DNA of 53,752 nt. Source: Oscillatoria sp. HE19RPO. Its GTDB lineage: Bacteria > Cyanobacteriota > Cyanobacteriia > Cyanobacteriales > Laspinemataceae. Of this stretch, positions 1 through 53,752 are shown piece by piece (within the stretch, counting starts at the first letter, position 1; the number at the start of each line of letters is the position of its first letter). The DNA lies in the NCBI RefSeq assembly GCF_024220515.1, contig NZ_JAMXOT010000099.1:1-53752 (forward strand), given 5' to 3'. Below the pieces are notes generated by a model. The model made no database searches, had not been told where the DNA came from, and was given only the letters and a program-made list of their open reading frames with translations. The translations under genes were made by a program, and so were the position numbers.

Positions 1-140
1 ATCTTTCTTAGTTCGTAGTAACGACTTCAGTCGTTATCTTTCTTAGTTCGTAGTAACGACTTCAGTCGTTATCTTTCTTAGTTCGTAGTAACGACTTCAG
101 TCGTTATCTTTCTTAGTTCGTAGTAACGACTTCAGTCGTT
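1..140. repeat. Four tandem 35-bp units of a dispersed 25-bp hairpin repeat
   Basis: Four identical 35-bp units (1-35, 36-70, 71-105, 106-140) abut the 3' end of hisIE. Each holds a 25-bp core starting GTTCGTAGTAACGACT and ending CAGTCGTT, preceded by the spacer ATCTTTCTTA. The core contains the inverted repeat AACGACT/AGTCGTT with a 2-nt loop, so each unit can fold into a small hairpin. The same core recurs near 6.6 kb and 52.8-53.2 kb, so this is a family, not a local accident. Function is unknown; being directly after the hisIE stop codon it could act in transcript ends. Confidence 0.95.
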
Positions 141-142
141 TC

Positions 143-793
143 TTATTTCCGACGCTGTTGCAACTTGCGATAAACCTCTCGCAAATCCACATTATGTTTG
201 GCTAAGGCAACCATAGAGTGATAGAATAAATCAGCGACTTCCCCAGCGATCGCATCGGCATCATCATCTTTACAAGCCATCACCACTTCCGCCGATTCTT
301 CCCCAATTTTCTTGAGAATTTTATTATCCCCACCGGCAATTAATCTAGCAGTATAGGACTCTTCCGAGGGATTGTCCCGCCGATCGCAAATTACCTCAAA
401 TACCTGGGAAAGTGTATCTGCTGGCGGTGCAGCAATGTGGCCCTCAATTTGGTGAAAACAACTGCGTTCCCCGGTATGGCAGGCAATATCACCAATTTGT
501 TCGATGCCGATTAATAGACAGTCACTATCGCAGTCGTAGCGTAGCGATCGCACCTTTTGGAGATGTCCTGATGTTGCGCCTTTGTGCCACAATTCTTGGC
601 GCGATCGACTCCAATACCAGCATTCCCCAGTATCCAGAGTTTTTTGCAAGGATTCCGCATTCATCCAGGCCATCATGAGCACTGTTCCATCCAGATAATC
701 CTGGGCGATCGCCGGAACTAGACCCTGTTCATTATAGCGAATCCGGTCCACAGGAATCGCCGTTTTACTGCTTGCCATTTTAGTCTGCGACAT
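143..793 (-). CDS. hisIE: Bifunctional phosphoribosyl-AMP cyclohydrolase / phosphoribosyl-ATP pyrophosphatase
   Basis: The 216-residue protein catalyses steps two and three of histidine biosynthesis: hydrolysis of phosphoribosyl-ATP to phosphoribosyl-AMP (HisE) and opening of its purine ring (HisI). The N-terminal HisI domain (about 15-120) carries the metal/active-site pattern with [19 protein letters not shown] and GERSCFH. The C-terminal HisE domain (about 127-214) has the MazG-like helix with [12 protein letters not shown] and GEVADLFYH. The fusion and its length are usual for cyanobacteria. The ATG at 793 lies 5 bp after the stop of the upstream glycosyltransferase-like gene, so the two are probably co-transcribed. 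A second ATG at 778 is a possible start; neither has a strong Shine-Dalgarno. The repeat array begins 2 bp past the stop. Confidence 0.96.
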
Positions 794-798
794 AACGG

Positions 799-1671
799 TT
801 AGGTAAACTTAACATCTTTGATTTTCTGACTCCAACTGTCACCGTAATGCTGAACTTCTAAAAAATTTGCATTTTGCGGCGCAGGCTTGTAAACTCGAAA
901 AGTTCGGGAAATTCCCAAGGTTGCTGCACTTTCCAAGGGTCCAAAAAAGCGCGAATCTCGGTCCAAAAAGTACGGTTGATTGGCCCATTGTTCCATTTGA
1001 TGCCGATTCAGAAAAAAACAGCCCGAATGGGGATTTTCTGCCCGCTTAATGGTAATCGGGTGACCCAGAACTTTACCAGTCAGCACTAGGTTATCACTAA
1101 AGTAGTGAGCAAAATTATCTTGTCTGCCGGTTTTGAATTCTAACTCCGGGTCAATGTAAAATTTTTTAACCCCCCGCTTATTCATCCGTTCAAATCGATT
1201 GGGTTGCAGGACGGCATGATTGCCAATGTAGGCGGTAAACCAGGATAATTTTTGGAAAAAATCCGGGTCACTTAAAATAATATCATCTTCCAAATAGCAA
1301 TAATAATCATAGCGACCTAAATTTTGTTTTAACACCCCGTGACATTCAAACCCCAACAGCATGGGATGACAGGCAAAGGATTGATGGGTATAGGAATCCG
1401 GAGTCACCGGCAATTCTTTCAAAAGATGTAGTCCCTGAGTGGTGCAGATGATAATCGACAATTCCACGGAGGTTTCGACATTCGCCGGGAGGGTATATAA
1501 CTGCTGGTTGTACTGAAAATAGAACTGCGATCGACTATTATAAGTACCCTGTAACGATTCAATGCACTGAGTCAGAGCTTGAATCCGAGGCTGGGAATCG
1601 GGGCTTAACGAGGCATAACCGCCCCCTCCCTCGGGATTGAAAACATGAGGAATTGTCACTAAAACCCGCAT
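799..1671 (-). CDS. Putative GT-A-type glycosyltransferase, function unassigned
   Basis: A 290-residue soluble protein if started at the ATG at 1671 ([11 protein letters not shown]). A longer frame reaches 1758, but its extra 29 residues look non-native, and the beta-strand/N-loop that opens such enzymes begins at MRVLVTIP. An acidic YLEDD motif near residues 126-130 follows a hydrophobic strand, as in the DXD nucleotide-sugar/metal site of GT-A folds. A CGGC-like family assignment is not visible. I infer transfer of a sugar to an unknown acceptor. It sits directly upstream of hisIE (5-bp gap), which suggests co-transcription without a clear metabolic link. Confidence is high that the gene is real and moderate for the function. 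Confidence 0.65.
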
Positions 1672-1947
1672 AATCGCTGTGTGTAAAACTCTCTTAACGC
1701 TGGGGACTGAGGTTTGTGGGTGGGGAGGAAATCCAGGGGACAATAAACAGGCTTTCACCGCCCTGGCTTGGGTGCAAAGCGGGTAAAGATTCTGTCAAAA
1801 AACCCAGTTTCTAACCGCTCTACCAGCCTACTAGCCCTCGGGACTGCGATCGGGGTAGGATTAAACATTATAACTTGGACGCTCCTCTTAAACACTTCCC
1901 ACCCAAAAGCCGTATTCTAAACAAAGTCAACCGTTAAGCCTCTGGCA

Positions 1948-1954
1948 AAGGAGA
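1948..1954 (+). promoter_or_regulatory. Strong Shine-Dalgarno deciding the hemL TTG start
   Basis: AAGGAGA lies 5 nt before a TTG codon at 1960. No in-frame ATG offers a comparable site, and starting here gives the family-typical length of 432 residues, so TTG is the likely initiator. Confidence 0.8.
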
Positions 1955-1959
1955 CCCCT

Positions 1960-3258
1960 TTGGTTACAACTACCTTCAATACCACAAAATCCGAAGAAAT
2001 TTTCGCAGCCGCTCAAAAACTGATGCCCGGAGGGGTCAGTTCTCCCGTGCGTGCCTTCAAATCCGTGGGGGGACAACCCATCGTTTTTGATAGAGTCGAA
2101 GGCGCGTATGTTTGGGACGTAGACGGAAACCAATACATCGACTATGTGGGAACTTGGGGACCCGCTATCTGTGGACACGCTCACCCTGAAGTGATTGCGG
2201 CCCTCCATGATGCCTTAAATAAAGGGACCAGCTTTGGTGCACCCTGTTACCAAGAAAACCTCCTCGCTGAAATGGTGATTGATGCGGTTCCCTGCATCGA
2301 AATGGTGAGATTTGTTAACTCGGGAACCGAAGCTTGTATGGCGGTTTTGCGCCTGATGCGTGCCTTCACCGGACGGGAGAAATTAATCAAATTTGAAGGC
2401 TGTTATCACGGGCACGCGGATATGTTCCTCGTGAAAGCCGGTTCCGGTGTTGCTACCTTGGGACTGCCGGACTCTCCCGGGGTTCCCAAATCCACCACCG
2501 CCAATACCCTCACCGCACCTTACAACGACCTGGAAGCCGTTAAAACCTTATTTGAGCAAAATCCCGGGGAGATTGCGGGGGTGATTTTAGAACCCGTTGT
2601 CGGGAATGCGGGATTTATTCCCCCAGATGCCGGATTCCTGGAAGGATTGCGGGTCCTAACCCAGGAACATGGCGCGTTACTGGTGTTTGATGAAGTCATG
2701 ACGGGATTCCGGATTGCTTATGGTGGTGCCCAGGAAAAATTCGGCGTCACCCCTGACTTAACCACCTTGGGTAAAGTGATTGGTGGTGGATTACCCGTAG
2801 GGGCTTATGGTGGACGCCGAGACATCATGGAAATGGTGGCCCCCGCTGGTCCGATGTATCAAGCCGGGACCCTTTCGGGGAATCCCTTAGCGATGACGGC
2901 AGGAATTAAAACCCTGGAATTGCTCAACAAATCCGGAACCTATGAGTATCTGGACAAGATTACTAAGACGTTGAGTGAGGGACTGCTGAAAATTGCCAAA
3001 GAAACCGGCAATGAAGCCTGTGGCGGTCAAATTAGCGCCATGTTTGGCTTATTTTTCAATCCTGGACCTGTGCATAATTATGAAGATGCCAAAAAATCCG
3101 ATTTGAGCAAATTTGCTCGCTTCCATCGCGGAATGTTAGAACGGGGAGTTTATTTAGCGCCTTCTCAATTTGAGGCCGGATTTACTTCGTTTGCTCATAC
3201 GGAGGAAGATATCGATCGCACCTTGGCGATCGCCCATGAGGTGATGTCGAGTCTATAG
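1960..3258 (+). CDS. hemL: Glutamate-1-semialdehyde 2,1-aminomutase
   Basis: A PLP enzyme that moves the amino group of glutamate-1-semialdehyde to give 5-aminolevulinate, the entry compound of heme, chlorophyll and bilin synthesis by the C5 route. The 432-residue length matches the family. Visible landmarks are the [12 protein letters not shown]-terminus, [10 protein letters not shown], the YHGHAD segment, [11 protein letters not shown] with the cofactor-binding Asp, and [18 protein letters not shown], where Lys272 is the expected PLP Schiff-base lysine. Translation starts at TTG with a strong ribosome-binding site. It is transcribed divergently from the hisIE unit and followed by a strong intrinsic terminator, so it is probably monocistronic. 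Confidence 0.98.
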
Positions 3259-3294
3259 CTAATTCCACCCCACCGGCTTTTCTATAAGCCTTTG

Positions 3295-3357
3295 AGAATG
3301 AAGAGAATCAGGAGGCGTCAACTTCCTGATTCTCTTCATTCTCATTGTCTTTTTTTT
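3295..3357 (+). terminator. Intrinsic terminator of hemL
   Basis: A perfect 19-bp stem (3295-3313 with 3324-3342) with a 10-nt loop is followed within 8 nt by a run of eight T residues at 3350-3357. It lies about 35 bp after the hemL stop. The stem is nearly A/G-only on one strand, which is unusual for a terminator but makes a very long helix. Confidence 0.9.
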
Positions 3358-3453
3358 GTGTTAATTTATATCAAATTTCAATCTCATAGGTGAACCTCTA
3401 CCCTGGACTGGAACACCATCGATAACCATTACTCCCTTAAAACCGTAAATTCA

Positions 3454-4068
3454 ATGAAAACCCAACCACAACCACGCCCATTCCGAGGCAGTCCGCTTTT
3501 TTGGACTGCATTACTAGCCCTCCCCATCGCCTTCACCATGCCAGAATCTGCTCTGGGACAAGTCAATGAACAGGAACTCCAAAGCATTCTCCAAACCCGA
3601 AAAATTGCTCTGGATGCCTTAAATAACCGGGATTTTACCAGCATTGAACCCTATCTACATCCTGATTTCACAATTACCACGGTGGATAACCAAGTCTTTC
3701 ATACCGTGAGCGAATTTGAAACCTATTGGAATGAACAATTTAACGGACCCATTGAACGGCTGACGATGAGTTTGGAAGGGGAAACTATCCGGACTTTTTT
3801 ATCCCCCGGAATAGAAGTCGCATCGGGAGAGGCCCTCTCTACCTTCTATTTCCGAGATGGAAATGAGGAAGTCATGCCTTTACGATGGAGTGCGGTACTC
3901 CAAAAAGTGCAGAATACCTGGACGATTCAATCCCTCCATTTTTCTGCCAATTTATTAGATAATCCCGTTTTAAACTATACCGAAAAGCGGGGTAATTATA
4001 TGGCCGTTGGGACATCGGTGGCGGGGGTTTTAGTGGGGGCGCTTTTGATGTTTTTGTTGCGGCGGTAA
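3454..4068 (+). CDS. Exported, membrane-anchored NTF2/SnoaL-like protein
   Basis: 204 residues. The N-terminus has a basic stretch (to about 11), a hydrophobic segment LFWTALLALPIAFTM and a likely cleavage site near SALGQ, i.e. a signal peptide. Residues about 37-165 read as an NTF2-like cone fold: a helix with ALNNRDFTSIEPYLHPDF, a strand-rich middle, and a final QSLHFSANL strand; families of this kind bind small ligands or act as DUF4440-type domains. The C-terminus ends in a transmembrane helix (VGTSVAGVLVGALLMFLL) with two terminal arginines. The topology suggests a periplasmic or lumenal domain tethered at its C-terminus. Substrate is unknown. No operon partner is close: the next plus-strand gene is 450 bp away. 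Confidence 0.7.
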   Translation: MKTQPQPRPFRGSPLFWTALLALPIAFTMPESALGQVNEQELQSILQTRKIALDALNNRDFTSIEPYLHPDFTITTVDNQVFHTVSEFETYWNEQFNGPIERLTMSLEGETIRTFLSPGIEVASGEALSTFYFRDGNEEVMPLRWSAVLQKVQNTWTIQSLHFSANLLDNPVLNYTEKRGNYMAVGTSVAGVLVGALLMFLLRR

Positions 4069-4137
4069 ATGGGAGATTTGAATCAGATTCCCTGTCTTTA
4101 AGAGGATAAATATTTGGAAAAACTTGAGACGGGTGGA

Positions 4138-4281
4138 GATCCCCCCCCGCCCCCCTTATTAAGGGGGGAGTAAGAGGAACTTCATTAATATAATTAAGGG
4201 GGGAGTAAGTGGAATCAATTTTTTGTTCTAAGAACTGATACCCTTCAAAGTCCCCCTTCTTAAGGGGGATTTAGGGGGATC
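4138..4281. repeat. GATCCCCC-ended G/C-run repeat element
   Basis: The 3' intergenic region after the NTF2-like gene carries an element bounded by GATCCCCCC at 4138 and GGGGGATC at 4274-4281. It contains several CCCCTTA...TAAGGGGG inverted arms. Sequences of this form are common non-coding dispersed repeats of cyanobacterial genomes. It has no coding potential. Confidence 0.6.
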
Positions 4282-4369
4282 TAGCATTGGCGATAAAGCA
4301 GTTTACTCAGAACTGAACCCCTTAATTTAATTCCCCTAAGTGCTTTGTTTCTCTAAATAATGCGTTTTT

Positions 4370-4498
4370 TATAGCGTTTCTCATGTCCATAAGGTAGTAC
4401 CCTCACCCCAAACCCCTCTCCATCCCCCCTACCCCCCTTTGAAAGGGGGGGGGAGAGGGGCTTTGAAAAGTACCTCATCAGTCCACCGAACCGCTATA
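4370..4498. repeat. Possible small TATAGCG-ended inverted-repeat element
   Basis: TATAGCG at 4370 and its complement CGCTATA at 4492-4498 bound a segment with the internal hairpin CCCCCCTTTGAAAGGGGGG. The outer ends are only partly complementary beyond the first 7 bp (TATAGCG-TTTC against TATAGCGGTTC). It may be a decayed MITE. The rest of 4069-4518 holds no gene. Confidence 0.4.
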
Positions 4499-4518
4499 TT
4501 ATAATTATTCTACAAAAT

Positions 4519-6231
4519 ATGCTGGATTTATTGATTAAAAATGGGTTAATTTTTGATGGGTTGGGTTCCCCTGCGGTTGCGGGAGATATTGGAATTAAGC
4601 AGGGTCAAATTGTTGCAATTTCTTCTAATATTTCCCTAGAGGCGGCTCAGGTGGTTGATGCCTCGGGACTCTGGGTTACCCCGGGATTTATTGACATTCA
4701 TACCCACTATGATTTAGAGCTAGAAATTGCCCCGGGATTGAGTGAATCGGTGAGGCATGGGGTTACCACGGTGGTAATTGGCAATTGCAGTTTATCGGTG
4801 GCGGTGGGGGAACCGCAAATGTTGGCAGATATTTTTCAGCGGGTTGAAACCCTCTCCCATCGCTTGATTGCCAAATGGTTAAATCAGTCGGTTTCTTGGC
4901 AAACTCCTGGGGAATATCTGCACCATTTACAACAGCTACCCCTCGGTCCTAATGTTGCCCCAATGTTAGGACATAGTGCGGTTCGCGCTCATGTGATGGG
5001 ATTGGAACGGAGTCTGACGGTTGACCCTACGCCAGCGGAACTGAACCAGATGGAACAAATCGCTAAATCTGCGTTAGAAGCGGGATTTATTGGCATTTCT
5101 ATTGATATGTTTCCCTGGCATCGGATGAGTGGAGAATGGCGCGGTTGTACTATCCCCTCGCAACACGCTAAACTCCCGGAATATGCTCGGTTGGCTGCTT
5201 TGTGTCGGGAATGCGATCGCGTATTTCAAGTCACTCCTAATTTACAGCGATTGGCTTCTTTTTGGGATATTATTGGCCTCGGTTCGGGCATTGGTCAACT
5301 TCCTTTACGGTTGACAGTGCTCTCGGCATTGGATGCTGTGCATAATCGGCAGATGTGGCGGGTATTTGCTCCTCTTTTATGGATTTGGAATCGCCTCTTG
5401 CGAGGAAATGTCCGCTTTCAAACTCTGACGGAACCGTTTACGATTTATTCTGATGGTCCGGTGACTCCTTTATTTGAAGAATTTTCTACCGGAGCACAAT
5501 TGAATAGTTGTGATTCCCGAGAGGAACGGCAGGAATTATGGGCGTCGGAAACCTTTCGGAAGCAGTTTCGGAAAGACTGGTTAAATGGGTGGCGCAAATC
5601 TTTTCATCGAGATTTGAATTTGATGGAGATTTTGAGTTGTCCTGAAGCGAGTTGGCAGGGGTTGAGTTTTGCTACAGTTGCGAAGAAAATGCAGCAGAAT
5701 CCGGTGGATTTGTTTATGGATTTGTTGCAGCAGTATGATACGGATTTGCGCTGGGTGGCGACGGGTGCAAACGATCGCCTCGAACCTCGGTTGGCGATGA
5801 TGAAACATCCGGATATTTTGCCCGGGTTTACCGATGCTGGTGCTCATGTGCGGAATTTGGGCTATTATGATGGCGCTTTATCGTTGTTGAAACAAGCGGT
5901 AACGACCAATTTTATGACTCCCGAGGCGGCAATTCATCGGGTGACGGGAGAACCGGCGCAGTGGTTTCGCCTGGATGCGGGGGTGTTGAAGGTGGGTGGG
6001 AAAGCGGATTTGGTGGTGCTGAATCCGCTGGGGTTGCAGCAGGCGATCGCCCCTCAAGTGGAAATATTGGACCCGATTTTAGATGGGGAACCTCGGATGG
6101 TGAAGCGGGGTTCGGATGAGATTATTCACTCGGTGTATATCAAGGGGGTTCCGGTGGTGTGTCAGGGTCAGGTGAGTGCGCGTCTGGGTTCTGAACCCCT
6201 GGGGACGGTGTTGTTTCCGGTGGTGGGATGA
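4519..6231 (+). CDS. Amidohydrolase of the N-acyl-D-amino-acid deacylase type
   Basis: 570 residues, with the composite fold of metal-dependent amidohydrolases. The N-terminal beta-sandwich strand LLIKNGLIFDGLG opens the protein, FIDIHTHYD (metal ligands H61 and H63) starts the barrel, and GNCSL (C90) corresponds to the metal-bridging cysteine of D-aminoacylases. LGHSAVRAHVM, and GFTDAGAHVRN (catalytic Asp in the TD-AGAH variant of the SDGxH motif) follow, and GKADLVVLNP closes the C-terminal sandwich. The expected reaction is release of a carboxylate from an N-acyl amino acid; the true substrate is not readable. The next gene overlaps its stop by ATGA (6228-6231), implying co-transcription and coupling. 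Confidence 0.85.
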   Translation: MLDLLIKNGLIFDGLGSPAVAGDIGIKQGQIVAISSNISLEAAQVVDASGLWVTPGFIDIHTHYDLELEIAPGLSESVRHGVTTVVIGNCSLSVAVGEPQMLADIFQRVETLSHRLIAKWLNQSVSWQTPGEYLHHLQQLPLGPNVAPMLGHSAVRAHVMGLERSLTVDPTPAELNQMEQIAKSALEAGFIGISIDMFPWHRMSGEWRGCTIPSQHAKLPEYARLAALCRECDRVFQVTPNLQRLASFWDIIGLGSGIGQLPLRLTVLSALDAVHNRQMWRVFAPLLWIWNRLLRGNVRFQTLTEPFTIYSDGPVTPLFEEFSTGAQLNSCDSREERQELWASETFRKQFRKDWLNGWRKSFHRDLNLMEILSCPEASWQGLSFATVAKKMQQNPVDLFMDLLQQYDTDLRWVATGANDRLEPRLAMMKHPDILPGFTDAGAHVRNLGYYDGALSLLKQAVTTNFMTPEAAIHRVTGEPAQWFRLDAGVLKVGGKADLVVLNPLGLQQAIAPQVEILDPILDGEPRMVKRGSDEIIHSVYIKGVPVVCQGQVSARLGSEPLGTVLFPVVG

Positions 6232-6761
6232 AGGGAGTTAGGGATCGGATGAATGGGAGTCGGGGACAGCAGGTGAGAGAGGATACGGAGTATTGGGATA
6301 TTTTTCTGCTTAAACACCAGCATCCGATGAATGTGGCGTTGCACGTTGTGGGGATTTTGATTTTTTACGGGTTGCTGTTTTCGGCGTTGTGGTTTCAGAA
6401 TCCTTGGATTTTGTTGGGGTTACCTCTGACTCAGTTGACGGGATTAATGGGTCATTTTTTGTTTGAACGTAGTGAGATAGAACTGCGGGATGCGGTGTTT
6501 TCTTGGCGTGCTTCTTTCTGTTTGGGGCGAATGTTGTGGCGTATTCTCTTGGGTAAGTATAAGGAGGATGTTCGGCAACGGGTTGAATTGTTGGGGGTAG
6601 AGAGGGGGATTTTAGAGGGAGGGAAGATAACGACTGAAGTCGTTACTACGAACGTCGGAAACAGAACGACTGAAGTCGTTACTACGAACGTTGGAAAGAT
6701 AACGACTGAAGTCGTTACTACGAACGTTGGAAAGATATTGAGAGTTTTAGGGTTGATATAG
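6228..6761 (+). CDS. Mpo1/DUF962-like membrane protein with a repeat-derived C-terminus
   Basis: 177 residues. FLLKHQHPMNVALHVVGILIFYG resembles the start of the Mpo1/DUF962 family (YGL010w type), with a histidine-rich helix leading into two hydrophobic segments around 45-90. Yeast Mpo1 is an iron-dependent dioxygenase of fatty-acid alpha-oxidation; whether this bacterial relative shares the chemistry is unknown. Residues from about 134 are three copies of a 12-residue unit (TTEVVTTNVG core) encoded by the 25-bp dispersed repeat, leaving only ILRVLGLI after it. The start overlaps the upstream amidohydrolase stop (ATGA); an in-frame ATG at 6249 is an alternative. The 3' end overlaps the convergent kinase gene by 15 bp. 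Confidence 0.7.
   Translation: MKGVRDRMNGSRGQQVREDTEYWDIFLLKHQHPMNVALHVVGILIFYGLLFSALWFQNPWILLGLPLTQLTGLMGHFLFERSEIELRDAVFSWRASFCLGRMLWRILLGKYKEDVRQRVELLGVERGILEGGKITTEVVTTNVGNRTTEVVTTNVGKITTEVVTTNVGKILRVLGLI
6629..6725. repeat. Three in-frame copies of the 25-bp dispersed repeat (36-bp period)
   Basis: Core copies lie at 6629-6653, 6665-6689 and 6701-6725, inverted relative to the array at 1-140. The period is exactly 36 bp, i.e. 12 codons, so the frame of the host gene is preserved through all three. Confidence 0.95.
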
Positions 6762-7898
6762 AGTGGGTAGGGTTAAGGTGAAGAAAAAAGTGGTGCCGAT
6801 GTGGAGTTGAGAGGTTAGCCAAATGCGTCCCCCATGTACTTCTACAATTTTTTTACAGAGACTCATGCCGATGCCGGTGCCGGGATATTTATTATAAGCA
6901 TGAATTCGTTTGAAGATTTCAAAAACGACGGGATAATCTTCTTCGGCGATGCCGATGCCATTATCCTGGATTTTAAATTCAGCGAAGTTTTCAGGATTGA
7001 GGGTGAGAGAAATGTTAATTTTCGGGGGTACTTGAGGGCGGCGAAACTTAATGGCATTACTGAGGATGTTTTGAAAAAGCTGAATCAGTTGGGTGCGATC
7101 GCCCAGGACGATGGGGAGGGTATCGTGGGTGATACAAGCGCCACTGCTGTTGATATCCTCTTGTAAATTGGCTAAGGCTTCGGCTAAAACCACTTCACAA
7201 TCAATGGGTTCCAGTTCCACTTTACCCGATCGCACCCGAGAATAAGAAAGTAAATCATGAATCAGTTGATTCATGCGCTGGCTGGCTTTAGAAATTTCAC
7301 TCAGATAATGTTCGCCTTTTTCATCGAGTAAAGTATCATATTGCCAGAGTAACATATCTGCATAGCCCATAATCAGTTGTAAGGGAGATTGCAAATCATG
7401 GGAAGCGATTCCTGCAAATTGCTCTAATTCAGCGTTGGATCTTTGTAACTCTTCATTCAGGGTTTGTAACTCCTGATTTTTTTGGATGAGTTGGCGTTGG
7501 AGACGCTCGATGGTCAGTTGTTTATGGATTCGCGCCAGGACTTCTTCGGTTTGAAAAGGCTTGGTAATGTAGTCGGCCCCTCCGGAACTAAAGGCTTTGA
7601 CTTTTGCGGTGCTATCATCCAGGGCACTGAGGAAAATGATGGGAATTTTGCAAGTTTGGGGGTTGGACTGGAGGGATTCACAGACTTCATAGCCGGTTAA
7701 ATCCGGCATCATGATATCTAATAAAATTAAATCAGGGACAACTTTTTGGCAGGTGGTTAAAGCCATTTCTCCGGTTAAGGCTTTGCGGACATTATACCCT
7801 TTGATGATGAGCATGGAGGAGAGAACCCGTAAATTATCGGGTTGATCGTCAACGATTAAAATAACGGGCTTATTAAACTCCTCTGAAAATTGAATCAT
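6747..7898 (-). CDS. REC-histidine kinase (receiver at the N-terminus)
   Basis: 383 residues, no membrane segment. The receiver domain (about 12-128) has the acidic pair D17/D18, phospho-acceptor D61 in LILLDIMMPD, S91 and K113 in ITKPF. A coiled coil (about 130-160) joins it to a HisKA dimerisation domain with H167 in IASHDLQSPL and an HATPase domain with FQNILSNAIKF (N box), DNGIGI and GTGIGMSLCKK. The H-box type resembles phytochrome-associated kinases such as Cph1. The start overlaps the stop of the large hybrid kinase upstream by ATGA (7895-7898), so the two are translationally coupled. The REC is likely phosphorylated by the upstream kinase and may gate this kinase; this is inference. 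Confidence 0.93.
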   Translation of the reverse strand: MIQFSEEFNKPVILIVDDQPDNLRVLSSMLIIKGYNVRKALTGEMALTTCQKVVPDLILLDIMMPDLTGYEVCESLQSNPQTCKIPIIFLSALDDSTAKVKAFSSGGADYITKPFQTEEVLARIHKQLTIERLQRQLIQKNQELQTLNEELQRSNAELEQFAGIASHDLQSPLQLIMGYADMLLWQYDTLLDEKGEHYLSEISKASQRMNQLIHDLLSYSRVRSGKVELEPIDCEVVLAEALANLQEDINSSGACITHDTLPIVLGDRTQLIQLFQNILSNAIKFRRPQVPPKINISLTLNPENFAEFKIQDNGIGIAEEDYPVVFEIFKRIHAYNKYPGTGIGMSLCKKIVEVHGGRIWLTSQLHIGTTFFFTLTLPTLYQP

Positions 7899-10800
7899 AA
7901 ATCCTCCGAGTAGGTTAAATGCATAATCTGATGAAATTGAAAATTTTCAGCTAATTTGCTTAAAGTCCTACCTAAAGGTTCAAGATTAGCAGGGATTTCT
8001 TCTATTAATTCTAAAATCATGTCATCGCTGCATTGAGCAGCGGCGTCATAAATTTTTTCCACCCATTGAGATGGCATTTTTTCTAAATACACTTGGAGTT
8101 TATCCGGTGGTATTTCATCGGATTCAGGCTGTTGAGGTGGCTGTTTAAAGGAAAGGCTAGCTGTGGCATAAATATAGCCCGTATTCAAATGGTATCCGAT
8201 TTTTTCTAACAGTTCATTTTTTTCTAAAGGTTTGCAAAGAAAGTCATCACATCCCGCAGCAAATACCGCCGAACGGTCCTCCTCAAATACACTGGCAGTT
8301 AGGGCCAAAATTGCCGGTTTCTGACTTCCGGCACTGGCTTTAATCTGTTTGGTGGCTTCATAGCCATCCATGACGGGCATTCGGATATCCATTAAAATTA
8401 AATCAGGCTGCCACTCTAAGGATTGGGCGATCGCCTCTTCACCATTTTCAGCTTCGCGCACTTCAAATCCAATATTCCCCAGGAGTTTAACCAGCAACAA
8501 CCGACTTTCTAACAGATCATCCACCACAAGAATCCGTTTCCTCGATTGATCTGGGGCTAACCCAATCACTGCCCCCTTCGATTGAGTCTGGGGGACTTCA
8601 CTCGCGTCCAAGGGTTCAACCTGAATGGCAAAGATAAAGGTACTGCCGACTCCCAAAACGCTGCTGACTTGGATTTCACCGCCCATCATTCGCACAAATT
8701 GACGACTAATGGGTAAACCCAAGCCCGTTCCTTGGCCGGATTTGCGGCCCATTTCCGTTTGACCAAAACTTTCAAAAATCAGGGTCAAATCTTCCGGTGC
8801 AATTCCGGGTCCTGTATCTTCGACTTCAAACTGAAGAAAGCAGGCAGGGGAATTTCCATCTTTCCCGGATTCAAACTCTCCAGTGCCTCCATGAACCCGC
8901 AGGGTAATGGAACCCGTTTGGGTAAATTTAATCGCATTCCCCAAAATATTAATTAACACTTGGCGCAGTTTGGCTTGATCGGCGCGAAGGTACAGGGGAA
9001 CATCTGAGGCAACTTCGGTGAGCAGGAGCAAGTTTTTTTCATGGGCTTTAAACCGCAACATATCTTCTAAATCTCGCAGCATCTGCCCTAAATCAAAGGG
9101 TTCTAGTTTTAAGGTAGTTCTCCCGGCTTCAATTTTAGACATTTCTAAAATGTCATTAATCAGTTCCAGTAAGTGAGAACCGGCGCGATTGATAATTTCA
9201 ATTTGTTGTTGGTGTTCCGGTTGGAGGGAGGGGTCTCCTGCCATTACCTGAGCAAAGCCGAGGATGGCATTGAGTGGGGTTCTCAATTCATGGCTCATAT
9301 TGGCGAGAAATTCACTTTTGGCATGGTTTGCCATTTGGGCGGCGATCGCCGCTTGTTTGAGGGCTTCTTCCGCTTGTTTGCGATCGGTCATATCGCTGCC
9401 GATGCCGAGAAATCCGGTAATCTGACCCATCGCATCTTGTAAGGCGGTAATCGACAGCCACACCGGGAAGCGAGACCCATCTTTGCGGAGGTAGGTCCAT
9501 TCGCGGAGATCCGGGACCCCTTGACGGGCTTTGGCGACGATCGCATCAAATCCGGGGGCGATTGCATACCCCAGTTCAGCGGTTAAGATGTCCGCGCGTT
9601 CCTGAAGTTCTTCCGAGGTATGGATCATAATCACATTCGCCTGGGCCGTCACATCCTGAGCCTGATAGCCCAGCAATCGTTCCGCTGCTGCATTGAACGT
9701 GAGAATCGTGCCTTCAGGGTCCGTGGCAATGATGGTATGTTCCGCACTATTGAGAATAGCTTGTTGCAGCCGGTTGGTTTCAATCAGTTTGGCTTGGGTC
9801 TGTTTGAGCTGAGTAATGTTACTCGCGGTGCCAGTAATCCCGATGACAAAACCGGCTTCATCCCGCAAGGGAATCGCATTCAGAATCATATAAATCGGGG
9901 TTCCGGCTTGGGTAATATGAGTGGTTTCATATTGAGAAATTTCTTGTTCTTCCAGGAGAATTTTGCGGAAAAATTCCTGGTCCTGACTCCATCGACTGGG
10001 ATGAATCAAGTCAGTAAAGGCTCGGCCCATTGCCTCGGAGGGACTATAGCCATAGATGTCTTGAACCGCCGCATTCACAAAGGTGATCCGGCCTTTGGTA
10101 TCAATGGTCCAAATTAAGTCTTGGGAGGTTTCAACGAGGTGTCGATATTTACTTTCACTGGTTTTTAGGGCGGTTTCAGTGAGAATTCGAGCGTTAATTT
10201 GTTGTTGAAGTTGCTGGTTTTGTTGGTTAAGTTTGGCCCGGGCTTGTTTTTCCCGTTTCAACAAATTGGCTTGGGCGATCGCAATGCCGACTTGGGCGGC
10301 AATGGTTTCAATCAGTTCAATTTCTCCTTGACTCCATTCCCGGGGGCAGTCGTATTCATGCAAGACTAAAGCCCCATTGGGTTTTCCTTGATAAGAAGTC
10401 CGCACCAACAGCATAGATTTGACCTGAAACTGGGGGTATCGGGCCAAAACCGGCTGAAATAACGGGTCCGTTTGGAAGTCATTGATGGCGATTGGGCGAT
10501 CGCTGGTCTTAAATTGTTCGGCGTAAGGCGTTTCATCCAGAGGCAGTTCCAACTCCCCACTCCATTGGCAACCCTGCGCCACGGCGAAAGCGGCAATTTG
10601 CAAGGGGGGATTTCGGGTTTCTAGGTAGGTATGAATTTCAGTGCAACTCACCCCAAAGGTATCTCTAATTTCTTGGGCGGCAGTATCCAGGAGTTTTTCT
10701 AGCTGTAATTCCGACCGGATTTTTTCCGTGATGCCTCGCAAAAGTTCGCTGCGGATTAATTGTTTTTGTAACTGAATTTTGACCTGTTTGCGAGTGGTAA

Positions 10801-11644
10801 TATCTAAAATTGTGCCAAAGAGTTGACTCGGCTTGCCTTGGAGGTCGAGAATTACTTCTCCTTTGGCTTCGATATAGCGAATTTCCCCATCCGGGCGTTG
10901 GATTCGTCCCTCGATTTGATAGGAACTGCCCGTGGCGATCGCCTGTTTTAAGACTTTGGAAAACTGGCTGCGATCGTGGGGATGAATCGTTTTTAACACT
11001 TCACCATAGCTGGGTTTGAGTTGAGGTTCAATCCCCAGGACTCGAAACATTTCATCGGAAAGCACTAAATGGCGGGTCAACCAATTCAATTCCCAGTTGC
11101 CGACTCCCGCAACTCGTTGGGCGGTGGCTAATGACCTTTGACTTTTTTGTAAAGAAACAATTAATCTATCTTTTTCCCGTTCCGCCGCATTTCGTTGCTG
11201 AATTTCCCAGCTTAATTGAAAATTGCGTTCTCTTAATTCTCGCTCTAATTTTTGCAGCTTGATTTGATGTTCAATGCGCGCTAAAACTTCCGCTTCTTGA
11301 AACGGTTTAGTAATATAATCGGACCCGCCCACGGCGAAGCCCCTAACTTTATCAAAGGTCTCATATAAGGCACTGATAAAAATAATAGGAATATGGCGGG
11401 TTTGCTCTTCGGACTTGAGTCTTTTACAAACCTCATATCCATTTAGGTCCGGCATCATAATATCGAGTAAAATCAGGTCGGGAATGTTGACATCCACAGC
11501 CTGAAGTGCTAAGACTCCATTCGGTGCAGCTCGGACTTTATACCCATGACCCGACAGTAAATCTACTAACAGTTTTAAGTTGGCCACTGTGTCATCAACG
11601 ACCAAAACTTCGCCTTTGTAAGACCGCTTGCCCTCTGTTTTCAT
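7895..11644 (-). CDS. Hybrid sensor kinase REC-PAS-GAF-PAS-PAS-HK-REC with C-terminal helical domain
   Basis: 1249 residues, cytoplasmic. Order: receiver (about 10-130, LILLDIMMPD), coiled coil, PAS (about 170-285), GAF (about 300-470), two PAS (about 510-625 and 635-760), HisKA with H785 in FLANMSHELRTPLNAILGF, HATPase (NAIKF, DTGPGIAPED, GTGLGLPIS) and a second receiver with D1086 in LILMDIRMPVMDGYE. A final helical domain (about 1185-1249) recurs in two other kinases of the window. Phosphate can flow from H785 to D1086 in cis; the N-terminal REC would be an input. No signal is readable. The start at 11644 follows a modest GAGG. The gene is coupled downstream to the REC-kinase by ATGA; the gap to the upstream giant kinase is 225 bp. 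Confidence 0.93.
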   Translation of the reverse strand: MKTEGKRSYKGEVLVVDDTVANLKLLVDLLSGHGYKVRAAPNGVLALQAVDVNIPDLILLDIMMPDLNGYEVCKRLKSEEQTRHIPIIFISALYETFDKVRGFAVGGSDYITKPFQEAEVLARIEHQIKLQKLERELRERNFQLSWEIQQRNAAEREKDRLIVSLQKSQRSLATAQRVAGVGNWELNWLTRHLVLSDEMFRVLGIEPQLKPSYGEVLKTIHPHDRSQFSKVLKQAIATGSSYQIEGRIQRPDGEIRYIEAKGEVILDLQGKPSQLFGTILDITTRKQVKIQLQKQLIRSELLRGITEKIRSELQLEKLLDTAAQEIRDTFGVSCTEIHTYLETRNPPLQIAAFAVAQGCQWSGELELPLDETPYAEQFKTSDRPIAINDFQTDPLFQPVLARYPQFQVKSMLLVRTSYQGKPNGALVLHEYDCPREWSQGEIELIETIAAQVGIAIAQANLLKREKQARAKLNQQNQQLQQQINARILTETALKTSESKYRHLVETSQDLIWTIDTKGRITFVNAAVQDIYGYSPSEAMGRAFTDLIHPSRWSQDQEFFRKILLEEQEISQYETTHITQAGTPIYMILNAIPLRDEAGFVIGITGTASNITQLKQTQAKLIETNRLQQAILNSAEHTIIATDPEGTILTFNAAAERLLGYQAQDVTAQANVIMIHTSEELQERADILTAELGYAIAPGFDAIVAKARQGVPDLREWTYLRKDGSRFPVWLSITALQDAMGQITGFLGIGSDMTDRKQAEEALKQAAIAAQMANHAKSEFLANMSHELRTPLNAILGFAQVMAGDPSLQPEHQQQIEIINRAGSHLLELINDILEMSKIEAGRTTLKLEPFDLGQMLRDLEDMLRFKAHEKNLLLLTEVASDVPLYLRADQAKLRQVLINILGNAIKFTQTGSITLRVHGGTGEFESGKDGNSPACFLQFEVEDTGPGIAPEDLTLIFESFGQTEMGRKSGQGTGLGLPISRQFVRMMGGEIQVSSVLGVGSTFIFAIQVEPLDASEVPQTQSKGAVIGLAPDQSRKRILVVDDLLESRLLLVKLLGNIGFEVREAENGEEAIAQSLEWQPDLILMDIRMPVMDGYEATKQIKASAGSQKPAILALTASVFEEDRSAVFAAGCDDFLCKPLEKNELLEKIGYHLNTGYIYATASLSFKQPPQQPESDEIPPDKLQVYLEKMPSQWVEKIYDAAAQCSDDMILELIEEIPANLEPLGRTLSKLAENFQFHQIMHLTYSEDL

Positions 11645-11869
11645 CGTTAATACCTCGCCGATACAATGAATATGGAAAATAGGGTTAAACTTGAAATCCG
11701 GGGTCTAGGCAGTTCGGCAATTCCAGGAGGAATTTATGGCGATCGCAGATTGCCAGAATCTGCTCTATCCTGTATCCGAACGGAAAAAGGTAGAGTCGTG
11801 CCATCTCCATCAACCCCGCCCCAAACTGCTTTTTGGGGTTTGAGAATCCTTTGCCCTCGGTCTTTGGGG

Positions 11870-14800
11870 TCAATCTAGGACCGATTTGATAAAAGTTAAG
11901 ATTTGGTCAAATTCAAAATTTTGGGTCCAGTTCGTTAAGGTATGGGCACAGGATTCATGGCGATCGCTAATCTCATCCAACAGAGTTACCATTAATTCTA
12001 CATCACAAGATTTCGTGGCGAGGTTGAAAGAATTCAACCAGTCTAGGGGAATGTCACGCCAATCGCTTTCCGTTAAAGGGACTGAGGGAACAGCTACGGT
12101 TTGCACCGCATCAGCATCGGGGTCTTCATAGACAAAGCGCACCCCTAATTGTTGAGTCAAACAGTCCAACAGTTCCGTATCCCGAAAGGGTTTACGGATA
12201 AAGCCATCAAATCCAGAGGCAAGCCCAACCGTATTTTCCTGCTCCAGGTAACTGGCGGTTAAAGCCACGATCGCCGTTCCTTGGCCTTTGATAGACCCTT
12301 TAATCTGTTGAGTAGCCTCATAGCCATCCATGACTGGCATTCTTAAATCCATAAAAATTAAATGGGGTTCCCATTCTTCCCACAGCTTAACCGTCTCCTG
12401 ACCATTGCTACTCTCTAAAAGGTCAAATCCAAAAGGTTGGAGGCATTTAATCACAAAGGTGCGGTTATCCGGGCGATCGTCGGCAATTAAAATCCGGTAT
12501 TGGGGTTGGTTCGGTTCTAGGGCCACAGCGCGGCGTTGCGGGGGAATGGGTTTAGGCTCAATTTCCGCTGCCACCGTCACAGGAATCTCAAAGCTAAAAG
12601 TGCTGCCTTCCCCAATCTGCGATCGCACCTCAATGGATCCGCCCATCAACTCCACAAACTTGCGAGAAATCGATAACCCCAACCCGGTTCCCTCTCGGGC
12701 TTCCAGTCCCGTACTCGTTTGCACAAAGGCTTGAAACAGATGGTCTAACTCATCGAGGGCGATCCCCGGTCCGGTATCCGACACTTCACACAGGAGGTTC
12801 AGGGTTTGATCTTCCCGGTTATCGGGGTCGGCGAGACTTGATGGCCGTTCTGGGGGGATCTCCCAGATGGCCACACAGATTCGACCCCTCTGGGTAAACT
12901 TAATCGCATTCCCGATCAGATTAATCAGCACTTGCCGCAATTTAATCTCATCGGTGCGGATATATTCCGGGACCTCCGGGGCGCGTTCGATAACGAAGTC
13001 CAATCCTTTGCTCTGGGCCTTGAGCCTGAACATGGATTGTAAATCGTCCAGGAGGTGATAAAAATTAAAATTAGTTTCTACAATTGTAGTCCGTCCGGCC
13101 TCAATTTTTGCCAAATCCAAAATATCGTTAATTAACGTCAGCAAATGCTCCCCACTGCGCTGAATAATCGCGATATTTTCCTTGGCATCTTTGGATAAAG
13201 CGGGATTGGACAGGAGCAATTGGGCAAACCCGAGAATAGCATTTAGGGGCGATCGCAATTCATGACTGATACTCGCCAGGAATGCACTTTTCGCTTCATT
13301 CGCCTTGTCAGCCGCTTCTCGGGCTTTTTCCACCTGTTGGTAGAGTTCCGCTTGGTTGAGGGCGATCGCCAGTTGATTGGCAATGGCGAGGAGCAATTCC
13401 ATCTCCGTACTATCCCAAGGCGATTCCCTTAAATTCCGGGCCAAACATAAGGCTCCCCAGACTCCAGTCCCCATCTGCAAGGGTAAAATCAACCAGTGAC
13501 CGGCAAAGCTGCCCAGGAACTCCACCCGGGAATCATTCGGATCCGGTTCCCAACCGGATAATGCCACAGGTTTTAAGCCCTTAATCACCTCAGTAATCGG
13601 GTTTCCCACATCGGGAATATCCAGGTCCAGGGTACTGGGGAGGGTATCAAAGGGACGATATTCGGCCACATTGCGCCACAACCCCTCCTCGGGGAAATAT
13701 TGAATAATTTTCACCCCATCTGCCCCTAATAGCCGTCCGCTTTCATGGGCGGCACTAAAGGAAATGGTGGTCAACTCCAAAGAATTGCGAATGCTTTGGA
13801 CAAATTGGCTCAACACTTGCTCCCGTTGCATCTGCGATCGCAGGATTTGTTCCGCCTGCTTCTGGAGGGATACATCTTGGACTTGAGCAATAAAATGTAA
13901 GGGTTCCCCCTCAGCAGTGCGAACCAAAGAACCCGTCAGCAGGACCCAGACAAAATGGCCCTGTTTGTGAATGTAACGTTTTTCTAATTGATAAGACCCG
14001 ATTTCCCCGCGCAGCAGTTGGGTGGCATAGTTCAGGTCGAGATCTAAATCCTCGGGATGGGTAATGGTTTGAAAGTCCAGGGTTAACAGTTCATCCTCGC
14101 GATAGCCGATAATCTCGCAAACGGCCCGGTTCACTTTCAACCATCGCCCATTGAGTCCGACGATCGCCATGCCAATCCCGGCATAGTCAAAGGCGGTGCG
14201 AAATCGTTCTTCACTTTCACTCAGGGCCAGGACCGTGCGCTTGCGTTCCGTAATATCCAGCACCGTTCCCCGCAGATGGATCGCGGACCCCCGCTCGTCT
14301 TGAACCGCTTCCCCTCGCGCTTCTAAGTATCGAAGAATGCGATCGCCTTCAATAATCCGCAGGTCCATTTTATAGGGCGTTCCTTCAAATACAGCCCGGT
14401 TGAGATTCTCTTGCAGTTGGACGCGATCCTCGGGATGAATCGCCTTAAAATGCTCCTGATAACCAGATTCTGGATAGGCCGGATCAACCCCAAACATCTG
14501 GAACCATTCCTCCGATGCGCTCAGGTTCTGGCTGTTCATGTCCAGTTCCCAACTGCCAATATGGGCGATCCGTTGCGCTTCTCGTAAAGCTGCTTCACTC
14601 TGGCGGAGTTTGGCTTCTATTCGTTGGCGATCGGTAATATCATGGACCGTGCCTACCCACTTGATTAGGTTTCCCTCATCATCAAAAACAGGTTCGCCGC
14701 GCACTTCTATCTCCCGAATTTCCCCATTCGGGCGCTGAACCTGCTGCTTGAGTTCCCAGGGTTCAGCGCACCGCAATTTGTCTTGAATTTCCCGCTGTTC

Positions 14801-17800
14801 CAACCCGGGAGTATCGGGATGAATCCGGGGGTGAATGGGTTCTAAAGAGGGGGGGGTCGGGCTGGGTTCTAATCCATAAATCCGATAGAGTTCGTCGGAC
14901 CACAGAGTGCTTTGATTCACCGGATCAAATTCCCAACTGCCAATATGAGCAATCTCCTGAGCTTTGGCTAAATTAGCTTCGCTGTGGCGGAGTTTTTCTT
15001 GGGCTGCTCTGGATTCGGTGATATCTCTAGCCGTTGCATAGACAAGATGACCCACTGGAAATGAGCGCCATTCTATCCACCGATAAGAGCCATTTTTATG
15101 GCGATAGCGATTAACAAAATTGAGCACATCTTGTCCATTTCCAAGCTCATCCATCGCGATATCGGTGTGGTTGTAGTCATCGGGATGAATTAAGTCATAA
15201 ATGTTCATTCCTTCTAATTCGGCGACGGTGTAGCCCAGGGCTTTTTCCCAGCCCAAACTGACTCGACGTAAGTAGCCATCCACATCACCGATGCAGAGTA
15301 AATCCAAGGCGATGGTAAAGAAGCGGTCAATTTCTTCGGTCTTTTGTTGGAGGTTCAGTTCTAGGGTTTTTCTGAGGGTAATATTTTGAATTTGCTTGAT
15401 GGTATAAAGAGGCTGGTTGTCACTGTCGCGCACTAGGGAAACGCTCAATAATCCCCAGATCACTTTCCCATTTTTATGCTGGTAGCGTTTTTCCAGATGA
15501 TAATAGGAAATTTCCCCTTGCATCAGTTCTTTTAGGTGACTCCAGTCACTTTCCATATCCTCGGGATAGGTAATATCTTGAATGGTGAGGGCTAAGAGTT
15601 CGGATTTGGAATATCCTAACATTTGGCAAACGGCAGTATTGACATCTAATAACTGTCCATTAGGAGCGACCAAGCACATCCCCACTGCCGCACTTTCAAA
15701 GGCATTTCTAAACCGTTCTTCGCTTTGGCGTAAGGCCTCGGTGCGTTCCGCGACTTGCGCCTCTAAGGTATGGTTGTAGTCGGCTATCAGTTTCTCGGCT
15801 TGTTTGCGAGCGCTGATATCGGTAAAGGCATTAATCGCATAAATAATCTGCCCGGTTTCATCAAAAATTGGCGTGGAATACACCTGAAGCGGAATCCTCT
15901 CCCCGTCCCGTTCAATTTCTAAATCTTCTGCCATCGCCGCTGCCCCTTGCAGCGCCCGGATGCCCGGGAGTTGTTCCTTCGGATAAAGGCGACTGCTACC
16001 GGAGAAATAAACCCGATCAATGGTGGAGACTTCTTCTAGGGAGATGGGCGGGGGGATTTGTCCGAGCAATTGCTGTCCCGCCTGGTTCATATAATGATAT
16101 TTTCCCGTGGGATCTAGGGCGGAAATTCCAATGGGGAGGGCTTCTAAAAATTGGTTGAATTTGCTTTCACTTTGGCGCAGGGAGCTATAGAGTTTGGCAT
16201 TTTCCAAAGAGATTGCCGCCTGCACGGATAAAAATTTTAAAACTTCTAGGCGATCGCTAGGAAATGCGCCGGAAATGAGATTATTCTCCAGATAGATAAT
16301 TCCACTGAGTTTAGCCCGGTCTAAAATGGGCATACAGAGGATGGATTTCGGCTGGTGGGCGCGAATATAGCGATCGCCTCGAAATGGCCCTTCCGCTGTA
16401 GCATCGTTTAGGGCCACCGTCTCGCGAGTGCGGATCGCATAACGCACGATCGCCCCTGAGAGTAAGCTGCGATCGCCTCTTCCGTCTCCCACTTCATTCA
16501 GTAGGATTCTCGGTTGAGTGGTGACCAGATTTTCATCAATGGCAGCTTGAACGATCCATTCCCCATTTTCTTCTCCGATTAAATAGCCTTTTTGCGCCCC
16601 AGCATTTTCAATCAAAATTTTCATTAATGCCCCCAGCAGCTTGTCAATTTCTATTTCCCGGGTCAGGGCGGCTGAGGATTTTAAAACACTGACTAAATCC
16701 AACACCACTTCCGGGTTGCTGCTGGTTGATTGAATGGTTTCTGACTGAGTTTCACTGGAATTTTCTGGCTTCCTCTGCTTTTTGGGTTTCTTCAACCACT
16801 GGGGATATTGACCGCTTAATTGTTGAACTTTTGCTCTACCTTGCCATTGTTGATAGAGGGCATAAGCCTTTTGGATATACAGTTCAGCAATTTGCATCAT
16901 GCCCCGGTGAAGATAGAACTCCCCCGCTAACTCATAAGCTAAGGCTTCTTCCTGGATAAAATGATGCTCTCTAGCCCCGACAATGGCCCGTTCATATAAT
17001 TCCGCTGCTTGCCAATTCTGAGCAAGAATCCGGGCTTTTTCTGCGGCGACTAAATCATATTTATGTTGATAGGTCATGGGTCCAGCATTTGCCCAGTCTT
17101 GCAGGCGCATTTGATTGCGTTCCACTCGGTTGAGGCAGTCCTGTTGTTGAGACTCCTTCAGAGAGGGATATAATGCGAATTGCGCCAGGGAATCATAAAA
17201 GGGTAGTTGACCCAAGGGCATCAAGGAGGCGATCGCAGCTTCATATTCGGCGGCGATCGTCAGACTCTCCACCGCTTTTGACCCGTCTTTTACATAATAA
17301 CTGAGCATCCCTTGGGCAAGATGGAAGCAAAACAAAGAGGTTTCACTGTTATTTTGGGTTAAAATATGCAGGTCTTGGGTATCATCAAAAGCCTCCCCAT
17401 TTAACCGCCCAGTTTCTTGGGTATTTCCTTGAAGGTTTAAGGCTAATTGTAACCAAATCTTTGTATAATAAAACTGAATCTCTTGTTGGCACTGGTCAAT
17501 GATTTGCAAAGACTCTTGATGTTTTTTGATGACTTTCCCGAGAGGCAGACCACTCAGCAAGGAGTAACAGCTATATTGCATGGTTGCATAACAGGTATAT
17601 TCTAAATCTCCAGTTTCCAAACCGAGACGCACCGTGGTCTTTAAACCGGCGATCGCCTCGGGGAGGGGTTCTTGCCAATGTCGGATAAATCCATTAAAAA
17701 TGTGATGGACTTTACAGCGACTTTCGGCACTGTCAAACTGCTCTAATAATTCTAACGCAAACTGTCCCAACTGATAGCCGCGTTCAATTTCCCCTACCCG

Positions 17801-20644
17801 ACAAAGATTAAACCCATAATAGGCATAAGCAAAGGCAGCCAAGGGCGAATTCCCATATTCCAGGGAGAGATTAACCATCGTCAAAGCCATTCTGGGTACC
17901 AGTTCCGGCGTCACCACAATCGCTGTTCCCCAGACGCTCATTAAAATCTGCATCGCCGCTAATTTATTGGCATCTTCCATCAAAGGAAGGCGGGATAATT
18001 CCGCAATATCCCACTGAATTGGGGCTAATTCAGCCAGGGACACCCCCAACATTTCCAAAACCATTAAACTGGTATCCACAGCTTTTTGAAGCTGGTTAAT
18101 CGCACTATACAATTGGATGAGAATTTGATAAACCTTAACCCCGTCTAAAACCGTTCGGCTCTGGGGAAGGACCACCGCTGCCAGGGCTTCAACTTCCGGA
18201 TAATGGGTGGTTAAATATTCCGCTTCTACCGCTTCTAGATGAAGTTGGAGGGTGAGGTCATAATGAGTCTGCCAACTCCGGGAGGGTAACAGACTCAAAC
18301 CGTGGTTTAAATACTGGGCTGCTAAATTGTAAGCGCTGGCTGTTTTAGCTTTTCTTCCGGCCCATAAATTGAGGTGAGACAGGTTAATTTTTTCTAATTC
18401 TTCCGTCATCAACTCACTCCCTTGATTGAGATGATTAACGATCATAAATAAGCCTTCAGGCAACGGAAATGAGGGGTCATTCGGGGAGAGGCCCAAGGGA
18501 TTCGCGCTACTCCAGAGCAAGCGGCCAATTTCTAAGTGCCGCTCTGGGCGTTGAGCTTGGGGAATTAAAGAATAGGCGGCTTGTTGAACCCGGTCATGCA
18601 AAAATTTAAACTGAATTTGTCCGGTGTCAATCTCGGGAAGCAAGCTCAATAATTTATAATTTTCATTGATGGGAATGACTAGTCCACTTTGCAGGGCAGA
18701 AAATAAATGGCTTAATACCGCCTCGGGTTGCCAGCGTACAATTTGGCTTAAGGTCTCCAAATCAAAGGGACTGCCAATACAAGCGGCAAGCTGTAAGAGA
18801 GTTTGGGTTTCGCGACTAAATTTGACCAGTTGACTCACCATTAAATCAACTACATTATCCGTGATTCCTTGGGATTCAATTTGGGCCAAATTCCAGTCCC
18901 AATTTTGGCGATCGCCACTTAAATAAATCAGCCCGTTTTGATAGAGGACATTCAAAAATTCCAGGGTGAAAAAAGCATTCCCCCGGGTTTTGGCATAGAC
19001 TAAATCGGCTAAGGGTTGCACCAAGGATTGAGGGGAATGCAGGGTCGCTGCCATTAAGTCCGCCACATCCGAAGCTGTCAAATTGTCCAGGGCGATCGCG
19101 AGCAGATTGGGGCATTCGGTTTCCAGATGTGCCTTCGTCATCATTAGGGGATGGGTACCATCGACCTCGTTATCGCGATAGGCCCCAATGATTAACAAAA
19201 ATTGCAAATCGCGATCGCTTAAAATCGCCTCCAATAAACTTAAAGAAGCCAGATCCGACCACTGGAGGTCATCTAAAAAAATCACCAGGGGATGTTCGCG
19301 ATCGCACAAGGCTTTTAAAAAGTTTTGAACCACCCAATGCAGCCGATTTTGAGCTTCTTGTCCCCCCAAATCCGCCACGGGAGGTTGAGGGCCGATAATT
19401 TTTTCTAAATTGGGAATCATCTCAATTAAAACCTGCCCAGTATTCCCTAGGGCGGCTAAAATGCGACTGCGCCACTCATGAAAGGTTGCTTCCGGTTCCC
19501 CTAAGATAAAATTACAAAACTCATTGAAGGCTTGTCCAAGCTCTAAATACGGAATATTTCTTTGGTATTGGTCAAATTTTACAGCAATAAAGTTACCCCG
19601 TTTAGCGGCGACTGGTTTATGCAGTTCTCGGACTAAAGCGGATTTACCCACCCCGGCATATCCCGCAACAAAAATTAATTCCCGATTCCCCTCGGCAGTG
19701 CGCTCAAATGCTTCCAATAAGGTCTGAATTTGAGCCTTGCGTCCATACAACTGTTGGGGTAAATGAAATCGATCCGAACGGTCCTGCTGTCCCAGGTTCA
19801 AAATGCTGATGGTATTCTCCGTCTGAAGCTGGCGCAAACATTCTTCTAAATCCGCCTTTAATCCATAAGCCGATTGATAGCGTTCTTCGGCATTTTTAGC
19901 CATTAATTTGGCAATTAAGTTAGAGAGAGTGGCCGGAATTTCGGGTTTAACCGTTTGTAAAGAAATGGGCGGTTTGGCAATATGACTATGGACCCATTCC
20001 ATTGGCTCCTCACTCTGGAAGGGTAAGGTCCCGCTTAACAGGTAGTAAAAGGTGACACCGAGGGAATAAAAATCCGTGCGATAGTCAATGCAGCAATTCA
20101 TCCGCCCGGTTTGTTCCGGGGACATATAGGATAAAGTGCCTTCGAGACGATTGGCATTTTGGAAAGTCGGATTTTCCTGGGATAACACCGATGAAATCCC
20201 AAAATCGATAATTTTAACGATTCCCGTCTGGGGATTTAAGACAATGTTACTGGGGTTAATGTCTTTATGAATGATATTTTTTTCATGAATTTTCGAGAGA
20301 ATTTCAGTAATAGCAATAGCTAATCTTAAAAAGTCCCTAAATTCCATTTTTCCGGCAATTTTTAACCGATTTAAAGATTCTGCTCCAAAATCTTCTAGGA
20401 GAAAAAATGGACTATTGCCCTCGTTACTGAACCCATAAACTCGGGGAATTCCAGATAACTTTAGGGATTGGGTTACTTCATATTCGCGCCAAAACCACCC
20501 CAAGCGTTCTGGGGAGGAATAAGCATTTTTAAGCATTTTCAAAATTACAGGTTTTCCTGATGACTTCAGGGACCCGCGATACACTTCGGAGTTAGTGCTT
20601 TCGTAAATTTTTTCGGTTAAAGAAACGTCTGAGAGGGTAAGCAT
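11870..20644 (-). CDS. Giant Ser/Thr kinase-AAA-GAF-PAS6-GAF-histidine kinase-REC protein
   Basis: 2924 residues, one of the multi-kinase proteins found in filamentous cyanobacteria. Residues 1-270 form an intact Ser/Thr protein kinase: VILKMLK lysine, HKDINPSN catalytic loop (D128), DFG, and SPEQTGR. An AAA_16/NACHT-like ATPase follows, with Walker A AGYAGVGKSAL (K334) and Walker B LVIFLDDLQWSD, then a long helical repeat region (about 680-1260). Then come a GAF (about 1300-1470), six PAS, a second GAF, HisKA with H2461 (SHELRSPLNAIL), HATPase (DTGPGIALDE, GTGLGLSIS) and REC (D2766). The final ~60 residues match the shared C-terminal domain. PAS2/PAS6 and PAS4/PAS5 look like internal duplicates. 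Related HstK-type proteins have been linked to heterocyst or stress responses; the role here is unknown. Confidence 0.92.
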   Translation of the reverse strand: MLTLSDVSLTEKIYESTNSEVYRGSLKSSGKPVILKMLKNAYSSPERLGWFWREYEVTQSLKLSGIPRVYGFSNEGNSPFFLLEDFGAESLNRLKIAGKMEFRDFLRLAIAITEILSKIHEKNIIHKDINPSNIVLNPQTGIVKIIDFGISSVLSQENPTFQNANRLEGTLSYMSPEQTGRMNCCIDYRTDFYSLGVTFYYLLSGTLPFQSEEPMEWVHSHIAKPPISLQTVKPEIPATLSNLIAKLMAKNAEERYQSAYGLKADLEECLRQLQTENTISILNLGQQDRSDRFHLPQQLYGRKAQIQTLLEAFERTAEGNRELIFVAGYAGVGKSALVRELHKPVAAKRGNFIAVKFDQYQRNIPYLELGQAFNEFCNFILGEPEATFHEWRSRILAALGNTGQVLIEMIPNLEKIIGPQPPVADLGGQEAQNRLHWVVQNFLKALCDREHPLVIFLDDLQWSDLASLSLLEAILSDRDLQFLLIIGAYRDNEVDGTHPLMMTKAHLETECPNLLAIALDNLTASDVADLMAATLHSPQSLVQPLADLVYAKTRGNAFFTLEFLNVLYQNGLIYLSGDRQNWDWNLAQIESQGITDNVVDLMVSQLVKFSRETQTLLQLAACIGSPFDLETLSQIVRWQPEAVLSHLFSALQSGLVIPINENYKLLSLLPEIDTGQIQFKFLHDRVQQAAYSLIPQAQRPERHLEIGRLLWSSANPLGLSPNDPSFPLPEGLFMIVNHLNQGSELMTEELEKINLSHLNLWAGRKAKTASAYNLAAQYLNHGLSLLPSRSWQTHYDLTLQLHLEAVEAEYLTTHYPEVEALAAVVLPQSRTVLDGVKVYQILIQLYSAINQLQKAVDTSLMVLEMLGVSLAELAPIQWDIAELSRLPLMEDANKLAAMQILMSVWGTAIVVTPELVPRMALTMVNLSLEYGNSPLAAFAYAYYGFNLCRVGEIERGYQLGQFALELLEQFDSAESRCKVHHIFNGFIRHWQEPLPEAIAGLKTTVRLGLETGDLEYTCYATMQYSCYSLLSGLPLGKVIKKHQESLQIIDQCQQEIQFYYTKIWLQLALNLQGNTQETGRLNGEAFDDTQDLHILTQNNSETSLFCFHLAQGMLSYYVKDGSKAVESLTIAAEYEAAIASLMPLGQLPFYDSLAQFALYPSLKESQQQDCLNRVERNQMRLQDWANAGPMTYQHKYDLVAAEKARILAQNWQAAELYERAIVGAREHHFIQEEALAYELAGEFYLHRGMMQIAELYIQKAYALYQQWQGRAKVQQLSGQYPQWLKKPKKQRKPENSSETQSETIQSTSSNPEVVLDLVSVLKSSAALTREIEIDKLLGALMKILIENAGAQKGYLIGEENGEWIVQAAIDENLVTTQPRILLNEVGDGRGDRSLLSGAIVRYAIRTRETVALNDATAEGPFRGDRYIRAHQPKSILCMPILDRAKLSGIIYLENNLISGAFPSDRLEVLKFLSVQAAISLENAKLYSSLRQSESKFNQFLEALPIGISALDPTGKYHYMNQAGQQLLGQIPPPISLEEVSTIDRVYFSGSSRLYPKEQLPGIRALQGAAAMAEDLEIERDGERIPLQVYSTPIFDETGQIIYAINAFTDISARKQAEKLIADYNHTLEAQVAERTEALRQSEERFRNAFESAAVGMCLVAPNGQLLDVNTAVCQMLGYSKSELLALTIQDITYPEDMESDWSHLKELMQGEISYYHLEKRYQHKNGKVIWGLLSVSLVRDSDNQPLYTIKQIQNITLRKTLELNLQQKTEEIDRFFTIALDLLCIGDVDGYLRRVSLGWEKALGYTVAELEGMNIYDLIHPDDYNHTDIAMDELGNGQDVLNFVNRYRHKNGSYRWIEWRSFPVGHLVYATARDITESRAAQEKLRHSEANLAKAQEIAHIGSWEFDPVNQSTLWSDELYRIYGLEPSPTPPSLEPIHPRIHPDTPGLEQREIQDKLRCAEPWELKQQVQRPNGEIREIEVRGEPVFDDEGNLIKWVGTVHDITDRQRIEAKLRQSEAALREAQRIAHIGSWELDMNSQNLSASEEWFQMFGVDPAYPESGYQEHFKAIHPEDRVQLQENLNRAVFEGTPYKMDLRIIEGDRILRYLEARGEAVQDERGSAIHLRGTVLDITERKRTVLALSESEERFRTAFDYAGIGMAIVGLNGRWLKVNRAVCEIIGYREDELLTLDFQTITHPEDLDLDLNYATQLLRGEIGSYQLEKRYIHKQGHFVWVLLTGSLVRTAEGEPLHFIAQVQDVSLQKQAEQILRSQMQREQVLSQFVQSIRNSLELTTISFSAAHESGRLLGADGVKIIQYFPEEGLWRNVAEYRPFDTLPSTLDLDIPDVGNPITEVIKGLKPVALSGWEPDPNDSRVEFLGSFAGHWLILPLQMGTGVWGALCLARNLRESPWDSTEMELLLAIANQLAIALNQAELYQQVEKAREAADKANEAKSAFLASISHELRSPLNAILGFAQLLLSNPALSKDAKENIAIIQRSGEHLLTLINDILDLAKIEAGRTTIVETNFNFYHLLDDLQSMFRLKAQSKGLDFVIERAPEVPEYIRTDEIKLRQVLINLIGNAIKFTQRGRICVAIWEIPPERPSSLADPDNREDQTLNLLCEVSDTGPGIALDELDHLFQAFVQTSTGLEAREGTGLGLSISRKFVELMGGSIEVRSQIGEGSTFSFEIPVTVAAEIEPKPIPPQRRAVALEPNQPQYRILIADDRPDNRTFVIKCLQPFGFDLLESSNGQETVKLWEEWEPHLIFMDLRMPVMDGYEATQQIKGSIKGQGTAIVALTASYLEQENTVGLASGFDGFIRKPFRDTELLDCLTQQLGVRFVYEDPDADAVQTVAVPSVPLTESDWRDIPLDWLNSFNLATKSCDVELMVTLLDEISDRHESCAHTLTNWTQNFEFDQILTFIKSVLD

Positions 20645-20810
20645 TAAACCTCAATGTCCAGCAAAAAAGTTGAGTGAATCCTGAGCAAATTCCACCGCAC
20701 TAAGCTAATCGGGTTCCCCCCCGAGTATTCACTCGGAGTTAGGGCCGTTTGATGTTCAATCCACCGTGGAGCTTTTTTCTAACACAAGACTGCGCCATCG
20801 AGTGAACTCT

Positions 20811-20835
20811 AGACATGAAGCTGTGTTTCATGTCT
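20811..20835. promoter_or_regulatory. Perfect 9-bp inverted repeat upstream of the giant kinase
   Basis: AGACATGAA and TTCATGTCT flank a 7-nt loop, about 170 bp upstream of the kinase start. It could be an operator or a 5'-leader hairpin; there is no T-run to mark a terminator on either strand. Confidence 0.4.
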
Positions 20836-20929
20836 GTATTTCACCGACAGAGGGGATAACATCCCGATGACAAGCCTCAGTCCTGTCCGAAGTCGGCCTC
20901 CAGAAGTTCTCTGGCACTTATCCCCCCAT

Positions 20930-21115
20930 TCAAGTCAGAGCATGAATTGGGGACATCTTCAATGGATGGAAAATCATCAAACGGTCCCAAGGGATAAATT
21001 CCGCACCCAAATAGGAAAATAAATCTCCCGGTTTCTGGGGCCGGTTTATCACCGTCACCTTCTTTGTGGCGTCCCCGAGGGCATGGGGTGTAACCCGGAA
21101 GGTGAAGGAAGGCAA
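20930..21115 (-). CDS. Doubtful small ORF, 61 residues, TTG start
   Basis: A frame beginning TTG at 21115 is preceded by GGGAGG at 3-nt spacing. Its product (MPSFTFRVTPHAL start, KKVTVINRPQKPGDLF middle) is not recognised and has no membrane or signal segment. A longer frame in another phase overlaps the same interval, so neither is secure. It may be a small real gene or chance. Confidence 0.25.
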   Translation of the reverse strand: MPSFTFRVTPHALGDATKKVTVINRPQKPGDLFSYLGAEFIPWDRLMIFHPLKMSPIHALT

Positions 21116-21616
21116 CTGCCTCCCTGAATTGATTTAGCAACGGAATCGGCTTAGAAATCAGCACCGATTGGGCTGGAGATCTTGTTCTTGACAGCGCAAG
21201 ATTCTAAAGGTATAATTTCATGATTGTCCTAAGTTATATTGACTCTCCTGATAGATACGAAAGGTAAGATGGCTATTTTAATTATAAACATGAGCGAGGG
21301 TTCATGAATAAAACAAGTTAGACAACCGGATTTCCCGGAATTGGCCAGAAAGTCCCCTAAAAAACTCGGGATTGGCTGTTGGCGGGGAAATAACCATCGG
21401 AAGTTGGTCGAGATGATGTCGGGACTCTGGGAATTTTAGGGGCAGGACTTAGACATTATTAGGATTTAAGAGCCAAACCTGATGATGGAGGCTTGAAAAA
21501 GCGAATCAACCCTACATTTTATGGGGTTTCTGGGGAAGTCTTCAGCAGGCCCTGGCTCTCTACCCCGATAAATCGTGCTCGCCTGGAGTAAACTCCTCAA
21601 GAGAGTATCCAAAAAA

Positions 21617-21682
21617 TATAAAGAAGTGATAAAGACTTGATAAAGACTTGATAAAGAAGTGATAAAGATTTGATAAAGACCC
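21617..21682. repeat. Six 11-bp tandem repeats
   Basis: Consecutive units of the form GATAAAGACTT begin at 21617, 21628, 21639, 21650, 21661 and 21672, with variation in the last four bases (AAGT, ACTT, ATTT, ACCC). The array ends about 40 bp past the stop codon of the response-regulator gene. A period close to one helical turn is iteron-like, but nothing else points to an origin here. Confidence 0.85.
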
Positions 21683-21720
21683 ACAGAGAAACTCCTGGGA
21701 AGAAGATATCCCGGATCCGG

Positions 21721-22098
21721 TTATTCCCACCCCAGCATGGTGGCGATCGTCTGGGAGAGGGTGAGAGAATTGAAGGGTTTAGAAATAGCACCGGCGACTT
21801 GTAACTGCTGAAGCTGATGCTGTGTAAACCACAGGGCTTTGGCGCTCAATAAAACCACCGGAATTGACTTGGATTGGGGGTTTCCTTTGAGGCGATCGAG
21901 AAAAGCAAAGCCATCCATTCCCGGCATGGAAATATCCAACACGATCGCATCCGGTTGTTCGGTGGCAGCCAGCTTTAACCCATCTTGCGCCGATGGCGCT
22001 AATAACACGCGCCATCCCCCAAGGTCTTCCAAGCAAATTTGTACCACCTCTCGAACTGTAATTTCATCATCCACGACTAAAATTAGTTTATCATTCAT
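21721..22098 (-). CDS. Stand-alone response regulator receiver protein
   Basis: 125 residues, a single REC domain without output. DDE at the N-terminus (LVVDDEITVREV) gives the metal-binding acids, AIVLDISMPGMDGFAF the phospho-acceptor Asp, VVLLSAKAL the conserved Ser, and ISKPF the Lys. I start it at the ATG at 22098, which has GAGGTGG 8 nt upstream; the longer frame to 22143 adds 15 unlikely residues. It lies between two kinase genes on the same strand but with wide gaps, so its cognate kinase is not set by position. It may act by protein contact or as a phosphate sink. Confidence 0.9.
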   Translation of the reverse strand: MNDKLILVVDDEITVREVVQICLEDLGGWRVLLAPSAQDGLKLAATEQPDAIVLDISMPGMDGFAFLDRLKGNPQSKSIPVVLLSAKALWFTQHQLQQLQVAGAISKPFNSLTLSQTIATMLGWE

Positions 22099-22965
22099 AG
22101 CCAAGCCACCTCTAAGTCCAATTAAACATGAGGAAAATGGCAATCAACCAGGTTAAAATTGGGTGACGAAGGGCTGGATTTTCCAACTCAATGCGCTCAG
22201 ACAAAACCATTCCGGCTTTGCCGATTGTTTTTGGTTCACTGTGTTATCCCTGAAACACTTTTTTTCGCGTATTCTATCCCAAACTCTAATCCAGTCTAGA
22301 GAATGAGCTAGATTCCCTTGTGCCCTTAGAGAAAGGATTCTCCATGATCCCAGAGAATTTGTCAATCACTGACTTTTATCCACCCAGGCCGGTGCAGGGA
22401 TCGCTAACCGAGAGTTTAATCTAAATTGGGCTTGTGAAAGTCATCATTTGAAGACAAAACCCCGATTCATGACAGGAAAGAGGCGATCGCTTCCCCCTAG
22501 ATTCATCACGGATTGAGCCACTTAATATAACCCTTTTAAATCAAACCGTTAAGGGGAATTTATCAATAACGGGAACGAGTGTGAAGTGATAGCCTCTGGG
22601 TCCGCAGTTGCTCCAAGAGACCTGATACTGACAATCCGCTCAAAAAACGTAGAAAATTTGTCAAAAAACTCCAGTTCTCAGCAATTTCCCCCAGTCCTCA
22701 CCTAAGTCCATGTTTAAGGGTTCCAAACTGGGCCATATTTTGTCCGAGGTGAGTATCTTTGAACTCAAACTAATCGTTTTCCAGGAGTTTTCCTGGAGAG
22801 AGCATGAGAGTTTAGGAGCCGTGTTTCATGCCCAAGGTTTAAGGGCTTAAAGAGTATGCAATCAACCCGATCATTCCTTGTTCATTTTAAGATTAACCGA
22901 TTAACGTGAAGAAAGAATAAAGAAACCTGATTTCCTTAAAAATAAATCAGCCCCGATCGCCGATA
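22099..22965. other. Gene-free interval between two signalling genes
   Basis: About 870 bp with only short overlapping frames of no recognisable content. No clear terminator, RNA gene or repeat was seen. It should contain the promoter of the response regulator. Confidence 0.6.
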
Positions 22966-25776
22966 TCAACTGGGAGGATCGGGGAGGGTAAAGTAAAAGG
23001 TACTGCCTTCACCGAGGATACTTTCCACCCAGATGCGGCCTCCATGTTGATGGACGATGCGCTGACAAATAGTCAACCCTAAGCCGGTTCCCCCTTTTTG
23101 CCGGGAGTCGGAGGCATCTACCTGTTGGAAGGGGTTAAAAATCATCTCGACTTTATCCGGTGGAATGCCTCGACCGGAATCTCGGACGGCGAATAGAACC
23201 CCTTGCCATTGGGGTTGAACCGTCAGGGTAATGATACTTTGCTCGGGAGAAAATTTAATGGCATTACTGAGCAAATTGGTCAAAACCTGCTGAAGGGCAT
23301 CGGGAGAGGCCCAGACGGTGGCGGTCCCGGAGGGTAAGGAGAAGCGGACGCCTTCTTTGTCAGCGATCGCCTGAACCCCTTCTACCGCTTGGGCGATCGC
23401 ATGGGCCGCATCACAGCGTTCCTTGACTAATTCCAGACGACCGGACTCCAGACGCTCTAAATCCAAAATATCATTCACCAGACGCACCAAGCGATCGCTG
23501 TCGGTGAGGGCAATTTCTAACATTCGCTGCACGCGATCGGGCTTATTTTGGTACATCCCACTGGCAAGCAGGCCGATCGCCCCGCGAATCGACGTTAGAG
23601 GCGTGCGGATTTCGTGAGAAACAATCGAGATAAATTCATTTTTCATTCGCTCAATTTGACGGCGATCGCTAATGTCCCGGGCGATGGTGGAGGTCCCGAT
23701 AATCGTCCCCTGACCATCTTTCACGGGAGAGATTGTCAAGGATACATCAATCGAGGTATGATCCTTTCGCATCCGCACAGTTTCATACTGTTGGACCGAT
23801 TCACCCTTGGCAACTTTCTCCAGCAGCATGGTTTCCTCGCCGTGGCGATCGCTCGGTACAATCAGGGTCAAAATCCACTGCCCGATCGCCTCGGCAGCAG
23901 AGTAACCAAATAACCGTTGAGCGCTGGCATTCCAACTCACCACCGTCCCATTCAGGGTTTTGCTAAAAATCGCATCCTCCGAATCCTCGACGATCGCCGC
24001 CAGTTGAGATAAAGCCGCTTCGGTGCGCTTGCGATCGCTAATATCGCGCAAAATTGCCGTAAAAATTTGCTCTCCATCAATCTCCAACTTAGAAATCGAC
24101 GCTTCTGCTGGAAACTCCGTCCCATCGGCACGAAGGGCGGTAATTTCAGTACAGGTTCCCATCGATTGTGCGCGACCCGAGGTTTCGCCAAAATTCTCGA
24201 CCCGCAGACGGTGATTGCTGACAAAGCGACTCGGCATCAGCAAGTCCAAGGGTTGACCCAAAACCTCAAGAACACCATAGCCAAAAATGCGTTCTGCACC
24301 TTGATTAAACAGGGTAATCCGTTGGTTGCCATCCACGGAAATGATCCCATCTCGGGCAATTTCGACCAACCCCGCTAATCGCGCTTGAGAGGCTTGCAGG
24401 GCGCGTTCTGCGGTTTTGCGATCGGTGATATCCATTGACAATCCCGCCACTCTGACTAATTTTCCCGCCCGATCCCGAATGGGAAAAGCGCGAGAATGAA
24501 TCCAGCGCAGGGAACCATCGGGGAGCAAGATCCGATATTCTTGGTTATACTCCCCGTTTAAATATTTTTGACTCATCCCCTGTTCCACTCGGGGACGGTC
24601 TTCGGGATGAATGGCATCCAGCCAGTCGTCCGGGTTGTGATACAGGGTTTCACAACGGCGACCCCAGATTTTTTCATAAGCCGCACTAATGTAGAGCACT
24701 TGTTTGCTGTTGAGATCCACACACCAGAAGACATCTCGAATATTTTCCGCCAACTGACGGAACCGAGACTCACTTTCGCGCAGGTCGGCTTCAGCTTGTT
24801 GGCGACGGGTAATATTGTTGTTTATTTCCAGCACTTGCAGGGGCTTGTGAAATTCATCGTACTGCAAGACCCAGCGCGAAGCCACGACTAATGGGGTGCC
24901 CTGGGGTGGGGTATGGGTAATTTCTCCTTCCCAGTATCCCACACCCAGGAGTTCGGCTTCGATTTCAGCAAGGGGTTGGGGAAATTGGGAGGCGAGGAGT
25001 TGGTGAGAAATTTGCCCGATCGCCTCGGATTTGGAAATGCCATACATTCGTTCCGCACCCCGGTTCCAGAAGGTGATCCGACCGTTGAGGTCTCGGGTGA
25101 GGATGGTATCGTGAGCTAACTCTAATAACTGGGCTTGTTGTTGCAGGAGTTGCTCGGTTTGCTGACGTTCGGTGAGTTCCTGTTGTAGGCGATCGGTGAG
25201 GGCGCTCAGTTGGGCGGTCCGTTCGGCGACCCGGGTTTCCAGTTCCAGATTGGTTTGTTGCAGCAGGGTTTCGGTTTGTTTGCGATCGGTGATATCCGTC
25301 GCCATACTAATCGCCACTCGTCGCCCATCGGCGAGGGTTCCCAGGGAGGCACAGGTAAACTCCCAGGTCCGGGTTTGTCCAGTTTTAGTCCTGATGGTGT
25401 ATTCGGCGTTACAGATGCGTTCCTGCAAATCGTAGAGTTGGGCAATGCAGGCTTGAACGGTTTGGTAGCAGTCAGGATGAGCCTGGAGCGTCCAATCGAC
25501 GAGGGTGGGAATGTCGCGATGATGGTATCCGGTGAGATCGCTCCAGGCTTGGTTGATTTGGATGACTTCCCCATCTTGGCTATGGATCATCAGAGGCAGG
25601 GGGGCCAGATGGAGGATGTTGCGAACCCGATTTTCATCCGCCAATAAAGGGGTTGAGGCCGGGGATGCCTGGGGTGCGAGGGTCTTCCCGCCCAGGCGAT
25701 CGACTTCCCGGCGCAGTTCTTCGAGTTCGGCAATCAGTTGTGCTTGGCTTTTATCCCAGTCGGAAATGCCGTTCAT
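22966..25776 (-). CDS. Five-PAS sensor histidine kinase
   Basis: 936 residues, no membrane segment. A short coiled start (about 1-40) precedes five PAS or PAS-PAC modules (about 50-170, 215-330, 340-460, 470-580 and 590-705), joined by ITDRK/ISDRK-type linkers. The transmitter has H721 in SIVSHEIRTPLTSIRGAIGLL, N box NLLSNAIKF, G1 DSGRGIPPDK and G2 GTGLGLTICQRIV. It ends at the ATPase domain with no receiver, unlike the other large kinases here. It overlaps the preceding regulator gene by ATGA (25773-25776), and that regulator carries REC, wHTH and HPt domains, so the pair forms a likely two-component or phosphorelay system. Signal unknown; one PAS could bind heme or flavin but no diagnostic cysteine is visible. 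Confidence 0.94.
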   Translation of the reverse strand: MNGISDWDKSQAQLIAELEELRREVDRLGGKTLAPQASPASTPLLADENRVRNILHLAPLPLMIHSQDGEVIQINQAWSDLTGYHHRDIPTLVDWTLQAHPDCYQTVQACIAQLYDLQERICNAEYTIRTKTGQTRTWEFTCASLGTLADGRRVAISMATDITDRKQTETLLQQTNLELETRVAERTAQLSALTDRLQQELTERQQTEQLLQQQAQLLELAHDTILTRDLNGRITFWNRGAERMYGISKSEAIGQISHQLLASQFPQPLAEIEAELLGVGYWEGEITHTPPQGTPLVVASRWVLQYDEFHKPLQVLEINNNITRRQQAEADLRESESRFRQLAENIRDVFWCVDLNSKQVLYISAAYEKIWGRRCETLYHNPDDWLDAIHPEDRPRVEQGMSQKYLNGEYNQEYRILLPDGSLRWIHSRAFPIRDRAGKLVRVAGLSMDITDRKTAERALQASQARLAGLVEIARDGIISVDGNQRITLFNQGAERIFGYGVLEVLGQPLDLLMPSRFVSNHRLRVENFGETSGRAQSMGTCTEITALRADGTEFPAEASISKLEIDGEQIFTAILRDISDRKRTEAALSQLAAIVEDSEDAIFSKTLNGTVVSWNASAQRLFGYSAAEAIGQWILTLIVPSDRHGEETMLLEKVAKGESVQQYETVRMRKDHTSIDVSLTISPVKDGQGTIIGTSTIARDISDRRQIERMKNEFISIVSHEIRTPLTSIRGAIGLLASGMYQNKPDRVQRMLEIALTDSDRLVRLVNDILDLERLESGRLELVKERCDAAHAIAQAVEGVQAIADKEGVRFSLPSGTATVWASPDALQQVLTNLLSNAIKFSPEQSIITLTVQPQWQGVLFAVRDSGRGIPPDKVEMIFNPFQQVDASDSRQKGGTGLGLTICQRIVHQHGGRIWVESILGEGSTFYFTLPDPPS

Positions 25777-27677
25777 GGCTGGTTTTCCTTTGTTTTGTGT
25801 TTGAGGGCTTCCAGTTGTTGACGAAAGCGATCGCGTTCGATCCGACTGGTAATGCGGGTGACTAATTCGGGCCCGACAATGGGTTTGCCAATAAAATCAT
25901 CGGCCCCTACGGCGAATACTTGGCGCAGGGATTGAGCATCGGTATGAGCGGTGACGACTAAAATGGGCAGGTCCCCCCAGTTGGGGTCTTGGCGCACCAC
26001 TTGACAGAGGTCTATGCCATTAAATTTTGGCATTTCTAGATCCAAAATCAGTAGGTCCGGGGCGACTGCGGTCAAAATCTCCCAAAATTTTTCAGGATTG
26101 TCGAGGGTGGTGACTTCGAGTCCCCAGGGTTGCAGGAGTTCTTTCATGACGGCGAGGGCGGCAGGGTCGTCATCGACGATCAGGACTTTGGCTTCTGGGG
26201 TGGCTTTGGGGGGGAGGACTTGGGCGATCGCTTTAAAAATTTGGTCGCTGTCGGCGGGTTTGAGCAAAAATCCTCGTCCCCCACACCGGGAAACGGCGAC
26301 GCGATCGGCGAGGTTATCCAGGGCGGTAAAGACGAGTATCGGCAGGGTGGGAAATTGGTGGGCGACTTCCTGCAACCATCGCAGTCCGGCTTTTTCCCCG
26401 GGAGAGGTGCGGGTTTCGGGACAGGCGATATCCAGGAGGATCAGGTCCGGGGTTGTCTGGGCGATCGCGTTTCGCGCTGCGCTGACGGTGAGGGCGCTTT
26501 CGACCCCCATTCCCAGGTTGGCCGCTTGGGCGTTGAGGACACTGGCGATCGCCGGGTCGGAGTCAACGACTAGCAGGGTCCGCACTTTGGCTGGGGAGGG
26601 GATTTCGAGGCTGATCTCGGTGGGGGGTTTGGTCAGTTCTTCGCTTAACGCTTGGGTTAGTTGCTCCAACTGCTGGGTTTCGGCAGTCCCTAGGGGAGTT
26701 TGTGACATCAGCAGGTATTCAATTTTCCGAGCCAAGTTGGAGCCTTCTAAATAGCCAAAAGGACCCAATGACCCGGCCAGTTTATGGGCGTCCTGGATGG
26801 CTCGTTCCTGAAGTTCGTCGGTGAGTTTCCCCGCAGCGAGGGCGTTGTAGGTTTGCCGTAAGAGGGCAATTTGTTGGTTTAACCGGGGTCGATATTTTTC
26901 CAGAATCTGGGCAATGGAGGCGATCGCTTGTAATTTTTTGCCCGGGGTGGGAGTCTTGGACCCGGGGGCAGTTTCGGTTTCGGGGGTCTCGGGATTGGGT
27001 TCCGTGGCGGGTTTGAGTCGATACCCGAGTCCATACACGGTTTCAATGGGGTCGTTGTCAATGCCAATGGCTTTGAATTTCTGCCGCAGGTCTTTAATAT
27101 GAACGGTTACGGCATTTTCGGTGGGGGAATCATCAAAGGACCAAAGGCGATCGATAATGGCGCTGCGACTAAAGACCCGTTGCGGATTTCGCAAAAACAG
27201 TTCCAAAAGCTTATATTCTGTGGCGGTCACCCCCAAGGGTTGCCCATTCCAGGTGACTTCCCCAGAGACGGGGTTTAAGCACAAGTCTAACCAAGTTAGG
27301 GTCTCGGTCACTGGGGTTGTCCCCCGTCGTAGCAAGGCCCGAATCCGCGCCATCAGTTCGGAGAGATTATAGGGTTTGACCACATAATCATCCGCCCCCG
27401 CATCCAACCCGGTGACAATATCCTGGGGAGAGTCTTTCGCCGTCAGCAGCAGGATGGGTTTTTGATACCCTTGTTCCCGCAGTTTCCGACACAAGCTGAT
27501 ACCATCGAGTTTAGGAATTACTAAGTCGAGTAAAATCAGGTCGCATTCCAACATGGTTGCGAGTTCTAGGGCTGTTTCCCCATCGGCGGCGGCTTCTACG
27601 CTATAGTTTTGCTTTCTTAAGGCAACGGAAAGCGCGGCACTGGCCGGTTCGTCATCTTCAACTAGAATAATTTTCAT
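25773..27677 (-). CDS. Composite response regulator REC-wHTH-HPt-REC-REC
   Basis: 634 residues. The N-terminal OmpR-type regulator has REC (about 1-118, LILLDLVIPKLDG) and a winged helix (about 127-226, with VTATEYKLLELFLRNP and VTVHIKDLRQKF), so it should bind DNA. An HPt domain follows, with H298 in AHKLAGSLGPFGY. Two more RECs follow (about 376-490 with LILLDIACPE, and 500-615 with LLILDLEMPKFNG and GKPIV). The presence of HPt and three receivers in a DNA-binding regulator suggests an internal phosphorelay from the overlapping five-PAS kinase. The second REC carries an insertion after its Asp (ETRTSPGEK). It is the first gene of the unit, and the divergent coq4-like gene starts 257 bp away. 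Confidence 0.92.
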   Translation of the reverse strand: MKIILVEDDEPASAALSVALRKQNYSVEAAADGETALELATMLECDLILLDLVIPKLDGISLCRKLREQGYQKPILLLTAKDSPQDIVTGLDAGADDYVVKPYNLSELMARIRALLRRGTTPVTETLTWLDLCLNPVSGEVTWNGQPLGVTATEYKLLELFLRNPQRVFSRSAIIDRLWSFDDSPTENAVTVHIKDLRQKFKAIGIDNDPIETVYGLGYRLKPATEPNPETPETETAPGSKTPTPGKKLQAIASIAQILEKYRPRLNQQIALLRQTYNALAAGKLTDELQERAIQDAHKLAGSLGPFGYLEGSNLARKIEYLLMSQTPLGTAETQQLEQLTQALSEELTKPPTEISLEIPSPAKVRTLLVVDSDPAIASVLNAQAANLGMGVESALTVSAARNAIAQTTPDLILLDIACPETRTSPGEKAGLRWLQEVAHQFPTLPILVFTALDNLADRVAVSRCGGRGFLLKPADSDQIFKAIAQVLPPKATPEAKVLIVDDDPAALAVMKELLQPWGLEVTTLDNPEKFWEILTAVAPDLLILDLEMPKFNGIDLCQVVRQDPNWGDLPILVVTAHTDAQSLRQVFAVGADDFIGKPIVGPELVTRITSRIERDRFRQQLEALKHKTKENQP

Positions 27678-27933
27678 GATTCTAAAGATTTGTATTAGTG
27701 GCTATGTCATGGGGTTCCGATCTCACCGTCTCCTCATACAAATGGTCTGGGTATAGGGCAAGTTTTTTGTTTTAGCTCAATTTTACTCCAGGGATGACCG
27801 CGCTTTTGCTCCTGTTTACAAAAAGTATAATTTCCGAAGGATTTTTCTAGGCCGATCGCCGGGTAAACGGGGCTTGCAGGTCCAAGCCGATCTGAATTAG
27901 AATGGCGGTAGTCTATCTCTCTGTTTTCCCGCT

Positions 27934-28554
27934 ATGGGCATTCAAGTTAAACAGCTTTATCGCGCCTTTCAACTTTACCAGAATTCCGGGAAATTAGGGG
28001 ATTTTGCTCTGTTAAAGGCTGATGCTTTGGGTGCCCAAGCTAATCCGAATTTGGCCCCCAAACTGGCAGCGGTCACGGGATACTATCCCGAGATTAATGT
28101 CGAACACTTGTTACAATATCCCCCCGGTACTTTCGGACGCGAATATGCCGAACATCTCACAAAAAATTGCCTCAAACCCTTTAATGTCAGCCCCGAATTC
28201 GATGCGATCGCCCAACGCAATGTTTTCGCCCTCCGTTATGCGGTAACTCACGATATTTTCCACTGTTTGCTGGGCTTTGATACCAGTTATGCCGGAGAAA
28301 TAGGCGTTTTAGCCTTTGCTGCGGCGCAAAATTATAGTCCCTCCCTGAAGGTGAGTCTCACGTTCGCTAAAATTTTCTATCCGCTGTTAGCACCTCGACA
28401 GCGCGGGGCGATCGGGGCTAATCTAGCTAAAGGACAAGAACTGGGAAAACAGGCTGATTTTTTACTCGGTTATCGGTTTGAAGACCATTGGCACGAACCA
28501 GTCGCCCAGGTGCGACAGCGCTTAGGATTACCGGCAACTGTTGAGCAGAGTTAA
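27934..28554 (+). CDS. Coq4-family protein
   Basis: 206 residues. HDIFHCLLGFDTSYAGE fits HDxxHx(11)E, the metal-binding signature of Coq4, and the surrounding helix-rich pattern agrees (RNVFALRYAVTHD, FEDHWHEPVAQVR). Eukaryotic and proteobacterial Coq4 takes part in ubiquinone synthesis, recently with a C1 decarboxylation/hydroxylation role. Cyanobacteria make plastoquinone rather than ubiquinone, so the substrate here may differ. No membrane segment is evident. It is transcribed divergently from the regulator at 27677 and followed by a gene-free leader. Alternative: a Coq4-fold protein with a different job. Confidence 0.85.
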   Translation: MGIQVKQLYRAFQLYQNSGKLGDFALLKADALGAQANPNLAPKLAAVTGYYPEINVEHLLQYPPGTFGREYAEHLTKNCLKPFNVSPEFDAIAQRNVFALRYAVTHDIFHCLLGFDTSYAGEIGVLAFAAAQNYSPSLKVSLTFAKIFYPLLAPRQRGAIGANLAKGQELGKQADFLLGYRFEDHWHEPVAQVRQRLGLPATVEQS

Positions 28555-28747
28555 CGAGAACACCTTGGCGATCGCAGCATTAAAGGTTAACGTATGGCGT
28601 TTCTAATTCTTAAATTTTTCTGGATTTTTTATCTCGCATTGCGAAAAAATGTAACAATTAATCCTTTTTTTTAGAAAATTTGATTACAATAAAGTCAAAT
28701 CAGCGAGTCCCCATTCCCCCCTAAATTTATCCCGATAATAGAGGGAT

Positions 28748-28819
28748 ATTCCAGTTGGAATGGCGGACTAGGATTTAGAGGTTTTAGGCGTTCATGCCTA
28801 TGCACCTTTCCTAAAAACC
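28748..28819 (+). promoter_or_regulatory. Structured leader upstream of the small acidic gene
   Basis: ATTCCA-GT-TGGAAT (28748-28761) is a 6-bp-arm inverted repeat. Arms GGTTTTAGG (28780-28788) and CCTAAAAACC (28810-28819) can pair, with a nested AGGC/GCCT hairpin. The rest of 28555-28909 has no gene. A leader role is inference. Confidence 0.35.
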
Positions 28820-28909
28820 GGATTGCCGATGAGTCGTGAAGAATTACCCATTGATTCACAACCCATCCCTCAATCCCATGTCGTTCGTTTGATCAGTAGA
28901 GGTTGTTTT

Positions 28910-29110
28910 ATGTCATCTGATAACCAAACCGTGCCCCATCTGCATACTCAAAAGGAAGTAGAAGAGGCCGTCAAGGAGTATAAAAGTAGCGACCTCAGCG
29001 GGACTGAGTTAATGCCTTTATGGCAAGCGATTCACGATGCCTCGTTGGACCTCGCCGGAACTAAAGCTGTTGAAACCGAGGACGAAGTGCCCGGTGAGGA
29101 TAGTTACTAA
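28910..29110 (+). CDS. Small acidic hypothetical protein
   Basis: 66 residues when started at the ATG at 28910 (MSSDNQTVPHL), which has AGAGGT 6 nt upstream. A longer frame to a TTG at 28823 adds 29 residues that look non-native. The product is acidic, with a KEVEEAVKEYKSSDLSGTEL helix region and a DEVPGEDSY tail; no cysteines and no hydrophobic segment. I do not recognise the family. It sits between the coq4-like gene and the TIR element, facing the end of gltD. Confidence 0.55.
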   Translation: MSSDNQTVPHLHTQKEVEEAVKEYKSSDLSGTELMPLWQAIHDASLDLAGTKAVETEDEVPGEDSY

Positions 29111-29230
29111 GGCAAATTTAGTAGAGTAGAGGTGACTGCACTCAATTCTCCCCCCAATATCCCGGTGGGGATGCCGCCGATGCTGAACTTGCGATCGCAG
29201 TTCCCTTCGGCGGCACAAGGGTTTTCCGGA

Positions 29231-29524
29231 CTAGCACCGTCAAGGTAATCAATTTAATCACCCCAAAGAGTTATCTAATGTAGCCGCGCTTCGAGAAGCG
29301 CCTATCCAGGCAATAAAATTAATCACCCCAAACAGTAATGAAATGTAGCCGCGCTTCGAGAAGCGCCTGTCTAGGTGATAAAATTAATCACCCCAAACAG
29401 TAATGAAATGTAGCCGCGCTTCGAGAAGCGCCTGTCCCGGTAATAAAATTAATCACCCCGAATCGTGATTTCATGTAGAGGCGCTTCCCGAAGCGCCCCT
29501 ACAAATAAACCTTGACAGGGCTAG
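29231..29524. mobile_element. 294-bp MITE-like element with TIRs and a 10-bp direct repeat
   Basis: Left end CTAGCACCGTCAAGGT (29231-29246) is complementary to the right end ACCTTGACAGGGCTAG (29509-29524) with two mismatches. The 10-mer GTTTTCCGGA abuts both ends exactly (29221-29230 and 29525-29534), as expected for a target-site duplication. The interior is four tandem 65-bp units (AATCACCCC at 29256, 29321, 29386, 29451), each with a GCGCTTC/GAAGCGC hairpin. No transposase. The right end lies 1 bp past the second direct repeat from the gltD stop codon. Confidence 0.8.
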
Positions 29525-29535
29525 GTTTTCCGGAT

Positions 29536-31020
29536 TTACGGTAAATCCGTATTTCCCATCAGGTAGCGATCGCACTCCCGCGCCACCCCACGACCTTCAT
29601 TAATCGCCCAAACCACCAGACTCTGACCCCGACGACAATCTCCTGCCGCAAACACCCCGGGAAGACTGGTTGTATAGTTTTCATGCTCCGCTTTCACATT
29701 GCTGCGGCCATCCCGTTCCAATCCCAAGGAATCTAATAACGGCTGTTCGGGACCCAAAAATCCCATCGCCAACAGCACCAACTGAGTCGGAACCACCTTC
29801 TGCGTACCCGGAACCGGCTTCGGTGTATAGCGACCTTGTTCATCCTTGAGCCATTCTACCACCACTGTATGCACAGCTTTCACCCGGCCTTTATCATCGC
29901 CCTCAAACTTCGTGGCAGTCGTGGTATAAACCCGAGGGTCAGCCCCAAATTTCGCCGCCGCCTCTTCCTGACCATAATCTAACTTATACACCTTCGGCCA
30001 TTCGGGCCAAGGATTGTTAGATGCCCGAGTTTCTGGGGGTTTCGGCAGAATTTCCAACTGCACCACACTGTTGCATCCATGACGCACAGAGGTTCCCACA
30101 CAGTCGGTTCCGGTATCCCCACCCCCGATAATCACCACATCTTTGCCTTCAGCAGAAATAAAGCTGCCGTTTTTGTGTCGGTCTAAAACCGCTTTGGTAT
30201 TCCCGGTGAGGAAGTCCATCGCGAAGTAAATTCCCTGTAAATCGCGCCCTTCAATGGGTAAATCCCGGGGTTTGGTTGCGCCAGTACAGAGAATCACCGC
30301 ATCATGCTCCTGCATCAGTTGTTGCGCCGTGATATCTTTGCCGACTTCTGTATTACAGACAAATTTCACCCCTTCATCTTCCAGGAGTTTAATCCGGCGT
30401 AATACCACTTGTTCCTTATCCAGCTTCATGTTAGGAATGCCATACATCAGCAATCCACCGGGGCGATCGGCCCTTTCATACACAGTAACCTGATGTCCCA
30501 CCCGGTTCAACTGTGCTGCTGCCGCTAATCCCGCAGGACCGGAACCGATCACCGCAACTGTTTTACCCGTGCGTTTTTCCGGGAGTTCTGGGGTAATCCA
30601 TCCCTCATCCCATCCTTTATCGGCGATGGTATTTTCAATATTTTTAATCGTCACCGCAGGGTTAGTAATCCCTAGGACGCAGGACCCTTCACAAGGGGCG
30701 GGACAGACTCGACCCGTGAATTCTGGGAAATTGTTCGTTTTGTGGAGGCGATCGAGCGCTTCATGCCACAAACCCCGATACACCAGGTCATTCCATTCTG
30801 GGATCAGGTTATTCACCGGACAACCGCTTGCCATCCCACCGATCAAAGTGCCGGTATGACAAAACGGAGTACCACAATCCATACAACGCGCCGCCTGGGT
30901 GCGTAGCTTGTCCTCCTCCATGTGTAGGTGGAACTCGTCCCAGTTACCAATGCGATCGAGGGGATTTAGTTCAGACGGTAATTCGCGCAGGAATTCAATA
31001 AAGCCAGTGGGTTTTCCCAT
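29536..31020 (-). CDS. gltD: Glutamate synthase small subunit (NAD(P)H-dependent)
   Basis: 494 residues. GltD passes electrons from NAD(P)H through FAD and iron-sulfur clusters to GltB, where glutamine and 2-oxoglutarate become two glutamates. The N-terminal cluster region shows [14 protein letters not shown] and the [10 protein letters not shown] cysteines. FAD binds at the [10 protein letters not shown] loop near 158, NAD(P) at [12 protein letters not shown] near 297, and the C-terminal FAD segment is [19 protein letters not shown]. Length matches the family. It is on the same strand as gltB but 3.7 kb downstream, with unrelated genes in between. The end of the gene is immediately followed by the TIR element's direct repeat. 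Confidence 0.97.
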
Positions 31021-31455
31021 TCTTAGTGTCCTCTGTTCAAGATACGGTGGTTGCAGTTAAATGGCGGGATCATGCAGATGGTCAAAACTGTACAAGCGAT
31101 CGCTGACAAGCCGTTTGATTCTACAGATTTGCCGTATTTTATCATTGCCTTCATTGAAAGTGAATATCGAATTGTTAAGCAAGGCCCTATAGATTCCCTG
31201 GGAAAAAATCCAGCCAATCCTCATCCCAAGCGGATTCTCTACCCCTCCCCCCGGCAACTCTCCCCGGATTCCAAATGTTATCATTTTCCAACATTTTCCC
31301 CCTCCCGAGGGCATCATCCAACTGGGTTGAGGGGCAGATGGATTGGGTTTATCGCCAAATTCTGAGCTTTGAGGCAGGGGGGCGATCGCAATTGAACTCT
31401 ATCTAACCCAGAGCCTCCCCAATTAACACTCTTAGTATAACCGATTTCTCCTGCC
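31021..31455. other. Intergenic region upstream of gltD
   Basis: 435 bp without a supportable gene, only short overlapping frames. It should hold the gltD promoter. No NtcA-type GTA-N8-TAC site was found on inspection. Confidence 0.6.
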
Positions 31456-32103
31456 CTAGCTTGCCTCAATCCTCTCCCTTACCCAAGCGCGAAACGCCTT
31501 GATTGCTTTATTTCTCCCTTCAACTTTACTTTGCTCTAAATACTGAGGAATCACCTCATTCAAAGGCAAACCAGGGAAATGAGGACTTTCATTCACCTGG
31601 ACATATTGCCCCCCTTGCAACACATTAATTTCCAACCTCGTCCCGTCAAACCGCCAGAGTTCCTTTACCCCTAATGCTTGATAATTATTAAACCGCGATC
31701 GAGCCGTTATATCAATTTCAATCGCTAAATCCGGCGGCGGATCTACCGTTAAATCAATCCGCTTTTTACCCCGAATAGCTGCCTCATTTTCAATATAGAA
31801 ACAGTCATCGGCTTCTACCCCTTGTTGCATCCCCGCATTTTTAAATGTCGTAGATCCTAAACTCCAAAAATCTAAATCTTGTTCCTCCATCAAAATTTTA
31901 ACTAAATCGCCAATCATTACTTTATTGGCCTCATGTTCCGGCAATGGCACCATAACTTCTAAAACCCCCTGACTATAATTAATCCGCACATCCGGGCTTT
32001 CAGCATATTCCTCTAACAGTTGTTCATACATCGGCCAACTAACATCAGTCATCAGGAGTTGTCCACCCGGTGAGACTCGGATTTGTTTAAGTTGAACTTG
32101 CAT
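31456..32103 (-). CDS. Uma2-family (DUF820) putative nuclease-fold protein
   Basis: 215 residues when started at the ATG at 32103, which has GGAGGG 5 nt upstream; a longer frame at 32115 begins inside that ribosome-binding site. The pattern EQLLEE..DVRINYSQGVLEVMVPLPEHE, DDCFYIE and PPPDLAIEIDITARSRFN is typical of Uma2/DUF820, a PD-(D/E)XK-related family very abundant in cyanobacteria, with unknown substrates. The D..E.. pair in PDLAIEID is the usual active-site core. It lies in the accessory island between gltD and gltB. Confidence 0.85.
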   Translation of the reverse strand: MQVQLKQIRVSPGGQLLMTDVSWPMYEQLLEEYAESPDVRINYSQGVLEVMVPLPEHEANKVMIGDLVKILMEEQDLDFWSLGSTTFKNAGMQQGVEADDCFYIENEAAIRGKKRIDLTVDPPPDLAIEIDITARSRFNNYQALGVKELWRFDGTRLEINVLQGGQYVQVNESPHFPGLPLNEVIPQYLEQSKVEGRNKAIKAFRAWVRERIEAS

Positions 32104-32268
32104 AGTTCCCTCCAATAGAATGGATCATTTTAACTTAGGTTGTGGTCTTAAATCGTTATTTTAGCTTAACCTCGGCCCCTCAGTTTATCTTGAGAAGTGG
32201 CCGATCGCCCCACAACCTTAAAAAGGCGATCGCCTGTCGTCCATGCCGCCTCTAATGTACTCATTTTA

Positions 32269-32319
32269 CTCGTTCCCAGGCTCTGCGGTGGGAATGCCAA
32301 ATTGGAGGCTCTGCCTCCT
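32269..32319. repeat. AGGCTCTGCCT-type dispersed repeat
   Basis: TCGTTCCCAGGCTCTGCGGTGGGAATG followed by GGAGGCTCTGCCTCC resembles a common cyanobacterial intergenic repeat with imperfect GGGA hairpins. The flanking 250-bp gap has no gene. Confidence 0.45.
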
Positions 32320-32368
32320 AATAAACCACTCCCCATCCTAACAGCAGCACATCAATTGTATCAAATAA

Positions 32369-33364
32369 TCAATAATTCTCCCAAGTTTTCCCCATCAATT
32401 TACGAGCTAAATCCGCCGCATCAATGACATTTAAGTGACTAATATCAAAGTATTGTTTACTACTTTGCATCCCCCCGGGACTTGCTTTCACAAAATCCGT
32501 GGGATGTAAATCTGCCAAAATAAACACTCGTGCCGGATACCAGGAGTTATCGATTTGACTGCGACGACTTCTTGCCATTTCCACTAACTCCAAGTCAGAT
32601 TTATCGATGTTTTTCCATTTAATCGAAAAAGTCTCTTCAGACTCTAAATCCACAACCGCCTCAATCTTGGCAATTTGCTCAACTCCCTTGTTGCGGTACA
32701 TCCCAAAGTAAAGACTGCGGCGATGATTGTAACTCCCGTCAGTGGCGGGACAAACGTAAATTTGATGTTGGACGACATCATCGAAGGAGACTCGACAATT
32801 TACGACATCCAGATGGTATTTCCAAGAGGGGAGTAAATTTTCTTCATTCATGTATTCTTCCAAATCTGCGATCGCATCCACCAGATTTTTCGGTAAATAG
32901 CTGAGTTTCAACGCTTGCAGGAACTGCTCAAAACTAACGGGTGCAAATGCCACCCCCATTTCCTCTGCAAGGCGATCGATATCCTGAAACGCTTCCGGGT
33001 TGGGTTCTTCCCATTCAAAGTTACCCAAAGCCATCAACACCTTAATTCCCGCCTGTTCTTTCATCGGCTCAAGATGGCGGCTCAATTGCTCTAAATTAAA
33101 CCGATTATCCCGTTTAGTTTCGATAACAATTGAGAAAGCCTCTTGACTGATTGTGCCATCGGGGACACTTTTTTTACCTCGGTTTTGTTGGCTAAACTTG
33201 ACCCCAACTGCTCCCGATAAGCGTTCACCCAATAAGGTGCTCAAGACTTCGGATAAAAATTTAGGATTTTCTTCGTAAAGCAACTTAAGAATCAGCAAGC
33301 AGTAGTTCGTCGTCTGGTTTTCCCGTTGGATATAGTTAGAAAACAGCCGGATATTTTTGCTCAT
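32369..33364 (-). CDS. PD-(D/E)XK nuclease-like protein, uncharacterised
   Basis: 331 residues, soluble. VPDGTISQEAFSIVIETKRDN gives a D69 ... E82-X-K84 arrangement, the core of a restriction-like nuclease fold. Residues 1-60 resemble a helical N-terminus (SNYIQRENQTTNYCLLILKLL). The C-terminal half (about 170-331) has no family I can name, with a WYPARVFILADLHP strand. It could be a defence or DNA-processing nuclease; only the catalytic-type motif is visible. It is a single gene between a Uma2 protein and a toxin-antitoxin pair, consistent with an island of mobile or defence genes. Confidence 0.6.
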   Translation of the reverse strand: MSKNIRLFSNYIQRENQTTNYCLLILKLLYEENPKFLSEVLSTLLGERLSGAVGVKFSQQNRGKKSVPDGTISQEAFSIVIETKRDNRFNLEQLSRHLEPMKEQAGIKVLMALGNFEWEEPNPEAFQDIDRLAEEMGVAFAPVSFEQFLQALKLSYLPKNLVDAIADLEEYMNEENLLPSWKYHLDVVNCRVSFDDVVQHQIYVCPATDGSYNHRRSLYFGMYRNKGVEQIAKIEAVVDLESEETFSIKWKNIDKSDLELVEMARSRRSQIDNSWYPARVFILADLHPTDFVKASPGGMQSSKQYFDISHLNVIDAADLARKLMGKTWENY

Positions 33365-33660
33365 TTAAAGAATTTCCATGATTAATATTCTCACCGGAGG
33401 AAAATAGCATTGTCCTCTCCTCTCCTCTCCAGCTTGAATGTAAAGCCTTATTTATTTTACTGTATATTGTTACCGTTTTTGACCGATAATCTGTTTTTTA
33501 TTGAATAAAATTCTGGATGAAAAGAGGAGACGGAGCCTCTAATGCAGAGGGTATGCTAGGGATGTTGAATCAGGAACGCTGCTACAATGACCCATGATTT
33601 TTGTACCATAAAACCGCCACAGTTCTTCCCCCAATAAAATCGATCAGGTTAACGAGAGGG

Positions 33661-34080
33661 TTAGTTTTCAATCGTTTGTAAAAACTCTTCCGGTGTCAGT
33701 ATTTTTATATCCTCAAAAGGGTTTAAAACTAATAAATCGCGATCGCCACTAATGATATATTCAGCTTCTCCACTCAAAGCAAGTTCTAAAATATGGTTAT
33801 CTTTTGGATCGCGACACACTTCAACAGTTTGAACATTTTCCACTAACCTCGAACATTCAATCAGTTTATCTAAAAACGCTTCTCGTTCTTCCGGGGTAAG
33901 ATATCGATTAAATTTTTTCCGCCCCAAAACTTGAGTCAATTCTTCTAATAGCTCCACAGACAATAGAATTTCTCCATGCTGTAGAGCATATCTCAAAGAT
34001 TGAGAGGGTTTTCCTCTTTCAAACAACAAAGCGCTGACAATGACATTAGTATCAAAGACATAGCGAATATTACTCATCAT
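33661..34080 (-). CDS. PIN-domain toxin-like ribonuclease
   Basis: 139 residues. VFDTNVIVSALLF with the first Asp, the LEELTQVL acid, DPKDNHILELAL and IISGDRDLL place the four acidic residues of a PIN active site. It is a COG1569-type putative toxin. The start overlaps the antitoxin stop by 11 bp (34070-34080), as in type II toxin-antitoxin operons, where the antitoxin is translated first. It would cleave RNA when unopposed; the RNA target is unknown. Confidence 0.88.
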   Translation of the reverse strand: MMSNIRYVFDTNVIVSALLFERGKPSQSLRYALQHGEILLSVELLEELTQVLGRKKFNRYLTPEEREAFLDKLIECSRLVENVQTVEVCRDPKDNHILELALSGEAEYIISGDRDLLVLNPFEDIKILTPEEFLQTIEN

Positions 34081-34297
34081 TTAAAATAGAGTCCAATATT
34101 TCCGGAGTCAACCCTCTTTCTTGGGCTTTGCTGCTAATCTCGCTCATCAGTTCTTCTAAACTTTGTTTTGAGCGAGTTGCTTCAGTTAACTTTAAACTCA
34201 GCAATACCTCTAACTTCCGTTGCTGTTCTTCGGAGGCATTTTCAAAGATTCGGGCAGCTTCGGCATTAACGCGAATGGTAATTGTTTTAGTTTCCAT
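34070..34297 (-). CDS. Probable antitoxin of the PIN toxin
   Basis: 75 residues from the ATG at 34297 (METKTITIRV). The longer frame starting TTG at 34351 adds 18 residues of little promise. The N-terminal TITIRVNAEAARIF resembles a ribbon-helix-helix strand and helix, which would give DNA binding, and the acidic helical C-terminus (LEELMSEISSKAQERG, ILDSILNDE) would contact the toxin. No strong Shine-Dalgarno is seen. It overlaps the toxin start by 11 bp. Confidence 0.75.
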   Translation of the reverse strand: METKTITIRVNAEAARIFENASEEQQRKLEVLLSLKLTEATRSKQSLEELMSEISSKAQERGLTPEILDSILNDE

Positions 34298-34393
34298 TGC
34301 AAGTTTTTGTTTGATTTCTACTGATGTACTAGCGTTTAAATCAAGATGCAATTTATTGAGAACTTCGGTAAGTTGAGCGGCAGAGACTGGAGT

Positions 34394-34621
34394 CTATAAA
34401 CTCGTACTAAACTCAGAAACCGGAGTTTCTATCACTCGCTTAGGTTTTTCTGGTCCCCCAATCATTTGCTGAATTCGCTCTACTGTCTCAGGAGAAAACA
34501 ACGATTCCCCCGTTTCTTCACAAACTCGGGCGGGGACATTTTTAATCATAAAAAATTTGCCATTCACCTCTAAAGTGTAAGTCACCCTTTTTTCTATCAT
34601 CGATAAAATCCCGCAATTCAT
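34394..34621 (-). CDS. YgiT/MqsA-type small protein, orphan antitoxin-like
   Basis: 75 residues. KRVTYTLEVNGKFFMIKNVPARVCEETGESLFSPETVERIQQMI is the pattern of YgiT-type zinc-finger antitoxins. The first CxxC is degenerate (MNCGIL), so metal binding is doubtful. Related proteins are normally encoded after a DUF4258 toxin, but the 85 bp upstream (to the gltB stop) holds only the gltB terminator, so the partner is missing. An ATG at 34600 is an alternative start. It lies 97 bp upstream of the PIN antitoxin start. Confidence 0.65.
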   Translation of the reverse strand: MNCGILSMIEKRVTYTLEVNGKFFMIKNVPARVCEETGESLFSPETVERIQQMIGGPEKPKRVIETPVSEFSTSL

Positions 34622-34668
34622 CTCTCCGTGAAAATCTGTGTAATCAGTGGTTCATCCCTCCACAAATC

Positions 34669-34696
34669 AAAAGAGGGTGGGCAACTGCCCACCCTC
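34669..34696 (-). terminator. Intrinsic terminator of gltB
   Basis: On the minus strand an 11-bp perfect stem (arms at 34686-34696 and 34673-34683) with a 2-nt loop is followed by TTTT. It begins 10 bp after the gltB stop, so the island genes are probably transcribed separately from gltB. Confidence 0.85.
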
Positions 34697-34706
34697 CTAT
34701 TATCTC

Positions 34707-37700
34707 CTAACTACCCCCAATCCGGGCCACATCTCGGGCATTCTGTTCAAACGCTGCATCCAAGGCATCATCGCCGCTTAAACCGGACGCTAATGCACTT
34801 TCCAACGCTTGCAACACCCGCTTGTAATCCCGTGGCATTACTTTGACAAACTTAGGTAGCATTTCCTCCCAGTTTGCCAACACTGCTGCCGCTTTCGGAC
34901 TGTTGGTATAATCCGCGTGTTTCTGGATCATCTCCCGGACGATCGCAATTTCACTCGGTTCTTCCAACTTCTCCATATCCGCCATCTGCGTATTACACCG
35001 GGTGGCGAAATCTCCCGATTCATCCAGGATGTAGGCAACTCCGCCACTCATCCCTGCTGCAAAGTTCCGTCCGGCAGGTCCAATCACGACGACTTTACCG
35101 CCGGTCATATACTCACATCCGTGGTCCCCGACGCCTTCGACAACAGCATGAACCCCGGAGTTGCGGACGGCGAACCGTTCCCCGGCAATCCCCGACAGAT
35201 AAAGTTCCCCACTGGTTGCACCATAGAGGGCGACGTTACCCGCGATGATGTTCTCATGGGGGACGAGGGTCGATTTCTTGGACGGATAAACGATAATTTT
35301 ACCGCCGCTGAGTCCTTTGCCGATGTAGTCGTTGCCGTCGCCTTCCAGTTCTAGGGTGACTCCTTTGGGTACAAAGGCCCCAAAACTTTGTCCAGCACTT
35401 CCTTGGAAATGCAGGTGAATCGTGCCGTCTGGCAATCCATCCCAATGTTTCTTGGTGATTTCGTTGCCGAGAATGGTGCCGACGACTCGGTTGATATTGG
35501 TAATCGGCAGGGTTGCTTTGACTTTTTCGCCGTTTTCGATCGCACCTTTGCACAGATCCAGCAACACGGTCATATCCAAGGATTTCTCTAATCCGTGGTC
35601 CTGTGCCATCTGGCAATACCGACCGACTTCCGGACCCACTTCCGGTTGATACAGAATGTTAGAAAGGTCAATTCCTTTCGCTTTCCAGTGGTCCACTGCC
35701 TTCTTCGGTTCCAGTAAGTCAGTCCGTCCCACCATTTCATTCAGGGTCCGGAACCCAAGCTGGGCCATGATTTCCCGAAGTTCTTGGGCGATGAATTTCA
35801 TGAAGTTGGCCGCATATTCTGGGTCTCCCATGAATTTGGCCCGCAGTTCGGGATTTTGGGTAGCAATCCCCACGGGACAGGTGTTTTTATGGCAGACACG
35901 CATCATAATACAGCCCAAGGTGACCAAAGGTGCGGTGGAAAATCCGTATTCTTCGGCACCGAGTAAGGCAGCGATCGCCACGTCTCGTCCTGTCTTCATC
36001 TGTCCATCAGTTTCCACCACAATCCGACTCCGCAGATTGTTTAAAACCAGGGTTTGATGGGTTTCCGCTAACCCTAACTCCCAGGGTAAACCGGCGTGTT
36101 TAATCGAGGTTTGGGGGGATGCACCTGTACCGCCATCAAATCCAGAGACGAGCACCACATCCGCGTGTGCTTTGGCAACTCCAGCAGCGATGGTTCCCAC
36201 ACCGACTTCCGAGACTAACTTGACGTTAACTCGGGCGTTGCGGTTAGCATTTTTGAGGTCATGAATCAACTCCGCCAAGTCTTCGATGGAGTAGATATCA
36301 TGGTGAGGCGGGGGCGAAATCAACCCGACTCCTGGGGTGGAGTGGCGCACTTTGGCAATCCAGGGATAGACTTTCAGTCCGGGTAATTGTCCCCCTTCCC
36401 CGGGTTTAGCACCTTGGGCCATTTTGATTTGAAGTTCCTTCGCCTGAGACAGGTATAAGCTGGTAACGCCAAACCGTCCGGAAGCAACCTGCTTGATGGC
36501 ACTATTTTTGGAGTCGCCCTGTTCGTTAGTCCAAGTATAACGGTCCGGGTCCTCGCCACCTTCGCCGGTGTTGGATTTGCCACCGACTCGGTTCATGGCG
36601 ATCGCCAAGGATTCGTGCGCCTCTTTGGAAATCGAACCATAGCTCATCGCGCCGGTTTTAAACCGTTTCATGATGCTCTCAATCGGTTCTACTTCTTCTA
36701 AGGGAATCGATTCCTGTGCCTTAAACTTCAGCAATCCGCGCAAGGTGAAGAACTTCTGATTTTGTTCATTCACTTTCGCCGCATACTTCTTATAGAGTTC
36801 GTAATTGCCCTCACGAGTTGCTTGTTGCAAGGCGTGAATGATTTCCGGACTCAATAAGTGAGCTTCTCCATCTTTGCGCCATTGGTATTCGCCACCAACA
36901 TCTAAAGTATGACCATTGGCATCGCGATCGGGGAAGGCGTGAGAATGACGCATGATGGTTTCATTGGCGATCTCCTCTAAATCCACCCCTTCAATCCGGG
37001 AAGCAGTCCAGGTAAAGTACCGACTAATCACCGACTGATTCAACCCGATCGCCTCGAAAATCTGGGCACCGCGATAGCTTTGAATCGTCGAAATTCCAAT
37101 CTTAGAGGCAATTTTCACCACCCCTTTGGTCACCGCTTTGATGTAATTCTTGACAGCGGTTTTATACTCCACATTCACGAGTAATTTCTCGCGAATCATG
37201 TCATCAATGGTTTCAAAGGCGAGATAGGGATTAATCGCCCCACAACCATACCCAATCAAGGCGGCGAAGTGATGGACTTCCCGAGGTTCGCCAGATTCCA
37301 AAACTAACCCCACCTGAGTGCGAGTGCCTTCGCGAATCAGATGGTGATGCAGTCCGGCAACTGCTAATAATGCCGGAATTGCTGCCTTGTCCTTGTTCGT
37401 GCCGCGATCGCTGAGGATGAGGATAGTGGTACCCGAGGCGATCGCCTCCGTTGCCTGGGCAAAAATTGCTTCCAGGGCCGCTTCCAATCCCTTCACCCCG
37501 GTAGTCGGGTCAAATAACATCGGAATGGTTGTGGATTTAAACTCCCCTTCATTGACTGCCTTGAGTTTTGCCAAGTCTTTATCAGTGAGAACTGGAGTTT
37601 TTAACTCAATTAAATTGCAGCTTTTCGGCGTGGGTTTGAGGAGATTTCGTTCCGCCCCAATGGTGGTTTCTGCCGAGGTGACAATTTCCTCCCGAATTGA

Positions 37701-39296
37701 GTCAATCGGGGGATTTGTCACTTGGGCAAACAGTTGTTGGAAATAGTCATACAGCAATTTCGGGCGATCGCTTAACACCGCCAACGGCGTATCCGTTCCC
37801 ATCGACCCGATCGCCTCCACCCCATTGGTCGCCATTGGCGTCATCAACAGGCGCAATTCCTCAAAGGTGTACCCGAACGCCATTTGTCGTTGAATCAACA
37901 GCACCGGGTCAATTTTTCCCCATTCAGGAGCCTCTTTCAGTTGAGAAAGGGCGACCAAATTCTCATCAATCCACTGTTGATAGGGATGTTCATTGACAAT
38001 TTGGGTTTTGATTTCTTCATCGGAAATAATCCGACCCTGTTTCATATCAACCAGGAACATCCGACCCGGTTGCAGGCGACCTTTATAGGCCACTCGTTCC
38101 GGTTCAATCGGTAACACCCCAGCTTCCGAGGCCATAATCACTAAATCATCCTTAGTGACGTAATAGCGAGAGGGACGTAACCCATTGCGATCGAGGACTG
38201 CCCCCATCATCGTGCCATCGGTAAAGGCGATCGAGGCCGGACCATCCCAGGGTTCCATTAAGCAAGAATGGTACTTGTAGAACGCCTTTTTCTCCGGACT
38301 CATGGACTCATGGGCGGTCCAGGGTTCGGGAATCATCATCATCACCGCATGAGGCAAGGACCGCCCAGACAGGAACAGCATTTCCAAGGCATTATCAAAA
38401 ATGGCCGAATCGCTGCCTTCTAAGTCAATCACCGGATGCAGCTTTTTCAGGTCCTCGCCAAACAGTTCCGACTCAAACAGGGACTCCCGGGCGTGCATCC
38501 AGTTGATATTGCCCCGCAAAGTATTGATTTCCCCATTATGGGCAATGTAGCGATAGGGGTGGGACCGTTCCCAACTGGGGAAAGTGTTGGTACTGAAGCG
38601 GGAATGCACCAGGGCCAAAGCACTCTCCATTGTCTCATCATGGAGCTCAGGGAAATAGTCGCCCACCTGTACCGGCATTAACATCCCCTTATAAACCAGG
38701 GTGCGGCAGGAGAGACTACAAACATACCAGAACGAGTCCAGTTGACTGATATGGATTTCCCGTTCCGCCCGTTTGCGGATAACATACAGCTTGCGATCGA
38801 AGGCCAAATCATCGGTAATATTGGCACTGCGTTGGATGAACACTTGGGAAATAAAGGGTTCGCTGGATTTCGCCGTATTCCCCAAAGAGGAGTGATCCGT
38901 GGGCACATCCCGCCATCCCAGAACCTTTTGCCCTTCCTCGGCGACAATTTTTTCAAACTGCTGCCTACTTTGCTGGCGAATGGCAGGGTCCTGAGAGCAA
39001 AAAATGTTGCCCACGCCATATTCACCGGCATTTGGCAATTTGATGTTTTCTGCTGCTGCAACTTTTTTCAGAAACGCATCCGGGACTTGGATTAAGATTC
39101 CAGCACCATCCCCCGTATTATTTTCGCAACCACAAGCACCCCGGTGGTCCAGATTGAGGAGAATGGTCAGGGCCTGTTCAACGATGGAGTGGGATTTTTG
39201 ACCTTTTTGATGAACAATAAAGCCAACACCGCAGGCATCGTGTTCAAACTGAGGGTCATAGAGTCCCTGTTTTTGTGGCAGTTTTTGATGGTTCAT
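34707..39296 (-). CDS. gltB: Glutamate synthase large subunit (NAD(P)H-dependent type)
   Basis: 1529 residues. GltB hydrolyses glutamine in its N-terminal amidotransferase and channels ammonia to 2-oxoglutarate at an FMN barrel. Cys22 in [10 protein letters not shown] is the expected nucleophile after propeptide removal. FMN-domain landmarks include [26 protein letters not shown] and [29 protein letters not shown] gives the three cysteines of the 3Fe-4S cluster. The GXGXG-rich C-terminal helix ([17 protein letters not shown]) is complete. The region [19 protein letters not shown] lacks the long insertion (ferredoxin loop) I recall in GlsF, so I assign the NAD(P)H type and the gltD nearby as partner. 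Confidence 0.93.
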
Positions 39297-39747
39297 AAAT
39301 CTCGTTAAGGATGGAAAATCAGGTCAGAAAGCGCGGTCAAGATTAAAGACTCGCCGCTTTAGGATGGGCCTTGGGGGCCAGTTGTGATTCACCGTTTAGG
39401 GGTCGGAAGTACGTTGGCGATACGGGACCGAACGGGAAGCAACGGGAGGGTGGGATGGTTAACTGTTCCGTGAGTTTGGGTTTAGGGATTCTAACTTAGG
39501 TCTGATGATTTTTAGTCAAAAAGACGCTACGGTATCGGTTCTTAAGGAAAATTCTAACGGATCTACTCTGAAGCGCCGGATCGGTTTTCTATGGTTTTTT
39601 GACATTTCCCACGAGGGAATCAGGGTTTGAGGGGGAATTCGCGTTTCTTTGACAAAATTTAACAGTTGGCAACGGGCGATTTGGGTGGGGGATGAGGGGC
39701 TTTTGGGGGTTTAAGGGCGATCGCGCAAACCGGCGGGGGTTCAAACC
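39297..39747. other. Intergenic region upstream of gltB
   Basis: 450 bp with no gene. It should contain the gltB promoter. A near NtcA-like GTA-N9-TAC at about 39408-39422 has one base too many between half-sites. Confidence 0.6.
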
Positions 39748-39931
39748 CTAGCCCTGTCAAGGTAGTAAATTGAATCCCGCCTCATCCGGAGTTTCTTGTA
39801 GGGGCGCAATGCTTGCGCCCTCTTGATCCGTCAATGGAATCCCGCCTCATCCTTGTTTCTTGTAGGGGCGTATTGCATCCATGAGAGGGCGTATGCAATA
39901 CGCCCCTACAAATACACCTTGACAGGGCTAG
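39748..39931. mobile_element. 184-bp TIR element with an 18-bp hairpin core
   Basis: Perfect 16-bp terminal inverted repeats CTAGCCCTGTCAAGGT (39748-39763) and its complement (39916-39931). Inside, TGTAGGGGCGTATTGCAT pairs with its complement (39861-39878 with 39893-39910), an 18-bp perfect stem. GTAGGGGCG also occurs once more. The flanks are only loosely repeated (GTTCAAACC against GTTTCAAAT). No transposase. The ends match the element at 29231-29524. Confidence 0.8.
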
Positions 39932-39975
39932 GTTTCAAATCCCAGGAGTTCGACTTGTTGTTTCACCATTCAATT

Positions 39976-40015
39976 ACTACAAATACACCTTGACAGGGCT
40001 AGGTTTCAAATCCCC
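39976..40015. repeat. Solo duplicate of the right end of the TIR element
   Basis: The right-end sequence and the flank GTTTCAAATCCC following 39931 reappear 71 bp on (terminal repeat at 39987-40002). It looks like a local duplication or a second element that lost its left end. Confidence 0.75.
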
Positions 40016-40020
40016 CTCAT

Positions 40021-40412
40021 AGCTAAAGTCGGTTTTAACCGACTGACCACCTGGTTCTGTTAAACTTAACAATAGGGAGTCCTTTTGCTCCAGTGAGTCC
40101 ATTTATATAGAATGCATCAGGGGCTTTAGAACCGAGGGACCCCACCTTAATTTTTATCTCGTTTGCGCGAGTCCTAAGCTGTAGAAAACCAGGGGACCAA
40201 ATTTGAGACTGAAATCCTGACTAGATAAGGCATTGAGTCTTTTTCCCGTTCTACCCAGTTCGCGCAACTGCTGAAAGCAATATGGGGAGAGGATTTGAGA
40301 GAAAAATGAAGTTAACCTATTTACAAATCACAGGCTGTAATGGTATTTTTAATCTAGGTTCGCGCAAATGCACCTTGAAAACTTTATATAGCAACGGTTT
40401 CAAATACCGGCG
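40021..40412 (+). promoter_or_regulatory. Probable CRISPR leader
   Basis: This gene-free stretch lies on the side opposite the degenerate repeats. GTTCGCGCAA occurs twice exactly 100 bp apart (40258-40267 and 40358-40367). An AT-rich CCTTGAAAACTTTATATAGC block sits just before the first repeat. Leader identity is inferred from array polarity. Confidence 0.6.
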
Positions 40413-41908
40413 GTCTCAATGACCCCTAATCCCTTTCAGGGATTGAAACCAGGCGCAGGCGGAGGAGTGTAGTTCATTTTTTTGGGTCTCAATGACCCCT
40501 AATCCCTTTCAGGGATTGAAACCTAGAAACTCGATGGTTTGAACGAGTGATGCGGCCGTCTCAATGACCCCTAATCCCTTTCAGGGATTGAAACATAATT
40601 TCGGAGATGAATTCGACAAACTGCGAGACTGTCTCAATGACCCCTAATCCCTTTCAGGGATTGAAACCCGGACAATTGTCCGGCTAGGTCTCCACTGGTT
40701 AGTCTCAATGACCCCTAATCCCTTTCAGGGATTGAAACGTGAGCAAGATTCCCCAACCCCCGATAAAATACCAAGTCTCAATGACCCCTAATCCCTTTCA
40801 GGGATTGAAACTGAGTGAAATGGAAGAAAAAGATTTAAAGGATATTCAAGTCTCAATGACCCCTAATCCCTTTCAGGGATTGAAACAAGCAACACCGAGG
40901 AATAACTTGAAATTCATTAGGTCTCAATGACCCCTAATCCCTTTCAGGGATTGAAACAGGTAGTAATATACTTTCAATCGCTACATTGCCGTCTCAGTCT
41001 CAATGACCCCTAATCCCTTTCAGGGATTGAAACATAAGAATAGATTCATAAGGATGTTGAAAATCCCTAAGTGTCTCAATGACCCCTAATCCCTTTCAGG
41101 GATTGAAACAAAGCGAGTGATTTAGGGGTGGTCTGGTCAGATGATTGTCTCAATGACCCCTAATCCCTTTCAGGGATTGAAACCTACTGATGAGCCTTTA
41201 GAGAATGCCTAATGCAGTCTCAATGACCCCTAATCCCTTTCAGGGATTGAAACAAGTTGAGAAACGTATTCGTGTTGCATTTTTTGGCGTCTCAATGACC
41301 CCTAATCCCTTTCAGGGATTGAAACCGTTCCGGAGGGTATTCCTCACCCCGGTTTGGGTCTCAATGACCCCTAATCCCTTTCAGGGATTGAAACATTAAC
41401 GCAATTGTACTGCCAAGCACAGCAGCATAAGTGGTCTCAATGACCCCTAATCCCTTTCAGGGATTAAAACCCGATGGTTGATGGGAAGGTGGCGGTTGAA
41501 ATTGGTCTCAATGACCCCTAATCCCTTTCAGGGATTGAAACAAGGGCAGACTCAAGTTTTGGAACCCCGAGAAAACGAGTCTCAATGACCCCTAATCCCT
41601 TTCAGGGATTGAAACAAAAACTTATCAGCGGCAGAGGTGGAACTCTTTGAAGTCTCAATGACCCCTAATCCCTTTCAGGGATTGAAACAACGCCAAGACG
41701 ATCGCCGAAGCCTGGGTGAAAGTCTCAATGACCCCTAATCCCTTTCAGGGATTGAAACTGCCTTCATAATAATCGGGCGATTACTTCCTGGGGAAACAAG
41801 TCTCAATGACCCCTAATCCCTTTCAGGGATTGAAACTGACGATATTGGCGCTTAATCACTTGACAATCTATGTCTCAATAACCCATAATCCCTTTCAGGG
41901 ATTGAAAC
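40413..41908 (+). CRISPR. CRISPR array: 21 repeats of 37 bp, 20 spacers
   Basis: The 37-bp repeat begins GTCTCAATGACC and ends GGGATTGAAAC. Repeat starts: 40413, 40486, 40558, 40631, 40702, 40775, 40850, 40921, 40997, 41073, 41147, 41217, 41289, 41358, 41434, 41505, 41579, 41652, 41722, 41800, 41872. The repeat at 41434 has one change and the last one two, so the leader lies at the left and transcription is to the right; the ATTGAAAC 3' end would be the crRNA 5' handle. Spacers range from 32 to 41 bp, which fits type III or I-D usage in cyanobacteria. Spacer 8 (39 bp) ends in GTCTCA, copying the first six repeat bases. No cas gene is in the window. Confidence 0.98.
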
Positions 41909-41936
41909 AACAAAATTTCTAAAAAAACAAAATTTT

Positions 41937-42311
41937 ATGAGTTCATCGTTTACCCGTTCAGAGCTTAGAAAAGTCGCTAAATATTACCGACTGGTTTCCT
42001 GGGCTATTTTAGCTGGTATTGGCATAAACGCGCTTTTGCTCCTATCAGCTTCTTATCCTTGGGTACAACTAATTGCTTCGATTTCATTTATTGGAGTTTG
42101 TATTTTTCAAATCTATGTTTTGTACAATTTAGCCAAAAGCCTTAAGCTTTCAGGGGCTTTGATTGTTTTAATTGTTTTAAGTACATTTGTTCCCATCCTC
42201 GCTTTAGCTATTCTAGCTTATATGCACGAGCAAGCTATGAAACTCTTCAAATCGGCTGGAGTAAAAGTCGGATTCATGGGAGCAAATCCCGATTCGATTA
42301 AAGATGAATAA
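41937..42311 (+). CDS. Small three-helix membrane protein beside the CRISPR array
   Basis: 124 residues with three hydrophobic segments (about 19-38, 42-66 and 74-98), a basic N-terminus (RSELRKVAKYYR) and a polar tail (KLFKSAGVKVGFMGANPDSIKDE). The family is not recognised. It begins 28 bp after the degenerate last repeat and ends 134 bp before an isolated repeat, so it sits inside the former array. No clear Shine-Dalgarno precedes the ATG; the upstream region is A/T-rich with a doubled CAAAATTT. It may be a chance insertion or an accessory to the CRISPR system; no evidence decides. Confidence 0.7.
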   Translation: MSSSFTRSELRKVAKYYRLVSWAILAGIGINALLLLSASYPWVQLIASISFIGVCIFQIYVLYNLAKSLKLSGALIVLIVLSTFVPILALAILAYMHEQAMKLFKSAGVKVGFMGANPDSIKDE

Positions 42312-42445
42312 CTCTCAAGCTAAAACCGTTTTATGTTGATGATTGGCAATCTGAAAACTTTGGAATAAAATAAAAAAATATAGGCTCCCCAAACAGTTAA
42401 GGATGTCAAGCCGATATTCCATAGACTAGCGTACCATTGCTCTAA

Positions 42446-42482
42446 GTCTCAATGACCTCTCATCCCTTTCAGGGATTGAAAC
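42446..42482 (+). repeat. Isolated CRISPR repeat
   Basis: One 37-bp repeat, with two changes (GACCTCTCATCCC in place of GACCCCTAATCCC), 537 bp beyond the array. It lacks neighbours at the usual spacing. Confidence 0.92.
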
Positions 42483-42524
42483 GCGATCGATGAATAGATT
42501 GCCCTAGCATTGCACCTTCGCGAA

Positions 42525-43046
42525 TCATTCCGAACCCAACCCACTCACCCCGGGCATCCAAGGAATATCAGTCACCCCGGGTTCATACCCAAGTTGTTTA
42601 ATCAGGGTAGTCACCTGCCCTCGATGATGAGTTTGATGGTTGAACAGATGCGTCACCAAAATCCACGCAGGCATCACGCGCTGTTTCTGGTCCGACTGAC
42701 TGACATATTCAAACGGTTGATTTAACCAGTCCGGGTCCAGACTCTTGGACCAGTCTAAAATTTGCTGGTCTGTCTGTTCCCGTTCGGCTCTCAATTCGGC
42801 AAAATCTGCATACAATTCTTGTGAGAGGGATGTCCCAGAAAAGGGCTGATTGGTAAATCGCCCCATCCAAACTTTATCCCCATAGAGCAGATGGTTCAAG
42901 GTTCCGTGAATTGACTTGAAAAATGCTCCCCTATCTTGCTTGCGTTGTTCGTCGGGAATTGACTCGCAAACTTGATAAATATTCTGGTTCATCCAGCAAT
43001 TATATTCAGCCATCAGTTGATAGGTGTTCCTGTTGTGCATCATCAT
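42525..43046 (-). CDS. DinB-family protein
   Basis: 173 residues, a four-helix bundle of the DinB/YfiT type. SIHGTLNHLLYGDKVW and THLFNHQTHHRGQVTTLIKQLG supply the three histidines of the metal site. Family members act as metal-dependent thiol transferases or nucleases in some bacteria, mostly uncharacterised. Three consecutive ATG codons start the frame; none has a strong Shine-Dalgarno. It is transcribed on the minus strand, convergent with the membrane-protein gene. Confidence 0.85.
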   Translation of the reverse strand: MMMHNRNTYQLMAEYNCWMNQNIYQVCESIPDEQRKQDRGAFFKSIHGTLNHLLYGDKVWMGRFTNQPFSGTSLSQELYADFAELRAEREQTDQQILDWSKSLDPDWLNQPFEYVSQSDQKQRVMPAWILVTHLFNHQTHHRGQVTTLIKQLGYEPGVTDIPWMPGVSGLGSE

Positions 43047-43629
43047 GGGTGCTTAATACGGTATTTTGATTATCCGATGAAGTTGGACCAAACTGCTGCT
43101 AGAAGGAGGCGATCGCATCTCAACCCCGACCCTGCTATAGCAATCCTAAATGAACTTGATTTCAAGAAAACGAGCAAGATGTTAGTGCTGACGCACTGGC
43201 TACGCCAACGCACTCCAAAAATGTACGATAATAACTGTGGAAAACGCTATATGTTAAATCAGTTGTAACAAACTAAATGCTTAGAAAAAGCTCGGTTGGT
43301 TTCGTTAGCCCTACCACCAAGCGGCTTGTCTGAATTTGGGCATTGTTTGGGGTTGACGGAGGATCGGGTCAGTCTAGGGTCCAGCCAGAAATACCTAATC
43401 GGGTCACTCGGCCCTTACTCAGGGTTGGACTACAATGATAGAGGGTTTGAGTGCCTCCAAGACAGGCATATTCCCACCCTGCTTTACGGGTTACTCGCAG
43501 GCGAATTCAAATGCAACACTCAGGGGCTTCTGGGAAGAAGTGGTGTTTTCAACAAGAGCGGTGACGCTTAGACCCCTTTTGAGATGTTTTATAATTGACC
43601 ATTAGAGATTGTTGTATTGTTAACTTGGA

Positions 43630-43763
43630 AATTAAAGTAGGGCATCTCAATTTGGCAAAGAGACCTAACCCCCCAGCCCCCTTCCCTAAGAGGGAAGGGG
43701 GAGCAAGACGTATAAATTCCCCTTTGAGACCAAATTGAGATGCTCCCAATTAAAGTAGGGCAT
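43630..43763. mobile_element. Small TIR element flanked by a 16-bp direct repeat
   Basis: Perfect 14-bp inverted arms GCATCTCAATTTGG (43642-43655) and its complement (43730-43743) enclose a CCCTTCCCT/AGGGAAGGG hairpin. AATTAAAGTAGGGCAT occurs at both sides (43630-43645 and 43748-43763), overlapping the left arm by 4 bp. It looks like a non-autonomous element or an intergenic repeat. Confidence 0.6.
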
Positions 43764-43785
43764 TAAGAATTAATTTTAACCAAAG

Positions 43786-43806
43786 TTATCAAAAATGGTT
43801 TGATAA
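43786..43806. promoter_or_regulatory. Operator-like inverted repeat before the MHYT kinase
   Basis: TTATCAAA-5 nt-TTTGATAA is a perfect 8-bp inverted repeat, 57 bp upstream of the start codon. A repressor or activator could bind here; the protein is unknown. Confidence 0.45.
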
Positions 43807-43863
43807 TTGCGCTAGATTTCACAATATTTTGTTAAGCCAAAAAAGTCAATCTCAGGGACAATT

Positions 43864-46800
43864 ATGGAGATGATTCGGGGTCAATATGAGCCGGTTTTAG
43901 TCACGCTTTCATTAATTATTGCGGCTGTTGCTTCTTACACGGCGTTGGATTTAGCGGGACGGGTTAATCCCAACTCTTCGATGCGATCGCGCTTAATCTG
44001 GAGTGTGGGGGGTGCGGTGGCGATGGGAACCGGCATCTGGTCGATGCATTTTATCGCGATGTTGGCGTTACAGTTGCCGGTCCCCACGGCATACAATATC
44101 CCGCTTACCCTGTTGTCTTGGGTGGATGCGATTGTCGCCTCGGCTTTGGCGATGTTGCTGTACAATCGTCAGCAGTTGAGGGTCGGCCTCCTGGTGGGAG
44201 GGGGGGTGGTCATGGGATTGGCGATCGCATCCATGCATTATCTAGGAATGGCAGCAGTCCAGGTTCCGGCAAGGGTTGAGTACAATCCCTGGGGCGTCAC
44301 CCTGTCTGTGGCAGTCGCCATTTTTGCCTCCACTGCGGCGTTAGGGTTGGCATTTCAGGTTCGCAATTCCCTCAATCCTCATCGGGAATGGGTTAAACTG
44401 GGCAGCGCTGGAATTATGGGAATGGCGATCGCCGGGATGCACTATACCGGAATGTGGGCCACCTGTTTTGAGGCAATTTCCCACCCAGAAGCGATGCAGA
44501 TTCAAGGGGCAGACCCATCCTGGTTAGCGATGCAAATCGGCGTGGGAACGCTGATTTTGCTGATTGGCACCCTAATTACCTCCCTCGTCGATCGCCGCTA
44601 TCAATCCCACCTTTTACGAGAACAGGCCCTCCAGGAAAGTGAAACCCGATTCCGAACTCTGGTGGAAAATATGTCCGTTGGGGTTTTACTTTTAGATAAA
44701 AATGGCACCATTGTATTAAGTAATCCCCTAGCAAGTGACCTGTTAGATGTTCCAGAATCCGAGTTACAAGGGAAAAATGCCTTCGAGTTCAATTGGCAAA
44801 TTCTTTCCCTCGATGGCACCCTTTCGATTCAAGAACAGCATCCCCTTCAGATAGCAGTCGCCCAGGGTCAGCCGGTGCAAAACCAAGTCACAGGAATCTG
44901 TCGGTGGGGGAAAAAAGATACGGTATGGTTGCTGCTGAATATGGACCCGCAACTCGACTCATCGGGCCAGGTGGAACGAGTGGTTTGTACCTTTAGTAAT
45001 ATTAGCGATCGCAAGCAAAGTGAAGATGAAATTCGCCTGCTGTTAGATACCAATCAAGCCATCCGTCATGCACCGGATTTAGAAAATGCCTTAGCCTCTG
45101 TCTTACGCTGCATTTGTATGACCATTAACTGGGATGTAGCAGAGGCTTGGCTTCCCGATGAAAATCAGCAACTCCTCACCTATCGTCCCGGTTGGTATTA
45201 CCCAGAACCCGATGTGGAATCGTTCCGACTGCAACGGGAACCTGTTATCTATCGGTTGGGAGAAGGACTTCCCGGACGGGTTTGGGAGTCTCGGCAACCG
45301 GAATGGATTGAAAATTTGACCGAAGAAACTGACTCTCTCGCCGATGCAGTAATGGCGGTCAAACAGGGATTAAAAGCCAGTTTTGCGGTCCCGATTATCC
45401 GAGGCAATGGGATTTTAGCAGTTTTAACCTTCTTTAAACGCAGAGAAAGTCCCCGAGATGACCGGGCGATCGCCTTAGTGGGGGCGGTTGCCACTCAGTT
45501 AGGTTCCTCCATTGGTCAAAAGGTGGCAGAAGCTGCTTTGAGTGAGAGTGAACGGCGGTTACAATTGGCCTTGGAAGGCAGTGATTTGGGCATCTGGGAT
45601 TGGCAAATTCCCACAGGAAAAACCTATTTTGACCCGCAATGGAAACGGATGCTGGGGTATGAGGTGGAGGAAATTGACAATTACTATCAAATCTGGGAAG
45701 ACTTATTACATCCCGAGGACCGCAAGCCCACGCTGCGGGCGTTACAGGACCATTTAGAGGGGATTCTCCCAGTGTATGAACGGGAATTACGAATGAAATC
45801 AAAGTCTGGGGAGTGGAAATGGATTCTCTCGCGCGGTAAAGTAGTAGAACGAGACCCATCTGGCATCCCCCTACGCATGAGCGGTACCCACAAAGATATT
45901 ACGCCCCGAAAAGTTGCGGAAGCTGCCTTAGATGAGAGTCAAAGGCGGTATCAGACTTTGGCTGAAGCCTCTCCGGTTTGTATTTTTCATACGGATGCCC
46001 AGGGAAATTGTCTTTATGTTAACCAGCGATGGAGTGAGTTGACGGGACTTTCTTTAGAACTGGCGATCGGCAAAAGTTGGATTGCCAATCTCCATCCCGA
46101 TGATTTCAAGCGGGTGCAATCGGAGTGGTTTTTAGCGGCTGAAACTCGGGTTCCGTTTAAGTCAGAATATCGGTTTGTCCGTCCTGATGGGATTGTGGTA
46201 TGGGCGATCGGTCAGGCGATCGCTGAAATCGGCGAGGATGGCTTAGTCAAGGGCTATCTGGGCACCATTACCGATATCAGCGAACGCAAACGGGCAGAAA
46301 TTGCCTTACAGCAGCAGCTAAAACGGGAACGCCTGGTCAGTTCGATTCAGGAACGGATTCGCTCCTCTCTTGACTTAGAGGAAGTCCTGGAAACCGCAGT
46401 GAATGAAGTTCGGAAATTTTTAGCCACGGACCGCATTTTAATTTACCGTTTTAACCCGGACTGGAGTGGGGTAATTGCGGTTGAATCCGTGGGTTCTGAC
46501 TGGATGTCTGTTAAAGGGATTGAAATCGAAGACCGCTGTTTCATTGAAACCCATATTCCCCTGTACGCCCAAGGTCGAATTCGGACGATTGATAATATTC
46601 ACAAGGCTGGACTGTCGGAATGCCATGTGCAACTTCTCAGTCAATTTGCAGTTCAAGCGAATCTGGTGGTTCCTCTGCGACAAGGGGAACAATTATGGGG
46701 ATTGCTGATTGCTCATCACTGTAGTGGAGAACGACAATGGCATGAATCGGAAATTGAATCTCTGCGGCAGCTTTCTGTGCAATTGTCCATCGCCATTCAA

Positions 46801-49353
46801 CAATGTACCCTGTTTGAGCAAGCTAAAATTGAACTGCTGGAACGCAAACGGGCGGAAGATGCCCTGCGCGAAAGTGAGGAACGGTTCAAATTAGCCGTAT
46901 CTGGGACGAATGATGGGATTTGGGATTGGGATTTACAAAATGACCAGATTTATTACTCCCCGGTCTGGATGCAAATTTTAGGGTATGAGGAAGGGGAATT
47001 ACCCTATCGGGTTAGCACTTGGTTTAATAAGGTGCACCCGGATGATTTGTCGGTGGCGATGCAAACCCTGCAAGATCATGTGCAAGGGCAAAATCCACTT
47101 TACTATTATCATACCCACCGCATGGAACGGAAAGATAAAAGTTGGATTTGGGTGGAAGTCAAGGGCAAATGTATCCGAAATGAGCAGGGGGAAGCGTACC
47201 GACTCACGGGAACTTTGACGGATATTACGGAACGGAAAAAAGCGGAAGAAGCTTTACAGGAAAGTGTCCAACGCGAACGAGCCCTGTCCCAAGTGATTCA
47301 ACGAATGCGCGAGACGCTGGATTTGGAAACGATTTTTTCGGCAACCACCCGGGAATTGCGCCAGGTGCTCAAGTGCGATCGCGTGTTGGTTCACCATTTT
47401 CATGACGACTGGCGAGGTGAGGTGGTGGCCGAATCCACGGGTCCCGAATGGATTTCTTTAATGGATAACATCCAGGATTTACCCGAAACGGCGGTGAACC
47501 TAACCGGGGGCGACTCTGATTTGCTAGGGGACAAAGAGGTTGGACTGGAAGATTGCTATATGCAATCCGCCCGGACTGAAGACTGGAATTTAGGCTTGAC
47601 TTATTTGGCGGTAGAAGATGTTTACAAGGCGGGATTTGATGAGTCTTACCTCACTATCCTAGAGCAGTTTCAAGCCAAAGCCTATATTATTGTTCCGATT
47701 TTTTCTGGGAATAAACTCTGGGGATTATTAGCCAGCTATCAAAATAGCGGCCCTCGCCATTGGAAGGAAGCAGAAATTAAAGTGGTGGTTCAAATTGGCA
47801 ATCAGTTGGGAGTCGCCCTCCAGCAAGCGGAGTTACTGGAAAAAACTCAGCGACAATCCCACGCCCTCCAAAAAGCCGCCCTTGCTGCGGATGCGGCCAA
47901 CCGTGCCAAAAGTGAGTTTCTCGCCAATATGAGCCATGAACTGCGTACTCCCCTGAATGCGATTTTGGGGTTTACTCAAATCCTGGCCCGGGATTCCTCC
48001 CTGAAGCCTGAAAATCATGAGCATTTAAAAATTATTAATCGGGCAGGGGGTCATTTGTTGGCTTTGATTAATGATGTGTTGGAAATGTCTAAAATTGAAG
48101 CCGGGAGAATGAGTTTTAATCCGGTCAATTTTGATTTGATTAATTTGCTGAAATCTTTAAATGATATGTTTCAGCTTAAGGCGGATTCTAAGCAACTCGA
48201 TATTATTTTTGAAGGGTGCGATACCCTGCCTCAGTTTGTGAAAACTGATGAGAGTAAATTGCGCCAGGTCCTAATTAATATTGTGGGGAATGCCATTAAA
48301 TTTACGGAAACAGGGCGCGTTATCCTCCGGATTGAAGTGAAAGATGCCCCGCTAGGGGGGAATCCTGGGGAGGGGGATTTTGCGGACTCCGGTAATCGGG
48401 GTCAGTTCTTATATTTTGAAATTGAGGATACGGGTCCCGGTATTGCCCCGGAGGAGATGGGGAAATTGTTTGAACCCTTTGGACAAACAGAAACAGGCCG
48501 GAAATCTCAGCAAGGGACGGGTCTGGGTTTACCAATTAGCCGAAAGTTCGTACAATTAATGGGAGGAGATATTCAGGTCACCAGCACCGTGGGGCAAGGA
48601 ACGGTGTTTGCCTTTGCCGTGGCGATCGCACCAAGTAGCGAGGGAGAGGTTCAAACTCGCCAAACCAAGCGTCGTGCCGTGGCGATCGCCCCCCAAGCTA
48701 AGGCCAACGAATCTCGCATCTTAGTCGTAGATGATGCCTTTGAAAGTCGTCTATTGTTGAAGACAATTTTGAAATCCATCGGATTTCAGGTGCAAGAGGC
48801 GGAGAATGGCCAAGAGGCGATCGCGGTTTATCACAGTTGGAAACCTCACTTAATTTTAATGGATATGCAAATGCCCGTCATGGATGGTTATGAAGCCACC
48901 CGACATATTAAAAGTACCGCTCAGGGTCAAAAAACGACCATTGTCGCTTTAACGGCCAGTGCTTTTGAGGAAGAAAGAAAAATGATTTTAGATGCCGGTT
49001 GCGATGACTTCATTCGCAAGCCGTTTCAAGAAGAACTTTTGCTGGAAACCATCGGCAAATATCTGAAGATTGACTATATTTTTGAAGACCTCTACTCAGA
49101 CGACCTGAACCTCCCCCAGCCAGATAGTCCTAAACCCCAGTATTCCCTCTCCCCGGAGGCTTTAAAAATTATGCCTGAAAGTTGGATTCATCAGCTTTCT
49201 GATGCCGCCATGCAATGCAGCGATGATTTGATTTTAAACTTACTCGAAGAGATTCCCCCGGATCTGGCCCCCTTATCCAAAGCCTTAGCGGAGTTAGCCC
49301 ATAACTATCAGTTTGATCTCATTGAAGAATTGACTCAACAGGAGGGCCAATGA
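43864..49353 (+). CDS. MHYT sensor hybrid kinase with a probable DXCF cyanobacteriochrome GAF
   Basis: 1829 residues. The first ~240 residues are a membrane MHYT domain with three SMHF/SMHY/GMHY motifs (near 60, 123 and 192), a proposed metal/gas sensor. Then PAS (about 259-385), GAF (409-555), PAS (560-680), PAS (695-809), GAF (826-985), PAS (1002-1122) and GAF (1142-1325). The transmitter has H1358 and HATPase (about 1460-1585); a REC (D1667) and the shared C-terminal domain finish it. The second GAF has DRCF (C892) and SECH (C920-H921), 28 residues apart, the pattern of DXCF cyanobacteriochromes that bind a bilin. The third GAF has Y where that cysteine would be. AGGG precedes the ATG. It overlaps the c-di-GMP gene by ATGA. 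Confidence 0.9.
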   Translation: MEMIRGQYEPVLVTLSLIIAAVASYTALDLAGRVNPNSSMRSRLIWSVGGAVAMGTGIWSMHFIAMLALQLPVPTAYNIPLTLLSWVDAIVASALAMLLYNRQQLRVGLLVGGGVVMGLAIASMHYLGMAAVQVPARVEYNPWGVTLSVAVAIFASTAALGLAFQVRNSLNPHREWVKLGSAGIMGMAIAGMHYTGMWATCFEAISHPEAMQIQGADPSWLAMQIGVGTLILLIGTLITSLVDRRYQSHLLREQALQESETRFRTLVENMSVGVLLLDKNGTIVLSNPLASDLLDVPESELQGKNAFEFNWQILSLDGTLSIQEQHPLQIAVAQGQPVQNQVTGICRWGKKDTVWLLLNMDPQLDSSGQVERVVCTFSNISDRKQSEDEIRLLLDTNQAIRHAPDLENALASVLRCICMTINWDVAEAWLPDENQQLLTYRPGWYYPEPDVESFRLQREPVIYRLGEGLPGRVWESRQPEWIENLTEETDSLADAVMAVKQGLKASFAVPIIRGNGILAVLTFFKRRESPRDDRAIALVGAVATQLGSSIGQKVAEAALSESERRLQLALEGSDLGIWDWQIPTGKTYFDPQWKRMLGYEVEEIDNYYQIWEDLLHPEDRKPTLRALQDHLEGILPVYERELRMKSKSGEWKWILSRGKVVERDPSGIPLRMSGTHKDITPRKVAEAALDESQRRYQTLAEASPVCIFHTDAQGNCLYVNQRWSELTGLSLELAIGKSWIANLHPDDFKRVQSEWFLAAETRVPFKSEYRFVRPDGIVVWAIGQAIAEIGEDGLVKGYLGTITDISERKRAEIALQQQLKRERLVSSIQERIRSSLDLEEVLETAVNEVRKFLATDRILIYRFNPDWSGVIAVESVGSDWMSVKGIEIEDRCFIETHIPLYAQGRIRTIDNIHKAGLSECHVQLLSQFAVQANLVVPLRQGEQLWGLLIAHHCSGERQWHESEIESLRQLSVQLSIAIQQCTLFEQAKIELLERKRAEDALRESEERFKLAVSGTNDGIWDWDLQNDQIYYSPVWMQILGYEEGELPYRVSTWFNKVHPDDLSVAMQTLQDHVQGQNPLYYYHTHRMERKDKSWIWVEVKGKCIRNEQGEAYRLTGTLTDITERKKAEEALQESVQRERALSQVIQRMRETLDLETIFSATTRELRQVLKCDRVLVHHFHDDWRGEVVAESTGPEWISLMDNIQDLPETAVNLTGGDSDLLGDKEVGLEDCYMQSARTEDWNLGLTYLAVEDVYKAGFDESYLTILEQFQAKAYIIVPIFSGNKLWGLLASYQNSGPRHWKEAEIKVVVQIGNQLGVALQQAELLEKTQRQSHALQKAALAADAANRAKSEFLANMSHELRTPLNAILGFTQILARDSSLKPENHEHLKIINRAGGHLLALINDVLEMSKIEAGRMSFNPVNFDLINLLKSLNDMFQLKADSKQLDIIFEGCDTLPQFVKTDESKLRQVLINIVGNAIKFTETGRVILRIEVKDAPLGGNPGEGDFADSGNRGQFLYFEIEDTGPGIAPEEMGKLFEPFGQTETGRKSQQGTGLGLPISRKFVQLMGGDIQVTSTVGQGTVFAFAVAIAPSSEGEVQTRQTKRRAVAIAPQAKANESRILVVDDAFESRLLLKTILKSIGFQVQEAENGQEAIAVYHSWKPHLILMDMQMPVMDGYEATRHIKSTAQGQKTTIVALTASAFEEERKMILDAGCDDFIRKPFQEELLLETIGKYLKIDYIFEDLYSDDLNLPQPDSPKPQYSLSPEALKIMPESWIHQLSDAAMQCSDDLILNLLEEIPPDLAPLSKALAELAHNYQFDLIEELTQQEGQ

Positions 49354-51185
49354 ACTCCGAATCTGTTCAAATACTCCAAAAAGATATTCTAATCGTGGAT
49401 GATACTCAAGATAATCTCCGCTATCTGGCCACGATTTTAACCGAGGAAGGCTATAAAGTTCGCAAAGCCTTAAATGGTCAAATGGCCCTCAAAGCCTGTC
49501 GCATTGTTGTCCCGGACTTGATTTTACTGGATATCATGATGCCGGATATGAGCGGGTATCAAGTTTGCGAAATTTTAAAGACAAATGAGGCCACTCGTGA
49601 AGTTCCGGTCATTTTTTTGAGTGCCTTAGATGATGCTTTTGATAAAGTCAAAGCCTTTAACGTCGGCGGGATTGATTATATTAGTAAGCCCTTTCAATTG
49701 GAAGAGGTTTTAGCTCGCATTCAAACTCAACTTTTGCGACGGGATGCTGAATTAAAAATTCAGCAACTCAATGCCGAACTGGAAACTCGGGTTCAAGAAC
49801 GAACCCTTCAGTTAGAACAGTCTAATCAAGAGCTAGTCCAGGAAATCAAGGAACGGAAGCAACTCCAAGAACGGTTACTCCATTTAGCCCTTCATGACCC
49901 CTTGACAAATTTACCCAATCGTGCTTTATTTATGGAACGATTGGACCAGGCGATCGCCTTCCGGAAAGCCAACCCCCAGTATCAGTTTGCCGTCCTGTTT
50001 TTAGACTGCGATCGCTTTAAAGTCGTCAACGATTCTCTCGGTCATCTCGTCGGAGATGAACTCCTGATTGCCATTGCCAAACGCCTCCAATCCGCCCTCC
50101 GAGAAGAAGATACCTTAGCCCGGTTAGGGGGCGATGAATTTGCAGTCCTCGTCGAAGAACTCCCCACCCTCGACCGCGCACAAACCATCGCCGATCGCAT
50201 CTTAAACTCTTTAACCGAACCCTTTCAACTCTCCCGCTATGAAGTCTTTATTAATGCCAGTATCGGCATTACCCTCGGCAGTTTCTACCACGAAAAACCC
50301 GAATATCTCCTCCGGGATGCGGACACCGCCATGTACCATGCCAAAGCCCTAGGCAAAGGCCAATATTACCTCTTCGATCCGGCCATGCATGATGAGGCAT
50401 TAAACCGTCTCCAGCTTGAAAATGACTTGCGACGGGCCGTAGAACGACAAGAGTTTAAAGTTTATTATCAGCCGATTATTTCCCTGACTAGCGGCAAAAT
50501 TTACGGCTTTGAAGCCCTGGTGCGCTGGCAACATCCCACCCGAGGATTTATCTCTCCCATCGATTTTATCCCCATCGCTGAAGAAACAGGTTTAATCGCC
50601 AGTATTGACCTGTGGGTATTACAGGAATCCGTTCGACAACTCCAAGCGTGGCAACATCAAAACCTGATTAATGACACGGTAACTTGTAGTGTCAATTTAT
50701 CAGCGCGGCATTTTCTGCAATTTTCATTTATCCAGCATCTGCGGGAACTCCTGGAGTCCACCCAAATCAATCCTCAAATGATTAAACTGGAAATTACCGA
50801 AAGTGCGATCGCCAATCAAAACCAAGCCACCCTGGACATTCTCCACCAAATTCGCGACTGCCAGATAGAATTAAGCATTGATGACTTTGGCACCGGCTAT
50901 TCTTCCTTAAGTTACCTCGAAGAATTTCCCGTCAATGTCCTCAAAATTGACCGTTCCTTTATCAATCGCATCGATGGCAAGGAACATCAGTGCGGATTAG
51001 TTCCCGGTATTATCGGAATTGCTCACACAATGGGGATGATTGCGATCGCCGAAGGGGTGGAAACTCCCCTCCAATTAGAAAAACTCCGAGGATTAGGCTG
51101 TGATTTCGCCCAGGGATACCTCTTTTCTAAACCCTTAGATCCAGAGGCGATCGGCGAATTGTTAGCCCGTTCTCCCCAGTGGTAA
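49350..51185 (+). CDS. REC-GGDEF-EAL c-di-GMP enzyme
   Basis: 611 residues, cytoplasmic. REC (about 11-130) has D61 in LILLDIMMPD and ISKPF. A coiled coil (about 135-175) leads to a GGDEF domain with intact GGDEF (260-264) and REED five residues before it, matching the inhibitory I-site RxxD. An EAL domain follows with FEALVRW (388-390), the SIDDFGTGYSSL motif and EGVET, so both synthase and phosphodiesterase look competent. Net activity is probably set by phosphorylation of the REC by the upstream hybrid kinase. The ATG overlaps the upstream stop (49350-49353), preceded by GGAGGG. Confidence 0.95.
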   Translation: MNSESVQILQKDILIVDDTQDNLRYLATILTEEGYKVRKALNGQMALKACRIVVPDLILLDIMMPDMSGYQVCEILKTNEATREVPVIFLSALDDAFDKVKAFNVGGIDYISKPFQLEEVLARIQTQLLRRDAELKIQQLNAELETRVQERTLQLEQSNQELVQEIKERKQLQERLLHLALHDPLTNLPNRALFMERLDQAIAFRKANPQYQFAVLFLDCDRFKVVNDSLGHLVGDELLIAIAKRLQSALREEDTLARLGGDEFAVLVEELPTLDRAQTIADRILNSLTEPFQLSRYEVFINASIGITLGSFYHEKPEYLLRDADTAMYHAKALGKGQYYLFDPAMHDEALNRLQLENDLRRAVERQEFKVYYQPIISLTSGKIYGFEALVRWQHPTRGFISPIDFIPIAEETGLIASIDLWVLQESVRQLQAWQHQNLINDTVTCSVNLSARHFLQFSFIQHLRELLESTQINPQMIKLEITESAIANQNQATLDILHQIRDCQIELSIDDFGTGYSSLSYLEEFPVNVLKIDRSFINRIDGKEHQCGLVPGIIGIAHTMGMIAIAEGVETPLQLEKLRGLGCDFAQGYLFSKPLDPEAIGELLARSPQW

Positions 51186-51232
51186 CCCTCAATTAGGACT
51201 TGCTACAGCACCTGTTGCAACAACAAGCGGGG

Positions 51233-51286
51233 GATTTATCCCCCGCTTGTAGGGGCGCTTCGCGAAGCGCCCCTACAGTCCGCCAA
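51233..51286. terminator. Two adjoining hairpins between convergent genes
   Basis: A 13-bp stem (51233-51245 with 51248-51260) directly precedes a perfect 28-bp palindrome (51259-51286) with arms GTAGGGGCGCTTCG and CGAAGCGCCCCTAC. It lies between convergent stop codons (51185 and 51291), so it may be a bidirectional terminator, though no T-run is present. The GTAGGGGCG stem is also found in both TIR elements. Confidence 0.55.
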
Positions 51287-51290
51287 TCGT

Positions 51291-51851
51291 TTAAACCCCT
51301 ATAGGTTGTTGCAACTGCTGTAACTGCTCTAATAAGCGGCTCACTTGAGCATTGGGTTCTAAAAATGAAAACAGATGCTTAAACCGTAACTTGCCCTCTA
51401 TATCCAGTAAATACTGGGCCGGTAACGGTGCACCCAAAGCTTGTCCTGTCCCATACGCCCGAAACACTAAACAACTTGGGTCGCACAACACCGGCATTTT
51501 TAATCCCAAATCCCGGATGACAATTTGAGATTGACGTTCATCGGTACTGGTAATTAATAACACTTCCGCACCGGCTTCTACAAACTGCTCATACGCCGTA
51601 TTCATGGCCTTAATGTGAGGAAAACAGAGGGGACAATATTGTTTTTCCGTAAAAATCCGAGTAAAATAGAGAATGACAGGTTGTTTTTCGCGGTATTCAG
51701 AAAGGCGAATCGAACCCTCCCCATTGACATGAGGAAGTTGAAAGTCAGGGGGGCAAACTTCCGGGTAGAGTTTATTGAGGGCAGGAACCGGCAGAAAATT
51801 ATTGAAAAAGCGTTGATTGAGTAATCCTCTAAAATCCGTAGATGTCAACAT
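51291..51851 (-). CDS. Peroxiredoxin-like (AhpC/TSA) protein
   Basis: 186 residues, a redoxin fold. FTEKQYCPLCFPHIKAMN shows a CPLC motif, in place of the usual thioredoxin-like or single peroxidatic Cys, followed by EVLLITSTDERQSQIVIRDLG and LDIEGKLRFKHLFSF. It likely reduces peroxide or acts as a thiol-disulfide protein; which is not resolvable. The neighbouring gene is a typical 2-Cys peroxiredoxin on the same strand, 170 bp upstream. Confidence 0.8.
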   Translation of the reverse strand: MLTSTDFRGLLNQRFFNNFLPVPALNKLYPEVCPPDFQLPHVNGEGSIRLSEYREKQPVILYFTRIFTEKQYCPLCFPHIKAMNTAYEQFVEAGAEVLLITSTDERQSQIVIRDLGLKMPVLCDPSCLVFRAYGTGQALGAPLPAQYLLDIEGKLRFKHLFSFLEPNAQVSRLLEQLQQLQQPIGV

Positions 51852-52022
51852 GGTTTAAACCTCTTGAGCCAATTCATTAAAAAAATTATGCCTAAATTTT
51901 AAACCCAACTCAATCCCTGCTGAAGTCGCTTGGGGAAAGAGTTGGGTTTCAAAGGGTTGAAAGGCGATCGCCGATCAAGTTTCCATCGCGATCGCCTCCG
52001 ATGCCAATCCCACCAATGGGAA

Positions 52023-52619
52023 TTAGATAGCGGCAAAGAATTCTTTAGACTTCTTGGGATCCGGGTTCATCGTCTTCGCACCGGGTTGCCAACCTGCCGG
52101 ACAAACTTCATCGGGGTGAGTTTGAACGTGCTGAATCGCTTGCAGAATCCGCAGGGTTTCTTCGACATTACGGCCAAATGCCAGGTTATTGATAGTGGCG
52201 TGCTGGATCACACCGTCTTTGTCGATGATAAATAGTCCACGCAGAGCAATTCCCGCTTCAGGATCGAGGACATTGTAAGCGGAACTAATTTCCTTCTTGA
52301 TATCGGAAACCAGAGGATAGTTCAAGTCGCCGAGACCCCCAGACTTGCGATCGGTTTGGATCCAAGCCAGGTGAGAGAATTCACTGTCAACCGACACACC
52401 CAGCACTTCGGTGTTCAGTTGGCTGAATTTTCCATGACTGTCGCTAAACGCAGTAATTTCCGTCGGACAGACAAAGGTAAAGTCTAAGGGATAGAAGAAC
52501 AACACCACATATTTACCCCGGTAGTCGGAGAGTTTGATGGTTTTGAACTCTTGATCCACAACGGCAGTGGCAGTGAAGTCGGGGGCCTGTTGGCCGACGC
52601 GGATACATCCTTCGGTCAT
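52023..52619 (-). CDS. Typical 2-Cys peroxiredoxin
   Basis: 198 residues from the second ATG ([15 protein letters not shown]), 5 residues inside a longer frame; GGAG lies 9 nt before it and homologues start there. It reduces hydrogen peroxide and organic peroxides, recycled by thioredoxin. DFTFVCPTE holds the peroxidatic Cys (C51) and EVCPAGW the resolving Cys (C173). GGLG is present but the C-terminal YF motif of sensitive peroxiredoxins reads EFF, so sensitivity to overoxidation may differ. No operon partner; the next minus gene is another peroxiredoxin-like protein. Confidence 0.96.
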
Positions 52620-52793
52620 TGTTTGATTCTCCATGTTATGAGGGTTAACTGGCGCGAACCTGCTGTGGCGTAGGCTTGGAAAGCACGCTCACGGCGATTA
52701 ACGCACCGGATTCTTTACGAACCGTTACAAGAATATCATAATCATAACGATTTTGAGTAGGGGGAGATGGGGGAGATGGGGAGGATTGCTCAT

Positions 52794-53049
52794 GTTCGTA
52801 GTAACGACTTCAGTCGTTATCCGCGTGCAGAAGGCGATCGCCTTCTTCACGCCCCATATCAGCCTCCACCTCAAGTTACCAATCCGGCAAGGGGTTGACT
52901 CTGGGTTCTTCTGTCCTGTTCGTAGTAACGACTTCAGTCGTTATCCGCGTGCAGAAGGCGATCGCCTTCTTCACGCCTTACCCTGGGATTGCTCCTGTTA
53001 TGGCTGATGCCATAACAGGAGAGCAACGACTGAAGTCGTTACTACGAAC
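52794..53049. repeat. Repeat cluster: 25-bp repeats, 60-bp duplication and hairpin
   Basis: 25-bp core copies at 52794-52818, 52918-52942 and (inverted) 53025-53049. A 60-bp segment starting at the core is duplicated exactly (52794-52853 and 52918-52977); each copy has a perfect palindrome AGAAGGCGATCGCCTTCT around a HIP1-like centre. At 52992-53021 CTCCTGTTATGGC pairs with its complement over a 4-nt loop. No gene is present in this area. Confidence 0.92.
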
Positions 53050-53115
53050 CTGAAGAAATAGCTTGGGTTTACCCTGGGATTGCTTGTGTTATGGCTGATG
53101 TCATAACAGGAGGGC

Positions 53116-53236
53116 AACGATTGAAGTCGTTACTACGAACGGGAAGAAACGACTGAAGTTGTTACTAAGAACGGGAAGAAACGACTGAAGTCGTTACTAA
53201 GAACGGGAAGAAACGACTGAAGTCGTTACTACGAAC
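53116..53236. repeat. Four core copies at 32-bp period
   Basis: Inverted core copies start at 53116, 53148, 53180 and 53212, with small changes (TTGAAG, AGTTGTT, CTAAGAAC). The spacer is GGGAAGA. The period differs from the other arrays (35 and 36 bp) while the core stays. Confidence 0.92.
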
Positions 53237-53240
53237 GGGA

Positions 53241-53752
53241 GTAATCTGCCCAATCTGGCGCGCTGTGAATCTAAAATCTATAATGAATCCCCTGAGAAGA
53301 GATAACGCGATCGCCTCAAAACAGGTCCCTCTATTCGATAGGCGGGACCACATACAACTCAACCAACAGGGTGCATTGCACAATCCAGAATGGGGGCTTG
53401 AATTTAAAATAAGTTTCTTGTGACCTTGGGGGTATCTGAACCAGGGTAATCTGATTCAGGGGGATAACCTGGGAACCGGACACGAAATCTAGTTCTTGCT
53501 CAATAGCACCAATACAGCGAACCAGACTCCCCCCCTAGCCACCAAGACGGTTTTGACCTTACCGAGAAAACCGTCACCCTAAAAGTTTGTTGAAGCTCGT
53601 CAGAGGGGAAAACCATCAGAAAAGTCCGAGAGTTTGGGAACTGCGCATCTTTAGAGCGCAGAGGAAAAACGAACGAGCGGTTTTAACCGCCTATCCCTTG
53701 CCTATCCCTTAGTGCTACAATGTAGTCATTAACGTTTTTAGCGTTTCATCCA
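53241..53752. other. Gene-free right end of the window
   Basis: About 510 bp with no supported gene. A CTGCGC/GCGCAG inverted repeat near 53641 and GCGGTT/AACCGC near 53678 may belong to a leader of a gene outside the window. Confidence 0.5.

Follow-up and report, generated by a model that had tools for sequence, protein, structure and literature searches.

A predicted DXCF-type cyanobacteriochrome domain in an MHYT hybrid histidine kinase adjoining a REC-GGDEF-EAL gene in Oscillatoria sp. HE19RPO

Introduction

Can a membrane-anchored hybrid kinase of a filamentous cyanobacterium be recognized as a two-cysteine light sensor, and where might its signal go? The question was raised by a 53,752-nucleotide stretch of Oscillatoria sp. 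HE19RPO (NZ_JAMXOT010000099.1), here called the window, which corresponds to contig 56 in a genome of 7.67 Mb. A first-pass annotation had proposed that the second GAF domain of an MHYT kinase encoded in it is a DXCF-type cyanobacteriochrome (CBCR) domain. We examined this proposal by alignment, structural modelling, phylogeny and comparison with other genomes. "Congeners" refers throughout to eight genomes of the window's genus, taken as Laspinema, with the window included.

Domain organization of the kinase

The kinase, its domains and motif residues, and the gene that follows it are located in the window as follows, with the basis of each assignment in parentheses.

43864..49353, + strand: MHYT hybrid histidine kinase, 1829 aa (open reading frame and Pfam)
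43891..44598, + strand: MHYT membrane domain, about aa 10-245 (Pfam PF03707, E 8.9e-46)
45076..45507, + strand: GAF1, aa 405-548 (Pfam GAF_2 match, alignment)
46324..46824, + strand: GAF2, aa 821-987, second of three GAFs, predicted DXCF-type CBCR GAF (Pfam, PDB match, alignment, tree, model)
46531..46542, + strand: D890-R-C892-F893, putative second (C10-ligating) Cys motif (aligned to TePixJ D-P-C-F)
46537-46539, + strand: C892 codon (motif positions)
46621..46626, + strand: C920-H921, putative canonical bilin-binding Cys-His (aligned to TePixJ C-H)
46621-46623, + strand: C920 codon (motif positions)
47272..47847, + strand: GAF3, about aa 1137-1328, insert-Cys-like CBCR GAF without insert and canonical Cys (tree, alignment, dN/dS)
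47644-47646, + strand: S1261 of GAF3, at the place of the canonical Cys (alignment)
47905..48105, + strand: HisKA, phospho-acceptor H1358 in HELRTP (Pfam, motif)
48247..48621, + strand: HATPase_c (Pfam)
48718..49053, + strand: C-terminal receiver (REC) domain of the kinase (Pfam)
49350..51185, + strand: response regulator REC-GGDEF-EAL, 611 aa, start overlapping the kinase stop (Pfam, motifs)

The domain order is MHYT-PAS-GAF1-PAS-PAS-GAF2-PAS-GAF3-HisKA-HATPase-REC, in which the MHYT, PAS, GAF, HisKA, HATPase_c and REC domains were found by Pfam; an Hpt domain was not predicted by Pfam in the kinase. The MHYT assignment of the earlier annotation was borne out by the PF03707 match and by three Met-His motifs: MHFIAM (aa 61), MHYLGM (aa 124) and MHYTGM (aa 192). 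For GAF2 we used the limits aa 821-987, Pfam's best GAF stretch being aa 837-978. GAF1 was considered as a photosensor and rejected, as no Cys-His aligned.

GAF2 sequence and predicted fold

The D-R-C-F and Cys-His motifs lie at the residues given in the first-pass annotation, and C892 and C920 are 28 residues apart, the same spacing as in the TePixJ pair. The annotation had named a cysteine pair falling outside the bilin pocket as a sequence-level result that would speak against it; instead, both residues fell, with no gaps, on the second Cys and the canonical Cys of TePixJ. D890-C892-F893 occupied the TePixJ DXCF place, and C920-H921 aligned with the Cys-His of both TePixJ and AnPixJg2. By residue counting, we take the canonical Cys of TePixJ to be C522. 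N933 and H951 of GAF2 were identical to their TePixJ counterparts; as a point against the assignment, residues 896-898 read T-H-I where TePixJ has H-W-V. The accessible part of PMC6955287 names D492, C494 and Q526 of TePixJ.

An AlphaFold model of GAF2, built from a 52-sequence alignment, had a pLDDT of 91.0 and a pTM of 0.88. CBCR GAFs were the top Foldseek PDB matches of this model and phytochromes ranked lower: TePixJ structures superposed at 1.1 A (4glq), 1.3 A (6p58), 1.4 A (4fof) and 2.2-2.3 A (3vv4), and AnPixJg2 (3w2z) at 1.7 A. By sequence, the best PDB match was PPHK (6oap; E 4.2e-54, 51% identity), and the matches after it included NpR6012g4, engineered NpR3784, RcaE, AnPixJg2 and TePixJ.

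In an 80-row tree the XRG (AnPixJ-type) group was split from the rest with support of 100/99; GAF2 and TePixJ fell on the non-XRG side, although the exact place of TePixJ is unsure because it forms a long branch. GAF2 lay within a clade of 36 rows (98/92), 33 of them DxCF. Membership of the red/green XRG group was also rejected from the motif: WXDXXL is absent from GAF2, which has I-E-D-R-C-F there instead. The alignment to TePixJ, the fold matches to TePixJ and AnPixJg2 and the tree split thus all backed the proposed class, and on sequence and modelled fold we accept GAF2 as a DXCF-type CBCR GAF, with bilin binding by the domain and light sensing by the kinase as predictions. As a light domain it is nothing unusual: DXCF chemistry is already known (PMC11284453, in the part available), as are blue-light CBCRs that act on c-di-GMP, and GAF2 is therefore another member of a familiar type.

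Conservation of GAF2 and chromophore supply

GAF2 of the seven other genus members was 95-99% identical to that of the window. D890, C892, F893, C920 and H921 were intact across the genus, with both cysteines present in 8/8 congeners. The dN/dS of GAF2 over seven congeneric genes was 0.063, second lowest of ten segments; the lowest was that of the next PAS domain (0.025). Conservation and fold together rule out a chance motif.

For a wider comparison, 112 distinct related GAFs were used, a set gathered by likeness to GAF2 and so not a random sample of GAFs; 94 had both cysteines, thirteen the canonical Cys only, four the second only and one neither. The C892 position was accordingly kept in 98/112. 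The second Cys was missing in 14, of which 12 had Tyr at that place, as in PPHK and NpR3784, and the canonical Cys was missing in five. These sequences were drawn from 205 match rows, 134 of which reached 150 bits and were longer than 150 aa, by removal of exact duplicates.

The host genome encodes one PcyA (325.8 bits against a cut-off of 206) and two heme oxygenases, and from genes alone it is expected to make phycocyanobilin. Further CBCR matches of the host genome were seen in loci L165 and L166; no MHYT ORF was found in L165-L167.

MHYT and cyanobacteriochrome combinations in other genomes

Of 59 genomes, 28 contained MHYT domains; a survey of 292 genomes of the phylum gave 24 with matches at or below E 1e-17, and both counts include the host's own. 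The loci fetched outside the genus held 48 MHYT ORFs in 47 loci, some of these ORFs being fragments and two loci (L181 and L182) coming from one genus; a weak match (G056:C2, E 1.7e-4) was left out. Thirteen of the 48 carried a CBCR-like GAF of at least 180 bits, with scores raised for seven of them because these stood in the profile's own alignment. Ten of the thirteen were of the insert-Cys type. The others were L156 (DPCF with CH), L138 (DTFF with CH) and L178, in which the motif Cys is missing but CH is kept. All ten insert-Cys proteins were histidine kinases, by Pfam for seven and by HisKA motif for L148, L182 and L183; L138 and L156 were kinases as well. The L178 protein (1476-4205, - strand) is by Pfam a chemoreceptor with MHYT, CBCR GAF, PAS and MCP signalling domains, and its GAF motif reads N-D-P-F, with the second Cys apparently missing and the Cys-His kept.

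The same combination was sought from the GAF2 side. GAF2 retrieved 79 named loci, with flanks of at most 6 kb, and an MHYT ORF was visible in six of them: four from congeners, L062 from Oscillatoria princeps, and L120. The MHYT proteins of L062 and L120 both had DxCF GAFs. Within the genus, the MHYT part was visible in 7/8 congeners; for the eighth (G005), the contig starts within the gene.

GAF3 and its missing cysteines

GAF3 fell on the XRG side of the tree (100/99), in a group (100/98) with six GAFs of similar sequence from other MHYT kinases. In 8/8 congeners, window included, GAF3 has neither the insert Cys nor the canonical Cys. Outside the genus, both were present in 11/11 aligned GAF3-type domains, namely that of O. 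princeps and ten identified in the MHYT genome surveys: the insert Cys stood in a common column of a long insertion, and the canonical Cys was followed by Tyr in all eleven. A CxxK motif was seen in nine of these domains and D-T/S-Y-L in ten, the remaining one having DTYF. A much diverged GAF in the GAF3 region of another MHYT protein (L176), which at 58 bits was under the cut-off and was left out of the alignment, had neither cysteine. GAF3 was also considered as a DXCF domain and rejected: its Cys is one place off (D-C-Y-M) and is W in one of the 8 congeners.

GAF3 showed a dN/dS of 0.109 over seven congeneric genes, indicating purifying selection. With these two cysteines at 0/8 in the genus versus 11/11 among the aligned domains outside, the insert-Cys sensor seems, from these alignments, to have lost bilin attachment in the genus while GAF2 kept its own. 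The MHYT kinase of O. princeps (L062:2884-9183) carries a DXCF GAF and an insert-Cys GAF, both with their cysteines, and is followed by a REC-GGDEF-EAL gene; by its sequence it is a candidate for a natural dual photosensor.

The adjoining REC-GGDEF-EAL gene

The 611-aa protein encoded directly after the kinase has GGDEF, RxxD, EAL and DDFGTG motifs, all present. A 619-aa open frame with GGDEF and EAL motifs adjoins the kinase in 7/7 other congeners, and the gene pair is thus kept in 8/8 congeners; it also occurs in O. princeps. A REC-GGDEF-EAL gene adjoins six of the ten other kinases of the MHYT/insert-Cys type (L140, L148, L149, L181, L182 and L183), with gaps of -15 to 216 bases; the L140 neighbour is without the GGDEF letters, though Pfam detects the domain. 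Three of the ten (L150, L153 and L179) have no REC gene directly downstream. Beside the L175 kinase, L188:427-2445 encodes a REC-adenylate/guanylate cyclase in place of GGDEF-EAL. No REC gene directly adjoined the MHYT genes of L138, L156 and L178 within the locus pieces examined, and none stood next to the MHYT kinase of L120. That the two genes are neighbours is not proof of phosphotransfer from the kinase to the GGDEF-EAL protein. Neither the absence of the GAF3 cysteines nor this neighbouring gene figured in the first-pass annotation.

Proposed mechanism and alternative explanations

Taken as a whole, the data are probably best explained by GAF2 acting as a dual-Cys CBCR photosensor in a membrane-anchored hybrid kinase that signals towards c-di-GMP. 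Our best reading is that the kinase senses violet/blue versus longer-wave light and acts on c-di-GMP, with a possible copper or gas input. In such a mechanism, C920 would hold phycocyanobilin through ring A, perhaps isomerised to phycoviolobilin. In the dark state C10 would also be bonded to C892, giving a form that absorbs violet/blue and that light would turn into a teal-to-orange one. The signal would run on through the next PAS domain and the linkers and, beyond the cysteine-free GAF3, reach H1358. Phosphate would then move to the kinase REC domain and from there, with a separate phosphotransfer protein as the probable intermediary, to the REC-GGDEF-EAL protein encoded alongside, whose phosphorylation would shift the c-di-GMP level. 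The MHYT domain may be a second input, possibly for a diatomic gas bound at copper, or a membrane anchor; by analogy, a gas input is a guess, and the joining of light and gas sensing in one kinase is plausible. What the data show directly is the order of the domains, where the cysteines lie, their conservation, the pairing of the two genes and the presence of genes for making the chromophore; that GAF2 binds bilin, which colours it absorbs, how the signal travels and which way the output turns are inferences.

Two alternatives concern the chemistry of GAF2. The domain might bind bilin by C920 only, with C892 not on C10, and undergo a single-Cys photocycle, the kind anticipated for PPHK and NpR3784, both DxYF proteins. 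PPHK, the closest solved structure, has just such a DQYF motif, and on the 80-row tree DxYF rows were nested among DxCF rows: the DxCF label needed four changes and the DxYF label three, at least two of them forced by well-supported branches. This interchange means that C892 may be dispensable in some members. C892 is nevertheless exactly at the place of the TePixJ second Cys and is retained throughout the genus and in most related GAFs, and we regard a single-Cys photocycle as unlikely. A domain that keeps the fold and cysteines but binds no bilin, its role being structural or the binding of a small ligand, as seems to be the case for GAF3, is more improbable still. GAF3 shows that such a change does occur in the family, since it is without cysteines in the same protein and yet under purifying selection; against this, the five motif residues of GAF2 are intact in the genus, its dN/dS is low and bilin synthesis genes are present in the host genome.

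The remaining alternative concerns the output: the REC-GGDEF-EAL protein might be served by another kinase, with the window kinase signalling elsewhere. The three related kinases with no downstream REC gene and the one beside a cyclase are in keeping with this, but the constancy of the pair in the genus and in O. princeps, and its recurrence in six of the ten other kinases, argue for a shared pathway, and we consider a separate output possible but doubtful.

A wider interpretation can be offered only tentatively. Cyanobacteria may possess a recurrent two-gene module whose hybrid kinase unites a copper- or gas-sensing MHYT domain with a dual-Cys UV/blue-to-green CBCR and sets c-di-GMP through the adjoining REC-GGDEF-EAL protein. 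In the genus, light input would have been handed from the original insert-Cys GAF3, whose cysteines were lost, to the DXCF GAF2, which was kept, with O. princeps as an intermediate that has both; this order of events is an interpretation of ours.

Comparison with known systems

The TePixJ GAF (3vv4, 4fof, 4glq, 6p58) is a DXCF CBCR like GAF2; the two are 41% identical over 150 aligned residues, and their cysteines align at the same spacing. The proteins around them differ: a chemotaxis receptor in the case of TePixJ, an MHYT hybrid kinase in that of GAF2. The GAF of the dual-sensor histidine kinase PPHK (6oap, 6oaq, 6ob8) is closer in sequence but is without the second Cys; the part of its description available to us presents PPHK as a phycocyanobilin-binding kinase and terms it phosphorylation-responsive.

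The GAF3-type domains outside the genus share a loop Cys, a DTYL-like motif and a canonical Cys with the insert-Cys CBCRs Mbr3854g4, Mbl3738g2, NpF2164g3 and NpR1597g2, a comparison by features described in the available part of PMC5240096. There the second Cys of insert-Cys CBCRs is placed in a loop, within a CXXR/K motif of low conservation, and the site that is DXCF in other dual-Cys CBCRs reads DTYL. These domains have Cys-Tyr, in contrast to the Cys-His of AnPixJg2, and GAF3 of the window has neither cysteine.

SesA/Tlr0924 and Cph2 resemble the window in that a blue/green CBCR is tied to c-di-GMP. In those proteins, as presented in the accessible part of PMC5812497, GGDEF is fused to the CBCR, whereas in the window's system a membrane kinase would reach a separate REC-GGDEF-EAL protein by phosphorelay. 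The MHYT domain of the kinase has a counterpart in CoxC, which according to the available portion of PMC11347149 senses CO with copper, with O2 competing with CO; CoxC is an MHYT-LytTR DNA-binding repressor, in contrast to the hybrid kinase of the window. MHYT activity was called unknown in a 2022 review (PMC8846402, in part), and the accessible text of that review names both MHYT and cyanobacteriochrome but joins them nowhere. In the open-access literature, with subscription papers mostly outside the scope, we found no description of an MHYT and CBCR kinase with a REC-GGDEF-EAL neighbour. The newer part of the present findings is this recurrent arrangement, not the light domain.

If the proposed mechanism holds, a single kinase of a filamentous cyanobacterium responds to light colour and perhaps also to a gas or a metal, and passes this on to c-di-GMP, which sets motility and aggregation in other cyanobacteria. 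The cysteine-free GAF3 beside an intact GAF2, set against O. princeps with both intact, would offer a natural comparison for a change of colour input in a multi-sensor kinase.

Other genes in the window

Further signalling genes were seen on the - strand of the window. Positions 11870-20644 encode a 2924-aa protein with Ser/Thr protein kinase, AAA ATPase, GAF, PAS and hybrid histidine kinase parts, and at 22966-27677 a PAS histidine kinase gene overlaps another whose product is a response regulator made up of three RECs and a DNA-binding domain. Beside the kinase/GGDEF-EAL pair, at 51291-52634 (- strand), lie two AhpC/TSA-family (peroxiredoxin-like) genes, which were also nearby in 6/7 other congeners.
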